NCBI GenBank assembly: GCA_916610825.1
Contig: OU744449.1
Location: forward strand, 15,946,415 to 16,010,414
Source: Haliclystus octoradiatus
Taxonomy: Eukaryota; Cnidaria; Staurozoa; Stauromedusae; Haliclystidae
Length of the DNA: 64,000 nucleotides
Reading direction: 5' to 3'
Shown here: piece by piece, positions 1 through 64,000 of the stretch
Numbering within the stretch: the stretch's first letter is position 1
Layout: every line of letters starts with the position of its first letter
The notes under the pieces: model-generated
Seen by the model: the letters and a program-made list of their open reading frames with translations, nothing else
The model's database searches: none
Told to the model about the DNA's origin: nothing
Position numbers and translations under genes: made by a program

Positions 1-1201
1 ATAATAAACAGTTCAATTTTCAACGTAAGTGTCTCATTACACACTCGCTTTGTTTCATAACAATGTGTGAAGTACGTCAGGCGTCACAACATTCGAACTG
101 AATGAATGATTAATTGATGTGATCTCGCAAACTCGTAAACGCAGAAGTATTTTATTCCATCTCGCCTTCACAATCATCGCGAGCAAACTAACAAAATTAT
201 TCTGCGTTCAGTTTGAAAATCGTGGTTACATTTGTTTATCTATCGTATTTGTCTTTGAGTTGACGTGGCTTCTCTAACTTCGGCATCTTCACGGCTTTCG
301 TTGTCTGTAGGCCTACATTAAATTATTATTCTTGAATATTTGAATTAGAATTTCCATTAAACATTATTCAAGTATTTCGGTAACTTTATATATACATGTC
401 TAGTTTTGTTTCGAAACAAAATGAAGTCTAATCATGCTCATAGTGTCTACAGTTTGAGAACATGAACATGTCTGTGTAGCAGGATATTCGGCAATTCACG
501 ACTGATGTTGTCTGTGGATTCGAGTCGATTCGATTCGCGATTTAATATTCACAACTATTTGCGTTGGCTTCAACTTCGAGCATCGAACATATTTTGAACA
601 GTTCGATAATTGCGTTTGCGTATGATTGTATCGAGATAGAATCAAATGAAAGTACGGAGTACGTGTTAAGCAAAAGTCTTCAGCAGACTCTTTGTAAAAT
701 CTTTGTTAACGATGAGATATTTCGGCTATTACGATCACAGTTTTATAATTATCTTTCCGTTGTAAACTATAATTTGCTGATTAAAGATGTGTTCTTGGAA
801 CTTGACAAACAACGAAGTTTGATCAGTTGTAATGCATTTCAAACAGTATATTTCTTTAGTTATACCAATCAGAAGGGGGTAATAACAAAATTGAAGCCCA
901 TCCAAACTACAACTGAAAAACAGCGATTCCAATGATACGTAACATACTTATTATTATATCTTACTTGAAAACCGACTGAGAATACAGCAGAAAACATTAC
1001 CATGGAGCACAGGCATACTTTCGCATTTATAGGTATAAAGATAAGCTATACATTTATGAAAATTTCCATACCTATGACTCTGAGACGGGCTTTTGAAACA
1101 AGTTAAAAAATTTACGCAAAAATGACTATAAACGCTATTTCCGGGAAAAATTTTCCGAAGAAATTTGAGAAAAAACTCAGGTTCCCGGAAGGTAAATTCT
1201 T
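1..1201. other. Non-coding stretch, no recognised gene
   Basis: No recognisable gene, RNA or mobile-element domain. An open frame at 564-935 (123 codons) begins with TTG and matches no family I know. Its 3' part belongs to a dispersed repeat (see 790-940). An imperfect inverted motif, TTCCGGGAA near 1140 and TTCCCGGAA near 1182, lies just before the truncated Ty3 fragment. If GLB1 continues to the left, this stretch is inside its first intron. Confidence 0.5.
790..940 (+). repeat. Dispersed repeat, copy 1 (partner at about 20195)
   Basis: Both copies start GTGTTCTTGGAA and share a 3' block with CAACTG, AAAACAGC and CCTAATGATA or CCAATGATA. The middle is diverged by indels. No terminal repeats are visible, so the family is unknown. 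The open frame across this copy is probably part of the repeat rather than a host exon. Confidence 0.55.
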
Positions 1202-1822
1202 TTGTCGGACCCTGCCTACAACCCTCAAGGCAATGGACAGTGTGAAAAATATAATGGCATCATATGGAAAGCAGTTTCTCTTGCATTAAAATCGAGAAGT
1301 TTATCGACATCTCAATGGGAAGTTGTACTACCTGACGCCCTCCATTCAATAAGATCTCTACTATGTACTTCAACAAATGTCACCCCTCATGAAAGGATGT
1401 TTAACCATAATCGTAGGTCAACTACTGGTAATGCTATGCCTACATGGCTTACTTCTCCTGGACCGGTACTGATGAGAAACCAAAATATGCAGAGCAAATA
1501 TGACACACCTGTCCAGACTGTCACACTCATTGAATCTAATCCTAACTATGCACACGTCAGGCTCCCTAATGGGAAAGAAGCTACCGTGTCAGTTAGACAT
1601 CTGGCACCATATGGCGTAGAGTCAGAACAGCCACATCGTGAAGCACCTCTGGATGAAAATGTACCACTGGATTCAACTGGAGATTCAAATATTGATTCTA
1701 TTCAAAATTTACCAAACGTTGATCAACCAATTGTAGCTGAAAACACTGATGTGGTCAAAGATGTAAATGAACCACGTAGATCTACTAGAATTAGACATGC
1801 TCCCAATAAACTAAACATCTAA
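1202..1822 (+). pseudogene. Ty3/gypsy integrase C-terminal fragment, 5' truncated
   Basis: This is the tail of a retrotransposon integrase. The translation contains NPQGNGQCEKYNG, the region of the last catalytic Glu of the DDE core, then LHSIRSLLCTSTNVTPHERMF and the C-terminal RRSTRIRHAPNKL typical of Ty3/gypsy pol. There is no ATG in front: the frame opens directly from non-coding DNA near 1200, so gag, protease, RT, RNase H and the N-terminal integrase are missing. A polypurine tract (AAGGGGAGAA) and an LTR start follow. It probably sits in the first intron of GLB1, on the opposite strand. Confidence 0.85.
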
Positions 1823-1839
1823 TAATTACAAGGGGAGAA

Positions 1840-2000
1840 TGTTGTGAATTTGTTAATTATGCTAATTATGTTCTTTATGTTTGTAAATGAGGCTACTTCA
1901 TAAACACTCATTCCTTATCCACATGTTGTAAGATGGAGCTATCTTTTTGTTAAATAAAGCCTTATTCAGAGTTTAGTTACTGGCTATTCATTTCAAATAG
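1840..2000 (+). repeat. Start of the 3' LTR of the truncated Ty3 element
   Basis: TGTTGTGAATTTG directly follows a purine tract after the end of the integrase frame, which is the normal order at the 3' end of a gypsy element. An AATAAA lies at 1953. The right boundary is approximate because no 5' LTR is present for comparison. Confidence 0.55.
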
Positions 2001-2190
2001 CCTATACTTTAATGCTTTGATTTTATCAAGTGGTATCTTTTCATAATGTTTTGTATCGTGAATTGTCTTATTTACAAGTTACTTTGTCAGCTACTGTCTG
2101 ACAGTGATTTGTGGCGTCCTTTGTGTAGCAGATATGTTAGGCGTATTAGAGGGCGGCACATTCCTATAATGTACTAAGGCTTTGACTTAC

Positions 2191-2426
2191 GTTTGTATCG
2201 CATTTGCACCAGAAGCTCTAACCTTGGACAGTCTATCTTGCCAATAAAAACGTGGTACACGAAAATAGTGAATTCCTCCTGAGATATAACGGAATGGGTG
2301 TCCGTCTTTTGTGAAGCAGTTGTTATCATAATCGATTTTGAAGGACCTTTCAGCAGCATCAGACGATGTAAAGTAAATTGATAAAATCACTATTGCAATC
2401 TCGAAACCATAATAGACTTTCACCAT
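2191..2426 (-). CDS. GLB1: Beta-galactosidase, first coding exon
   Basis: First exon of the lysosomal acid beta-galactosidase (GH35), which removes terminal beta-galactose from gangliosides and glycans. ATG at 2426 begins a hydrophobic signal peptide (about residues 1-24, [12 protein letters not shown] core). Next comes the family N-terminus, with [14 protein letters not shown] and [11 protein letters not shown], ending ANAIQ. The vertebrate protein has the same order (DG.PFRYISGSIHY.RVPRFYW.DRL...NAIQT). A consensus donor GTAAGT occupies 2190-2185, so the exon has 78 codons plus 2 bases. No later exon is visible to the left, so the catalytic region lies outside the window. The family is secure; orthology to GLB1 rather than a GLB1-like paralogue is inferred. 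Confidence 0.9.
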
Positions 2427-2560
2427 TTCGAAAAATCATGAAAACAAATGATATAAATTCTTGTGGCTGGTGAAACAATCATAAATCAATAGTATGTTTC
2501 CAAGATGTTTGCCATGTTATCAATAATTTCATACGAAAGTCACATGATGACTTTTTATAT

Positions 2561-2650
2561 CGAAGTGGATAATGTTCCGGCAGCCGGAATCCTGAGTACT
2601 AGAGATAATGTTCCGTCCGTCTTTTGCGCATGCGTATTGATTGTGTTGTT
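2561..2650 (+). repeat. Terminal inverted repeat of the GTTCCGGCAGCCGGAA MITE family
   Basis: It starts CGAAGTGGATAATGTTCC, then GCAGCCGGAA, AGATAATGTTCCG and TGCGCATGC. The match to the left end of the complete MITE at 48846-49648 is near exact for about 75 bp. No matching right end is seen nearby, so this is a lone end about 140 bp upstream of the GLB1 ATG. Confidence 0.75.
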
Positions 2651-2692
2651 TGCATTTCTCTCACATTCGTTCAAGATGAAAGCAACAGCGCC

Positions 2693-2728
2693 AGCCGTTA
2701 TCTCAAAAGTAAATTTGAGATAACGGCT
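2693..2728. repeat. Perfect 15-bp hairpin with GTTATCTCAAA arms
   Basis: AGCCGTTATCTCAAA is followed by 6 bases and its exact reverse complement. The same CCGTTATCTCAAA word is the core of the tandem array at 7710-8053, which suggests that both derive from one repeat family. Confidence 0.8.
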
Positions 2729-3154
2729 AGGGGTTTTGTCGAAGTCGACCGATTTTCTAGACAAAGTGATTTTCGTTATAGAGATCACTCTCGTATTGTC
2801 GCTCCATTGTCGTGATCACGTGCATGGGTTTTCGTTTCGTTTTTTATCTCAATTTGTAGTTATTGGGAGGTTTTCGTTTCATTCTCGTTTTTACCGACTT
2901 TTTTGAGTCATTTGAATTGAGTATAGCATTTTAAATATAAACTATTCCAATGAATTTAATTTCGTAATGAAGCAAAAGATTCAAGATGTTCAACATGTGA
3001 ACATCATGAAGCTGGTTTGGAACCATATGCGTTTTTAGAATATGATTCCGAGTCAGACAACATATGCTGTAAAATTAAAATTTCCAGAGAATAATTTGAT
3101 CCGTAAATTGGGTTTTTAATTCAAGGGAGGAGAGAGTGCTATCATAAGTGTTGT
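2729..3154. other. Non-coding, no recognised feature
   Basis: AT-rich sequence between the hairpin and the fold-back element. No coding signal or repeat is recognised. Confidence 0.5.
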
Positions 3155-3522
3155 ATGGTGGCCCATTGTTGCCATAGCGTTTTTTTTTGAAAAAATTTTT
3201 ACGCCATGGCCCATTGTTGCCATAGTAAAAAAAATTTTACCACGTGGCCCATCGTTGCCATAGTCTATTATTTTTAAATAATGGCCCATCGTTGCCATAG
3301 CAAAAGAAAAATTTACCACGTGGCCCATCGCTGCCATAGTCTAATATTTTTAAATGATGGCCCATCGTTGCCATAGCAAAACAATTTTTACCACGTGGCC
3401 CGTTGCCATAGTAAATTGTTTTACTTTTTCATAAACTAAATGTTTATTATTACGTTATTTTTGTATTTAAAACGCTGTGCCATGTTGTGCATGTTTTGTC
3501 TTTAATTCCTTCTGTTGTATTT

Positions 3523-3560
3523 AGCTCTGTCAAATGCTGACATTGAGATTGAGCACTATT
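3523..3560 (+). repeat. Relic of a Penelope-like terminal hairpin motif
   Basis: AGCTCTGTCAAATG ... TTGAGCACTAT is the conserved block found next to the hammerhead motifs of the PLEs at 31-38 and 53-55 kb. Here it stands alone inside the fold-back element, with no ribozyme or coding part attached. Confidence 0.55.
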
Positions 3561-3631
3561 TCATATCTTTAATGTAATGTAATATGGTTACAATATAACT
3601 AAAAAACATGGGAATGTGTAGTACAAGTTAA

Positions 3632-5703
3632 AGTGGGAATAAACCCCCAGACTATCTTTACATATATAGTAGAACCCGACGTGAAAAAAACAATGGCGTA
3701 ATTTTTTTTTCGATCTAGAAATTATTTCTTGGTGAAAAATGCCTTCAAAGTGGTGTTTTGGCTCAAATGTCGCTGAGGGAAAAAAAGGGATTGGATCTAG
3801 CTTTATGACGACAAAGTCACAAGTCGTGTGGTTTTTCTAATAGACTTTAGATCGGATTAATCACGCGATGTTACGTTTGAGATGGCGTAGCTCTGTAACG
3901 GCAATCTATTTTTCTCTCCCACAAAACTGAGGTAAGGAAGAACATATAAACTCAAGAGTAGCAAAATTCCAGATGATTTAATGATTTTAAAGTTCACGAA
4001 TTTGAAGAAAATAAAAATCAGAAAATATTTCATTCGTAGCGCGCGTTATGCAGATTATATTTTGACATATCATTCTCACACATATTTAACACATATCAAA
4101 AGATTCTCTGGTGACCACAAAAGCTAGCTAAGTAGAATTTATTGTTGTAAGCATATGTCTGCACTGAAAATGGAGTGTTCTTTTGAGGGTAAAAATCATA
4201 ATGTATGGTGGGAAACGCTATTAAGAACACCATAGCCGTCGGTTTTATAGTCCTCTTTTCACAGAAGCGAAATCCGTCCATCTGATTTCGCGTCTCTGTA
4301 GAAAGGTATTTTGTGCAAAGTAACTTCTGCACTGTATTACTAATCCTATAAATTACAGATTGTGACGACATGATGCTAACATGTTCTACTTTATAGCCGA
4401 ATGAATGAATACTAGACTGGTAAAATAATTTTGTGGCGTATGTAAAATAAGGAACGAGACTTCACATTGCAAAACCCTAATTTTGTTAATCATATAACTT
4501 TGATAGAGAGGATAAAAATTTATGCAATGAAGATATACCGCAAAACCGACAAATGATAGAATCTGCATTACTGTAGTTCTAGTGGCTCTAGTATACGGCT
4601 GTAAACTTGAATAAGAACGTCCGAGCCCTCTATCATGTTTGTACTATTTTCCGATATTTTATAGAATTTTATAGTGTAATGTACTGAAGAATTCTCAATG
4701 GTTTTTTAAATATTGAATGCTTGGTGAATTAATGATGAACACTTTGTTAGACTATTGAGTATAATATATCTATCTATACAGTCGTATAAACTATACGATT
4801 ACATGGTTTAAGTTTTACTAGACGAACATCAATTTCAAACTTAAACGTTGAAATGATAGTTGAAAAATGTCTACTTAATAATTTAGTAATACCGATAGTT
4901 AAATAAATCCGAAAAAGTACAATTAATACTTTGCAGTACCAACTCCAGTAAAATTAATACTTTGCAGTACCATACTCCAGGAAAAGTCGTCTGTGCATGC
5001 CCGTGCAAATCAAATCAGTTTACATTCACATTTAGATCATGAAAAGGATATCTTGTAGAAATGTTTACTCAAGAACAACTTGTAGATCATAGAGTTAAAA
5101 ATAGTTAAAACTTATATAGCGTAAGATCAAGCTATTTTGAAGGGTACGTGTCTACTAATTAAGATTTGAGAAGTACTGCGGTCACACAGAATACGTAACT
5201 AATATGTGTCACTAGACTAGTCACAAAGGAACAGTCGCACCGCCTGACATTTGTATTAATCCGCAATCTATATCAGATTCATCGCGCTTAATGACGCTAC
5301 AAGAAATTATTTCGACCAAGCGTTTCAATAGATTTTATTCTGCTCCTGAAATCACAAATTGCATCTTTTTTACGTAATTCGCCAGTTTATATGTTTGTTC
5401 ATGGCTCAGGCTTGTCAGAAATGTTTTTTGCGTGACTTCTCGGAGCTAGGTCACCTCAAAGATTACGTCGCGTGATCAGCCCACTCTTGAGTCTGTTAGA
5501 CAAACCGCACGACTTGTGACTTTGTCGTCATAAAGCTAGATCCAATCCCTTTTTTTTCTCAGCGACATTTGGGTCAAAACACCACTTTGAAGGCGCTTTT
5601 CACCAAGAAATAATTTCCAGATCGAAAAAAAAATTACGCCATTGTTTTTTTCACGTCGGGTTCTGCTACATATGTAAAGATAGTCTGGGGGTTTATTCCC
5701 ACT
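3632..5703. mobile_element. TTAA-flanked non-autonomous DNA transposon (2.07 kb)
   Basis: Terminal inverted repeats of about 200 bp begin AGTGGGAATAAACCCCC and end with the reverse complement. TTAA flanks both sides (3628-3631 and 5704-5707). TTAA duplication is typical of piggyBac and Kolobok. The AG start, and the lack of a CCY end, favour Kolobok. No transposase is recognised; a 91-codon ATG frame at 4371-4096 (minus) has no known domain. It is inserted in the 3155-7219 element. Confidence 0.85.
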
Positions 5704-7219
5704 TTAAACAGAAGTATAATAATTACATTTGACTATGGCTATGATATGGTTTATTTGGCTATACAATGTAAATGATGTATACACTTACGATCACTAATTA
5801 TCGGGAGTCAAAGAATAATATGTAATTATAATTCTCGGGAGAGTTCTGAAATCATCGTCATCAATCATCATTATCTTACATTCGCAAATTCACGTTTGGA
5901 TTTGGATATGTCCAACCTAAATATTTCAATAGTCTAGTTACAATTAATCAATTCTATTGTTTCACAGGAAATAATAATTCACATATACTTATGTCTTTTC
6001 AACAGGTCTAGGTCTAGCTATGACAAACTGTTAAAACAGTAGGGTGGAACTCCAGGCTCGAAAGGTGGTCAATATATCAATTTTAAGATAATAAGTTAAG
6101 TTGTTAAAGAAAAATTGTTGTAGCTAGCTACGTTGAGCGCTGGCATAGCAAAAACTTTCCATTCATTTATTTGATTCATTTATTTGTTCAAAAGCACGCT
6201 GACCGAGAACCGCCATATACCAGCATGCATTATGGCATTGCCTATACAACTATAGCATAACTAGAAAATTACGGCAACGTGGTTTACTTGTAGACATGCT
6301 ATTAAAACTTTGAAATACGATCTGATTGTATCGTGTTTAAGCGTGATTTCTGAATGATTGTTCTGGATATTGTAATTTGCATCATCAAGTTTTGTTGTTG
6401 TTTTTCTATCAATATTCAAAAGCCTGTAGCCTACAGGCGAATTACAAAGAACCCTACAGTTTCAGCCCCGGTTTCAGCTATATAATGGCCCTAGAATGAC
6501 ATGTGATAACATAGACCATATAAATGTCAAATTTGAGGGGTTAACTCTGGAGTAACGAGACGGTACTTTGATATCTTTGATTAATCTTCAATAAGGCTAA
6601 TTTCATTACTTAATTTGTTATGAAAGTTTGTAAATTTTTGCTAATGCTATAATGCATACTGCTTGAAACAGTTATTATTTGTGGAAAATATTGATATATT
6701 GGCAAGCAGTTGTTGGAGCTATACCCTACTGTTTAACAGTGTGTCAAGTAGCAAATTGTACGAAAAATAAAAACGTCCGAACTCGATCGCTAATGAATCA
6801 ATAATAAAGTAAAGATTCATTCTGGGCTAGAATTCTGGGCCTTTATGCTGTTTCTGTCTCATTTTTCGAGTTGTTTGCAACATTGTAGAATATATTATTA
6901 TTGGCTATATTGTAATATATATATATATAAATATTGCTATATCCAATGGCTATAAAATAAGATTTCGGAAAATAAAATTTTATGAAAAAGTAAAACAATT
7001 TACTATGGCAACGATGGGCCATCATTTAAAAATATTATACTATGGCAACAATGGGCCACGTGGTAAATTTTTTTTTGCTATGGCAACGATAGGCCATCAT
7101 TTAAAAATATTATACTATGGCAACAATGGGCCACGTGGTAAAATTTTTTTACTATGGCAACTGGGCCATGGAATAAAAATGTTTTCAAAAAAAACGCTAT
7201 GGCAACGATGGGCCACCAT

Positions 7220-7709
7220 AGTGTTGTACTTTCAGTCTAATACATGCTTTGATGTCTTTGATATTTATATTTTGTTAGCAATATTGAGTAAGATATATTT
7301 GAATGGACAAACTTGGTGACACTATTTAATTCTTCATTTTATACCATAAGTAGGACGTAGACCAAATCTCAAACCATACTTCGCTAGCCCCGATCGCGAT
7401 CGTTCTGGCTTTGTATATACAGAATGAACATTACAATTTATTACGTTTGTTGATGTAGCAACTTTTAGGCTACGTCTACACGAAAGCAGAAGTCTTTCAA
7501 AAGTCCACTTTCAAAAAGTTCAGATAGGTGATCAGTTTACACTATTGTCATTTGTCGGTATCTTGTTTTATTACGGTTCCTGTTACAAATTATAAGCATA
7601 AAATACTTCGTATATAATAATCCTTGTTTACTTTATGGCGCTGTTATACTGTCTAGAGAGGATGTGTAATCATATATTATGTAAACATTATTCAACTGAA
7701 CTGTTATCA
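7220..7709. other. Non-coding, no recognised feature
   Basis: AT-rich DNA starting with the right target duplication of the fold-back element. Nothing else is recognised. Confidence 0.5.
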
Positions 7710-8053
7710 CGAATCGGCCATTACTTCTAAAATGACTCAAACCGTTATCTCAAAAATTTATTCGACGAAAGCGTCTGCCAATTAACCCCAAAGCCGTTAT
7801 CTCAAATCGGCCATTACTTCTAAAATGACTGAAGCAGTTATCTCAAATCGGTCATCGTTTCTAAAATGACTGAAGCCGCTATCTCAAATCGGTCATCGTT
7901 TCTAAAATAACTAAAGCCGTTATCTCAAATCGGTCATCGTTTCTAAAATGACTGAAGCCGTTATCTCAAAAAATTCTTCGTACAAAAGCGTCTGTAAAAT
8001 GACCCCAAAGCCGTTATCTCAAATCGGTCATCGTTTCTAAAATGACTAAAGCC
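7710..8053. repeat. Tandem array, about 41-bp unit with CCGTTATCTCAAA core
   Basis: About seven diverged units of AAGCCGTTATCTCAAATCGG then TCATCGTTTCTAAAATGACT. A longer variant block (TTCGTACAAAAGCGTCTG) interrupts it twice. The core word is shared with the hairpin at 2693-2728. Confidence 0.85.
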
Positions 8054-8134
8054 TGTAGTAATATTAGAATTAGCCTCTCATTGATGTCGCCTCTCTTCTA
8101 TCTAGGGATAAACCTCAACCTTACCTCAACCTAA

Positions 8135-8634
8135 AGCCCCGGCCAAATGACTTTTTATTTCGCCAACATTGTTGAATTCAACAAAATCCGATGAATGTTG
8201 AGAAAATAAAAAGTCATTTGGCCACCTTCAACTTTTCGGATTTTGTTGGCTGATGTTGAATTTCGATTTTGAATACATTCAAAAATTTCCTCAACATTCA
8301 TCAGATTTTGTTGAGTTCTATTGTTCTCTACCGATGTTGGCGAAGTGGCCAAATGACTTTTTACTTCCTCAACATTGTTGAGCTTTGTTGAAAATATGAA
8401 CCTTCCTCTGATTGGTCAACAATGACGTAGCCTGGCTCAGGATTGGTGGGCTCGATTGACTAGCTTCCAAGCCTCAAAATATCATCCGCTGTTGACGAAA
8501 ATGAACTCAACAAAATCCGATGAATGTTGGCGAAAGTAAAAAGTCATTTGGCCACCCTCAAGATGTTGACGAAAATGGACTCAACAAAATCCGATGAATG
8601 TTGGCGAAATAAAAAAAGTCATTTGGCCAGGGCT
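8135..8634. mobile_element. PIF/Harbinger-like MITE with repeated internal arms
   Basis: The ends are AGCCCCGGCCAAATGAC and its near-perfect inverse, flanked by TAA on both sides (8132-8134 and 8635-8637), the 3-bp duplication expected of PIF/Harbinger. The arm word GGCCAAATGACTTTTTA recurs inside in both orientations (about 8213, 8346 and 8540). The 500-bp element is therefore a multimeric fold-back, perhaps built by self-insertion. It is non-coding. Confidence 0.85.
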
Positions 8635-9100
8635 TAAGGAGAATCAAGCATTCGTTGTACGTTGCTACATGCAACCAGTATTATATAATCAGAGTTATAC
8701 AAAGCGTATTGATTTGTCTCGTATAGTCCATGTGTCTTACATTGATCGATACTCATAGCAACAACTCATCACATGGCGCAGTTGATACTAACTTATTAAG
8801 TTTTTATTTTACCTTATTATTATTAATTAATATTATTTACTGGCAACGTTTCCAACACAGACAACACAATCAGATCACGCACTCTATCGAAGTCCGGTGA
8901 GTTTCTGATAAATTTAAATACAGCAATTTGTAAATTGAACTTTTGATATCCTGAAGAAACATCCATGAAGATTGACATTTAAAGATATATTCTTTAAGGC
9001 AAAACTTCAACTTGACGCTCAACATGCTCTTTATCTTCAATTTCTATGTTTGCTATTGTATTTCCGTGTTGTGAAATTCTTCACGCTGTTGTTACCCATT

Positions 9101-10440
9101 ATGCCGTCTGACAAAAACAATGAACGCACAACTCAGACAGCACACAGAGCACGTATCGCAGCAAGTCAAACAATCGTAGAAAGTCTTGTGTCGGATGCGG
9201 TGAGTTCATTCAGAGCTGAAATCACCACCGACTTAGCACATCAAAGCTCACAACAGGATAGGATGTTCGTTTATCTAACATCGAACGCATGGTCGCCAAC
9301 TTGACCAACGCATTCAGTGCATTTATTCCGCCGACCACAACGTCTAACACCGACCAACCGTCGAGCGTTATGATGTCAGCAACTCCTGGTGCTTCTGGAC
9401 ATTCAACCGTTTCAATGCCAGGGTCCACAGCTATAGCAGTAGCTACACATACTGAACAAACAGTAGATCACGTACCTGCAACTACACATTCAGCTTCACA
9501 GCCATTAAGCTCAGACACAAATGACGTCAACGTCCAAGCGTCCACAGTAATGACGCCAGCTGTTCAACTTCCACTAATCAGCTCTCAAACCACTCAAATA
9601 CGAAGTCATCCAGCTTCAAGTCAAGCTCAAAGAGTTGATACATCAGCACAACCGGAACCTCTGACAAAAGGTTTCACCTTACTTAAATTTCGAGCATGGC
9701 GTAAAAAATTCATGAATTTTCATATTGTTAACATGTTCGACCAACGCCCCCTTCAAGAGCAACACATTCGACTTGAAGGGTGCATTTCAACTGACATGAT
9801 GAAGCACATTAAATACGTGGTGGAGTTAAATGATTGGACAGGTCTCACAATCCAAGCAATTCTGGATCGCCTTCACCTATATTTTGACCAATAAGAGAAT
9901 ATCAATGAACTTTGTGTCAATTTTGATCGTTGTACACAGAAATATGGTGAAGCCTTCAACGATGTTTATGTAAATTTGAGAGAATTATACGATCAAACCG
10001 ATCCATGTTCTCATTGCCACGAACAACAATGTCAAGATAAAATTTTGATCACCAGAATTATTTCCGGCATTATTGATGATGAAATCCGTCGGAAATTGTT
10101 GGCATTACATCGTCCCTCTTTGAGAGAGATACTACGTATTTGTCGTGCTGAAGAACATGCAAAGAGTGAAAGTGACGCACTTAACAAAGCAACCAACTCA
10201 ACTGTAGCAGTCAATCAAGCTACTAGCAGACATGAACGCAGTATCAGTAAAGGTTACACTAAGACGTCAAAGCCAAAACCTGACACACAAGAACAGAGCA
10301 GAACAAGAAGACATGCGGAAGATGTGGTGGTAGAGCACACACAGACCCTGCCAACTGTAAAGCCAAAGATGCCGTATGTAGTCACTGCAATAAAAATGGA
10401 CATTTCCGCAATTGCTGCTTTGATCTCAATAAAGACAAAG
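9101..10440 (+). pseudogene. Ty3/gypsy gag (broken)
   Basis: Capsid-like polyprotein of the element. ATG at 9101 opens the N-terminal part. The reading frame then shifts near 9289, where a long Thr/Ser/Pro-rich stretch runs into a capsid-like region (FRAWRKKFMNF, ILDRLHLYF). An in-frame TAA at 9892 interrupts it, and the same frame resumes (LRELYDQTDPC, IRRKLLALHRPSLREILRICRAEE cut across 9976-10160). A CCHC zinc knuckle (CSHCNKNGHFRNCC) is readable around 10380-10420, but in a shifted frame. That makes at least two frameshifts and one stop, so it is not functional. Confidence 0.75.
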
Positions 10441-10763
10441 TAGAGACAAGAGCAATAAATATTCGATCTTTAAAGGCATCCAAAGCACCCACCATCGATG
10501 TGTCAATATCGTACAATAATCGATTTACATTCTTCACAAGTGCATTACCGGACACTGGTGCTGACGCTTCTATAATTTCTTGGGAAGTACTAGCACAGAA
10601 TAATATCTGCTTAAATGATATTCAACAATCTTGTAATCCAGACATAGTAGCTGCAAATGGCAACGACCTTTAATGTTTTGGAACCATTACAGCCCAAGTA
10701 GAATTTGAAGGACAAACCATTTCTACAACCTTTTATGTCAGTCCTGATATCACTGGCTTTATA
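10441..10763 (+). pseudogene. Ty3/gypsy aspartic protease (broken)
   Basis: The catalytic motif ALPDTGADASII is readable near 10545-10580 in the same frame as the zinc knuckle. It is followed by a TAA at 10671-10673, after which the frame continues into RT. This is the retropepsin that would process gag-pol. The stop makes it a pseudogene. Confidence 0.75.
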
Positions 10764-12084
10764 TTGTCCTGGTCAACTTGCAAAGAACTTCATCTATTGG
10801 CACCAGCATACCCATTCCCTACTAATCCCATAACTGCAAACTCCATTACAAGCCCACCTGATGACATCAACGACTGTGAATCCATCAAAGTGCAGCTCCT
10901 TCATGAATATGCAGATGTCTTCTCATCAAAAGAACAGCTTACAGCAATGGAAGGTGAGCCGATGACGATTGAACTTCAGGAAAACGCTCAACCACACGCC
11001 TTGTACACCGCTAGAGCAATACCATATGCATGGCGTGATGAAGTTGAGCAGCTGTTGAAGGAAATGACCAATAAAGGTGTTATTCAACCAATCGACGAGC
11101 CATCCGAATGGGTTAGCCCAATGGTCGTTGTACCTAAGTCAAATGGAAAACCACGTATATGTGTCGATTTTACTCGTCTGAATAAATTTGTAAAACGCCC
11201 AACGCATCCTTTCAAACCACCGAAAGATGCTGTCGCTGCTATTCCAAACACATCAAAGTATTTCACTACTTTTGATGCCACATCAGGCTATTGGCAAATG
11301 CCTCTTCATGAAGACAGTCAAGCCCTCACCACATTCATCACTCCATTTGGCCGATACAAGTTCTTAAGAGCTCCAATTGGACTGATCAGCGCAGGCGACG
11401 TATACTGCAAACGAGGTGACCGCGCCTTAGAAGACATACCCAATGTATCAAAAGTAGTAGACGATATCCTGGTTCATGATGCTACATTTGCAGAACATAT
11501 TCAACATGTAAAAACCATATTAGATCGCTGTAGATCGAACAAAATCACCTTGAATCCTGAAAAATTTGTATTTGGTCAACCAAAAGTATCATTTGTTGGC
11601 TACATTGTGGGAAGAGATGGAATCGCAGCAGATGACAAAAAGTTAAAAGCAATTTCATCATTTCCAGCGCCTACTAACATTACTGAACTTCGGTCCTTTG
11701 TTGGACTGGTGAATCAGCTTACTGACTTCAGCACAGAATTGGCAGGTGTTTTAGCCCCTCTTCGTGGATTACTCAGTACTAAAAATGTATTCCAATGGAC
11801 ATCCGACTGTCAAATAGCTTTCGACAACACTAAAAAGGCGCATTTTGACGTAAATTTGCCAACATCCTTACACACAGATGCCTCAAGGCGTAACGGTTTG
11901 GGTTATGCCCTTCTACAAAAACATGAAGACAGATGGAGATTAATACAGTGTGGATCAAGATTTTTAACTTCAGCTGAGTCAAATTATGCTGTAGTTGAAC
12001 TAGAAATGCTTGCAATTCAGTGAGCCATCAACAAATGTAAACTATATCTTACTGGCCTTGATTTTGAAGTCATCACCGACCACA
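10764..12084 (+). pseudogene. Ty3/gypsy reverse transcriptase and RNase H (interrupted)
   Basis: RT palm signatures are clear: WVSPMVVVPKSNGKPRICVD, FTTFDATSGYWQMPL and the catalytic box VVDDILVH (usually YVDD). The connection region (FVGYIVGRDGI) and RNase H (LHTDASRRNGLGYAL, ELEMLAIQ) follow. A TGA at 12021-12023 sits where a Trp codon is usual. About 60 bp later, at ITDH, the frame is cut by the SINE; it resumes after 12473 (DHKPL position). The box change to VVDD, the stop and the insertion mark an inactive copy. Confidence 0.85.
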
Positions 12085-12463
12085 GGATTAGCGGTGGATC
12101 AGCTCAGATTGCGGAGCAACCGAACTTCAGATCGGATCATATCTGATCGACTGAGGTTCGAATCCCCCTAAGGTCAACTCAGCCTTGACTATATCTGAAA
12201 CATCAAATGAGTACGATCTGAGGATGGCGGATGGAATGGTCCAGAGGGAATTGCATTGTGAGTAGCTGCGGCGCATCGTTGCGCATTGACAATCGAGACC
12301 TATCTGTCATGAAATCTGTTGAAATTGATCTGCAGTGTCGCGGCTGAGATCAACAAAGAGCGTTTAAAATCATTGCTCTCAACGAAAAATGCCACTCATC
12401 TAGAAATAGAGGAGTGGTACGGGTGTCTTCGGTAGGGCGACACCGTCTACATTACTTTTATTT
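12085..12463 (+). mobile_element. tRNA-derived SINE (379 bp) inserted in RNase H
   Basis: It is flanked by the 10-bp duplication ACCGACCACA (12075-12084 and 12464-12473). The head is tRNA-like, with a pol III A-box-like GATCAGCTCAGATTGCGG and a perfect B box GGTTCGAATCC at 12155-12165. The body has no tRNA similarity, and the 3' end is short and T/A-rich (ACTTTTATTT). The duplication interrupts a coding codon run of the host element, so the SINE is younger than it. I do not recognise the family. Confidence 0.9.
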
Positions 12464-12490
12464 ACCGACCACAAGCCATTAATCCCAATC

Positions 12491-13854
12491 TTGAACACTC
12501 AGACATTGGACGTAATAGAAAATTCACATTTACAACGCCTCAAATTGAAGATGCAATCGTACCGCTTCAACACTTCTTGGCTAGCAGGACGCTTTCACGC
12601 ACTGGCCGACGCTTTGAGCAGAGCACCTGTGGCTGATCCTACTGAAGAAGATCATCATCCGCCCTTGGATTCACATGCTCAACTGCAGATCAACGCCATT
12701 GTCAATTCAATCGCTACTTCTCCAGACATATCAACAGATGACGATCATCTTCTCAGAGAACTAAACCAAGCAGCTGATGTCGACCAAGAGTATCAAGACC
12801 TCATCAACGCTATCAAAGAAGATTGTCAACCGTGCAACTTACCTTCACATTTGAAGCAGTACAAAGGTGTTCTTTTTGATCTATCATTGCAAGACCAATA
12901 TGTTCTTTACAATGGTTATCGCCTGCTGATACCACGGTCACAGCGACGTATGATGCTTGATCGTCTACATACTGCTCATCAAGGCATCGAGCGTACAAAA
13001 AGAAGAGCACAGCAATCATGCTACTGGCCTGGCATATCTAATGATATACGCAACATAGTTGAGTCTTGTGATGCCTGCAACATCCATCAGTATTCGCAAC
13101 AGAAAGAAACTTTCTCTCTGGCCAACACCCTAATAAACCATTTGAGCAGTGTTCAGCTGATTTATTCTCTGCTGGCACAAAAAAGTTTCTGGTCTACGTC
13201 GATCGTTACTCTGGATGGCCGTGTGTACATGATTACAATGCTGATCCTAATACTACAATGGTCACTTATTCCATGACCAACTTCTTCAGAGATTATGGTG
13301 CTCCTATAAATCTTCGCACTGATGGTGGACCACAATTCAAGTCAGAAGAATTTGATCAATTCTGCAAACACTGGGGAATCAAGCATGACCCATCGTCACC
13401 TTATTATCCTCAAAGCAATGGTCATGCCGAGGCTGGCGTCGAAGCCATGAAAATATTAATCAAGAAAAATATCACGGAAAACAACCACTTCAACAAAGCC
13501 AAGCTGAGTGAAGCCATTTTAGATTTTCGAAACACTCCAAAAGCTGATGGCTTATCACCAGCTCAAAGAATATTTGGTGTCCCCATGCGAACACGTCTAC
13601 CAACTCATCAGCTGGCATTTGACAGAAAATGGTATAAGACTGCAACGGAGGCTGATGAATTTTCTGCGAAGACAAAATTAACAAACATCGATCATTACAA
13701 TGAAGATGCCCGTAATCTTGTCCCATTGGTCATTGGCGATGAAGTACGAATTCAAGATACTACCAGTAAACGCTGGGATAGAGTCGGTCTCATTACAACT
13801 ACGCGTTGCCATTTCGACGATATCTTGTCAAACTTCCATCTGGCACTGTTCTAA
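12491..13854 (+). pseudogene. Ty3/gypsy RNase H end and integrase (frameshifted)
   Basis: It begins with the end of RNase H (FHALADALSRAPV), then an integrase zinc domain (HTAHQGIERTKRRAQQSCYW ... CDAC). The core follows with first Asp VYVDRYSGWP (about 13190), second Asp LRTDGGPQFKSEEF, and YPQSNGHAEAGVEAMK, where the Glu is within HAEAGVEA. A frameshift between about 13115 and 13135 separates the zinc domain from the core. The C-terminal part (VIGDEVRIQD) shifts again near 13800. Confidence 0.85.
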
Positions 13855-13887
13855 CAAGAAACAGAAGACACCTCCGGAAGCCGAAGA

Positions 13888-13991
13888 AGACTCATCCAAC
13901 ATCCAATGACGAGACGACTCATCCAACATCCAATGACGAGACGACTCATCCAACATCCAAGGACGAGACGACTCATCCAACATCCAATGAG
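13888..13991 (+). repeat. 27-bp minisatellite in the pol C-terminus
   Basis: About 3.8 copies of a 27-bp unit (ACTCATCCAACATCCAATGA then CGAGACG) with one G/T difference in the third copy. The unit is a multiple of 3 and encodes a 9-residue repeat containing NDETTHPTS, so copy-number changes would stay in frame. Confidence 0.9.
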
Positions 13992-14150
13992 AAGAAAAAT
14001 TATCCAAAACGGATAAGATGGATAAGTGAAAATATTCAAGTGAGTTTGTCTGAATTCGAACTGACACGAGTTGACATGAGCCTAGCGCGAGTTGAGATTC
14101 TTTTCTTCGTTATTGGCGTTGATTTCTTCATATTCTAATTCCCCATTTTG

Positions 14151-16997
14151 CCTCAATAGCAAAATAAGCAATACCTTTGAGTCAGTTAGTTAGTTAATTT
14201 GTATGTGGGTAATATTGCGAAGATGTTTGTGCGATTTTATGGTCGCACACATCACTTCACACAACAAGCATAGGCCTATTATAATTTTCTAAGGGTTAGG
14301 CGAAATTCACAAGCTTTGTTAAGAAAACATCATCGTAAGAACATGATACATCATCATTTATCCAGAGCCTTCAAGTTTGAATTAATTATTTTTCCAAAGA
14401 GCAGAGACATTTGAGCTTAAGATCAATTTTGCTTCTTAAAAAGTCATTAACAGACACAACTGCCTCGGACTTTGCTGAAATACTCTCGGGAACTACGTAA
14501 ATATAATAGTAAAACCAATTTAATATAACACAATATCACACGTTTAAGGGCCATCCATGAAGTACTCAGAGAGTCAGAGTCAGACTGGACCCTCCCTGTA
14601 TTCAGCAGTACACTTTCAAATAACCCGCCTACCTTTCATGTACGCCAGGCTACTTGCAAAGATTCCCCCTCTTCTCACTAGTCTCTGCTTTTGTTGTTGT
14701 GGTTTGAGCAAGCAAGGCAACAGATTCTTTAAAATTGCTGATTAAATTGCTTTAGATAGATTGTAGAGCTTTTGCTACTCTTCGTGTGCCTCCAGTGCCA
14801 AACCTTTTCAGGGACGATTTAAAGATACATCTGTAGGCCTACTGTGATGATTGGTACCCCTCCACCTTGTATCCGCAACTGTACGCTTGTGATGTAATTT
14901 CCGAAATCTCCAATAACGAAATATCACCAGCAATCGTCTGCAAATTATTAATGAAACGTAATTCTGTTGCCCCAAAACATTTCCAGGGAACGCTCTTTCT
15001 TCTCAGGGGTGCAATCACCCTTCTCTGCAATCTGGTTTATTGATGACCGCTGATTATTTCACATTGAATTTACATCCTACACTATTTACATCCAGAAGCG
15101 GATAAAAATTGACATTTTTTATGATTCATAAGCCAAACCTCAGCAGAAAATTCACATTTACATTCACATTTATAAGAGCAATTACCGGAAGGCTATGATA
15201 TTTCACATAAAACTAAATGCAAGAAGAAGTAGGCCTAATTCATCATTTATGCTTTTAAATACACCCTCAAAACGTTTTATTAAATTTGACTCCTGCAACC
15301 TATTGTTTCCCGCTACATGAGATCAGACTTTTCATTAGATATTGAACAACATCATATTTTGGTTGTAATCATACTTCAAGTTCTTTCAAAATTTCTGACA
15401 GAATTTGTAGAGAGAGTGCTGGATTTTTTCATGAAATGTATCGTTAAGTTTTATTATTGACTTTCCTTCCATGCCAAGTTGTTGCTGTTGCCCAGTTTTT
15501 TTTTGGTTTAAAGGATATTTCTTTGCAAAAGTATGTCTTGGAAGCCATTATCAGATTGGTATCAATCTTGCAGCATCTTTTAGCATGCATTAAAGATGTT
15601 GTCATTGAGGCGACCATCATCCATTTCAATTAGCTATCAAAAAAGACATAACTAAGTTAATGATCTGTACATTCTACACATCACACATGTCACAAGAAAC
15701 ATAACAGACCAAATGGTTGCTCCTGTGAGAGATTGTTACAAATTCAACTTGATAATGTAGTACCTTCCTTTCATGCATCAATAATACATGTATGCGAATG
15801 CGATTCATGTTGAATGGATTTCTGATACCTGTAATGCAGTTGAGCAAATTTACACCTCGCTGGAAAGCTTCAGATTCAGGTCTTCACATCTGCAAATGAC
15901 AATTGATTGTTTCATTGTTAACATAGTGTTATATTCAAGCTTTCTAGCAAAATTTGGCCCTCCCTGTAAGCAGCAGTACATTTTCAAATGACCCCTGGAG
16001 GCTATCTGTTGTTTCTACTTATTCTATTTATCCACTCTCAACATCCTTGTTGGGACAATTTTTTATGTAAATTATTCTTGGTTAGTGTGGATAGATTAAT
16101 GTTGCAAATTTTCGAATTTCAGGAGAAGTCAACTGCGTAGCCTCCAGATGTCGCTATGGTGTATTCTAGATTATTATGTGTGTCATTAGTTGGGTCTGTT
16201 CTAAGTTTATGATATACAACTATTGATTATAAGATTTTTGACTGTATAATATTTGCTGCTTATATTTGATCATTATTAAATGGAGTGTGTCATGTTTCAA
16301 ATGCATCACTTGCTACAAATTATCATTCGACTAATGTATATGTTTTGTTCATATTCACTTGTATTTGAAATAATAGCTAGATATAATATTTGAAATGAAA
16401 TTCTATGGTACAGTTATAAATGTTTGGAGGTCATAGTTTTCAAAGTTACAATTCTTTGTTGCCCTTCAGAAAATTGAGATCATTTTTAGATTTTGTTGTT
16501 GTTTTGTTTCCCAATTTTTTCAGGGGCCGTTTGCCCGTTTCAGGATTTTTTCAAGGGCTGTTCTCATAAAAAATTCCCCAAGTCCCGTTAATAGAGAGGC
16601 CATTCCATTATTTCCATTTTTAAAAGAATGACGAAAGTGTTCCTTTAGCTCAATATATTGATTAACTAGCTGTTTATGGATTCCATGGTAGCAGGAATTA
16701 CCATTACAAGTATGTTATTAGAATAAATCTCATGAAGGGTCCTTGACATTTCCTGTTTAGACAACACACTTTTAAAGGATAATTCAATGAGTACATCAAG
16801 TCACATGGTACATGGGTACAGCATTGTCATGGCTGCAATAGACAGGTGGTTGCTGTACAGAGGTGGCAAAATTGGGAAAATAAAAAAACTTTTTGAGATT
16901 CATCCCTTGCAAGTAGTCTTCTTACTAGCCTACTGTATTTCATATTTAATTTGTATGCTGCAGAGATGGATCTGTATATGACTGACTGCTTACTTAC
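14151..16997. other. Non-coding stretch, no recognised gene
   Basis: AT-rich with short open frames only. A minus frame at 15030-14839 is mildly protein-like but starts with TTG and matches no family I know. Confidence 0.45.
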
Positions 16998-17116
16998 TTT
17001 GCAAACTTTTGGTTTGGGCTGTGATTTCCCATGCTGGCAGACATACACCTTCCGATTCAAAGCTATATACGGTACGTCATTGTTGTACATAATATGAATT
17101 TTCACATCAGATAGTT
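16998..17116 (-). CDS. Candidate internal exon, unknown protein
   Basis: The minus strand shows a pyrimidine-containing acceptor (TTTCTTACATCTCAG) ending at 17117 and a strong donor GTAAGT at 16997-16992. Between them are 2 bases plus 39 stop-free codons, including NNDVPYIALNRKVYVCQHGK and KPKVCK, with two Cys and one His in a VCQHGK context. The composition looks coding, and Cys/His spacing hints at a small zinc site, but I do not recognise the protein. No consistent join to another exon was found: the candidate at 17259-17520 does not give a matching phase. Confidence 0.35.
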
Positions 17117-17258
17117 CTGAGATGTAAGAAATTCCTTAATTGAGATGATTTCTCACAAGTAACAGGACATTCCCAAAGTAGTTTTGTTGTTTGCATTTTT
17201 ACAGTTGTTTAATTGTCATACCTGTTTTTCCAAAACCCTTCTAGCAGTATTCCACACT

Positions 17259-17520
17259 ACAAAAGTTGTTGTTGTTGCCAAGCTGAAATGCCTGATAAGT
17301 TTTCAGCTGCATCTAGGTCTATCGCTGTCCCGCTTGACTTGGTATCTTGTCTTGAAGACAGAGATTCCCATGCTGCTTGAGGTTTAATACTGGTTTGTTC
17401 TATTTGACCAGATTCTATTATGATGGGATTACGTTCCAGTTCCAGAGTACTGACTTCATCTTCTTCCAATTTTTCAACTGATGCTACTACTGGATTGATC
17501 CATTTCAAATTATTAATCAA
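17259..17520 (-). other. Candidate coding stretch, frame broken at both ends
   Basis: A stop-free minus frame with protein-like composition (NNLKWINPVVASVEKLEEDE, LELERNPIIIESGQIEQ). It lacks an ATG: an ATG at about 17537 lies in a different frame and meets TGA after five codons. At the 3' end the frame stops in a CAA run, while a different frame stays open to a donor-like CAG/GTATGA. This could be an exon with sequence errors, a pseudogene or chance. I assign no function. Confidence 0.25.
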
Positions 17521-17597
17521 AATCCGTGATCCATGTTAAAACGAACAATAAAAGGATTGATCTCTTTGATCTGACGACACGTGTGATTTGAATCATA

Positions 17598-17609
17598 TTT
17601 CCCGCCAAA
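17598..17609. promoter_or_regulatory. E2F-like site
   Basis: TTTCCCGCCAAA (reverse TTTGGCGGGAAA) is an exact match to the E2F consensus. It lies about 80 bp upstream of the candidate minus-strand coding stretch. A single 12-mer match in 64 kb of AT-rich DNA is suggestive only. Confidence 0.35.
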
Positions 17610-17829
17610 AATCATGGATTTCTATGCGTGGGACGTTTGATTTAAAAATCAAGACTTTGATTGAGAACGGGAGAAACAATTCAATTTTTTCATAATTTAC
17701 GTTATATGTGAAGATATTATTACGGTTATTATTATTACTGAACAGTAAAGGAACATCATCTAAACTTTTCGCGAATTCTTTTGGGGATTTTTGTTCTGCA
17801 ATTCTTCGGCATGTTTATTCAAAATGACT

Positions 17830-18123
17830 CTCAACTCGTGTCAGCCTCAATTCAACTTGTATCAGCTTCATAAAAACATATCAAAATAGCAGCCAATTTC
17901 ATCGCTCTGGATGCTTCCTTATAGGGCATAAATGATCCAAACTGATGTAAAATGATGCTGTAAGACTTTGATGGGTTTTCTTGGTATATCGTAAGCATAA
18001 ACAACAAACTACTTCTGTTCTTTTTTATATTTCTACACTATCAACTCGTGTCAGCCTCAATTCAACTTGTATCAGCTTGATAAAAACATATCAACATAAA
18101 CAGCTAACATCATCGCTCTGGAT
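17830..18123 (+). repeat. Direct repeat of about 85 bp, two copies
   Basis: CAACTCGTGTCAGCCTCAAT ... ATCGCTCTGGATGC occurs at about 17830-17915 and again at about 18038-18123 with a few substitutions. The spacing of about 208 bp suggests a local duplication. No coding is seen. Confidence 0.75.
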
Positions 18124-19133
18124 GCATATATTATTGCGCTTGCCTCGCAAAATATGTTATCCTACATATTCCCCTTATAATTTTGATGAGCAATGAAGTC
18201 AAGGCAATCGTGAAAGCTTATATGTTGCAGCACGCTTGCAGTTACTAAACTACGAGACAAACGCCATTACTTACTGAATGCGATTAAGTTGACGATAGAC
18301 GCAAAAGCAACATTACGTGGAAACGTAACCGCGCTCGTACTATTGAAAAAGTAGACTGGATACTAAATAGAGCTGACGCGAGTTGAATTTTCCGTTTTCC
18401 GAACAGTATCCACCGCGAGATTCGAGATTCGAGGCTGCACTGAAAGAAGGTTGAGCGCCAAAATTCCAAAATTCATACCATATCAGATATCTACATGTGT
18501 GTGTGTGTGCTGTGTTTTCGTTATTTTATTCTGACATTCTGATTCACCAGTCGTCCAATTGGCTGACGCAAAAAGTTCATTTATACGTTTATAATTTCCA
18601 CATCATTAATTTGAATAATTCATCTCACATTACACGCATTCATTTTACTTAATGGTCTTTACATTAAGCACAGTGCAACAATTTGCAAATGAATAATTTA
18701 CCGTCATGGTGAAGACCATTGTGAAGATCCAGGTACGATTTAGTTTTATGCGGTTTAGTTCACACTACTCCAGGCAGAGAGAGGCAGGTCAAGCGAGAGA
18801 AGTAACCACAATGATGTATTTGTTTACAAAGGCTGTTCGCGGTAGTGGTTCAAGATTGACATATGTGACATGACATAATGGTTCTATCACATGATCGAAT
18901 TAATAATTACCAAATGAATAGTCACATGGATATGAAGTCTTTTACGGGCATTATTGTATTTCACAGTTCACGATCGACTGTGAAATTCAACTCAACAGAA
19001 GCCTTGACAAAAATATTCTCCTGTGTTGTATGGGATGACATATGCACACAAATAACTGGATTTATCGATAAAGGATCAAAAAAGAAGTGCTGTAGCACCA
19101 CAGTGTATGAATATGCAAAGTAGTAGCAATGCA
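18124..19133. other. Non-coding, putative upstream region of the lectin gene
   Basis: Nothing is recognised except a short (TG)n run near 18497. It would contain the promoter of the lectin gene if the exon at 19134 is its first coding exon. I see no clear TATA box. Confidence 0.35.
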
Positions 19134-19170
19134 ATGATGCTTGTTCTCTTTATTTTTGTGGCTTTCCAAT
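19134..19170 (+). CDS. Multi-CTLD gene, putative signal-peptide exon
   Basis: ATG ATG at 19134 opens a short, very hydrophobic stretch (MMLVLFIFVAFQ) that ends one base into a codon at a consensus donor, GTGAGT (19171-19176). The CTLD1 exon at 22699 needs exactly this phase (one base carried over) and would complete a Cys codon, so the predicted product is secreted. In-frame ATGs also occur at 19107 and 19113 and would lengthen the N-terminus by a few polar residues. The call rests on phase, hydrophobicity and donor only, without transcript support. Confidence 0.5.
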
Positions 19171-20194
19171 GTGAGTTTGTTGCTAACAATGATTCGACCT
19201 TTGATCGGTGATTGTTTTATCAGACTGGTTGTACATATATTATATCATTTAAAATCGATTACAATCAATACGGCGTGTTTTATAATTGGTGACAGTCAAT
19301 CGGTCATTCTATTGTTGTCTGGCTGTTGATCAGCAATTCAGTATGAAGCTGTAGGATCTTTAATTATTTTCTCGACTTTTGAAGTGGATCACCCCGTTTT
19401 TATTGTTTGAAACCAATTTGTCAACATCATCATTAATATTCCAAACATTGCCTCAAACAGTAGAGAAATCCGCCCTTTTATTAAAATTATCACTGATCGA
19501 TAATAACAGAGTTTTGTTACTTTGATTTATTTGGAATATTGTGATGTTGTTGTACATTCGTGATCCGTCCCTCTAATTGTCATTTCTATTTTTCAAGAAT
19601 AACAATATCTTTTAATCACAAAATGACTTTTTTACTGATTGATTTTCAATGTTTGAACAAAACTCATCATTAAACCCTACCCTGAAGGCAACAGAGAGAG
19701 AGAGATCTTTGTTTCTCATCTGATCTCATATCTAACAATAGTTATCCGTACGCCTAATTGTTCTTAGTCAAAAAGCAATGTTTAATAGCGTTTACAAGTG
19801 CATATATATAGTGGAGCAGCTATGATATTTTTCTGCAAATTATGATACAAGCATACAAGTAGGCAATGATGTTTCGGTAGGGGACAGCTATATCGGACTA
19901 CTTTTGTTGCAATCATACAAATATCCTTGTTCAAATGGCAAGTAACTTTTTGCATCCATGAATCTCTAAAATGCATCAATGAGGGCCCCTGAAACATAAG
20001 GAACATTGAAAATTCTCAATGTAGGCCTATGCATGCTCCAAGCCCCCTATACCAAAGGTCTCTGATGGACTGTGACTACAGTTCCTCCACTAATAAAAAC
20101 CAGAATATAAACATATGTCTTAATCTTTATTAGGCCTGTAACTGTTCTACCTACCAATGAATCTCCCGCATTATTGATTTAATTGAATTAACAA

Positions 20195-20362
20195 ATGTGT
20201 TCTTGGAATTCGACAACCAGTTAAATTTGATACCAAAAAGGAGACCAATACAATTAATATAGTTGAAATAGCATATAATCTTTCTTATGCAAAACACAAG
20301 TCAAACTAAAAAATCGAAGAACGTCCCAACCACAACTGGAAAACAGCAATCCTAATGATATA
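20195..20362 (+). repeat. Dispersed repeat, copy 2 (partner at 790-940)
   Basis: Diverged copy of the repeat at 790-940, sharing GTGTTCTTGGAA at the start and CAACTGGAAAACAGCAATCC near the end. It is followed by a short (TA)n. Confidence 0.55.
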
Positions 20363-20726
20363 TATATATTAAGGGCATTTTAATTGTGACCAACTTTTAG
20401 AATCCAGAACATGTTTTTGGTAGAGTTGTATTATGTCTACTAGCTGTTTCTTCCAAGTTTTCAAAAAGTGATTGAGCAAAAGTAGCGTACTGCAGTAAAT
20501 GCCTCCTAATTGAAAAATCCTTTTCGCTTCACCACTCTTCTTCATTATGAAAAATAAGCAGGTTCTTGGCGGTGGAGATTGGAGAAAGATTGAGACCCAA
20601 AATTGTCCCTTTGACTGTATTTTTTGAGGAGGTAATCATCGCGCGAAGCGAACACACAAGAACAACATGTACAAATAGAAAATGTTTCTCTATCCAAAGA
20701 AGCAAACTCCCAATATCTGGGATATA

Positions 20727-22419
20727 CAGTCAAACTCCTCGGAAGCGACCACTCAAGGGACCCTCCGGTTATGGTCACTAACAAGGAGTGGTCGCTGAAT
20801 AAGAACAATAGAAATATAGAACAATGGGTGGAAAAAATAGAAAATTAATCTTCGGCAACCGACTTACTAATTTGAAAATAGCTAATTTTATTGGCAAAAA
20901 TATACAACAGTGTGTCATGTTATTTCAATGTTCTAGAAATTTCATTTGTTCACCAATGTTCTCATAGTTTGTTTCTGAGTAGGCTATATTATTATATGGT
21001 ATTTTATGGAAGCGAATTGAATCACCAAATGATGTTCAAATATAAATTAAAACTCAATAATCAAATGGTAAAACAAAGTACAGTATTAGATTGTTTGAAT
21101 CAAGTTGAAATATTATTTTTCTAAATAAGCTTAAATAGTTAAAAGCCTCTTTTCCCATAATCTTTTCTTCTCAATAAACTTCGTAATTTAAAACTTTGAA
21201 ATCACAACAACGTATTAACACCACAACGTCTTTTGCGTGTTTGAATGGTCTACAAAAATCCCTCAATTAATATGACAAATACACTCTCAAGTTAGGTTAT
21301 GGCTATACGGCATATTTTGAGCAAAAATAATGCAGGCGTGTTTAATTTGAGCATTAATTACGCCTAAAATACGCCTGGAGAACGCCTTATAGCGTGCATT
21401 AGATACGCTTGTTACATTTTAACCGGTTAAAATGCCAAAATACGCCTGGGCTAGGCGTATTTAAATGCAAATACGCCTTTGACACCTCTCAAATGCACCT
21501 TTGAACTTGAACTATGCAGGTGAAAATGAAGGCAGATAAAATGCCATCCTAGGTAATCCAATGATAATCCTTAATTATTCGTAAATTATTTCAACAAAGT
21601 TTGTAAGTTTGTAATTTTTATTTTCAATGGGTATTTCTTGAACAGCGTATGTTTATTGTTTCTGTATGTTGATTATTATCTTAAACATGGCTTGTAACAA
21701 ACGATTTCCCTCCACGACTTTGTTTATAATTTTTGGATAAACTTTTGATATCATATTGCCTCATGACGAAAACAATATCTTGTCTCATGCCGTGGAGAAC
21801 AATAATTGTGTAAAACGCACTAATCAGAAAATTTGATTTAATTTCGCCTGTTTAGCGCGCCTCATGTTCAAACATCTCGGAGGTGTATTTCGAGGCGTAA
21901 ATAATGCATTAAATACGCCTGCATTATTTTTGCTCAAAATACGCCGTATAGCCATAGCCTTACTCGAAATCGATCCTATTTTGAGCTACATTGCTATGGC
22001 AATTAATTGATGGAGCGAACGTGATGAATTTTAAGTGCTTTGTTTGTGAATTGAAATGTAAAAGAAAATCGTTCTGCCATGACAACAGAAGATCACGCTT
22101 CTGTGAACATAATCCAAAACGTAAATTAAAGCGAAAATACAACATTATCTGTTTCAGAATAAGGCACAAATAATATTTAGACAATATTTCAATAATGTCT
22201 ACCTTAAAGTAGCGCTGCTAACTATTCATATATTAATAGCGGTCGCTCAAAACAATGAATAGTCAAAATGGGACCGAAAGGGGCAGTCACTGGTCGCGTT
22301 TGAAGAGTGGTCACTAAATACAACACTTTTCTATTGTTTCATTCGACGGCGGACCGAAGCGTGATCACTTACAGAGAGTGTCCGCTTAATAAGAGTGGTC
22401 GCTATGACGAGCTTGACTG
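20727..22419. mobile_element. pogo/Tigger-like MITE (TA-flanked)
   Basis: The ends are CAGTCAAACTCCTCGGAAGC and its inverse (CAGTCAAGCTCGTCATAGCG on the other strand), with GACCAC following. TA lies on both sides (20725-20726 and 22420-22421). CAGT ends and TA duplication fit the Tc1/mariner superfamily, pogo/Tigger group. Subterminal GTGGTCGCT and GTGGTCACT words recur. No transposase is seen. A Harbinger-like MITE is nested at 21295-21959. The element lies in the first intron of the lectin gene. Confidence 0.8.
21295..21959. mobile_element. PIF/Harbinger-like MITE nested in the pogo-like MITE
   Basis: Inverted ends of about 45 bp: GGTTATGGCTATACGGC then TATTTTGAGCAAAAATAATG and AGGCGT, with the inverse at the right. 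TTA flanks both sides (21292-21294 and 21960-21962). ACGCC(T) words recur inside the arms. It is non-coding. Confidence 0.85.
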
Positions 22420-22698
22420 TACACTACAATTAGTGAATCTATCTGGATAAATTTGATGAAAGTAATTTCAATCAATCATAGCTCAGTTTCGGTTTTTATC
22501 ATGCATTGACATATATTGTAGCCTATTCGGGACTGCATAGCTTCACTAATGAAGGCATAGATATTGCTTCAAAATTCTTATTACTTTTGAATAGTTCTTG
22601 CACGAAGCTTATTAACTATATTTGATAGGTTATTTCAAAGATACTTGTGAAAACCTACTCTTATGTGTGCATTGTGCAATATGTTTATATAATTTTAG

Positions 22699-23121
22699 GT
22701 GTTGCAGTTGCCCCACAGTGTGCCCCAAACTGGTTGAATTATGGTGATTTTTGCTACTTATTCAACAATGTGTCATCAACAGTAAAAGGAAAATCATGGT
22801 CAGATGCCAGAACAGGTTGTTTATCACAAGGAGGTGATCTAGCAAGTATTCATAGTGACCAAGAGCAAACATTCCTTGCTAATAGTCTAACAGCTGACCA
22901 GAAGCTCCAGCACTTCTGGATTGGCTTCAATGATCGGCAGACTGAAGGCACATATGCATGGAGTGATGGATCAGCTGTTAATTATACAAAATGGAATTTA
23001 GCTGATGGTGAACCAAACAATTGGAGTGGTAATGAAGACTGCGCTGAAATACATCATACAGGAAAATGGAATGATAATGGTTGTTTCCGTGAATTTGGTT
23101 TTCTTTGCAAACGGAAAATTA
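22699..23121 (+). CDS. Multi-CTLD gene, C-type lectin domain 1
   Basis: A single exon encodes a whole C-type lectin-like domain, a Ca2+-dependent sugar-binding or related recognition module. The acceptor is AATTTTAG (22691-22698) and the donor GTAAGT (23122-23127); both ends are phase 1, so the domain is a shufflable module. The order is canonical: CAPNWLNYGDFCYLF, WSDARTGC, GGDLASIHSDQEQTFL, FWIGFNDRQTEGTYAWSDGS, then EPNNWSGNEDC, GKWNDNGC and FLCKRK. EPN predicts mannose/GlcNAc-type specificity, and WND is the conserved Ca2+-site motif. A possible GTG start at 22647 is intron sequence. Confidence 0.92.
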
Positions 23122-23472
23122 GTAAGTATAGTGCTAAAGGTGTGTGCTTATACAAACAAGACCTCAAGTTTTGTTTTTTGTAAAAGCATATTTAAAATAT
23201 TTGCAAGCCTAGAATTTTGATATGCAACCGTCATAATAGTTGATTTGTGTATATATGTTGCTTTACCATCTCTTCCATTTACCGTAGCTAGAACCGGACT
23301 ACAGCGGAAAATTTGCTGAGTTCTTGTACTGTTCATGAATATCCAACAGTTGATGAAAATTCACAGTTTATGAAATTTAAGCCTTTTAACACCCATGTCC
23401 TATTTTCACAGGGGAAGTAAAACACATAATGATTACTTCTTATTTGATGAACATTGAACACATTCGACTTTT

Positions 23473-23620
23473 ATGCACTTTTATGCCTCATGCGTTTGCA
23501 ATATTACTAATAAACGCTTAAAATCAAAAATAGAAAGATAGTAACTATGCACTTTTATGCCTAATGCGTTTTCAATATTACTAATAAACTCTTAAAATCA
23601 AAAATACAAAGATAGTAAGT
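23473..23620 (+). repeat. 74-bp tandem duplication
   Basis: ATGCACTTTTATGCCTCATG ... AAATCAAAAATAGAAAGATA occurs twice, back to back, with a few substitutions. It lies in the intron after CTLD1. Confidence 0.85.
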
Positions 23621-25054
23621 AAATGGTGCTTCAAGTTCTATCTCTTCCCAATTCAAGTGTCCAACAAACACCATGTGCAACATAGGCCTACAATAATTGG
23701 CCGAAGGCTGTGTAAGCGCCAATTCCTACTAAATTAACTTAAATTATATATTCTACTGCGCATGCTCATAATATATTGCATAGCGCATATATTAAACTTT
23801 AGTTGGCAAACATCACCGAAAGAGCAACAACAACTTTCCACCATCGGACACACGGTATGAATTATTTACATTAATTATAACAATAATCTTACATATCTAT
23901 ATATTCAATCTTTTTATATCATTTTATTAATATTTTAACATAATTTCCATTTATTTCATTTTTATAGTTCAAAACGGTACAACGGTAATTCGTAAATCGG
24001 TAAATCATTACAAATCATTGCAAGTCATATTCAACGTCGTTTCTCTATCAAAGAAAACAACATATAGTATCATTATCGTCACAAATTGTGTCTATTTATT
24101 GTGTCAATCCTATCATTCTAATGTTACCGTCATTCGCCGCGCCAACTCAGTGAAAGTAATAAGAACTGGCGGTTACAGGCTGCTTTTCCTGGCTTCATTG
24201 ATTATCATTCTACAACATTTGATATGTATGTATATGGCATTTGATGCAACAAGTTGAAGCTTCATTTAGCCACCTCATGAAATGGTCATAAAACAAAATC
24301 ACAAAAGAGTTAAAAATCTATTGTTTAATGTTGTACAATAATTAATGATTAACAATGATTTAAATTTCCCAAAGATTGACTGATCTGTTCCAAAATCGAA
24401 TGGATTGGAAACAACTGCTACTTCCCTAGATTGTAAAATTGTTGAAAATGGACTCTTTGATTTGTAATTTCTCCAGCAAGTCAGGACAAAATTTTTGATT
24501 TCATTTTATGCTCAGACAAACATGCTGTGTATAAGACAGCTGGTCTCGGAACCATTCACACCGGGACAGGGTGATGTGCAAGGCAACTAGTCATGCGAGC
24601 CACTGATCGTTGATTTTCGTCATCTTCTTGTCGCGTAGATGGAAGTTGATCGCATCCTGCAATGCCTGTAAACAATACCGAACAGAATGTGCGAGTGCGA
24701 TAAATTTGATCGAAGTGATGGTGTCAAGCACAGTGGTCAAAAAGCGGAAAAGAAAGGTCATGTCGAAGTATTTACTATCCAATATCAGCGATAAACATGA
24801 TTGCAACACAATACTGTTATCTACTTTGTCGACCTCTAAATAATATAGTACTATTCTACTTACTTTGAGTTATATAATGATTCACAAGAAAATTTTCAGG
24901 ACTAGGCCCACAGTGTTTCACCGTAGACCTATCATCGATCTCAAAACAGTTCAATATCATTATTTCAAGGCTATTTACTATGATTCAAACTGAAATAAGT
25001 CCTGTACATGCATTGTATTTAGGACGTCTGTGTCTAGTTTATCCATCTTGAATT
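23621..25054. other. Intronic, nothing recognised
   Basis: AT-rich intron of the lectin gene. Short open frames around 24018-24257 and 24591-24843 have no recognisable domain. Confidence 0.5.
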
Positions 25055-25142
25055 TGTCACATTACTGACTATCCTCGTTTTAATGTTGTAATCCTCGTTT
25101 CTGTTTAATTAGTAATTGTTATATTTAGAATAGCGTTAACTA

Positions 25143-25249
25143 CATAAGGATGGTGACTGAGTCAAAGAAAACACATTCTTAATTTCTGTTACTATAGTTT
25201 CACGCAGTGTGCGATCATCAGACAGTTGATACTCAAACATCAGACATTA
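25143..25249 (-). mobile_element. 107-bp hammerhead-bearing insertion (PLE end) with 16-bp target duplication
   Basis: The sequence is absent from the sister LTR at 29149-29539, so its exact limits are known. AGAATAGCGTTAACTA occurs on both sides (25127-25142 and 25250-25265). It contains one complete minus-strand hammerhead (25186-25225) and matches the arms of the palindrome at 32394-33216 through CATAAGGATGGTGACTGAGT and TTGATACTCAA. Confidence 0.93.
25186..25225 (-). ncRNA. Hammerhead ribozyme (in the LTR insertion)
   Basis: Read on the minus strand: stem I CTGT/ACAG, core CTGATGA, stem II CGCA-CAC-TGCG, core GAAA, short stem III CTATAG, predicted self-cleavage after GTA. All invariant core bases are present. 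Confidence 0.9.
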
Positions 25250-25616
25250 AGAATAGCGTTAACTATAAAGCAACTCGACTAAGCTAATATAATCAGTCGG
25301 TTAGTCGGAGTTGTAATGTTATGTTTGAATTACATTGTTGAAGTTAAACAAATCTGTCTAATCTCTCATTGTTCAATATCCAAGTCGTAGTTTGGTTATA
25401 CGACAGAATTGTTGTAAGTTATGTAACAGTATCATTCTAATACTTATTTAGTAAGGTCAAAATAAAATGATAATAAAATAAAAAGAATTATCAAAAGAAT
25501 AATTACAGCTGCGGGAGCCGATCCGTTGACCCTACGACAGTGACTCTACTACGCAGGTGTGACTACCAAATTGGCGCTGCAAGTAGTAATACTCATCGTT
25601 CTGGAGATTTACGTTC

Positions 25617-26437
25617 ATGGATCGTCATCACAAGTTACCTTTGGATGACCCCGAAAAGACGTATGCCTGGTTCTCTGCTTTTCAAGCAAGATGTAGAAAA
25701 GAGAAAGTAATCGAAGAGACTTCCAAAGATGAAGAAGGAAGAGACGTTAAAAAGTATAATCAAACGGATTTATTCCTCGAAATGTGTGGCGAGAAATCGT
25801 ACATAACTTTGGCCAGATTATTGAAGCCAGAGAAAATGGAATGTATACCATTTAAAAAATCTATGATGTTGCAAAAGCCTTTCTAGAGCCAAAAGAAAGA
25901 TTATTAATAGCCGAAAGAACGAATTTTTTATTAATCGAGAAAAATGTAGATGAATCGGCTGATGAAGTTCACATGAGAATTAATCATTCATCTGATAGAT
26001 GTGACTTCTCATCATTCAAGACTATGATGGACCCTTCAGATGAGCTAAAGTAAATGGTTTTCATCAAATGTTTCAAAGACAAAGATATAACTAAAAGTCT
26101 ATTGGAATTTATCAGACGGACTCCAAAGTACACATATGATGATTTAAGAGAGCAAGTACGTCAGTATGAGCAAGCTAACCTCTTTGTGAAAGCCGCTGCA
26201 ACCTCAAAATCAACTAATGAAGGTGAAATTCATTATGCGTCAAGTAATAAGGGTAAGATTATTAATAATTGTAAATTTTGTAAAGGAAAACATTTACATG
26301 GCAAATGTCCAGCTTTTACTGCTATATGTCGTTCTTGTGATAAACGTGGACATTACGCTAGTTGCTGTCAAAAGTCAGAACGTAAACATGCCAATACTGA
26401 TAATAATGTGCGTAGTTATAAGACTAAGAATATTTAG
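25617..26437 (+). pseudogene. Ty3/gypsy gag (frameshifted)
   Basis: ATG at 25617 (MDRHHKLPLDDPEKTYAWF) starts the capsid precursor. The frame shifts near 25860 and a TAA lies at 26051, before MVFIKCFKDKDITKSLLEF. Two Cys clusters at the end (CKFCKGKHLHGKC, CRSCDKRGHYASCC) form nucleocapsid zinc knuckles that bind RNA. The SNKGN stretch runs on towards pol, but the protease is absent. Confidence 0.85.
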
Positions 26438-26542
26438 CAATAAAGGAAATTCACGCCATTCAGTAAATAATGTAGATAATTTAACTACATTCGATGACGA
26501 CAGTGATGAGAGCGCTGATTTATTACTGAAAATTCTTCCCCG

Positions 26543-28908
26543 GTGGTATGGGTTAAGAAACGATCCGGAGGTCTGCGGATGTGTGCGGACTTTGGTGTTC
26601 ATGTTAATAATAAAATTTTAAGCGAGGCATACCCATTGCCAAATATTGAAAATATTTTTGCGGAAATGAATGATTCTTGTTATTTTGCAAAAATTGATCT
26701 CCAATCTGCCTATTGGCAAATTTTACTTGATAAACAAGCACAAGATTTATCAGTTATTAACACAAGCAAAGGTTTATATCGCGTAAAAAGATTGCAAATG
26801 GGAATGAAAAATTCTAGCGCTATTTTCCAGCAATGTATTGAATCGGTTTTAAAAGGTTTAAAAGGAGTCGTTCCTTATCAAGACGATGTCCTGATTTATG
26901 CTAAAACTGAAGAATCTCTCAAAAAACGTTTGAACGCTGTTACTGAACGTTTTCGTCATAGACATTTGAGTATTAACGTCGATAAATGTGTTAATCGTGT
27001 TTCAGAAGTTTCATTTTAGGATATCGGATTTCCCCTGACGGCATCGATCCTGATCCAAAACTCGTTGAAAAAATTCAAGCTGTTAAACCACCAACTACAA
27101 TTAAACAAGTTGAATCGTTTCTTGGTTTAGCAAATTTTTTCCGTCATCTCATAGACAATTTTGCAAGCAAGGTAAAACCTCTAAACGCTCTTCGCAAAAA
27201 GAATACTGAATTTTTATGGTCAGACAAATGTCAGAATGCGTTTGATCGACTTAAAAATGAGTTATCTCAACAGCCTCTTGTTTAGCCTTATTCTTTAAAA
27301 AAGGAAGCCACGCTTACAACCGATGCATCAGGTGAAGCGATTGCCGGTATTTTGACACAGGATGGAAAGCCTGTTATTTACATTTCAAAGTCGCTTACTC
27401 CTGCAGAGCAAAAATACTCTACCACTGAGCGTGAAGCGTTGGCAATAGTTTGGTGTGTTGAGCGATTACGTGCGTTGCTTTTAGGGCGAAAATTTGCTCT
27501 AATAACTGATCACAAGGCATTAACGTATCTATTTAGCAATTCAAAAGGTGTGCCAAAAACTGCTTCTGCGAGACTGTCCCACTGGGCAATCAAGCTTATG
27601 GCCTTTGATTTTACGTTAAATCATCAACCAGGTGAGAAAATTACTCACGCTGATTCTCTTTCTCCTTTTGAAAATGTTTCCATTTCACGAGAAGAGGTTG
27701 TTGCTAGTTTGGAAGTAGCCAGTGTTGCTTTTATGGCTCCAGTCGTTGACGTCAGCGATTTAAAATTAGCATTACAAAATGACGTAGTTTCTCAATCGAT
27801 TTCTAAACGAATTATTTCTGGTAACTAGAATAATTTATCAAATGCTGAAAAATCACTTGCTAAATATCGTGATTCATTGACAATTGAAAATGATCTTATT
27901 TATGCTAAATCATTACCTTTCATACCTGAGGCATTGCGCACAACAATTCTGAAAAAAGCACACGACACTCATCAAGGTATTAATTCAACCTTACGGTTTA
28001 TTTTAAAAGGTGCCTGGTGGCCCGGTATTTCCCGTGATGTTGACCGTTTTGTTTCCAATTGTTCTACTTGTTGTGGTCTCAGACCAAAAGTTTCCAATTC
28101 TGTTCACAAGTGGCCCGAAGCCGGTCGTTGGGAACGCCTTCATATGGATTTTGGTCACGTAAAAGACGTGGGACCAGTTTTGTTAATTGCAGATGCCGGA
28201 AGCGGTTGGATAGAAGCCTTCCGTTGTTCTGACCGTTCATCTCCGCGCATTATCCGAATATTTTCTACTCTGTTTGCTCGTTTCGGAATTCCTAAATTAG
28301 TTGTTTCTGATAACGCTAAAGAGTTTATCAATGATGAAATTGTTTCTTGGCTGTCTAAGTCAGGTTGTCGAAAATCAGAATCACCGCAATATTTTCCTCG
28401 CGCCAACGGCTTGGCTGAGCGTGCTGTTCAAACCGTCAAACGTGGCATGAAAGCATGGAACAAAACTCTGCGTGTGTCTTTCGACATGTTCTTAAACAAA
28501 ATTTTGCTAGTGCATCGCACCACATCCGCAGCTAGGCAAAAGTCACCTGCTGAGATCCTTCTCGGAAGATCTCCGCGCATTCCGTTCGTTTCTGAACTCA
28601 TCCCCGGTGACGTAGTGATGTATCGTCAATCACCATCCCATCAACCCTCCCAAGCAGAATATATCCTCGCCAAGGGTAGGAATACAGCCTGGTTGACCCA
28701 CCATGACCGCACTGTATTAGCATCAAAAGACCAGTTTGCCCCTGTTCCTCATTCATCGAATGAATCTAATTCAAACCCTGTAAACAGTTCTAATTCTAAT
28801 GATTTACCAACGTCATCAACATTAACATCTGACTCTAGTAAGACTGCTCCTGTAATTAGACGTTCTACACGTCAAACTAAGGAACCATCCTATTATGGAC
28901 GTTCGTAA
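26543..28908 (+). pseudogene. Ty3/gypsy pol: partial RT, RNase H, integrase
   Basis: It enters RT abruptly at PVVWVKKRSGGLRMCADF. The catalytic box YQDDVLIYA (usual Y[VLI]DD) is near 26880. A one-base loss in a T run near 27012 produces a TAG, and further TAGs lie near 27283 and 27826. RNase H (TTDASGEAIAGIL, TEREALAIVWCVERL, LITDHKALTYLF) and an integrase (H..H..C..C at HDTHQGINS ... CSTCCGL; MDFGHVKDVG; SDNAKEFINDE; ANGLAERAVQTVKRG) follow. The last 343 codons are intact. The C-terminal RRSTRQTKEPSYYGR is a usual gypsy tail. Protease and the RT fingers are deleted at about 26530. Confidence 0.9.
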
Positions 28909-28924
28909 ATTTATTTAATTCTCA

Positions 28925-29090
28925 TACCTATTCAATTATATAATTATTCAATTATACGATATTGTTCGTTAATATACTTAATTTTCATACTTATATTCAA
29001 ATATACCATATTTTCTTCAATATACTTAATTTTCATACTTTTCAAATATACCATATTTTCTTTAATATACTTAATTTAAATTTAAATACT
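28925..29090 (+). repeat. AT-rich tandem repeat before the 3' LTR
   Basis: About three imperfect units of ATATACTTAATTTTCATACT followed by TCAAATATACCATATTTTCT, in the untranslated part between pol and the polypurine tract. Confidence 0.7.
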
Positions 29091-29148
29091 TATTATAATA
29101 CACCATAGTTAATCTTACAATACGCATGTTCATGCTGGTGAAGGGAAG

Positions 29149-29539
29149 TGTCACATTACTGACTATCCTCGTTTTAATGTTGTAATCCTCGTTTCTGTTT
29201 AATTAGTAATTGTTATATTTAGAATAGCGTTAACTATAAAGCAACTCGACTAAGCTAATATAATCAGTCGGTTAGTCGGAGTTGTAATGTTATGTTTGAA
29301 TTACATTGTTGAAGTTAAACAAATCTGTCTTATCTCTCATTGTTCAATATCCAAGTCGTAGTTTGGTTATACGACAGAATTGTTGTAAGTTATGTAACAG
29401 TATCATTCTAATACTTATTTAGTAAGATCAAAATAAAATGATAATAAAATAAAAAGAATTATCAAAAGAATAATTACAGCTGCGGGAGCCGATCCGTTGA
29501 CCCTACGACAGTGACTCTACTACGCAGGCGTGACTACCA
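29149..29539 (+). repeat. 3' LTR (391 bp)
   Basis: TGTCACATT ... GTGACTACCA, almost identical to the 5' LTR without its insertion. It serves as the empty-site reference for the hammerhead insertion. Confidence 0.93.
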
Positions 29540-29929
29540 TTAGACCTCAAACACATGAGGTTAATTTTCAATTTTTGTTTTTGTTTTTGTCTATTTTTAA
29601 CTTTTAAGATACCGGTATTTGTTTTTGTGGAATACATTATATCTTTGATCTTATATTATTCGGATTGTCACACGTTAAGAAAGGCTAGTACAAACAGAGG
29701 TTTTAATATACAAATGAGGTGACCACAAACAATTTAATATGTGCCATGTATCTACCCATCCAAATTATAGTTCTATGACTTATATTCGATGTCAACCATT
29801 GGCGGTAAAACATCTCCATATTTTGTTAATAACGCAAGTAACTAAAAAAGAACAATAGTAACATATAGCATGTCAGTCAGATGCAATTGAAACACAAATT
29901 GAATTAAATTGAAAATTAATTAGAGTTAC

Positions 29930-31085
29930 AATGCCTTGCAGTGGCTGGCATGCCTCCCTGCCTCGCACTTTACCCAACCTCATTCACATCACAGTGTGAT
30001 CACATGCCTCTTAAACTTAAACTGGAATCACAAAATGACAATACCCTTTCTTCTCCAAACAGTTCGCAATTCCCCAGGAAGATTGAATTTTTGAAATGCT
30101 AATTGTACAGCAATTAACAGACAGTTAGCTTCTATCAAATGGTTAAGCCTTCTAAAATCAAGTAACTCTGATGTCAAACTTTACTGGGAAAAGATGTGTG
30201 ATATACTAGACACATGTGTTGAAAAGCACTCACCTTTACACAAGAGACCTGTTGTCAACCCAAGTATCCAAAAAGTATTTGGGCACTTGTAGTTAAAAAC
30301 GACGCACATATTCACAAAGCAAATCCTCAACATCTGCTAAACTAGAACTTAATATGTGCCAATTACTACAATAGCGTTTGAAACTATCACATCGACTGCG
30401 AAACTGCTCTGATAACTTATCCTTCTCAACAAAGTTTTATTCATTTGGTAAAGGTAAAATCAAAAGTTCCTCGCTAGCCCCTGCTATCATCAAATAAGAT
30501 TTGTCAGTCACTACTGATGACAAAAAAAAGTCAATTTTATAAATTATTATTTTGCAACCGTTTTTACTAAAGATAACAGATTTATTACAGACTTGCCCGA
30601 GCCTGCAGATAAAAAAATTAAAAAAGCCTTTGAAAAAGTTTACTCTGCCCTTTTACAGTTGCCAGACAAATCATCTCATTCCCCAGATAACTATCCTGCT
30701 ATATTCTTCTTAATCGATAGCCACCAAAATTACTATACCGCTCTCCTTACTTTTTGAATTGTCATTGAGTACTGGAGTTGTACCGGATGTTTGGAGGCAT
30801 GCCCTTATCTCACCTATTTTCAAGAAAGGGGATCCTGCTCAAAACAAATTGAAGACCGATTTCGCTTACATGTATTTGCTGTAAAGTAATGGAAAGAATT
30901 GTTGCTGATTGTCTTTTGTTAAATTCAAAAGAACACAATACTTTATCTGACCGTCTGTATGGATTTTCTCAAAAAGATGGACTTGCTGTCAATTATTGTC
31001 TTTATTATATGACTGGTATAAGGCCATTATTAACAACTTGTGTTGATGCAATATACATAGATTTTGCTAAGGCATTGATACAGCT
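29930..31085 (+). pseudogene. CR1/Jockey-like LINE, linker and RT 5' half (decayed)
   Basis: The translation, in several frames, gives the endonuclease-RT linker (WLSLLKSSNSDVKLYWEKMC), then PDVWRHALISPIFKKGDPA, a LINE RT hallmark (about 30785-30840), and a frame with MERIVADCLLL ... DRLYGF and AIYIDFAKAL, corresponding to YIDFSKAFD of RT. Frames are broken repeatedly. It stops at about 31085, where PLE DNA begins. The matching second half of RT lies at 38080-38900 on the same strand, so one LINE copy was split by about 7 kb. Confidence 0.75.
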
Positions 31086-31199
31086 ACACGTCATCATCAT
31101 CATCATCATCATTTATTTAGCACCCGATGAGCTTGGAACTTTTTTCACGGGACTTTACATAATATGCAAAATATAATAACAGGTTATAATAAGTTATAG

Positions 31200-31796
31200 T
31201 AGAAAAGATAATTATTTACAGTGAGAATGTATATATATATTATAATAATAATAATGTTGATTAAATAAACATTTATTTATTAAGAGCAAAACATCAATAT
31301 AGTGCTCAATACTGGAAAGTAGAGCTATGTAGATATAAAATAAGAAATGAGACGTTTTCTCCGTTACTCGAAGTTTCGCGCTGTAGCGCTCCTCAGACGG
31401 TTTTATTCATATAAAAAACATTTTTAAATTCACCATATATATACATGATAAAAGTTTACACGCCTATTGATTAAATTGCTGTTCTATTGTTATTTGCTGC
31501 TATGTTAGTTTCCGTAGTAAATTATTATATGCTATTGTTTGTTTCCGTAGTAAATTATTATATGGTATTGTTCTATATATGTTTTATCTATTTCCTTGAA
31601 ATTTTTCAAATAAAACTTGTTTTCGTGCCTGCATTTAGAAACCAGCTCAGATCTTCTATTTAATAAGTTCTTGTTTTTGTAAAAGGTTATAAAAAATTTT
31701 TCCTCTAAACAGAGATGGCATTTTTTCAATACGTTGTTGTATGGCACTGCCGTTGATAGAAATAGCTACAGCGCGAAACTTCCAGTAATATATATA
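31200..31796 (-). mobile_element. Penelope-like element, 3' part (copy A)
   Basis: Minus-strand end of a PLE: conserved ATAGTGCTCAATA block (about 31300), hammerhead (31361-31400), 3' UTR, then the C-terminal third of the GIY-YIG endonuclease protein (31532-31747; KKCHLCLEEKFFITFY, LVSKCRHENKFYLKNF). It is truncated at its 5' side near 31760, where a partial plus-strand hammerhead (GCTACAGCGCGAAACTT) is joined to it in inverted orientation. Confidence 0.85.
31361..31400 (-). ncRNA. Hammerhead ribozyme (PLE copy A)
   Basis: Minus strand: stem I CCGT/ACGG, core CTGAGGA, stem II GCGC-TACA-GCGC, GAAA, stem III CTTCGAG, predicted cleavage after GTA. The stem II closing G-C is canonical. Confidence 0.9.
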
Positions 31797-31831
31797 TATA
31801 ATAAAAAGAGTCAAAGACTACACATTCATAA

Positions 31832-31871
31832 TTGTTACTAATAGTTTCATGCTTATGCAATCATCAGACAA
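31832..31871 (-). ncRNA. Hammerhead ribozyme (PLE copy B, left)
   Basis: Minus strand: stem I TTGT/ACAA, core CTGATGA, stem II TGC-ATAA-GCA, GAAA, stem III CTA-T-TAG, cleavage after GTA. Confidence 0.88.
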
Positions 31872-32246
31872 ATAAACTAATTAATGAATAACATACAGTT
31901 CCGCCTACATCGATTTACAAACCTACAGTTATTGTTTAACAGAACAAAGGATTTTGATGCTAGAAATAAATTGCATTGTTGTTGTTTCCTATTATCGCTT
32001 CGTTAGTTATCATCTGCATATATAAATTATAAAATATATATTATGTTTTCACGGATTTATAATTAGTTAGGTAAAATTTATTCTCATGTCTACATTTGGA
32101 AATGAGTTCAGACTTTTTATTCAATAGATCATTTTTAGTGCAAATAATATGGTACTTTTACTTACTTATGGTAAATCGATTAAGGTAAGGTGAAGGTTTG
32201 TAAATCGATATAGGCGGAACTGTATGTTTTTCATTAATTTGTTTAT

Positions 32247-32286
32247 TTGTCTGATGATTGCGTAAGCATGAAACTATTAGTAACAA
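32247..32286 (+). ncRNA. Hammerhead ribozyme (PLE copy B, right)
   Basis: Plus strand: stem I TTGT/ACAA, core CTGATGA, stem II TGC-GTAA-GCA, GAAA, stem III CTA-T-TAG, cleavage after GTA. It is the inverted partner of 31832-31871. Confidence 0.88.
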
Positions 32287-32501
32287 TTATGAATGTGTAG
32301 TCTTTGACTCCTTTTATTATATTTAGCTCTGTCAAATGATATCGAGCACTATTTTTTGCTATTAGATAATATCTAATATATATATATATATATTAGATTT
32401 ATCTATCGTCAGATGTGATAGTGCTCAATACCGATGAAACATTGGCAGAGCTGTAATACATAAGGATGGTGACTGAGTCAAAGAAAACACATTCTTAATT
32501 T

Positions 32502-32541
32502 CTGTTACTATAGTTTCACGCAGTGTGCGATCATCAGACAG
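32502..32541 (-). ncRNA. Hammerhead ribozyme (palindrome C, left arm)
   Basis: Same type as the LTR insertion: stem I CTGT/ACAG, CTGATGA, stem II CGCA-CAC-TGCG, GAAA, stem III CTATAG, cleavage after GTA. Confidence 0.9.
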
Positions 32542-33068
32542 TTGATACTCAATGAAAAATATACATGGTGACTCCTATTACATGCTATCATAAGTGTCGC
32601 AGCGCGTTATTGTTTTAATACAATAGTTGTCTTAACATACAATGGTGCTATTGTTCCGTTTTGGTAATTAAGGCGTCAGATAAATGAAATTGTTTCCTAT
32701 TACAGCAGTTAAGTTAAATTATGTTTTAGTTTCTTTAAAATTAGATAAATAAAATTTATTCTCGTGACGGCATTTTGAGATTACTTCAGATTTTTTATTA
32801 AGTAATGGCTCTTTTGAGCATATAATATAATATTTTTCCAATAAACATGAATAAATTTTATTTATCTAATTTTAAAGAAACTAAAACATAATTTAACTTA
32901 ACTGCTGTAATAGGAAACAATTTCATTTATCTAACGCCTTAATTACCAAAACGGAACAATAGCACCATTGTATGTTAAGACAACTATTGTATTAAAACAA
33001 TAACGCGCTGCGACACTTATGATAGCATGTAATAGGAGTCACCATGTATATTTTTCATTGAGTATCAA

Positions 33069-33108
33069 CTGTCTGATGATCGCACACTGCGTGAAACTAT
33101 AGTAACAG
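33069..33108 (+). ncRNA. Hammerhead ribozyme (palindrome C, right arm)
   Basis: Exact inverse of 32502-32541, on the plus strand. A transcript crossing the whole palindrome would carry one active and one antisense copy. Confidence 0.9.
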
Positions 33109-33243
33109 AAATTAAGAATGTGTTTTCTTTGACTCAGTCACCATCCTTATGTATTACAGCTCTGCCAATGTTTCATCGGTATTGAGCACTATCACATCTG
33201 ACGATAGATAAATCTATCTTTATTATTATATATATATATATAT

Positions 33244-33429
33244 ATGCATTGCCCACTACTTCGGTAGTTTGAGCACTCTGGTATGGCACAGATGTTTTTT
33301 CATGTGATGAATTTTTTCACCACATTTATAACTCATCTTGACTTAGGTGTATACTGAAGTCAGTTCCTTGTTCGCTCACTGAGCAGTACTGATGAAGGCT
33401 AATGGCCAGAAACATGTACTTGTCTGCTG

Positions 33430-33430
<1 letters not shown>
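33244..33430 (+). mobile_element. Short non-coding retrozyme-like unit (family D), single copy
   Basis: A 190-bp unit from GCATTGCCCACTACTTCGG to CTTGTCTGCTGC, with TTTGAGCACT near one end and a hammerhead-like core at the other. It lies between (TA)n tracts. It is homologous to the two tandem units at 55148-55600 (opposite strand). It has no coding capacity. Confidence 0.7.
33382..33428 (+). ncRNA. Hammerhead-like motif, family D (non-canonical)
   Basis: CTGATGA, stem II GGC-TAATG-GCC, then GAAA and CATGTA. Outer AGCAG/CTGCT could pair as stem I, but the bases next to the core (TA and CTTGT) do not pair well, and stem III is a bare CATG palindrome. It may be a divergent or dimer-only hammerhead. 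Confidence 0.45.

Positions 33431-33488
<58 letters not shown>
33431..33488. repeat. (TA)n microsatellite
   Basis: About 29 TA units between the family D unit and PLE copy E. Similar tracts border most PLE copies: about 33940-33970, 34193-34240, 37306-37374, 54114-54140 and 55083-55147. Confidence 0.95.
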
Positions 33489-33491
<3 letters not shown>

Positions 33492-33518
33492 TAAAACAGA
33501 GACGAGGCAAAGCCTTTT

Positions 33519-33561
33519 CCGTAACTCGGAGTTTCACGCTTTTATTGCGATCTTCAGACGG
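33519..33561 (-). ncRNA. Hammerhead ribozyme (PLE copy E, left)
   Basis: Minus strand: stem I CCGT/ACGG, core CTGAAGA, stem II CGC-AATAAAA-GCG, GAAA, stem III CTC-C-GAG, cleavage after GTT. Confidence 0.88.
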
Positions 33562-33936
33562 TGATACTAAAAAATTAAAAACATACGATTACTCCTAAAC
33601 ATACATACATGAGTGCGATATCTAGCTATTGTTATCTACAATGGGTTACTGATAAATTAATATTTTTATTGTTTGTTTACAAAGACATATTGTTGTAAAT
33701 TTCTTAATGTCTACGATTTACCGGATTTAAAATTTTCTAAGGTAAAATTTGTTCTCATGCCGGCATTTGGAAATAAGTTCTGATCTTTTGTTGCTACTGC
33801 TAGCGCATACACTAACATCTCAAATAAATGTAACCTATGCCTTACGGAGAAATTTCACATTATAACATCACGTTCGCCTAACCTACTCAACAAAAGATCA
33901 GAACTCAATACAATTAATTTTTTAATTAATTATTAT

Positions 33937-33974
<38 letters not shown>

Positions 33975-34014
33975 ATAATAATTAATTAAAAAATTAATTG
34001 GTACTCCGGTATCA

Positions 34015-34057
34015 CCGTCTGAAGATCGCAATAAAAGCGTGAAACTGCGAGTTACGG
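34015..34057 (+). ncRNA. Hammerhead ribozyme (PLE copy E, right; stem III mutated)
   Basis: Same type as 33519-33561, but stem III reads CTG-C-GAG, leaving one G-G mismatch. The core is intact. Confidence 0.8.
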
Positions 34058-34187
34058 AAAAGGCTTTGCCTCGTCTCTGTTTTTTACTCTATATTATGCT
34101 CTGTCCTAAAAAACATTGAGCACTTTCATATACATGTGTGTATAAGAGTTCACACTCAATACAATTAATTTTTTAATTAATTATTAT

Positions 34188-34242
<55 letters not shown>

Positions 34243-34269
34243 TATAAAATAAGAAAAGAGACGTTTTCT

Positions 34270-34309
34270 CCGTTACTCGAAGTTTCGCGCTGTAGCGCTC
34301 CTCAGACGG
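34270..34309 (-). ncRNA. Hammerhead ribozyme (PLE copy F)
   Basis: Minus strand: stem I CCGT/ACGG, CTGAGGA, stem II GCGC-TACA-GCGC, GAAA, stem III CTTCGAG, cleavage after GTA. Confidence 0.9.
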
Positions 34310-34483
34310 TTTTATTCATATAAAAAACATTTCTAAATTCACCAAAGATATATACATGATAAAAGTTTACACGCCTATTGATTAAATTGCTGTTCTATTG
34401 TTATTTACTGCTATGTTAGTTTCCGTAGTGAATTATTATATGCTATTGTTTGTTTCCGTAGTAAATTATTATATGGTATTGTT

Positions 34484-35005
34484 CTATTTATCTAATTCCT
34501 TGAAATTTTTCAAATAAAATTTGTTTTCGTGCCTGCATTTAGAAACCAGCTCAGATCTTCTATTTAATAAGTTCTTGTTTTTGTAAAACGTTATAAAAAT
34601 TTTTTCCTCTAAACAGAGATGGCATTTTTTCAATATGTTGTTGTATGGCACTGCCGTTGATAGAATTGACCATTTGACGAAGAATGATTTTCCGTTATCT
34701 TTTAATGACCAGATGTATTTAGACAACTCAGTGCGATTTTCATATTTTCTGTTGGTAAATGACGACTTATGTTTCGTAAAACGATCTTTGAATGCTCCTT
34801 CAGTAAGGCCGATGTAGTTGTGGCCGTTTGCGTCCTCAGGTGTGGTTACGTTGGCATTATATATTATGCTGGTTGTCAAGCATTTGTTGTCAAGAGGGCA
34901 GTTTATTTTGGAGCGGCAATTGCATTGTTTTGTTGCTTGTTCTTTGTTGTCGGTGTTCAATAATTTTCTGTTGTGGCTTCTCAGAATTGTTTCCATGTTT
35001 GCCAT
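34484..35005 (-). CDS. PLE GIY-YIG endonuclease region (copy F)
   Basis: An open frame of 173 codons for the C-terminal endonuclease module of a Penelope-like pol. A Cys-rich linker (CNCRSKINCPLDNKC) comes first. The GIY-YIG core follows, with NYIGLTEGAFKDRFTKHKSS supplying the YIG, the Arg (DRF) and the His, then ELSKYIW, and a C-terminal CHLC ... SKCRHENKFY cluster. The module nicks target DNA for insertion. ATG at 35005 is internal to the full protein rather than a true start. It is nearly identical to 36534-37058 on the other strand. Confidence 0.85.
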   Translation of the reverse strand: MANMETILRSHNRKLLNTDNKEQATKQCNCRSKINCPLDNKCLTTSIIYNANVTTPEDANGHNYIGLTEGAFKDRFTKHKSSFTNRKYENRTELSKYIWSLKDNGKSFFVKWSILSTAVPYNNILKKCHLCLEEKIFITFYKNKNLLNRRSELVSKCRHENKFYLKNFKELDK

Positions 35006-35030
35006 GCAGTTAACTTAAATCAACAACAAC

Positions 35031-35102
35031 ACTTAAATCCGTAGTTGTTATGATCCTCATTAGAAAATGACAATGAGGATCATAACAACTACGGATTTAA
35101 GT
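35031..35102. repeat. 31-bp perfect hairpin at the head-to-head PLE junction
   Basis: Arms 35031-35061 and 35072-35102 pair exactly (ACTTAAATCCGTAGTTGTTA continuing to CATT) around a 10-base loop. The right arm is the first RT codons of copy G and the left arm is the same sequence reversed. This is the exact point where copies F and G meet. Confidence 0.95.
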
Positions 35103-37058
35103 CAAGGAACTGCCCCCCGGCAATAGAGAATCTAGCAAAGTTTGAAGCCGAACTATTAGGCATCGTAAAGAACATCAAATTTTCAACAGCGAGACGCAGC
35201 AATTTTCAAAAGCATTTAAACGAAGACATTAAAAATATCAGAAAATCTAAAAAAGCGTTTATTCCTGCCGATAAAACAAGAAATTATTACAAGCTTAACA
35301 AGGAAGAACACAATACATTACTAATGAATAACATCACGGCTACATACAAAAAGGCTGAAACGAACATTACTACCAACATAAACAAAGAAGCAAAAGCGAT
35401 CGCAACGGATCTAAAGATAGACAACAGTGCAGAATACCTAGCAGAGAAACAGGCATTTATCACAATAAAAGACCACAAGGACAACTTCACCAACAAACCT
35501 ACTTGTAGGCTCATTAACCCTGCTAAATCGGAAATAGGAATCGTTAGCAAAACGATTGTTGACAAAATCATTACAACGGTAAAAAGGCAAACTAAATTCA
35601 ACCAATGGAAGAACACACATGCTGTTATTAACTGGTTCAATGGAATCCACAATAAAGACAAACACGTATTTGCAGTATTTGACATTGAAAACTTCTACCC
35701 TACTATAACAGAGAAACTACTACTTAACGCCATTAATTATGCTAAACAATTCACTACAATCAGTCAAAAAGATATACAAATTATTCTGCACGCACGAAAA
35801 TCTCTTCTATTTAACAAAAACACCGCTTGGACAAAGAAAAACAAAGGGGCCTTATTCGACGTCACCATGGGGAGTTACGATGGGGCAGAAATCTGCGAAC
35901 TTGTTGGACTTTTCCTACTCGATACGATCACGAAAAAGTATGGCAAAGAAAACATCGGTCTGTACAGAGACGACGGGCTTGCACTGCTGAAAAATACTTC
36001 TGGCCCTCAAGCAGAACGAGTGCGAAAAGATCTCATAAGAAATATTCAAAACCAACGGCCTAAAAATCACTATTCAGACTAACCTAAATATAATCAATTT
36101 TTTAGATATAACGCTTAACCTCAAAGACGGAACATACCAACCATACAGAAAACCAAACGACGAGCCCCTATACATTAATGCAGAGTCCAATCACCCACCC
36201 AACGTCATCAAACAGATACCAGCTTCAATCAAGCAGAGAATATCTGACCTTTCCTGCAACAACGATGCTTTTGAAAGGTCAAAATCCACTTACATATGCG
36301 CGCTAAGATCTAGCGGCTATGACGCCGATTTTACCTACAATCAACGACCCACCACCACTGCAGCTAAAAGGAATAGAAAAAGAAAAATAATTTGGTTCAA
36401 CCCACCATTCAGCAAAAATGTTGACACAGACATAGCCAGAAAATTTATACTTTTACTGAACAAACATTTTCCGAAACAGCACAAATACCACAAACTTTTT
36501 AATAAAAATAATGTAAAAGTCAGCTACTGCTGCATGGCAAACATGGAAGCAATTCTGAGAAGCCACAACAGAAAATTATTGAACGCCGACAACAAAGAAC
36601 AAGCAACAAAACAATGCAATTGCCGCTCCAAAATAAACTGCCCTCTTGACAACAAATGCTTGACAACCAGCATAATATATAATGCCAACGTAACCACACC
36701 TGAGGACGCAAACGGCCACAACTACATCGGCCTTACTGAAGGAGCATTCAAAGATCGTTTTACGAAACATAAGTCGTCATTTACCAACAGAAAATATGAA
36801 AATCGCACTGAGTTGTCTAAATACATCTGGTCATTAAAAGATAACGGAAAATCATTCTTCGTCAAATGGTCAATTCTATCAACGGCAGTGCCATACAACA
36901 ACATTTTGAAAAAATGCCATCTCTGTTTAGAGGAAAAATTTTTTATAACGTTTTACAAAAACAAGAACTTATTAAGTAGAAGATCTGAGCTGGTTTCTAA
37001 ATGCAGGCACGAAAACAAATTTTATTTGAAAAATTTCAAGGAATTAGATAAAACATAA
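35073..37058 (+). pseudogene. Penelope-like pol: reverse transcriptase plus GIY-YIG endonuclease, one frameshift
   Basis: Retroelement polymerase of the Penelope group, which primes at nicked target DNA. The frame is open from 35073 (no ATG; N-terminus lost). It has KKAFIPADKTRNYYKL, the PLE RT block ITIKDHKDNF ... CRLINPAKSEIGIVSK (about 35460-35550), FAVFDIENFYPTITEKLL with the first catalytic Asp, GSYDGAEICELVGLF, and the catalytic box YRDDGLALL (about 35965). A single-base frameshift at about 36045-36060 leads to a stop at 36082, while the next frame continues (INFLDITLNLKDGTYQPYRK) through the linker into the endonuclease (36534-37058; CNCRSKINCPLDNKC, NYIGLTEGAFKDRF, KCRHENKFY). This is otherwise well preserved and a recent copy. 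Confidence 0.9.
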
Positions 37059-37236
37059 ATAGAACAATACCATATAATAATTTACTACGGAAACAAACAA
37101 TAGCATATAATAATTCACTACGGAAACTAACATAGCAGTAAATAACAATAGAACAGCAATTTAATCAATAGGCGTGTAAACTTTTATCATGTATATATCT
37201 TTGGTGAATTTAGAAATGTTTTTTATATGAATAAAA

Positions 37237-37276
37237 CCGTCTGAGGAGCGCTACAGCGCGAAACTTCAAGTAACGG
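37237..37276 (+). ncRNA. Hammerhead ribozyme (PLE copy G)
   Basis: Plus strand: stem I CCGT/ACGG, CTGAGGA, stem II GCGC-TACA-GCGC, GAAA, stem III CTT-C-AAG, cleavage after GTA (37272). It lies about 180 bp after the pol stop. Confidence 0.92.
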
Positions 37277-37300
37277 AGAAAACGTCTCTTTTCTTATTTT

Positions 37301-37303
37301 ATA

Positions 37304-37378
<75 letters not shown>

Positions 37379-37480
37379 ATAATAATTAATTAAAAAATTA
37401 ATTGTATTGAGTGTGAACTCTTATACACACATGTATATGAAAGTGCTCAATGTTTTTCAGGACAGAGCATAATATAGAGT
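37301..37480. repeat. (TA)n and PLE terminal block
   Basis: Two long TA tracts, AATTAATTAAAAAATTAATT, then the inverted form of the GAGCACTTTC and AGAGCATAATA blocks seen at 34080-34145. Confidence 0.85.
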
Positions 37481-37508
37481 ATAAAACAGAGACGAGGCAA
37501 AGCCTTTT

Positions 37509-37551
37509 CCGTAACTCGGAGTTTCACGCTTTTATTGCGATCTTCAGACGG
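37509..37551 (-). ncRNA. Hammerhead ribozyme (triple cluster, 1)
   Basis: Minus strand: stem I CCGT/ACGG, CTGAAGA, stem II CGC-AATAAAA-GCG, GAAA, stem III CTC-C-GAG, cleavage after GTT. Confidence 0.9.
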
Positions 37552-37567
37552 TGATACTCCGGTATCA

Positions 37568-37610
37568 CCGTCTGAAGATCGCAATAAAAGCGTGAAACTC
37601 CGAGTTACGG
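37568..37610 (+). ncRNA. Hammerhead ribozyme (triple cluster, 2)
   Basis: Plus strand, identical type to 37509-37551. Confidence 0.9.
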
Positions 37611-37628
37611 AAAAGGCTTTGAGTATCA

Positions 37629-37671
37629 CCGTCTGAAGATCGCAATAAAAGCGTGAAACTCCGAGTTACGG
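37629..37671 (+). ncRNA. Hammerhead ribozyme (triple cluster, 3)
   Basis: Plus strand, tandem copy of 37568-37610 at 61-bp spacing. Cleavage at both would release a 61-nt RNA. Confidence 0.9.
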
Positions 37672-37811
37672 AAAAGGCTTTGCCTCGTCTCTGTTTTATA
37701 CTCTGTATTATGCTCTGTCCTGAAAAACATTGAGCACTTTCATATACATGTGTGTATAAGAGTTCACACTCAATATAGTTAATTTTTTTAATTAATTATT
37801 ATTATATATAT

Positions 37812-38079
37812 AACCACCTTCTTCCCAGATGCAAGACCATTCCCCTTTCGAGCACCAGCGTGTTTGAATGAATGTGGATGGCTTGGCTCAAATTTAGATG
37901 TGGTTGTGAGAATACGAGTGTGTTCTTGTGGAATGCGGTCTTTTGAATAGATGGAGAAGCACGTGAGGGGCTATGTCGAATTTGATTTTGTATGTGAAGA
38001 TTAGCTGATGATACGTTATTCTGTCTCTGACTGATAGCCAACCAAGTTGACTAAGCATGTCAGAGACTCGTGTTCAGAG
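37812..38079. other. Unassigned sequence between PLE cluster and LINE
   Basis: No domain or repeat is recognised. By position it should be LINE sequence between RT motifs or another insertion. Confidence 0.4.
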
Positions 38080-38900
38080 ACAGACTCCAAGCTTTTAGCT
38101 AATCTTTGATCTTACGGTATAGCAAATGAACTTCACACCTGGATGACTTCATTTTTTTCTGGATGTTCCCAATCGGTGGTTATTGGTGACTGTGCTTCTG
38201 AACTTTACCAGTAAAAGTGAAGTTCCTAAGGGGTCGATATTGGAACCCCTATTGTTCTTTTTATATGTGAATGATATTAGTGATTGTCTAGCTGGCTCCT
38301 GCAACATCAAATGATTTGCTGATGATGCCAAGTTTTATTTACACACTCTGATTCTTCAAATTAGAATGCACCCATTACAACTTTGACAAATTTTTATGAT
38401 TGGTCTGAATGCTGGCAACCACGTATCGCCCACGAAAAATGTATGTCAATTTCTTTTGGAAATCTTAAAATGCTACTCGTAGAGATAGAGTACAACTTAA
38501 GGGGAAAAACATTGGTCAGTACTATCCAACTTCGAGATCTTGGCATTCTTATAAATTCAAACTTGAGACTTTCTTTCTATTGTCTGACTATAGCAGCCAA
38601 GACAAAAGAAACGCAACAGATAATATTTAATTTTCAAATTTCTTTCTTCATAAACCTGAAAATGTTGATGAAAGCATTTACTTGTTATGTCCGACCTCTT
38701 CTAGAGAAAGACACCCCTATAGTTGGAATCCTCATCTAGTTAAAGACATTAATGTGTTTGAGAAAGTGCAACTAGTGGACATTCTAAGCAAATCTCTTAC
38801 ATATCACTCCCTGTGAATAATGTTGTATCAAATTCATTTTTTTAATGTGTAACCAATCTGTGGAATTCTCTTTCTGACCTTGTAGTTTCGTTATCATCAT
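38080..38900 (+). pseudogene. CR1/Jockey-like LINE, RT 3' half (decayed)
   Basis: In shifting frames: VPKGSILEPLLFFLYVNDIS (the GVPQGSxLGPLLF block, about 38220-38290) and FADDAKFYLHTL (catalytic FADD, about 38310-38345). Then DLGILINSNLRLSF and a thumb region (FTCYVRPLLEKDTP) at 38383-38739. This continues the LINE interrupted at 31085. Stops and shifts are frequent. Confidence 0.75.
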
Positions 38901-39811
38901 TAGCTTCATCTAAAACAAATTCAGATAGTATAGATCTACTATGTAAATTAAAGTAGCAGGCTACACGTAAATTACCATTTAATTCTAATTTTCCTGTGCT
39001 TGCCTGTAATTACTAAAATTTTAATATTTTACAATTATATCAATCAACAAAATTGTATTGTTTGCCCTGGCGTTAATAGGTTGTTTATGTAAAGAAAAGT
39101 CTTAGCTGGCAATCAAAATAGCTGAGAACAATGCCTTTGGTTCATTTTCTGTTAACCATCTGTGAAAATTCCCCCACCGTCTCACCCTACAATTGATTTA
39201 GTCCACAAAGTACGAAAACTTGATACTTGATAATTTTGAGCCTTAACATTTTTCGGCAAGCCCAAACTAATTTTCTGAATTGTTTACTAAAACAACGCAA
39301 AGTGAAAACTGTTGTATGGCTTATTGGAGCAATAGTACCATTGTGTATCAATCCGCACTGTTCATTTTGCTCAATTATTATTATTAACGCCATGACGCCA
39401 TATAAATATAAGACGTTTGTATTTTCCACACTTTGAACTACATTGGACACTGGAAATTTACAATAATTTGTTTTGAATGCTGAACGTCAACAGCTTCTGC
39501 TTGTAATGTATGCATCTTCTAGGAAAAAAATCAAAAACTATTTTGTTGCTTGATAAACCAGTAGGCTAAACTGGTACTGTTTTTCAATTGTATGATGATA
39601 TAATATAAATATAAATAATATAAATAGACATTAATATTAATAATAAAATTATGCGGTAAAAAATATGGAAAACCTATGATATAGGCATACTGGATGTCTT
39701 GAAATTAATTAAAACGAATTTTCGACTTGAAATTTTAACTGCAATGAAATGGAAGAAAGATGTTTCAATTTTAATAGTGATGAATGAAGTAGTTTTTATT
39801 TTTGATTTCAG
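38901..39811. other. Intronic, nothing recognised
   Basis: AT-rich end of the 16.7-kb lectin intron. The last bases (TTTTTATTTTTGATTTCAG) form the acceptor of the next exon. Confidence 0.5.
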
Positions 39812-39865
39812 ATGCCATTATACCAACCACCACCACTCCTATTCCATTACCAACAATGAATCCAG
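39812..39865 (+). CDS. Multi-CTLD gene, Thr/Pro linker exon
   Basis: A 54-bp exon between a strong acceptor (TTTTTGATTTCAG) and the donor GTGAGT (39866-39871). It carries 2 + 17 codons + 1 base, so it is phase 1 at both ends and fits both CTLD1 and CTLD2. The product is an extended, probably O-glycosylated hinge (AIIPTTTTPIPLPTMNP) between lectin domains. Confidence 0.82.
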
Positions 39866-40070
39866 GTGAGTTGAAATAACTAACTTTGTGATAAGGATGT
39901 AACTAAATGCAAAAACCCTGGTCATGGAGGCAAGTTTAATGCTATAGTCTACATCGCACAGTGTAGCCTACAATGGTCCTGATAAATTCTCCTTCTCATT
40001 TACAAAAATGCATTGTAGCAGCAGTAATTATTGTAAACTGTTTTCTAATTGTTTTCGTTCATTTATTCAG

Positions 40071-40252
40071 ACCCTTTAGTTTGCGAAGTTGGGTGGGAAC
40101 CATTTGGTTTATCGTGTTACAATTTTGTAATTAGCTACAGAAATTGGATGGAGGCCAGAACTGATTGCCAAACTCGAGGAGGTGATCTTGTTATTGTCAA
40201 TGATGCATATGAACAAGCATTTCTTGCTGATAAGCTGATTGACTTGAGAAAG
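40071..40252 (+). CDS. Multi-CTLD gene, first half of C-type lectin domain 2
   Basis: Acceptor CATTTATTCAG, donor GTTTGT (40253-40258). It starts phase 1 and ends phase 0. It encodes CEVGWEPFGLSCYNF, NWMEARTDCQTRGGDL and NDAYEQAFLADKLIDLRK, the N-terminal half of a CTLD up to the helix before the WIG block. The domain is completed 15.5 kb away at 55736. CTLD1 and CTLD3 are single exons, so this intron is specific to domain 2. Confidence 0.88.
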
Positions 40253-40458
40253 GTTTGTTAATATCTATTGCAAAATAATTCAACATTACTAATGTTTTCT
40301 TGTCGGTTGTTGTTTGATTTGATTTGATTTATTCGTCATATAAAATATAACAGGCAAATACAGGGGATTAAATTTAAAACTAATTCCACTTACATACAGG
40401 TTTACACAATAACAAAAGTAAGATTAACTATTTAATGAAAGTTGATGATTATATAATA

Positions 40459-41031
40459 ATTAAGAAAACATTTTACAATGCTCCGACAAGTCCATCTCCA
40501 CGAGGGATTTTTTAAATCTTTGAAGTGATTTTGAGCTCACGACAGACTCAGGTAAAGTATTCCACCAAGGTATCACTCTCTGACTAAATAAATTAATTGT
40601 GCTGCTTAACCGGCACGCTTGCATGGAATAAAGTCGTTGTGAATGACCACGCATTGAATATTTATTTGCGATTAATTTACAATTAAGGAAGGTAAGAGAT
40701 AAATCAACTAAATTATGCGTCATTCTATATATCATAATTAAGTAATCTTCAGCCGTCTTAGTTCTAGCGATTCGAGGTTCAGAAGCAATAATCTGTCATT
40801 GTAATCCTTGAAAGCCAAGTTTGTGGTATTACAAACAAATCTGGTAAATCTTCTCTGTACTCTTTCGATAATTTGAATGTCCTTTAATAGACAAGGGTTC
40901 CAAGAACACGATGATGTTTCTAACACTGGTCTAACATAAGTGTTGAATGCGTTTATTAGTAGAACTGCATTCCTTGAAGTAAAGCTTTTCATAATGAGAT
41001 AAGATCTTGAATATGCTTTTGCTGCTATCAT
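40459..41031 (-). pseudogene. LINE ORF2 C-terminal domain
   Basis: Two overlapping frames (41031-40738 and 40735-40460) give FNTYVRPVLETSSCSWNPCL, VQRRFTRFVCN and LFSQRVIPWWNTLPESVVSS followed by LQRFKKSL, the usual end of CR1/Jockey-type ORF2 proteins. A frameshift at about 40736 separates them. Confidence 0.85.
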
Positions 41032-41044
41032 CTAGTAAGATAAC

Positions 41045-42020
41045 GTAAATCCATTAGTATATAGCTGAGTTTATCATGTAAACTACGAGTTGCGAGTCCC
41101 CCGTACTGCTGCGCAGTCCGCACCCTCGTTGTGGTGACCGGCTCCCCGGTGTTGATAGTGATGACAAAAAAATAGTAGTTGGCGTCCCTCCCTGACCTTA
41201 GAGACTGGCTGGCAGACTCTGCGGCGGCGATCAGGACGCTTTAAAATCACACTTTCTATACTCCCCTGCCCTCCACGGCCCCTCAGAAGGGGCCAGGAGG
41301 GCCCCTAATACTTAGCAACATGTCACGTTTGGCAACATGTCAACAGTGGTGTCAAGGTCCCGTTGCACCGTCCCTCCGCTGCCCGGGTCTCTCCTCTGGC
41401 CCTGTGCAGTCTTTACAAGCTTTAAATCGTAACGGGAACTGGGCTGAGCCTGTTTGCAGAGCGCGCCACTCCCCCTTTCCTACGAGGGCTTCCCACGTGG
41501 CGGTTGCCATGACGATGAAAGGATGTGATCAGTGGCTTCGCAGTCGACTGCCCTCGTGCGTCACAGATTGTTAACACTTTGAAAGGGCCCTTTGTTGAAT
41601 TGATATTGGCGGTCGAAAGGAATCATAGCTGTTGAAAAAGTTTGCGATTTTGAGAATTTTAAAATATTAATTAAAAATCCATTTTACCAGGTAGGGACTT
41701 GAAAAAAGTCCTGTAGATGTGCTTGACCTCTTCTACATGATGGCGTTTTCGGTTTGTTCGTGGGACGTGCGGATCGCTACATGTGTCTGGACAGGGTATT
41801 TCGTTAGTAGGCTACAAACTTCTCGTTTTGTGGGATATACCAAAACTGCATCCTTTAGTGGCGCCTCGCTCCGTTCGACGCCGTTATCCCCCGCTCCCCT
41901 TAAAAATCGCTTCGCGATTTTTTGAAGCTCAGCTCGGCCCCTTGGGCCCAAGATCTCGGATTCTGCTGACAATTGACAGAGTGTGACCACCCAAAACGTA
42001 TCCAACATCGTCTACATTAT
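41045..42020. other. GC-rich block inside the LINE, unidentified
   Basis: About 950 bp with clearly higher GC than its surroundings (CCCCGTACTGCTGCGCAGTC, CCTGCCCTCCACGGCCCCTC) replacing part of RT. Short palindromes occur (AAAAATCGC/GCGATTTTT near 41910). No protein domain or tRNA-like head is seen. An inserted non-autonomous element is likely, but no target duplication was found. Confidence 0.5.
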
Positions 42021-42039
42021 GCTTATTAGTAAAAACTGA

Positions 42040-43962
42040 ACATTTTTCAAAAGCTATCCTATTTTTTTAAAAAATGTCTTTGTCAAATCGGATGAAATTG
42101 TATTGCCACGGGAACAATAAAATTTGGCATCGTCTGCAAACAAGCTAACTTTACAATCGCCTTCGATACAATGTACAATGTCATAGATAAATAAAATAAA
42201 TAATAATGGCCCTAGAACAGAACCCTGAGGAACGCCGCTGACAACATTCGATGCTGATGATAAACAATTTCCAACTGATACAGATTGAGTTCTGCCAGTT
42301 AAAAAAGAAGAAATCTATGCCAATAGTTCAAAATTTATACCATAAGCCTTCAGCTTGATTGATAATTTCTGGTGACAAACTGTGTCAAATGCCTTACTGA
42401 AGTCGATATAAGCAGAATCAATTTTTAAACAATTATTAATAGCTATACCCCATTGTTGCAGGGTTTCTAATAATTGGGTGCAGGTTGACCTCCGAGCAAG
42501 GAAACCATATTGTTCTTTAGTAATAATGTTATAAGAAAGCAGATACTGACGCATTTGTGAATTATAACAGATTCCATAACTTTACATGTTATGCAAGTTA
42601 ATGAAATTGGACGGTAGTTTTGTCGCATTGAAGATTTACCTTTCTTGAAAATTGGCACAACAATAGGCAAATTGTTTTCCAAATTGAGGGTAGTTGACCA
42701 GTTAATAGAGATAACTCATAGAGCTGAGATAAAGGCAATGCTATTTCTTGGGCTATTGATTTCAAAAAGAGTGCGGGATAGCCATCCGGCGAGCGTGATG
42801 TTTTATTAGGAAGGCATCTTAATGCTTTCAATACATTTGATGTAGAAAATTGAATAAGATTGAGGCTGTGCTCTGGTTGCACTGAGCTTTCAAATTCAGG
42901 GGGTATTCCCATCGTCCTTGCTAAAAACTGTTGGTGAAATAGTCATTAAGTATAGCAGATTTGTCTGAATCTTCAATTTTCAGCTCACCTTCAGCGTTGT
43001 GTATAGGAGGTATCGAAGACTGTAGATGTAACTTTGAATTTATAAACGAATAGAATCTTGTAAGAGAGACATCATCCAAGAGTGATTGTTCACGTTCTAC
43101 ATTAAACTCTTTTACAGCAGCATCATATTCTTGAGATAAGGTTTTGTATAACTGTTTTGCTGCATCAGAATGGTTACGTGATCTATAAGCACACCGGCGT
43201 TTTAGCATTAAGTTACGGATTGGTTTAGGGTACTTCGACTTTCTCGAACTATTGGTCGATTTTGGAACATATAATTCGATGGCTGCATTAAGAATATAGG
43301 AAATACGATCCCACAATCAGTCAACGTTTCGATTGCAGTCTTTGTATATGATAAGCCAATCTATTGTTTGTAAATACTGGCATATAGATGGATAGTCAGC
43401 TTTACGAAATTTGTAACGAGTACAGCGTGTACTAGAAATAGGTACTGGGATATTTAATAATGTTTCAATAGCATTATGGTCACATTTGTTTGTGAATGGG
43501 TCGACGATATCAATATCCGCTACAAGTGCTGGAGTTGAAGTGAAAAGTAAATCCAAACAGTTACCCAAACGTATTGGCTCATCAATGAGTTGTTTGAAAT
43601 TGTTTCTAATAACAGTATTCAAAAATAAATCATGATATTGATTGCCATAACTCTTCGGTATAGTCCAATCAATGGAGGGAAAATTAAAATATCCAAAAAT
43701 AAAACAAGGGAAATAACAACCCGAGCAATAATCAATACATGAACATGATATATTGATATGAGACGGACTAGAAGCAGCCAAAGGTGGATTGTAAACACAT
43801 ACTAATCGTTGATGTTCTCTTGATGAAAAATGAATATCTATTATAGCTGCTTCTATATTTGAAAAGTTTGAGGCTAAATCAGGAACTGTATACTTTGACG
43901 CCTGTCTTAAAACAATAGCAACACCACCTCCGATTCCATTTTTTCTGTCTCTGCGGATAATG
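42040..43962 (-). pseudogene. LINE ORF2: endonuclease (3' part), linker and reverse transcriptase
   Basis: Endonuclease: RRDRKNGIGGGVAIVLRQ (about 43950), ERQRLV-like SREHQRLVCVYNPPLA, FGYFNFPSIDW and CDHNAIETLL. Linker 43316-42921. RT: LRCLPNKTSRSPDGYPALFL, VPIFKKGKSSMRQNYRPISL, AYIDFSKAFDTVCHQKLSIK (about 42390) and, in a shifted frame, GVPQGSVLGPLLF and LFADDAKFY (about 42130-42240). Several frameshifts and stops, so inactive. The enzyme would nick and reverse transcribe at target DNA. Confidence 0.88.
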
Positions 43963-44229
43963 TGGTTATATGTGTTTATACCAAAAAGTTTAATACCGAA
44001 CATGTATTTTCGGTATTAAACTTTTTTTGAAAACCGCCATTTTATGAAATTTTCGGCGTTAAACATTTTTTTCAACCGCGCGGTAATATCTTATGCCGCG
44101 CGAGATTTTTAAATGGCGTTAGTCAAGAAAAGCGGGATTTGGCACCCATGACTTACTGACTTCAATACAGTGCGGTTTTAAATGTTTCTAGACTTTAAAT
44201 GTCTCTCACAATAGAACGGGCAGTACCAT

Positions 44230-45094
44230 TCACTGTTTATCTTAGTATGTCATACTTAGATATATATCGAAGTAAATTAAAAAACTTGATAAAAAAATAT
44301 GAAGTATATATTTAGTAAAGGCCATCAAGGTTGAACTAAGTGTTATTTCACGGCTTTTCAGATTTTCAAAAAAGCCGGTTTTTATTTTATCTACCAAAAG
44401 TACATTTATCAGTGTATTTTAATGTCATCTGCCCTATGAGACCCATAATATTGGTTACTGTGGTCGTTTTATATGTTTTCCTTATAAACGCCATTTTAGG
44501 AACAGCTATATCGGACTAAGTAAGCCGATATATATGTACCGGTTTTTTATGTGTTATATCGAGTTACCTAAACATCTTAATTTATCGAAAGTACATTTAC
44601 CAGTTTATTTTAATGTCATCTATCCTATGCGACCCTTTATATTGGATACTGTGCTCGTTTTCTATGTTTTCCTTATAAACGCCATTTTAGGAATGGCTAT
44701 ATCGGACTAAGTCAGCCGATATATATGCACAGGTTTTTTATGTGTTATATCGAGTTACCTAAACATCTTGAAATTATCAAAAGTACATATACCAGTTTAT
44801 TTTAACGTTATCTATCCTATGCGACCCTTTATATTGGATACTGTGCTCGTTTTCTATGTTTTCCTTATAAACACCATTTGAAGAATAGCTATATCGGACT
44901 AAGAAAGCCGATATATATGCACCGGTTTTTGATGTGTTATATTGAGTTACCTAAACATCTTATTTTGATAGAAAGTACATTTATCAGTTTATATTAATGT
45001 CATCTATCCTATGCGATCCTTTATATTGGATACTGTGCTCGTTTTCTATATTTTCCTTATAAACGCCATTTGAAGAATAGCTATATCGAGCACA
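44230..45094 (-). repeat. 190-bp satellite array, left arm
   Basis: About four diverged units at 191-192-bp spacing (TATGTTTTCCTTATAAACGC at 44472, 44663, 44855 and about 45047), each with ATATCGGACTAAG, CCGATATATATG, GTGTTATATCGAGTTACC and AAGTACAT. Confidence 0.9.
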
Positions 45095-45099
45095 GTATC

Positions 45100-45322
45100 T
45101 GTTATATTATTAAGAATGAAGTATAGATATATATATATATATATATTCAATGACTAGTCTGGTAGTTCATGTATTCAAGATGGCTGCTTTATTCTGGTTA
45201 TTCTGATATGCCACATGGCCTTAAACAAGGTGGCTTCATAATGAAGTATAAATGAATCATTATGAGGCAATCTAAGATAATCAAGATTTAGCATTAATCT
45301 AATCAGATTTAACATTATAACA
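45100..45322 (-). repeat. 3' LTR of the minus-strand Ty3 element
   Basis: Begins TGTTATATTATTAAG and ends CATTATAACA on the plus strand. It differs from 49783-49995 mainly in the length of an internal (TA)n. Confidence 0.95.
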
Positions 45323-45349
45323 TCTTCCCTTTTACTATATTAAAAGCTA

Positions 45350-46522
45350 TTATGTAAATCTTGCTGGTTTTACAATCTGTCGTCTAATGCGTGATGTTGT
45401 TGTTGGATCTATTGTATTCCCCATGGCTTCGTTTTCTTTGTTTACTTCTGTTTCGATGCTTTCATTTTCCTCTCGACTAGTAGATTCAGGTTGACTACTT
45501 GTATTGTTTTGCATACGCTGTGGGGTTGAATTGTAAGTGGATGAACTGTCCTCATGAATGCTTCTATCTGGGTTGAGATGAGTTCTTGTGCGACGAAGTA
45601 TCTGACCTGATGGCGTCTGAATGATGTAGGATTTTGGCGATTCATCATGACGAATTACAGTAGCTGGCAACCATTGTTTACCGTATCTGTGACGTACGGC
45701 CTGGCCAGGCCAAAGTACACTTTTTTCTGCTGCTGATTGTTGGTAGTACCACGAACCTTCTCCCTGTCGTTGTGCTAATAAGCTGCGAACAGTAGAAGGT
45801 TTCCAGACCTCCGGCTGGAGCTGGTGCGGATACTTCTGAATTCTGTTTCGAAGCACCCGGCCTTGCAGAAGTTTTGCTGGTGAGTGTAAACCACCGCCAA
45901 TGGGAGTGTTGCGCATTGTCATCATAGTCGCTTGCAAGTCTTTGCCGTCATCTAGCATCTTCTTCAGGTGAATCTTCACATTCTGCACGTGACGTTCCGC
46001 AGAACCATTAGATTGTGGATAATGCGGACTAGATGTTATGTTTTCCATATCTAGTGACTTTCTAAATTCTCTAAATTCTTGGCTTCCAAATTGTGGGCCA
46101 TTATCACTGATCAGATGCTCTGGAATGCCGTAGTTAGTAAAATTCTTCAATAAAGATTTTGTCACATTTAATGTTTTTGTTTGAGTCAGTGGAATCATAC
46201 TTGGCCATTTTGAGTAGAGGTCCACAAGGAGAAGGTAGTGGCTCCTGTCTAACTCGAACAAGTCTGTCAATACTGTTTGGTATGGGTATTCTGGAATGGG
46301 ATATTGCATGAGAGGTTCATTAGCGTTGGCATTGCTATTTCTCTGGCAGATTCCACATGCCTCTACCATGTCCTTAATTTGAGTGGCATAACCAGGCCAA
46401 TATACAGCTGTTTTCGCCCTTTCCAAACATTTAGAAATACCAAAATGTCCACTATGAATTTGTTTTAGAGTTTCTCTAATGAGTGTGGATGGTATCACCA
46501 ATTGACTGTTTCTAAACAACAT
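45350..46522 (-). CDS. Ty3/gypsy integrase region
   Basis: An open frame of 390 codons: zinc domain (HSGHFGISKCLERAKTAVYW ... CGICQ), core with LTDLFELDRSHYLLLVDLYS, SDNGPQFGSQEF and PQSNGSAERHVQNVKI (DDE set complete), and C-terminal DNA-binding part (LWPGQAVRHRYGKQWLPATV). The end is Ser/Asn/Glu-rich (TRIRRQIVKPARFT). It integrates element cDNA. The ATG at 46522 is internal to pol, and this part looks undamaged. Confidence 0.9.
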   Translation of the reverse strand: MLFRNSQLVIPSTLIRETLKQIHSGHFGISKCLERAKTAVYWPGYATQIKDMVEACGICQRNSNANANEPLMQYPIPEYPYQTVLTDLFELDRSHYLLLVDLYSKWPSMIPLTQTKTLNVTKSLLKNFTNYGIPEHLISDNGPQFGSQEFREFRKSLDMENITSSPHYPQSNGSAERHVQNVKIHLKKMLDDGKDLQATMMTMRNTPIGGGLHSPAKLLQGRVLRNRIQKYPHQLQPEVWKPSTVRSLLAQRQGEGSWYYQQSAAEKSVLWPGQAVRHRYGKQWLPATVIRHDESPKSYIIQTPSGQILRRTRTHLNPDRSIHEDSSSTYNSTPQRMQNNTSSQPESTSREENESIETEVNKENEAMGNTIDPTTTSRIRRQIVKPARFT

Positions 46523-46699
46523 GCCTGAGTAAAGACAGAGATTGTCCCGCTCTGCCCAATAAGGCTTGACTGCAGCCGGTAGTAGGTCTTTCTAGCAGGC
46601 CAGCCATTATTGACAAAATTTAGTATTGCTTGCAATGTAGCATCATTTTCGGTGGCTTCTATGATGTCATTTCCTTTTTCTTTGGCTGCTTCATCACAT

Positions 46700-47923
46700 A
46701 TTCTGATAATTTCTTATTCCATTGGATCATCATATTCGTTATCTAAATATGCTCTTGACAGTGTGTCTGCTAAGATTAGTTCTTTTCCAGGTTTGTATTC
46801 GAGAGTAATCTCATATTGTAAACATCTTAACCGCATTCTTGCCAGGCGAGGAGAGACATCTGAAATAGGAGGCTTGTTCATTATTCCAAGCAAAGGCTTA
46901 TGATCCGTTTCTATGGTCACTGCCTGGCCAAATACGTACTGGTGAAACCTTGTAGCCCCAAATTGTACAGCTAACATTTCTTTCTCGATTTGAGCATAGT
47001 TTTTCTGAGCAGTTGTTAATGTGCATGAAGCATACTCAATTGGCCGTCCAGCTTGTATCAATACTGCACCTAAACCCGCTTTTGATGCGTCTACAGATAA
47101 TGTTACTGGTATTTTGGCATTGAAGAGTCCTAGCATAGGTGCTGAGGCAATCATTTCTTTAATTGCTGCTAATGACTGTTCTTGATTCTCATCCCATGTG
47201 AATTCAACATCTTCTTTTAATAAATCACACAGAGATGAAGCCTTTTCTGACAGATTAGGACAAAATTTTGCAACATATGTTACCATGCTGAGAATTCGTT
47301 GCAGATCATCTTTGCTTTTTGGTGATGGCATCTCACAAATCGCCTGTATACGATTTTGATCGATTCTGATTCCATTGCCACTCACTATCTGTCCAAGATA
47401 TTTGAGCTCTTTCATACCAAAATTACATTTTTTCTTGTTTAACTTCAGATTGATTTTCTACACCTCTTTAAAACAGCTTCCAGTCTCTTGTTGTGTTCCT
47501 CTTCATCTTTTCCATGGACAAGTATGTCGTCAATATAGACTTCTACACCTTCAATATCTGAGAAGTGATCAGCAACTGTTCTATGAAATACTTCAGGTGC
47601 TGAGCTGACACCATAAGGAAGACGAAGGAACCGATATCGTCCAATGGTGTTCCAAATGTAGTAATATAGCTACTTTTCTCATCTAGGGCCATTTGCATAA
47701 ACCCTGTAGTAGCATCTAATGAGGAGAAAATAATCGAGCCATGTATATTTGCAAATATCTCCTCTGCCGTTGGCACTTGGCAATGTTCACGTTTAATTGC
47801 TTTATTCAAGGAAAGTGGGTCTAGGCATACTCTTAATGACCCATTAGGTTTGGAAACCACGACAATTGGATTAACCCATTCTGTTGGAGACGTGACTTTT
47901 GTTATCATATTGTTTCTTTCCAT
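46700..47923 (-). pseudogene. Ty3/gypsy reverse transcriptase and RNase H
   Basis: RT: SPTEWVNPIVVVSKPNGSLR, IIFSSLDATTGFMQMAL. A frameshift near 47640 follows. The catalytic box VYIDDILVHGKDEEEHNKR is readable in another frame (about 47490-47550), and YLGQIVSGNGIRIDQNRIQA comes next. RNase H: TLSVDASKAGLGAVLIQ, IEKEMLAVQFG, IETDHKPLLGI, LILADTLSRAYL (47415-46714). Near 46570-46620 a further break separates it from the integrase. Confidence 0.88.
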
Positions 47924-47948
47924 GTCAGCTAATGTTGCCTTTAGTTGG

Positions 47949-49750
47949 TCACGTATACGGAATGGTATACGACGTGCTGCGAATGGTGGGTGTGTGATCT
48001 TCCTTCAGTTTAATGGAGTGATTGCCTGGTAGACGTCCAGTCCCAGTGAATACAGATTCATATACTTCTGGAAGACTTTCACCAACTGAGTTGATTGTAC
48101 AAACAGGTAATAGACCCATTTCTTGTAAGCTGTGATAGCCTAGCAATGTGGCATCAGTATTTCTATGGTCTACAATCACAAATTCAAGGACATAATATTT
48201 TCCTTGGTGATAAATCGCAAGGTCTGTTTTGCCAACTACTTTTATTTTGGCCCCTCCATAGGCTTCCAAAACTTTGTTACCTTTGCTAACTTTAGCCTTT
48301 GGGTTACAGCGTCTGAGAGTTTGAATTGGTAATACATTGCACCCTGCTCCTGTATCTGCTTTTGTGATGATATGATATTTATTCCCTATTCTTATGGCTC
48401 CTTCTTTATGGCGACATATCTGTATGGCTTTTTCTAAATTGAGATTCATTGTGTATAGCAGCTCTGCTCTGATACTGTCAGAATATATTCCTAACACAAC
48501 CTGATCTTTAAGTAAACAATATGTTAGTGTTTTTCCATCTTGTGATTGGCATATAGGGTAATTGCAATATGGCAGCTGATTTCTTAAAGCAGATAGGAAG
48601 TTATCAAAAGGCTCATCTGCTTTTTGTTTCCTTGAAAAGAATTTATGGCTTTCATAACTATCATTTTTCTTTGGTGAATAATATTTGTTGAATTTATCCA
48701 GAACTTCATCAAGATCATTCTTATTATTTAATTCTAAACTTCTGTAGATAGTTCTGCCCTCTTGTCCTAATAATGTGAGAAGTATTGCAACTTTTACTTC
48801 ACCTGATTTGGACTTCTTGTCAGTGGCCAGAAGATAAAACTTGAACGAAGTGGATAATGTTCCGGCAGCCGGAATCCTGAGTGCTAGAGATAATGTTCCG
48901 TGCGTCTTCTGCGCATGCTTAATGTGCTGTTTGCGTTTCTCTCACATTCATTCAAGATGCAATGGCGATGGACGGTCCTGTTCCTCGACCACGTTAATAA
49001 CAATTCTGTTCATCAGTTTTATAATAGAATATAAAATAATTTAATTTAAAGTGCTAGAGGTTAAAAACACTTTATATGAGGGATTTACGACGCTGGATGC
49101 CACCGTTCTTCCAAACTTATAAAAAAAGCGAACGAACACGGCTTTTGTTTTGAGTTTCGGGGTTTTGACTTTTGGTATACGACAGAATCAGTATTGGTAG
49201 GCCGCATATAGCATCAGTTACAGGAAAAGAAAATGACTAATAAGTAATTATCCCATATTATTACAAATTACCATAGTAAAAATGTTTTGAAATATTGTTA
49301 GGCAGCATAAATATTCGCTAAAACCTTTTAAGCGCGCCAAATAAATGTCACGACACTCAAACATTAAAAACGCTGCGCTGGGTTGCATCGCTGAAAAGCT
49401 TCGATAAATCAAACACAGAATAAAATGATTAATGCATAGATATGCTGAATATCGCTTTTCTTAATATTTATTCCAAACAATCGATCCAATTTACGGTGTA
49501 GGTGAATTTTTTTACAAACTTTTTTACGATATAATTTTGGATCGATCGACACAGCCATGTTTACTATCTACATACGCATGCGCAAAGGACGCACGGAACA
49601 TTATCTTTTGAAGACAGCTTTCCGGCAGCCGGAACAATATCCACCGCGAAACTTGAAACCTTACTCTCAATCATTCCAGCTTTGGGCCAAGTTACCACAA
49701 TTGTCTGCTCTAAATGGCTTTGGTGGTTTGAAAGTATTCTCTTCTGACAT
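47949..49750 (-). pseudogene. Ty3/gypsy gag and protease, gag split by a MITE
   Basis: Gag starts at ATG 49750 (MSEENTFKPPKPFRADN) and is interrupted by the MITE at 48846-49648. It resumes as FKFYLLATDKK and continues through LGQEGRTIYRSL and FFSRKQKADEPFDNFLSALR to 48500, with stop codons near the insertion. The protease follows (48497-47949) with ADTGAGCNVLP as active site and TDATLLGYHSLQEMGLL. No CCHC knuckle was recognised between them. Confidence 0.82.
48846..49648. mobile_element. Mutator-like MITE (803 bp) with 9-bp target duplication
   Basis: Inverted ends of about 75 bp: CGAAGTGGATAATGTTCCGG on the left, CGCGGTGGATATTGTTCCGG on the right (reverse strand), continuing through GCCGGAA, GATAATGTTCCGTGCGTC and TGCGCATGC. 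AAACTTGAA flanks both sides (48837-48845 and 49649-49657). Long ends and a 9-bp duplication fit Mutator-like elements. It is non-coding and inserted in gag of the Ty3 element. A related end lies at 2561. Confidence 0.88.
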
Positions 49751-49782
49751 AATGTAGACTTGGATTACTTAGTCTGACACCA

Positions 49783-49995
49783 TGTTATATTATTAAGAAT
49801 GAAATATAGATATATATATTCAATGACTAGTCAGGTAGTTCATGTATTCAAGATGGCTGCTTTATTCTGGTTATTCTGATATGCCACATGGCCTTAAACA
49901 AGGTGGCCTCATAATGAAGTATAAATGAATCATTATGAGGCAATCTAAGATAATCAAGATTTAGCATTAATCTAATCAGATCTAACATTATAACA
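49783..49995 (-). repeat. 5' LTR of the minus-strand Ty3 element
   Basis: Pairs with 45100-45322. It is followed on the right by the target duplication GTATC and then by satellite sequence. Confidence 0.95.
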
Positions 49996-50000
49996 GTATC

Positions 50001-50720
50001 CAATATAAAGGGTTGCATGGGATAGATGACATTAATATAAACTGACAAATGTGCTTTCAATCAAAATAAGATGTTTAGGTAACTCAATATAACACATCGA
50101 AAACCGCTGCATTTATATCGGCTTAATTAGTCCGATATGGCTATTCTTCAAATGGCGTTTATAAGGAAAACATTGAAAACGAGCACAGTATCCAATATAA
50201 ATGGTCGCATAGGATAAATGACATTAATATAAACTGACAAATGTACTTACTATCAAAATAAGATGTTTAGGTAACTCGATATAACACATCATAAACCGGT
50301 GCATATATATCGGCTTTCTTAGTCCGATATAGCTATTCTACAAATGGCGTTTATAAGGAAAACATAGAAAAGGAACACAGTGTCAAATATATAAAGGGTC
50401 GCATAGGATAGATGACATTAATATGAACTGACAAATGTACTTTCTATCAAAATAAGATGTTTAGGTAACTCAATATAACACATCAAAAACCGGTACATAT
50501 ATATCGGTATATTTAGTCCTATATAGCTATTCCTGAAATGGCGTTTATAAGGAAAACATAGAAAACGAGCACAATATCCAATATAAACGGTCGCATTTGA
50601 TATTTGATATTAAAATAAGCTGATAAATGTACTTTCGATAATTTTATGATGTTTAGTTAGCTTGATATAAAACATCAAAAACTGGTACATATATATCGGC
50701 TTTCTTAGTCCGATATTGTT
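50001..50720 (+). repeat. 190-bp satellite array, right arm (inverted)
   Basis: About four units in the orientation opposite to 44230-45094 (ATGGCGTTTATAAGGAAAAC, GATGTTTAGGTAACTC and AACCGGTGCATATATATCGG in turn). A further isolated unit lies at about 51575-51730. Confidence 0.9.
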
Positions 50721-51574
50721 ATTCTTAAAACTGGGTTTCGAGTTGGATGCAAATTCATGCTTATATTGAGATATGAATCGTCTGGCTTAATTGTTCAAAA
50801 TAAATTCATGAAGAAATCTATGTAGCCTAGATAATCTGATCGAAGCCTTAATTTAATTGAGAACATATTCTATTTCGTTTTTTGCTGTCGAAGTGGAAAG
50901 TAGAACGCACAGCATTTATTTACTAAACTAGGTACTATACTTGGTTGATCCCAAAGCACGTGTAAGTTGTAGCCATACCCCCAAAAAATATCCAAGCAAC
51001 AAAACCAACCCGAGTGTCATAAAGTTGTAAAGGTTTTCGGGAGTTGTCTGAATTAAATTCTTATCAGAACATATTTTATAACATTGTAATTTAATTTCCA
51101 TAATGCGGGTTTGTTTACAAATTTAAAAACGTTCCATTCCAAATCTTTCTCCGATATAATTTCTGGTTATATAATTTCCACCTAAAGATAAGCTGATAAC
51201 ACATCTTATTTTTTCACTTTCATATATTTATATGTGTTTTTGTTTGTTTACGTTTGAATTTCATTCTGAGAATTACGACGATGAAAATACACAGATCGTA
51301 CTGTTTTGTATTTGCGAGACAATAGAAATTCCTTGAAGTGCGAAACTGTTCAATTAGCGCTTCATTCTGAGAAATGATTGTTGTTGAAAAACGAAACAGT
51401 TGTCATTGGTTTTTCTCAATTGAGGTGTATTTTATTTAAAAAATGAAGCCGGCCATGTACGCCTCTGGTTAATGACGAATCCATTGATATGTGTTTCAAG
51501 TATATTGCATGTAAAACGGCATTCTGAATCCTTACATACTACAGATATACAAATAGAAATAGCGTAAATCTAAA
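50721..51574. other. Unassigned core of the 8-kb element
   Basis: No gene, domain or repeat is recognised between the satellite arm and the isolated satellite unit. Confidence 0.45.
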
Positions 51575-51944
51575 AGTAGATGGCGTTTATAAGGAAAACA
51601 TAGAAAACGAGCACAGTATCTAATATAATGGGTCGCATACGATAGACGTTAATATAATAAATTGATAAATGTACTTTCTATCAATATAAGATGTTTAGGT
51701 AACTCGATGTAACACATCAAAAACTCGTACGCTTCGTTTTGAACTTTTTTCCGCAATTTTAAAATAAAACGCGGAGTTGCGATCTTTCAATGATTTTTGC
51801 TATTAAACTTTATTATTTTGCCGCTTTTTTTTCGGTATTAAACTTTTCGGTATTAAACATTTTCCTTGCGCGGCTTTTTTTTTCGGTATTAAACTTTTCG
51901 GTATAAAACTTTTCGGTATTAAACTTTTCGGTATAAACGACATT

Positions 51945-52272
51945 TGCGGATAATGCAATAATCTTTTGAAGCAATTAATAAAGAGTCTGGAACTAGAGAC
52001 GTGAGCCATATTTCTGATATAAGGATACTGTCATATAAGTTTGAGTCGAGTAAAATCTGAAGTGAGTCTAGTTTATTCATAATTGATCTTGAATTAAAAT
52101 AATAGCATTTCAATTTTGAATGTTCCGATCTGCTGGAATTAGTAGAGACATTAGGTTCATCAACTGCGCTTCTATTCTCGCTAAACGAGATTCGTTCAGG
52201 TTCTGCACAGTCTGAATTTGTTGTGGGTGATGAAAATGTGACAACTGGGGGAGATCTTGCATTGGACGACAC
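51945..52272 (-). pseudogene. LINE ORF2 start: N-terminal endonuclease
   Basis: CYYFNSRSIMNKLDSLQILL (the NARSxxNKxxEL block of APE-type endonucleases) and ILISEIWLTSLVPDSLLIAS (ITETWL block) are followed by DYCIIR at the insertion point. The frame overlaps the end of ORF1 in a different frame, as is common in CR1-type LINEs. Confidence 0.85.
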
Positions 52273-53207
52273 TGAGTTGGATAATGCCGTACTGTCTTGT
52301 CTTGTAAAAAAGGAGGTGGTTGCAAAGTGACAGAATTCAATGGTTGTGGAGATCCATTATTTGGGCGTTGTGGTACCAATGGTGGATAGCTACGCATATA
52401 ATTTAATAGGGGAGGGTGGGGCTGAAATCCATTTTCAGGGGTATCATCAATTAAAGCGTAATACTGACTACGTAATGGTAAGGAGTTTTTTGAATGCCTT
52501 TTAGAATATCGAATTGTACCACGGAGGTGAGGCAAGCTATATTTTTGATCAAAGCATTCTTTTTTATTAAAGGACGTTTGACAAATACGTATATGAAACT
52601 TCTCACATTTAAATTTTGACTTCTGACAGCCTTCTTTGAATTTACCATGACGTAAATGTGCGTAAGATATTTTAGGGTGGTAGTTACTGCATTGTCCATC
52701 CTTTTTACCTGAAAAACCGTGTTGACATATGCCGTTCAAATGGTCAGGGCATATGCCTGTATGATTCGCTTTAGAACCGATTAATATTGTAGACAATGTT
52801 GTGTTTCCGTTGTTGTTTGAGTTGGTGTGGTTTTGAGTAGGGGTGTCATTTATGATCAATTCATTTTGGTTTTCGTCTTGACAGCCGACATCGGTGATGG
52901 AATTTGAGCCATTTAACACCGATTGGTCATAATCACCAAGTTCATTGTTTGATACAAAATTTGAATTGGGCATATAAACTGCAGCATCATCTGTTGAATT
53001 TAAATCTTGATGAATTTCGTGCAATAAATTACTTTCTGATAATGGAATATCAATAATTTTGCTGTACATCAATACCAGTAGATCGACAATCAAATCTTTT
53101 TTTGGCCAGTTGATACCTATGTCTCCGTTGTGAGATTTGACAGAACAAGAAATAACGACCTTGAGATTATCTCCAGCCAACTCCGCTATCTCATCCCAGA
53201 GAGACAT
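52110..53207 (-). CDS. LINE ORF1 with Cys/His zinc-finger region
   Basis: ATG at 53207, 365 codons without a break. This is the RNA-binding protein of the LINE. The first 60 residues resemble a folded acidic domain (MSLWDEIAELAGDNLKVVIS), then comes a low-complexity Asn/Thr linker. A Cys/His-rich block at about residues 150-235 holds spaced C..C...C..H groups (CPDHLNGICQHGFSG, CSNYHP, CQKSKFKCEKFHIRIC, CFDQKYSLPHL), reminiscent of CCCH fingers. A Pro/Gln-rich stretch and a C-terminal amphipathic helix (SRLARIEAQLMNLMSLL) may be a short coiled coil. The identification rests on position before the endonuclease and on the finger pattern. Confidence 0.75.
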   Translation of the reverse strand: MSLWDEIAELAGDNLKVVISCSVKSHNGDIGINWPKKDLIVDLLVLMYSKIIDIPLSESNLLHEIHQDLNSTDDAAVYMPNSNFVSNNELGDYDQSVLNGSNSITDVGCQDENQNELIINDTPTQNHTNSNNNGNTTLSTILIGSKANHTGICPDHLNGICQHGFSGKKDGQCSNYHPKISYAHLRHGKFKEGCQKSKFKCEKFHIRICQTSFNKKECFDQKYSLPHLRGTIRYSKRHSKNSLPLRSQYYALIDDTPENGFQPHPPLLNYMRSYPPLVPQRPNNGSPQPLNSVTLQPPPFLQDKTVRHYPTQCRPMQDLPQLSHFHHPQQIQTVQNLNESRLARIEAQLMNLMSLLIPADRNIQN

Positions 53208-53462
53208 TAGAAGAATATTAAAAGAAATGTGGACAGTAGTATATTTGTTTCATGCCTTTATAATTCAATATTTGCCATAGAAGAAGAACAGCTTGAAACA
53301 ATTTGATTTAAAAAATGCTACAGGCACTAAAAATAATAATTATATATATATATATATAGTAATATCAAGGTATTTATGTTGTCTTTGCTGTTTCAATAGT
53401 GCTCGATGCCATTAATGCAGAGCTGTTTAATAATTAATAAACGAAAAATCAGACATTCATAT

Positions 53463-53502
53463 TTGCTACTATTAGTTTCACGCCAAGGCGATCATCAGGC
53501 AA
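53463..53502 (-). ncRNA. Hammerhead ribozyme (minimal palindrome, left)
   Basis: Minus strand: stem I TTGC/GCAA, CTGATGA, stem II CGCC-TT-GGCG, GAAA, stem III CTA-A-TAG, cleavage after GTA. Confidence 0.9.
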
Positions 53503-53534
53503 TTTAATCTGAATCTGAATTCAAACAGATTAAA

Positions 53535-53574
53535 TTGCCTGATGATCGCCTTGGCGTGAAACTAATAGTAGCAA
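53535..53574 (+). ncRNA. Hammerhead ribozyme (minimal palindrome, right)
   Basis: Exact inverse of 53463-53502 (position sum 107037). Confidence 0.9.
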
Positions 53575-53640
53575 ATATGAATGTCTGATTTTTTCGCTTA
53601 TTAATTATACATATATATATATATATATATAATAAGTATA

Positions 53641-53907
53641 GGTTTATCTAATAGCAGACAAAATAGTGCTCAATGTCAACATTTGGCAGAGCGGTAAATA
53701 ATAATAATGGTGATAGATCAAAGAAAACACATTCTTTACTGTAACTCCAAGTTTCACGCTACTGCGATCATCAGACAGTTTTTTATTCTAGATAGATAGA
53801 TAGATATAAAAATTTATATATCTATACAGCTCTGCTTAGCGGTATTGAGCACTATATTGATGTTTTGCTCTTAATAAATAAATTTATTTATTTATTAAAT
53901 CAACATT

Positions 53908-53939
<32 letters not shown>

Positions 53940-53940
53940 T
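53641..53940 (-). mobile_element. PLE end with hammerhead (solo fragment)
   Basis: ATAGTGCTCAATGTC ... GCAGAGC, then a hammerhead (53739-53778). The right side has CAGCTCTGCTTAGC ... TTGAGCACTATATTG in the opposite orientation, matching the inverse of 31245-31310. It consists of ends only. Confidence 0.78.
53739..53778 (-). ncRNA. Hammerhead ribozyme (solo PLE end)
   Basis: Minus strand: stem I CTGT/ACAG, CTGATGA, stem II CGC-AGTA-GCG, GAAA, stem III CTT-G-GAG (one U-G pair), cleavage after GTT. Confidence 0.88.
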
Positions 53941-54065
53941 ATATAATAGTACTTATGTTGTCTGTACTGTTTTCATAATGCTCAATGACATTTGTAAATG
54001 CAGAGCTATATATAATTAAATTAATTGGAAAAACACAAAAAATCCAAAAAATCAAACATTCATTT

Positions 54066-54105
54066 TTGCTACTTCAAGTTTCACGCCTAAGCGATCATCA
54101 GGCAA
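54066..54105 (-). ncRNA. Hammerhead ribozyme (PLE end before endonuclease copy)
   Basis: Minus strand: stem I TTGC/GCAA, CTGATGA, stem II CGC-TTAG-GCG (or CGCTTAGGCG), GAAA, stem III CTT-G-AAG, cleavage after GTA. The hairpin block (ATGCTCAATG ... GCAGAGC) lies 70-90 bp to its left. Confidence 0.88.
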
Positions 54106-54110
54106 TCTAA

Positions 54111-54143
<33 letters not shown>

Positions 54144-54231
54144 AAAGTAGCGGAACAGGAAAAAACACGTCCGCTCGTATAAAATATTTAATTTCAACTT
54201 CATCAAAGTAAGCTACAGCTGCACCAGCAAC

Positions 54232-54747
54232 ATGGACACAATAATAAAAAATCACAATAAAAAAATAACCAACAACTTCGAAAACAACACCACTAACACC
54301 ACTTCATTATGTAACTGTAGAAAAAAGGAAGCTTGCCCATTCAACAACAACTGCCTAGCAACAAGCCTTATTTACAATGCAAACGTCACTACAGCAAATG
54401 ACGCAGAAGGAAAAAATTATATCGGCGTTACAGAGGGAACATTCAAAACACGCTACACGCAGCACACCTCGACGTTTAGACACGAAAAAAGTAAATCGAA
54501 TACACAACTATCAAAGTATATCTGGGAACTGAAAGGCAAAGAAATAGATTATACAATAAAATGGACACCTTTGGCAACCGGCAGAGCGTACAGCAACACA
54601 TCCAAAAGATGCCACCTATGTTTGGTAGAGAAATACCATATCATATGTGCGGATAAAGATCTATTAAACAAAAGATCTGAACTTATTTCAAAGTGTAGGC
54701 ACGAAAACAAATATTATTTAACAAATTTTAAAGAGACAAAAACTTAA
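54232..54747 (+). CDS. PLE GIY-YIG endonuclease region (copy H)
   Basis: An open frame of 171 codons. CNCRKKEACPFNNNC is the Cys-rich linker, NYIGVTEGTFKTRYTQHTST the GIY-YIG core with Arg and His, ELSKYIW-like QLSKYIWELKG comes next, and CHLCLVEKYHI plus SKCRHENKYYLTNF form the C-terminal cluster. The layout is the same as copies F and G with many substitutions. ATG 54232 is internal to the complete pol; RT is missing. The endonuclease part has no stop. Confidence 0.87.
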   Translation: MDTIIKNHNKKITNNFENNTTNTTSLCNCRKKEACPFNNNCLATSLIYNANVTTANDAEGKNYIGVTEGTFKTRYTQHTSTFRHEKSKSNTQLSKYIWELKGKEIDYTIKWTPLATGRAYSNTSKRCHLCLVEKYHIICADKDLLNKRSELISKCRHENKYYLTNFKETKT

Positions 54748-54937
54748 CAATTAATTAATTGACCAAAATACCGATAAAGTCAAGGAAACCATAAACAATG
54801 TTATTCGAATATTGTAAAGATAATAGCATTGTATCTAGAACAATAGTTATATATATTTTTTTCACACATCTTTTTCACACATTTAATTAATATGTCTAAT
54901 TAGGATAAACTGGTGTATTTTTCATTAATAGTATATT

Positions 54938-54978
54938 CTGTCTGATGATCGCATAAAGCGAGAAACTTTAAGTAACAG
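54938..54978 (+). ncRNA. Hammerhead ribozyme (PLE copy H)
   Basis: Plus strand: stem I CTGT/ACAG, CTGATGA, stem II TCGC-ATAAA-GCGA, GAAA, stem III CTT-T-AAG, cleavage after GTA. Stem II has a true U-A closing pair where most other copies have U-U. Confidence 0.92.
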
Positions 54979-55079
54979 TAAAAGAATGTTTAGTCTTTGA
55001 CTTCATTTCATTATTATTATTCACTGCTCTGTCAAATGACATTGAGCACTATCTCAACTGCTATCAGATAACATTATTT

Positions 55080-55082
<3 letters not shown>

Positions 55083-55147
<65 letters not shown>
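55083..55147. repeat. (TA)n microsatellite
   Basis: About 32 TA units between PLE copy H and the tandem family D units. Confidence 0.95.
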
Positions 55148-55149
<2 letters not shown>

Positions 55150-55150
55150 C

Positions 55151-55197
55151 AGCAGACAAGTACATGTTTCTGGCCATTAGCCTTCATCAGTACTGCT
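55151..55197 (-). ncRNA. Hammerhead-like motif, family D, unit 1
   Basis: Same core as 33382-33428: CTGATGA, stem II GGC/GCC, GAAA, CATGTA, outer AGCAG/CTGCT. Stem I is weak next to the core. Confidence 0.45.
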
Positions 55198-55410
55198 CAG
55201 TGAGCGAACAAGGAACTGACTTCAGTATATAACCCAAGTCAAGATGAGTTATAAATGTGGTGAAAAAGTTCATCACATGAAAAAACATCTGTGCCATACC
55301 AGAGTGCTCAAACTACCGAAGTAGTGGGCAATGCATATCGCAAATAGTATAGACACATCCCAAGTCGATAGTGCTCAAAATTGCGCATGCGCAATTGAGA
55401 CATACATAGC

Positions 55411-55457
55411 AGCAGACAAGTACATGTTTCTGGCCATTAGCCTTCATCAGTACTGCT
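55411..55457 (-). ncRNA. Hammerhead-like motif, family D, unit 2
   Basis: Identical to 55151-55197, exactly 260 bp downstream. If both cleave, a 260-nt RNA would be released. Confidence 0.45.
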
Positions 55458-55735
55458 CAGTGAGCGAACAAGGAACTGACTTCAGTATATAACCCAAGTC
55501 AAGATGAGTTATAAATGTGGTGAAAAAGTTCATCACATGAAAAAACATCTGTGCCATACCAGAGTGCTCAAACTACCGAAGTAGTGGGCAATGCATATAT
55601 ATATATATATATGAATTTGGCATTGTATTGTGCGATTTTGATTCTGTAATTTATATTAGCCTATCAAGACACTAGACTCTATGACTGTTGTTTATTTATT
55701 TGGTTGTTCGTATATTATGCTGTTAATGTTGTTAG

Positions 55736-55949
55736 GATTTCTGGCTTGGTCTGAGTGATCATGTGTACGAAGGATACTTTCACTGGGTCAACGGGGATGT
55801 ACTGAACTACACTGCCTGGGGAAAAGGGGAACCTAGTGATGCATTTGGAGGAGAAGACTGTGTAGAAATGCACAGTGTTTACAACCCAGGCGCATGGAAC
55901 GACAATGCATGTGCTACACGGAGGCCATATATTTGCGAGAAAAAGAATG
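55736..55949 (+). CDS. Multi-CTLD gene, second half of C-type lectin domain 2
   Basis: Acceptor TTAATGTTGTTAG, donor GTAAGT (55950-55955). It starts phase 0, matching the end of 40071-40252, and ends phase 1. It encodes DFWLGLSDHVYEGYFHWVNG, LNYTAWGKGEPSDAFGGEDC, the WND block as AWNDNAC, and RRPYICEKK. The sugar-site tripeptide is EPS rather than EPN, so classical mannose-type binding is less certain than in domain 1. Confidence 0.9.
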
Positions 55950-56489
55950 GTAAGTTTGGTGAGGCTCAAAAACCATCACAATCATTCATTGATTGAATCA
56001 TTAGATCAGGGCGTTGTGGCCTTACCCCAGTGTGACTGCTGCTTGTTTGGTAACAGACAAAGTTATATTGATTACAAGTCAAAACCAACAGAGACCATCA
56101 TCCAAGCACCTATTCCGAATAAAAAGTGTAGGCAAGAAAGCATGGTTCAATTGTATAAGATTAACTTTGCATCAAAAATCAATCGACTGTACCAAAATTA
56201 ATACTTTGTCCATCAAACATTGCAGTTACTGCATATTTAGGCCTATTGTATTTGAATAGTTAAAAAAGTATAGTTAAATTTGAGGTAAACAAATAATTTA
56301 GGTGATTGATACTGTATTGATGTATTATTGTTTAGCTTATCGGAAAGGTAATACAATTTTGCATCAATACACAGGGTTCTTTTTGCTTTGTTAGTATCCT
56401 TCTCGCTATATTGATTAAAATAAAACTTTTGTATTTGCTGCATTTTTGCAACTAGAAAATTATATAACAATAGAAAAGTAGCTTGTTTC

Positions 56490-56960
56490 TGAAGTTTTGA
56501 ACGTCAACAAACAAAGTTCCACTGCAGAATGATAATAGAAAATGAAAATTTAAACATTTTCTTGATTGGTAAGCTGTTACTGTTTTCTGGGTTTAATGAT
56601 AATATTAATATAGTATTATTCTCGCCCATACCGCTAAAAATATACTGTTATGTTTGCTGGACTTGTGCAACCTATAGTTGACGCTAAATATCGATAATAG
56701 TGCATTTTAAATTATATGCTGTAATTCTGAACGTCAACAAAACAAACTTCCACTGCAGATATGAATGTTTCCAGGAAATGAAAAATTAAACAGCTGCTTA
56801 GTTGGTGAGCTGTTACTTTTTTCCAAGTATGATACTAATATTAATATCGTTTTATTCTTGCCACATTGATGCATTTAAACTTTCATATTTGCGAGACTTT
56901 CACACCTTCAGTGGACGCTGAGATCGAAACTATGAATTATGCTGTAGGAAATGTCTGGTA
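56490..56960 (+). repeat. Diverged direct repeats of about 230 bp period
   Basis: GAACGTCAACAAACAAAGTT ... TCCACTGCAGA ... GAGCTGTTACT-type blocks at about 56497, 56728 and, partly, 56943. A further shared block, AAACAAATAATTTAGGTGAT, occurs at about 56287 and 57326. These are intronic duplications without coding. Confidence 0.65.
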
Positions 56961-57823
56961 ATTAGCTGTTATTGTTTTCCAACTGTGCACATATTATTGC
57001 ATCTCTTTGTATTCTCCTTCTGTGGGTAATGAGAATGGTGTCTACGTATTTGGTCTTCACAACCACATCACTTATTTCACATGATTGTTGTGTGGCACTA
57101 TTGCTCAAACCCTTATTCGGTTGATCCGATGTTTACTAGATCGTATTTTATAGGCCACGGTTCAAATCCCTCACTGGACATACTTTTTATTTTATGATTT
57201 AATAAGATTTCTTTTATTTATTTATTTGATATTATGAATTTTAAACCTACTGGATAGCCCGAAAACCTGGATAGTAAATTGGCTCTGATGGATGTAACAG
57301 TCAATGCACTAGTCTATGTTATTAAACAAATAATTTAGGTGATTGATACTTCAGCTGAAAAGATAGACATGCATTTCGAATCAGATACTTTCAGTGTTTA
57401 CTTCTTAAAGTCATTGTGTTCTCCAATGCATTGAAATTTCGAACAACCTAAAACATTGAATATGAATGTGTGATCCTTTAATGCCCTTACAAATGTCTTT
57501 CTATGTCTTTATACATGTATAATTTGTAACTTATCTAAGTAGAGTGATACTTGTATATAACAGACACCTATGAGATTTAGATACATTGACCACTATACGC
57601 AAATGGCCTTTATGCACAGTGTGGATTAAATAGAAAATTTTATTCTACACATGCCAAGGGTGACCGCTATAGGCGTGACTGGTATGATAGATTTGACTGT
57701 AACACTTATATATCAGCCCAATTTATCCTGAGTGATGAGTATCTTCAGCCAGAAGCATACAGCAAATGTTCAAATCAGATGCAATGCAATCAATGACTTT
57801 GGGCCTTTTGTCTACACTTCCAG
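56961..57823. other. Intronic, nothing recognised
   Basis: AT-rich intron before CTLD3. A B-box-like GGTTCAAATCC near 57166 lacks a convincing tRNA or SINE context. Confidence 0.5.
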
Positions 57824-58249
57824 GAAAATCAATGTGTCCTGAAGACTGGAAAAGCTATGATGATAGTTGTTATCAGATCAATTCCCATCCTAACCAAAAG
57901 ATGTCATGGAATGCTGCTAAGAAATCTTGTCAAGGATTTGAAGGTGCAGACCTTGTCACTATTGAAAGCTATAATGAACAATCAATGATCGTCCAGACTT
58001 TCAATGACTATGGTATTTCACATGGCTATTTCTGGACTGGTCTTAACGACATAGAAACTGAAGGTAGTTTTGTATGGTCTGATAAGAGAATCACTAATTT
58101 CAGCAACTGGGCTGTTGGTCTACCAAACCGTGGAAATGTGCGTTCTTCGACATTTGACTGTGTCAAGAGTACAATGTCACGTAAATCGGGATTATGGAGT
58201 GATGATAGATGCTACAAGAGTTACTATTTTGTATGCGAGAAAAAAAGAG
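57824..58249 (+). CDS. Multi-CTLD gene, C-type lectin domain 3
   Basis: Acceptor CTACACTTCCAG, donor GTAGGA (58250-58255), phase 1 at both ends like CTLD1. It encodes MCPEDWKSYDDSCYQI, WNAAKKSCQGFEGADLVTIE, YFWTGLNDIETEGSFVWSDK, FSNWAVGLPN, FDCVKS, GLWSDDRC and YYFVCEKK. The EPN and WND positions read GLPN and WSD, so the Ca2+-site set is incomplete. The domain may bind another ligand. The upstream in-frame ATG at 57766 is intronic. Further exons probably follow beyond the gap. Confidence 0.92.
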
Positions 58250-58425
58250 GTAGGAATATATGATCATTTGTTACAACCAAATTTCTATTCTTGTTTCATG
58301 CTGTCCTTCAATACAAAATATATCAAATACATGGCTAACTTTTTATAGCAATAAATATATCACTCTCAGATCTTTTTATTTTGAAAGCTGAAAAATACCT
58401 GTTTCAAGAGAAATACCAAATTTAT

Positions 58426-58739
<314 letters not shown>

Positions 58740-58939
58740 NNNNNNNNNNNNNNNNNNNNNNNNNNNNNNNNNNNNNNNNNNNNNNNNNNNNNNNNNNNNN
58801 NNNNNNNNNNNNNNNNNNNNNNNNNNNNNNNNNNNNNNNNNNNNNNNNNNNNNNNNNNNNNNNNNNNNNNNNNNNNNNNNNNNNNNNNNNNNNNNNNNNN
58901 NNNNNNNNNNNNNNNNNNNNNNNNNNNNNNNNNNNNNNN
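58740..58939. other. Assembly gap (200 N)
   Basis: Exactly 200 undetermined bases, probably a fixed-size placeholder after the unresolved ATT array. Confidence 0.99.
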
Positions 58940-61834
58940 TATGAACTCTGGAGAAGAACATGAAAGACAATACGCATTGAAACGATGTAGCATTAATCAA
59001 TACATCTTAATCATTCCTTTAATAAAAATTTAATTTATTTCACATCAATTGAGTCGATTGAAATGTATAATTTAACGTAGCTTTGTCTACATAGAAAAAC
59101 TTTATTTTATGTGTTGAAAGAAAGCCAGAACACATTAATTATTATAAATTACAAATACTCAGTCAAATTTCGAAATCGGAAACTTTCCATAAAAAATCAC
59201 TTCAAATCCGATCCGATCCGAAGACCTAAAATATTAACCCGAATCTGACCCGACACGATCGGATCGCGTTCGGTTCGAATTCATAAATCTTTATTGCAAT
59301 ATATACAACACTAATGTGGTGTTCACAAAATAACGCCGTCAAGGTGTGGCCGGTCAAACTCGTGGCATTGCATGCAATATATTCAGTATTAAATTAATTT
59401 AGCTTCGACAAGACACATGGTCCACTAATTTCTGTTATTAACATGATCAAACGATATCCTTTGTTAATTAACAATGATTTACTGCTTCATATTAAAAAAA
59501 AAATCAGAAAAATCGTTGATAAAAATTGCCGAATGGCGGATTTGAACTTACGAACCTGATATTGTATTACCAGAGCGTTAACCAATGAGCCAACCCCTTA
59601 CTTACTGTTGTACTCGCTTTGACTGTACTAATCAACAAACCTGCTGCTTCGACAACATATTACTGAACAAGGCGACAGCGCGTGTATTGATTTCAAACTA
59701 TATATATAATCTGAAAATATTATGATATGATAGTATATGAGCCTATATATTTTTGATCTTTGCAATCTCAGCAAGTAGGCCTGTGATTTTCATGGCAGTC
59801 TATCAAAATACTAAGAGTTCGTTGAAAATAAAATTTTAAAAGTAAACAAAAGATGTGAAAAGTTGACCTCATAGTGCTTCTTGTTATCAAATTTTCCATA
59901 ATAATAGCATCAACATTCTTTTAAAAGGAAATAGAATTCTATAATAAATCGCTATACAAATTCGATATTGATATTATGTTACATCTTGTAGTCAATACTT
60001 CTACGCGCTATTTATAATACATTACAGATGTCGAATGAAAGAAAAGATGATTATGAAAAAATAAATTATTTTGATAGAAAAACGAAAACAACTCATTCCG
60101 GAACTCATTTTGCCAGATTCGTGATATGCATATTTATTCAGAATTTATTGAAACGGACGCGATGGTTTATAGAGTGGAAATGTCTAGTGCAGCTTCAAAG
60201 ATATAAATACCACAGCCGATGGTAATATTTAAATGCTCATGTTATGATGTCTGACGAAAAGGATAATTTACTATGTAGAAAATGAATCTACTTTACCATG
60301 CATTTGATCACGATATGAAATGATCATTTTTGTCAGAATTATTTCGAATAAAAGACAATATTTATTTTATTCTTATCGGGCGTACATTCTCCTTCGATAA
60401 ACTATGGTTGTTAACTTATTATTGATTGGTGTATTAACTCAGACAACCCGCTATTATGTATTTAAATGTTGTTCGGAGATTATGCCGCTCGTATAGTTTT
60501 TATTTGGATCTCATTTGGAAAATGGTAAGATGTATTTTAATAAATATTGTTTGCTATGATCGATTTTCTCATGCAACCTTTTCGCTTTTTATTTTTGTAA
60601 CACAAGGTTTGTTACACTCATCCAAACTGTATTAACTATTTAAAAATGTTTTTAAATTATGTTTTTGTGCTTTTAAATTCAAAGCAAAATTTTTGAACGC
60701 TGAAAATATTATAATTATTATTATTTATCACAAATCATACGCTCAATTCAATTTAACTTTGTTAAATTTGATATACCTGAAATTAATGTTATTAAATGTT
60801 GATCAAAGATAATAACAAGACATCGCTATTTTTATCCTCGAAACTGTAGTAACATACTGTGTCTTATTCGTATAGCAAGTCAAAAAAATGAAATTTTAAT
60901 TTTAATCGATGCCTATAATTCCTTGGTTAATTATGGAAGCAAAATCTGAAAATAAAAGCCTTGCTGCTCAAAACCAAATGATTCGTTTTTTTATATTAAA
61001 TAATAAATTATAGAAATACTTTTGTGCACTGCTTTGATTAATTCTAAACTCTATAATTTTAGACTGTAGACACATAATCTCTTCGAACTTTGAATATTTT
61101 TCGAATTAGTCGAACGCCAACGTCATTTTGAAAATTCTTGCAAGTTAATTTGTTTTTATGCCCCGCGATAGATTATTCATTTCAAAACAGATTGTTTGCT
61201 CAGTGTTCTCACAAATTATATATCAAAATATCCATTTTAAAAGTGAAATGTTTTGTATCTCGATTTTGTGAAAAGTAATGAACGGCATTTTGTTTCATTA
61301 ATAGATTAAAGACCTAAAGTCTCTTAAATTTTCATAGCGTTCGTGCAGCGCTATATGTATTGCTGATATCAACACTACATGAAATAGGTCTACGTTTCTT
61401 TGATTTCAAAACATATTTTGTCTGGCCTAGTTATATTGGTAATTCAATGTAACTCAGTATTTCGTATTGTTTTAATTATCATAAAACTGATTCAGTTTTA
61501 AGTTTCACTTGTTCAAACAATTTACACGCAGCTTTTAAATTCAAAGCAAAATATTTTTGTTCTGGGGATTTCAATTTGACTTCGATTTGGCTGCCCGCTA
61601 GATTATCGACCTATGAAATTTTTCAAAATCTCTGAATTTTTTAATGCAAGGATATCAAATAAAATATCTGATGAAGTATATTATTTTAAAACAACGTCAT
61701 AGACCCATACTTTTCATACAACAAATTTGTTACTGTACACGGTTATCTCGACACAAATGTTTGCATAATTTCCCGACAACGGATTATCCGTATTATATCG
61801 CCAGTAAGACGTACATAAGTCGCGGACAGACACA
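58940..61834. other. Non-coding, nothing recognised apart from a tRNA-like fragment
   Basis: AT-rich, with short frames only. A small cluster of CCGATCCGATCCG and ATCGGATCGCG words near 59200-59270 has no assignment. No lectin exon with good splice signals was seen. Confidence 0.45.
59528..59600 (-). repeat. tRNA-derived fragment (SINE-like)
   Basis: Minus strand: GGCTCATTGGTTAACGC resembles a D-arm/A box and AAGTTCAAATCC a B box at about the right spacing, followed by TTTTT. The acceptor and T stems do not pair, so a functional tRNA gene is unlikely. Confidence 0.35.
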
Positions 61835-61890
61835 GAAATATCGAAATATCGAAATATCGAAATATAGAAATATAGAAATATAGAAATATT
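61835..61890. repeat. 8-bp tandem repeat
   Basis: Seven units of GAAATATC changing to GAAATATA. Confidence 0.93.
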
Positions 61891-61947
61891 GTGATATATA
61901 AACAGACAGTATTATTAATATAAGTAGATTATTATAATTATAATTAT

Positions 61948-62488
<541 letters not shown>

Positions 62489-62694
62489 TATGTCCCCCCC
62501 GCAAAGACTGAGTCACAGGAGGTTTATTATATATTTTATGTTAATTAAAATTATTTGCTATAGTATCAAGATAAAAATATGGAATTAAAAATAATTGATT
62601 ATCTAAAGTATGAATTATTTTTTTGAAGTTATAAACGTGATAAAAGTTAATAATAAATTGTATCTGGAAAATGAGTCTGGCCAATTAAACGTCC

Positions 62695-64000
62695 TCATCT
62701 TGTGGGTACTTGTGTTATAGTTATTTTAGTATTATCACGAGTTAAGGTAGTTGAATGTTGTATTTGAGTATCTGATATATGTTGTTCGATAACTGGCTTC
62801 AGACGGTCAATTGCTACAGTATCTGATTTATTTCCACGCTTGATTGTAAAAACTTCTGGCGTACGGTGTAATACTTCGTATGGACCAGTATACGGTGCTT
62901 CAAGTGGTCGTTTAGGTCTATCAACGCGAACCCACACACGTTTACATGTCGTAAGATATGGTGGTAAATATTCATTAGTTTGTTGTAGTCTAGGTGGAAT
63001 AAATGTAACATCTTTAAAATGTTCTTGTAATTTGTTTAGAAGGTTATGTGACGATAATAGTTTTTTATCCTCTATACATATTCGAGGAATAAGTGGTTTC
63101 ATACCAGTGATCAGTTCGTACGGAGAAATACCTGTAGAATCTGGCCATATACGGAGAGCAAGTAATGTAGATGGCAGAGCATCGAGTTAGTATCTGCAGT
63201 ACGTAATATTGTTTTAAGAGTTCTGTGCATGCGTTCCACTAAGCCGTTCGTTTGAGGATGGTACGATGTAGTCTGTATTTTAAAATATCCAATAATCTTC
63301 GCAATTTCTGCCATTAATTCACTTTCAAAATTTGAGCCACGGTCACTAATTACATACAAGGGGGCTGAATAACGTGACACCCATTCTCTAACAAATGCTT
63401 CTGCAACTACAGGAGCAGTTTGATCTATTATAGGTACAACTTCTACCCAATGTGTGAAACGATCAATCATAGTTAACAGGTAACGATAAGGGATTGGGGA
63501 ATTTGTAATAGAGGATGTAGATGGAGGCACTGTTACTATGTCTATATGGATGGTTTGTAGGCGATCACATGGAATTGTATATGGCATAACAGGGCTAGTA
63601 GTGTGTCGTATTACTTTTTGTTCCTGGCATTTTAAGCACTGTGCAACCCATGAAATGTCCTTGCGCATTTTAGGCCAATAAAAACGATCGGCAATGAGTC
63701 GAAAAGAGGCCCCTCTGCCGTAATGTCCAATGTTGTGAAATAAATTGAGCATTTTGCGACGAAGAGTCTCAGGGATAAATGGGCGTGGTACGACACCTGA
63801 CATTTCACACCAAGCAGATCCATCCTCAAAATCAATTAGAAGGAGATCGGAGGTATTAAAATGAGAGGAATGTTGTAATTTGATTATGTCAGACATGCAT
63901 AGTAAATCTAAGGATACACTATTTACCTCATCAGGAGAATCAGCTGGAAGGTCACGTGATAAAGTATCAGCAACAAGGTTGCTTTCTCCAGGAACGTGAA
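62695..64000 (-). pseudogene. Ty3/gypsy pol 3' part: RNase H end and integrase (continues off window)
   Basis: At the right edge the frame reads FHVPGESNLVADTLSRD, the end of RNase H. The integrase follows: zinc domain (HNIGHYGRGASFRLIADRFY ... CLKCQ), core with IHIDIVTVPPS, ISDRGSNFESELM and PQTNGLVERMHRTLKTIL (complete DDE set). A frameshift at about 63183-63190 separates this from the last part (63102-62695), with RVWVRVDRPKRPLEAPYTGP as GPY/F module and DTVAIDRLKPV. It is a different family from the other Ty3 copies here. Confidence 0.88.

Follow-up and report, generated by a model that had tools for sequence, protein, structure and literature searches.

Small type I hammerhead motifs in Penelope-like elements of Haliclystus octoradiatus, with a likely genomic footprint of their cleavage in one subfamily

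Do the hammerhead ribozyme (HHR) motifs crowded around a reverse transcriptase (RT) reading frame in Haliclystus octoradiatus belong to a functional class, and do they cut the RNA from which their host elements are copied? An initial annotation had read 31361-37671 of the 64,000-nt stretch analysed here (the window) as eleven HHRs at the ends of Penelope-like elements (PLEs), an interpretation that our results, taken as a whole, partly support. We scanned both strands for the type I topology with CTGANGA, GAAA, an A15.1-U16.1 pair and a position 17 other than G, requiring at least 4, 3 and 3 pairs in stems I, II and III, respectively, and tolerating one mismatch at 10.1/11.1. This mechanical scan returned 21 motifs with an open stem I, as opposed to a single one in 60 first-order Markov shuffled windows altogether, which confirms that the patch is real. 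Thirteen of them lie at 31.3-37.7 kb: twelve are of the kind described initially, rather than eleven, and the other is a third-class motif (33382-33431, plus strand) that the earlier reading overlooked. Outside the patch are one motif at 25 kb, five at 53.4-55.0 kb and two of the third class at 55.1-55.5 kb. The motifs are as follows.

25186..25225, minus strand: CTGT/ACAG family, U.U (scan)
31361..31400, minus strand: G-C family (CCGT/ACGG, CTGAGGA), predicted cut between 31365 and 31364
31832..31871, minus strand: TTGT/ACAA family, U.U at 10.1/11.1, head-to-head with 32247
32247..32286, plus strand: TTGT/ACAA family, U.U, predicted cut 32282/32283
32502..32541, minus strand: CTGT/ACAG family, U.U, left arm of an inverted repeat
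33069..33108, plus strand: CTGT/ACAG family, U.U, right arm of the inverted repeat shared with 32502
33382..33431, plus strand: third class, 7-bp stem I, A.A at 10.1/11.1, predicted cut after GTC
33519..33561, minus strand: CCGT/CTGAAGA family, U.U (scan)
34015..34057, plus strand: CCGT/CTGAAGA family, U.U (scan)
34270..34309, minus strand: G-C family, within the RT-bearing element's inverted 3' end
37237..37276, plus strand: G-C family, about 180 nt past the ORF, predicted cut 37272/37273
37509..37551, minus strand: CCGT/CTGAAGA family, U.U, compact palindrome with 37568
37568..37610, plus strand: CCGT/CTGAAGA family, palindrome partner of 37509
37629..37671, plus strand: CCGT/CTGAAGA family, tandem partial copy starting at AGTATCACC
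53463..53502, minus strand: TTGC/GCAA family, U.U, pairs with 53535
53535..53574, plus strand: TTGC/GCAA family, U.U (scan)
53738..53779, minus strand: ACTGT/ACAGT family, U.U (scan)
54066..54105, minus strand: TTGC/GCAA family, U.U (scan)
54938..54978, plus strand: U-A pair at 10.1/11.1 (scan)
55148..55197, minus strand: third class (scan)
55408..55457, minus strand: third class (scan)

The stem II pairings proposed initially skip position 10.1/11.1, which is U.U in 14 of the 21 motifs, A.A in three, G-C in three and U-A in one; a standard pair is thus present in four, and four motifs are left when the mismatch is disallowed. Covariation was assessed in 11 of the 21, after seven sequence-identical motifs had been dropped and the three third-class ones excluded. 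Three of the four stem I pairs are altered on both sides, with none broken; in stem II one pair of three has changed in this way, and the stem III core, of three pairs, is invariant. The compensatory change claimed for three helices therefore extends to two, because the stem III core pairs never vary. Cleavage, said to fall always after GTA or GTT, is so predicted in the 18 small HHRs and after GTC in the three third-class ones. The GAU/UGA next to the sheared pairs may resemble a kink-turn.

Searches with the Rfam hammerhead models gave no match at the gathering threshold across the 64 kb and none at E<=10 within 30-56 kb, an outcome that had formally been set beforehand as refuting. We overrode this negative because the small variants lie outside the Rfam models and the other evidence stands. 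The mir-549-like and mir-35-like Rfam matches in the window sit on inverted-repeat hairpins and were discarded.

The coding sequence in and around the patch bears on the assignment of these motifs to PLEs.

34487..35009, minus strand: ORF region, its 3' part, copied in inverted orientation (99% to 36530-37052)
35054..36082, plus strand: PLE RT ORF piece with motifs DIENFYP and YRDDGL
36039..37058, plus strand: PLE ORF piece in another frame, with the RT end, a cysteine cluster and a GIY-YIG-like C-terminus
54151..54747, plus strand: PLE ORF fragment, C-terminal part

The AlphaFold model of a 578-aa relative (P0012), aligned with the window's ORF pieces, is that of an RT; its best Foldseek match is the Candida albicans telomerase (TERT; E 3e-6), and by Z telomerase ranks level with RTs of the group II and DGR kinds. 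The telomerase-like RT that marks a PLE is thus predicted by this model. The GIY-YIG-like C-terminus has conserved Y, Y, G, R, H and E columns in the alignment, and the window's own C-terminus yields weak fold matches, with the GIY-YIG enzymes EndoII and Hpy188I at ranks 1, 2 and 4 (E 0.5-1.8). Pfam gave no match above cut-off, GIY-YIG included, for the window's ORFs and their relatives, and a sequence-profile search of the PDB gave 0 matches. The HHRs sit in pLTR-like repeats in tandem (L037) or inverted arrangements, with a tail, as is typical of PLEs; together with the RT fold of the relative and the weak GIY-YIG likeness, this upholds their placement at PLE ends. On the basis of the motif, its covariation and the RT neighbour, they are small type I PLE hammerheads.

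Cervera and de la Pena in 2014 and Lunse in 2017, both cited in PMC7761336, are said to have described such small (minimal) type I hammerheads, whose stem III is very short and which occur in PLE pseudo-LTRs, in thousands per animal genome. The present copies share all these traits and may differ in being mostly U.U and in having genomic 5' ends at the cut in one subfamily. Animal retrozymes are 150-450 bp tandem repeats with a canonical type I HHR; in the present arrangement close neighbours are mostly head-to-head and stem III of the small class is minimal. A search of the 262-Mb genome with one strict HHR pattern gave 3,932 exact hits (reversed control, 0), and the patch therefore belongs to a known genome-wide class; the first impression of an unusual number and diversity is not supported, and more than 6000 type I motifs are reported for the coral A. 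millepora (PMC7229834). U.U occupies 10.1/11.1 in 3,176 of the 3,932 matches. We dropped this mismatch as a novelty, since a published study (PMC3088659) already presents U10.1-U11.1 as the best supported mispair, reported to support cleavage; what is a surprising variant there is the majority form here.

The head-to-head inserts, the sharp start of subfamily F1 and the F1 ends at the cut go further than the known class. Among 30 adjacent HHR pairs less than 3 kb apart, 21 are minus/plus (head-to-head), five plus/plus, four plus/minus and none minus/minus, and pairs at least 10 kb apart are minus/plus in 12 of 62 cases. Outer ends of the arms may bear a tail hairpin, with these copies in the patch.

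31304..31325, minus strand: tail hairpin GCTC...GAGC
32326..32347, plus strand: tail hairpin
32423..32451, minus strand: tail hairpin
33159..33187, plus strand: tail hairpin
34098..34121, plus strand: tail hairpin
37445..37468, minus strand: tail hairpin
37712..37735, plus strand: tail hairpin

Script-listed hairpin strings were compared with versions whose inner letters had been shuffled; because the strings had been chosen for their outer GCTC/GAGC pairs, only the inner stem counts as a test. At least three inner pairs form in 34 of the 43 distinct strings (mean 10.5 and maximum 19 in 500 shuffles). A MAFFT alignment of the hairpins was too gappy for counting pairs.

With a tail pattern broadened after a first look, exactly one outer end carries the tail in 32 of 36 same-family pairs (30/30 outside the window, 2/6 inside); all four exceptions lie in the window, those at 37547, 32537 and 53498 having the tail on both ends and that at 34305 on none. 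A one-ended tail is what cDNA priming by both target strands would predict. It has also been proposed, for Penelope elements of Adineta vaga, that head-to-head copies arise by self-priming on an antisense template. Perfect inverted repeats of the kind this predicts do exist (32394-32761 versus 32849-33216, with arms 100% identical; L021, 1,143 bp, 100%), and the published model (PMC3846280) concerns similar structures: inverted head-to-head pLTRs, an optional tail on one of them and target duplications, of 8-10 bp there, all read as self-priming on antisense RNA. The word 'hammerhead' is absent from that paper. For the present inserts we regard self-priming as doubtful, given the tail on one end only, an unpaired centre that varies from 0 to 2,563 nt (38 rows, one locus being counted twice and a few being cross-family or nested), and outer ends that are both element 3' ends, with the duplication outside them in four inserts (AATAAATTTCTC in L025, AATAACTGTATTAT in L027, 13/14 in L026 and about 15 bp in L090, judged by eye). 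Priming by both target strands has a parallel in PAc, a Poseidon PLE of Anolis, for which the published report (PMC11167929) likewise describes an HHR adjoining an RT/GIY-YIG ORF, AT-rich targets, cutting and extension of both strands and a tail between two RT start sites. The cross-family pairs L008 and L010, first considered as evidence for two templates, turned out to be neighbours that are separate or decayed; no cross-family pair proved to be a single insert, which leaves two separate templates per insert a conjecture.

The 5' ends of F1 arms are of two kinds. Those bearing an HHR begin sharply 14 nt upstream of it, exactly at TTTTTC^ATTGAG in 14 of 40 arms and within 5 nt of this point in 10 more. 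An extra G precedes ATTGAG in 11 of the 14 exact starts; in four of these starts (L004, L015 minus, L086, L097) CA stands before the G, the order found in antisense CAGATT, and without them the figure is 7 of 10. In L1 copies a cap that has been reverse-transcribed leaves a G behind, though the literature consulted speaks only of 'untemplated nucleotides'; as a cap signature, the 7 of 10 is no more than suggestive, and we set it aside. When folded, the first 62 nt of the F1 leader pair the strands of stems I and II, with extra pairs, and the full 171 nt fold otherwise, a constrained fold losing stem I, so that folding was not decisive.

Among F1 modules without an HHR, 46 break at +1, the first nucleotide past the predicted cut, compared with 10 at +2 and 21 at +5 (7 of them from one patch). 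Removing three copies with exact TTGAGT upstream, a step applied to +1 only, leaves 43, which may still include variants with another stem III. Five +1 arms at five loci are unambiguous in context (L019, L058 right, L063 left, L064, L094 right); the right arm of L063 is a CTTTACAG junction and hence excluded, such junctions, three of the five T cases examined, having two possible readings. This cluster is likely a footprint of cleavage in vivo, as read from the genomic copies of one subfamily, and as such would further support HHR function. Most F1 copies examined retain the HHR, and uncut templates would therefore be common.

The motifs might instead be genuine PLE features that are inactive in vivo, with +1 starts produced by microhomology, decayed HHRs or RT stops. 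The TTGT subfamily (F2) does not replicate the peak, with 19 breaks at +1 against 16 at +2; once the copies keeping upstream letters are removed, the counts are 13 and 9 (p 0.52). G precedes ACAG in 13 of the 43 F1 copies, which microhomology with antisense CAGACAG could yield, and the junctions of L088 and L090 are palindromic. PAc points the same way: in that report (PMC11167929), HHR mutants insert normally in vitro, so that insertion is independent of HHR cleavage, and RNA-seq ends are absent at the HHR cut site, the very place for which we propose a footprint. Even so, an RT blocked at a folded HHR would be expected to stop before stem I, at +5, where F1 has 21 breaks (14 minus the one patch) against 46 at +1; L064 is without an inverted arm in the stretch examined; and in L058 and L094 filler of 81 and 43 nt, respectively, separates arms whose starts coincide with +1 or miss it by 1 nt. 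We consider inactivity unlikely. Descent of all HHR-less copies from a single HHR-less master would account for their shared 3' module; it is very improbable, as the base before +1 varies (20 T, 12 C and 14 G of 46) and upstream contexts differ among the minority of the 46 examined.

Small PLE hammerheads, priming of cDNA on two strands and partial cleavage of the template together form the explanation that we hold to be probable. The F1 transcript would start about 14 nt upstream of the HHR and comprise, in this order, the HHR, a stretch rich in AUU and the tail hairpin, as the 5' ends and the anatomy suggest. The RT/endonuclease would cut both strands of AT-rich or microsatellite DNA, and each target 3' end would prime one cDNA, one starting beyond the tail hairpin and the other at the AUU stretch. 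Joining of the two cDNAs at their far ends would give a head-to-head insert with the target duplication outside both arms. Some template RNAs may have been cut first by their own hammerhead, in which case the cDNA would end at the first nucleotide past the cleavage site.

In the literature searched, which did not extend to PMC4209133 and PMC5785218, we found no earlier cleavage footprint in PLEs. A parallel is the HDV-like ribozyme of R2, for which the position of the cut is correlated with the 5' junctions that copies in the genome show (PMC3774820); both the ribozyme fold and the retroelement class differ. With somewhat better than even confidence, we propose that copies across the genome record the cutting of template RNA in vivo by PLE hammerheads, even those with U.U, that templates have two sharp 5' ends, an Inr-like start often after an extra, cap-like G and the end of the ribozyme product, and that each insert joins two target-primed cDNAs whose start points differ around the covarying tail hairpin. 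If this is true, the one-tailed head-to-head inserts would extend the two-strand priming described in vitro (PMC11167929) to real insertions. The genome would also hold a cleavage footprint, with the uncut transcript start alongside as an internal control, and counts of 5' ends in genomes rich in PLEs could then put the question to the test.

Our mechanical scan finds 21 type I hammerhead ribozyme (HHR) motifs in the window against one in total over 60 shuffles, so the hammerhead identity proposed in the initial annotation is correct. The motifs are of a known kind. Where that annotation counted eleven (31361–37671), we find 12 of its kind plus one motif of a third class. Rfam, the check it had suggested, recognised no hammerhead among the window HHRs (gathering threshold over 64 kb; E ≤ 10 over 30–56 kb). 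The compensatory change reported for three helices stands for stem I (three of four pairs covary, none broken) and for one of three pairs in stem II, but not for stem III, whose three core pairs are invariant; this comparison covers 11 of the 21 motifs, the others being seven identical and three third-class ones. In the third-class motifs (33382–33431, +; 55148–55197 and 55408–55457, −; also locus L017, 2911–2960, +) stem I spans 7 bp, position 10.1/11.1 is A.A and the predicted cut follows GTC; the motif at 33382 directly adjoins a (TA)n tract.

In the genome (261.9 Mb), where the window occupies G000:C5:15946415–16010414, a strict HHR pattern has 1,971 forward and 1,961 reverse matches, and its reversed control none. 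The evidence for HHRs had been under-rated. Their number, described as unusual, was over-rated: the genome holds 3,932 matches, and PMC7229834 gives >6000 type I motifs for the coral A. millepora. The window patch is dense locally, yet a member of a known, genome-wide kind. Between CTGANGA and stem II as first drawn lies a mismatch passed over at the time: position 10.1/11.1 is U.U in 14 window HHRs, A.A in three, G-C in three and U-A in one. Among the first 100 genome matches it reads TT 70, TA 14, GC 8, AT 5, CT 2 and TC 1, the adjacent pair being C-G in 73, T-A in 14 and other in 13; the U.U form fits 3,176 of the 3,932. U.U here is not new as such; PMC3088659 already reports natural U10.1–U11.1 hammerheads and states that U-U supports more cleavage than all other mispairs.

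The host Penelope-like element (PLE) is represented at 35–37 kb by two ORF pieces:

35054–36082, PLE ORF piece
36039–37058, PLE ORF piece; of 1,984 candidates, 1,171 count as its relatives at E ≤ 0.001

For P0012, a relative of 578 aa, the predicted structure is a reverse transcriptase (RT): Foldseek ranks telomerase first, while Z scores put it level with group II intron and DGR RTs. The C-terminal 172 residues of the window ORF give a good model (pLDDT 85) with weak fold matches. At L037, the direct tandem order is HHR, partial RT ORF, HHR. A near-perfect hairpin at 35033–35100, where an inverted ORF copy joins, accounts for a mir-549-like Rfam match. By eye, the window also holds Gypsy-like gag-pol ORF fragments (9262–13854, +; 26519–28908, +; 45350–48941, −) and C-type lectin-like ORFs (22629–23183 and 57739–58263, both +).

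Between the HHR and the outer element end, 3′ of the former, lies a hairpin (GCTC-stem-loop-stem-two nt-GAGC), which we take as the published PLE 'tail'. Its inner stem varies pairwise (TGTC/GACA, TGCT/AGCA, TACT/AGTA, AGCTG/CAGCT); at least three inner pairs with a bulge of 0–4 nt occur in 34 of 43 distinct strings (shuffled mean 10.5, maximum 19), and with a bulge of exactly two in 32 (mean 2.4, maximum 7).

HHR neighbours <3 kb apart are mostly divergent (first 100 places, 30 pairs: −/+ 21, ++ 5, +− 4, −− 0; p 3e-7 against one quarter for −/+); at ≥10 kb only 12 of 62 are −/+. We fetched 20 of these 21 divergent pairs, five further pairs and 15 other places, plus loci arriving with searches. 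The arms are ≥75% alike in 36 of 41 divergent pairs, of which 32 carry the tail on exactly one end, three on both and one on neither: one-ended in 30/30 outside the window and in 2/6 inside, where copies are nested or fully palindromic. Truncation is unequal (unpaired centre 0 to 2,563 nt, 38 rows), and target duplications read by eye lie outside both arms at L025, L026, L027 and L090; many other inserts sit within ATT or TA microsatellites, which would hide a duplication. Given the one-ended tail, unequal arms and outer duplications, two target-primed cDNAs fit the head-to-head inserts better than self-priming does. This structure agrees with PAc, the Poseidon PLE of Anolis, for which PMC11167929 describes both target strands being cut and extended in vitro. 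One head-to-head copy (L027, 2050–2093) has long A and T runs immediately upstream of both HHRs. Long ATT-type microsatellites, the kind of site receiving many PLE copies, lie at 58.4–59.0 kb (including 200 N from 58740) and 61.8–62.4 kb.

In the F1 subfamily (CTGT/ACAG, CTGAAGA, U.U), 3′ modules lacking the HHR start more often at the nucleotide just past the predicted cut (+1) than at the other positions counted (+2, +5). Genome-wide, 46 agree with the F1 sequence from +1 onward and depart from it at −1, three of them keeping exact TTGAGT upstream, against 10 at +2 (p 1e-6) and 21 at +5 (p 0.003); these are raw counts, and the controls may include point mutants. Seven of the 21 +5 modules lie on the same strand within 25 kb (G000:C1:38063853–38089120), possibly a tandem or segmental array. 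The F2 (TTGT) subfamily did not reproduce this excess, giving 13 at +1 versus 9 in the control. Junction contexts were read for a minority of the 46, and some admit other readings: among loci read, five arms at five loci start unambiguously at +1 (L019, L058 right, L063 left, L064, L094 right), five fit +1 if one or two bases matching by chance are allowed for (L058 left plus its tandem copy, L077, L089, L094 left), three junctions are palindrome-ambiguous (L063 right, L088, L090), and the remaining starts scatter (−23 twice, −18, −9, −7, −2, +3, +4, +9). An RT halted by a folded HHR would be expected to stop ahead of stem I, at +5, whereas the excess is at +1. Judged from sequence, the +1 cluster is likely a footprint of HHR cleavage.

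Upstream, among 40 HHR-bearing F1 arms (often two from one insert), 14 have the ATTGAG of TTTTTC^ATTGAG as their exact start, 10 start 1–5 nt past it, nine reach the end of the upstream reference, three match to −6 or −8 and four begin elsewhere. Counted from ATTGAG, stem I opens at nt 15, and cleavage is predicted after nt 53. A G precedes the A in 11 of the 14 exact starts, where long copies have C; four of these G's may have another source. Such a start resembles that of a capped transcript, a likeness that is suggestive only. The window tandem copy at 37629 begins AGTATCACC, the post-T-run sequence in a longer copy of its family. What is new and testable here is the paired sharp template ends in genomic copies, together with the one-tailed head-to-head inserts.
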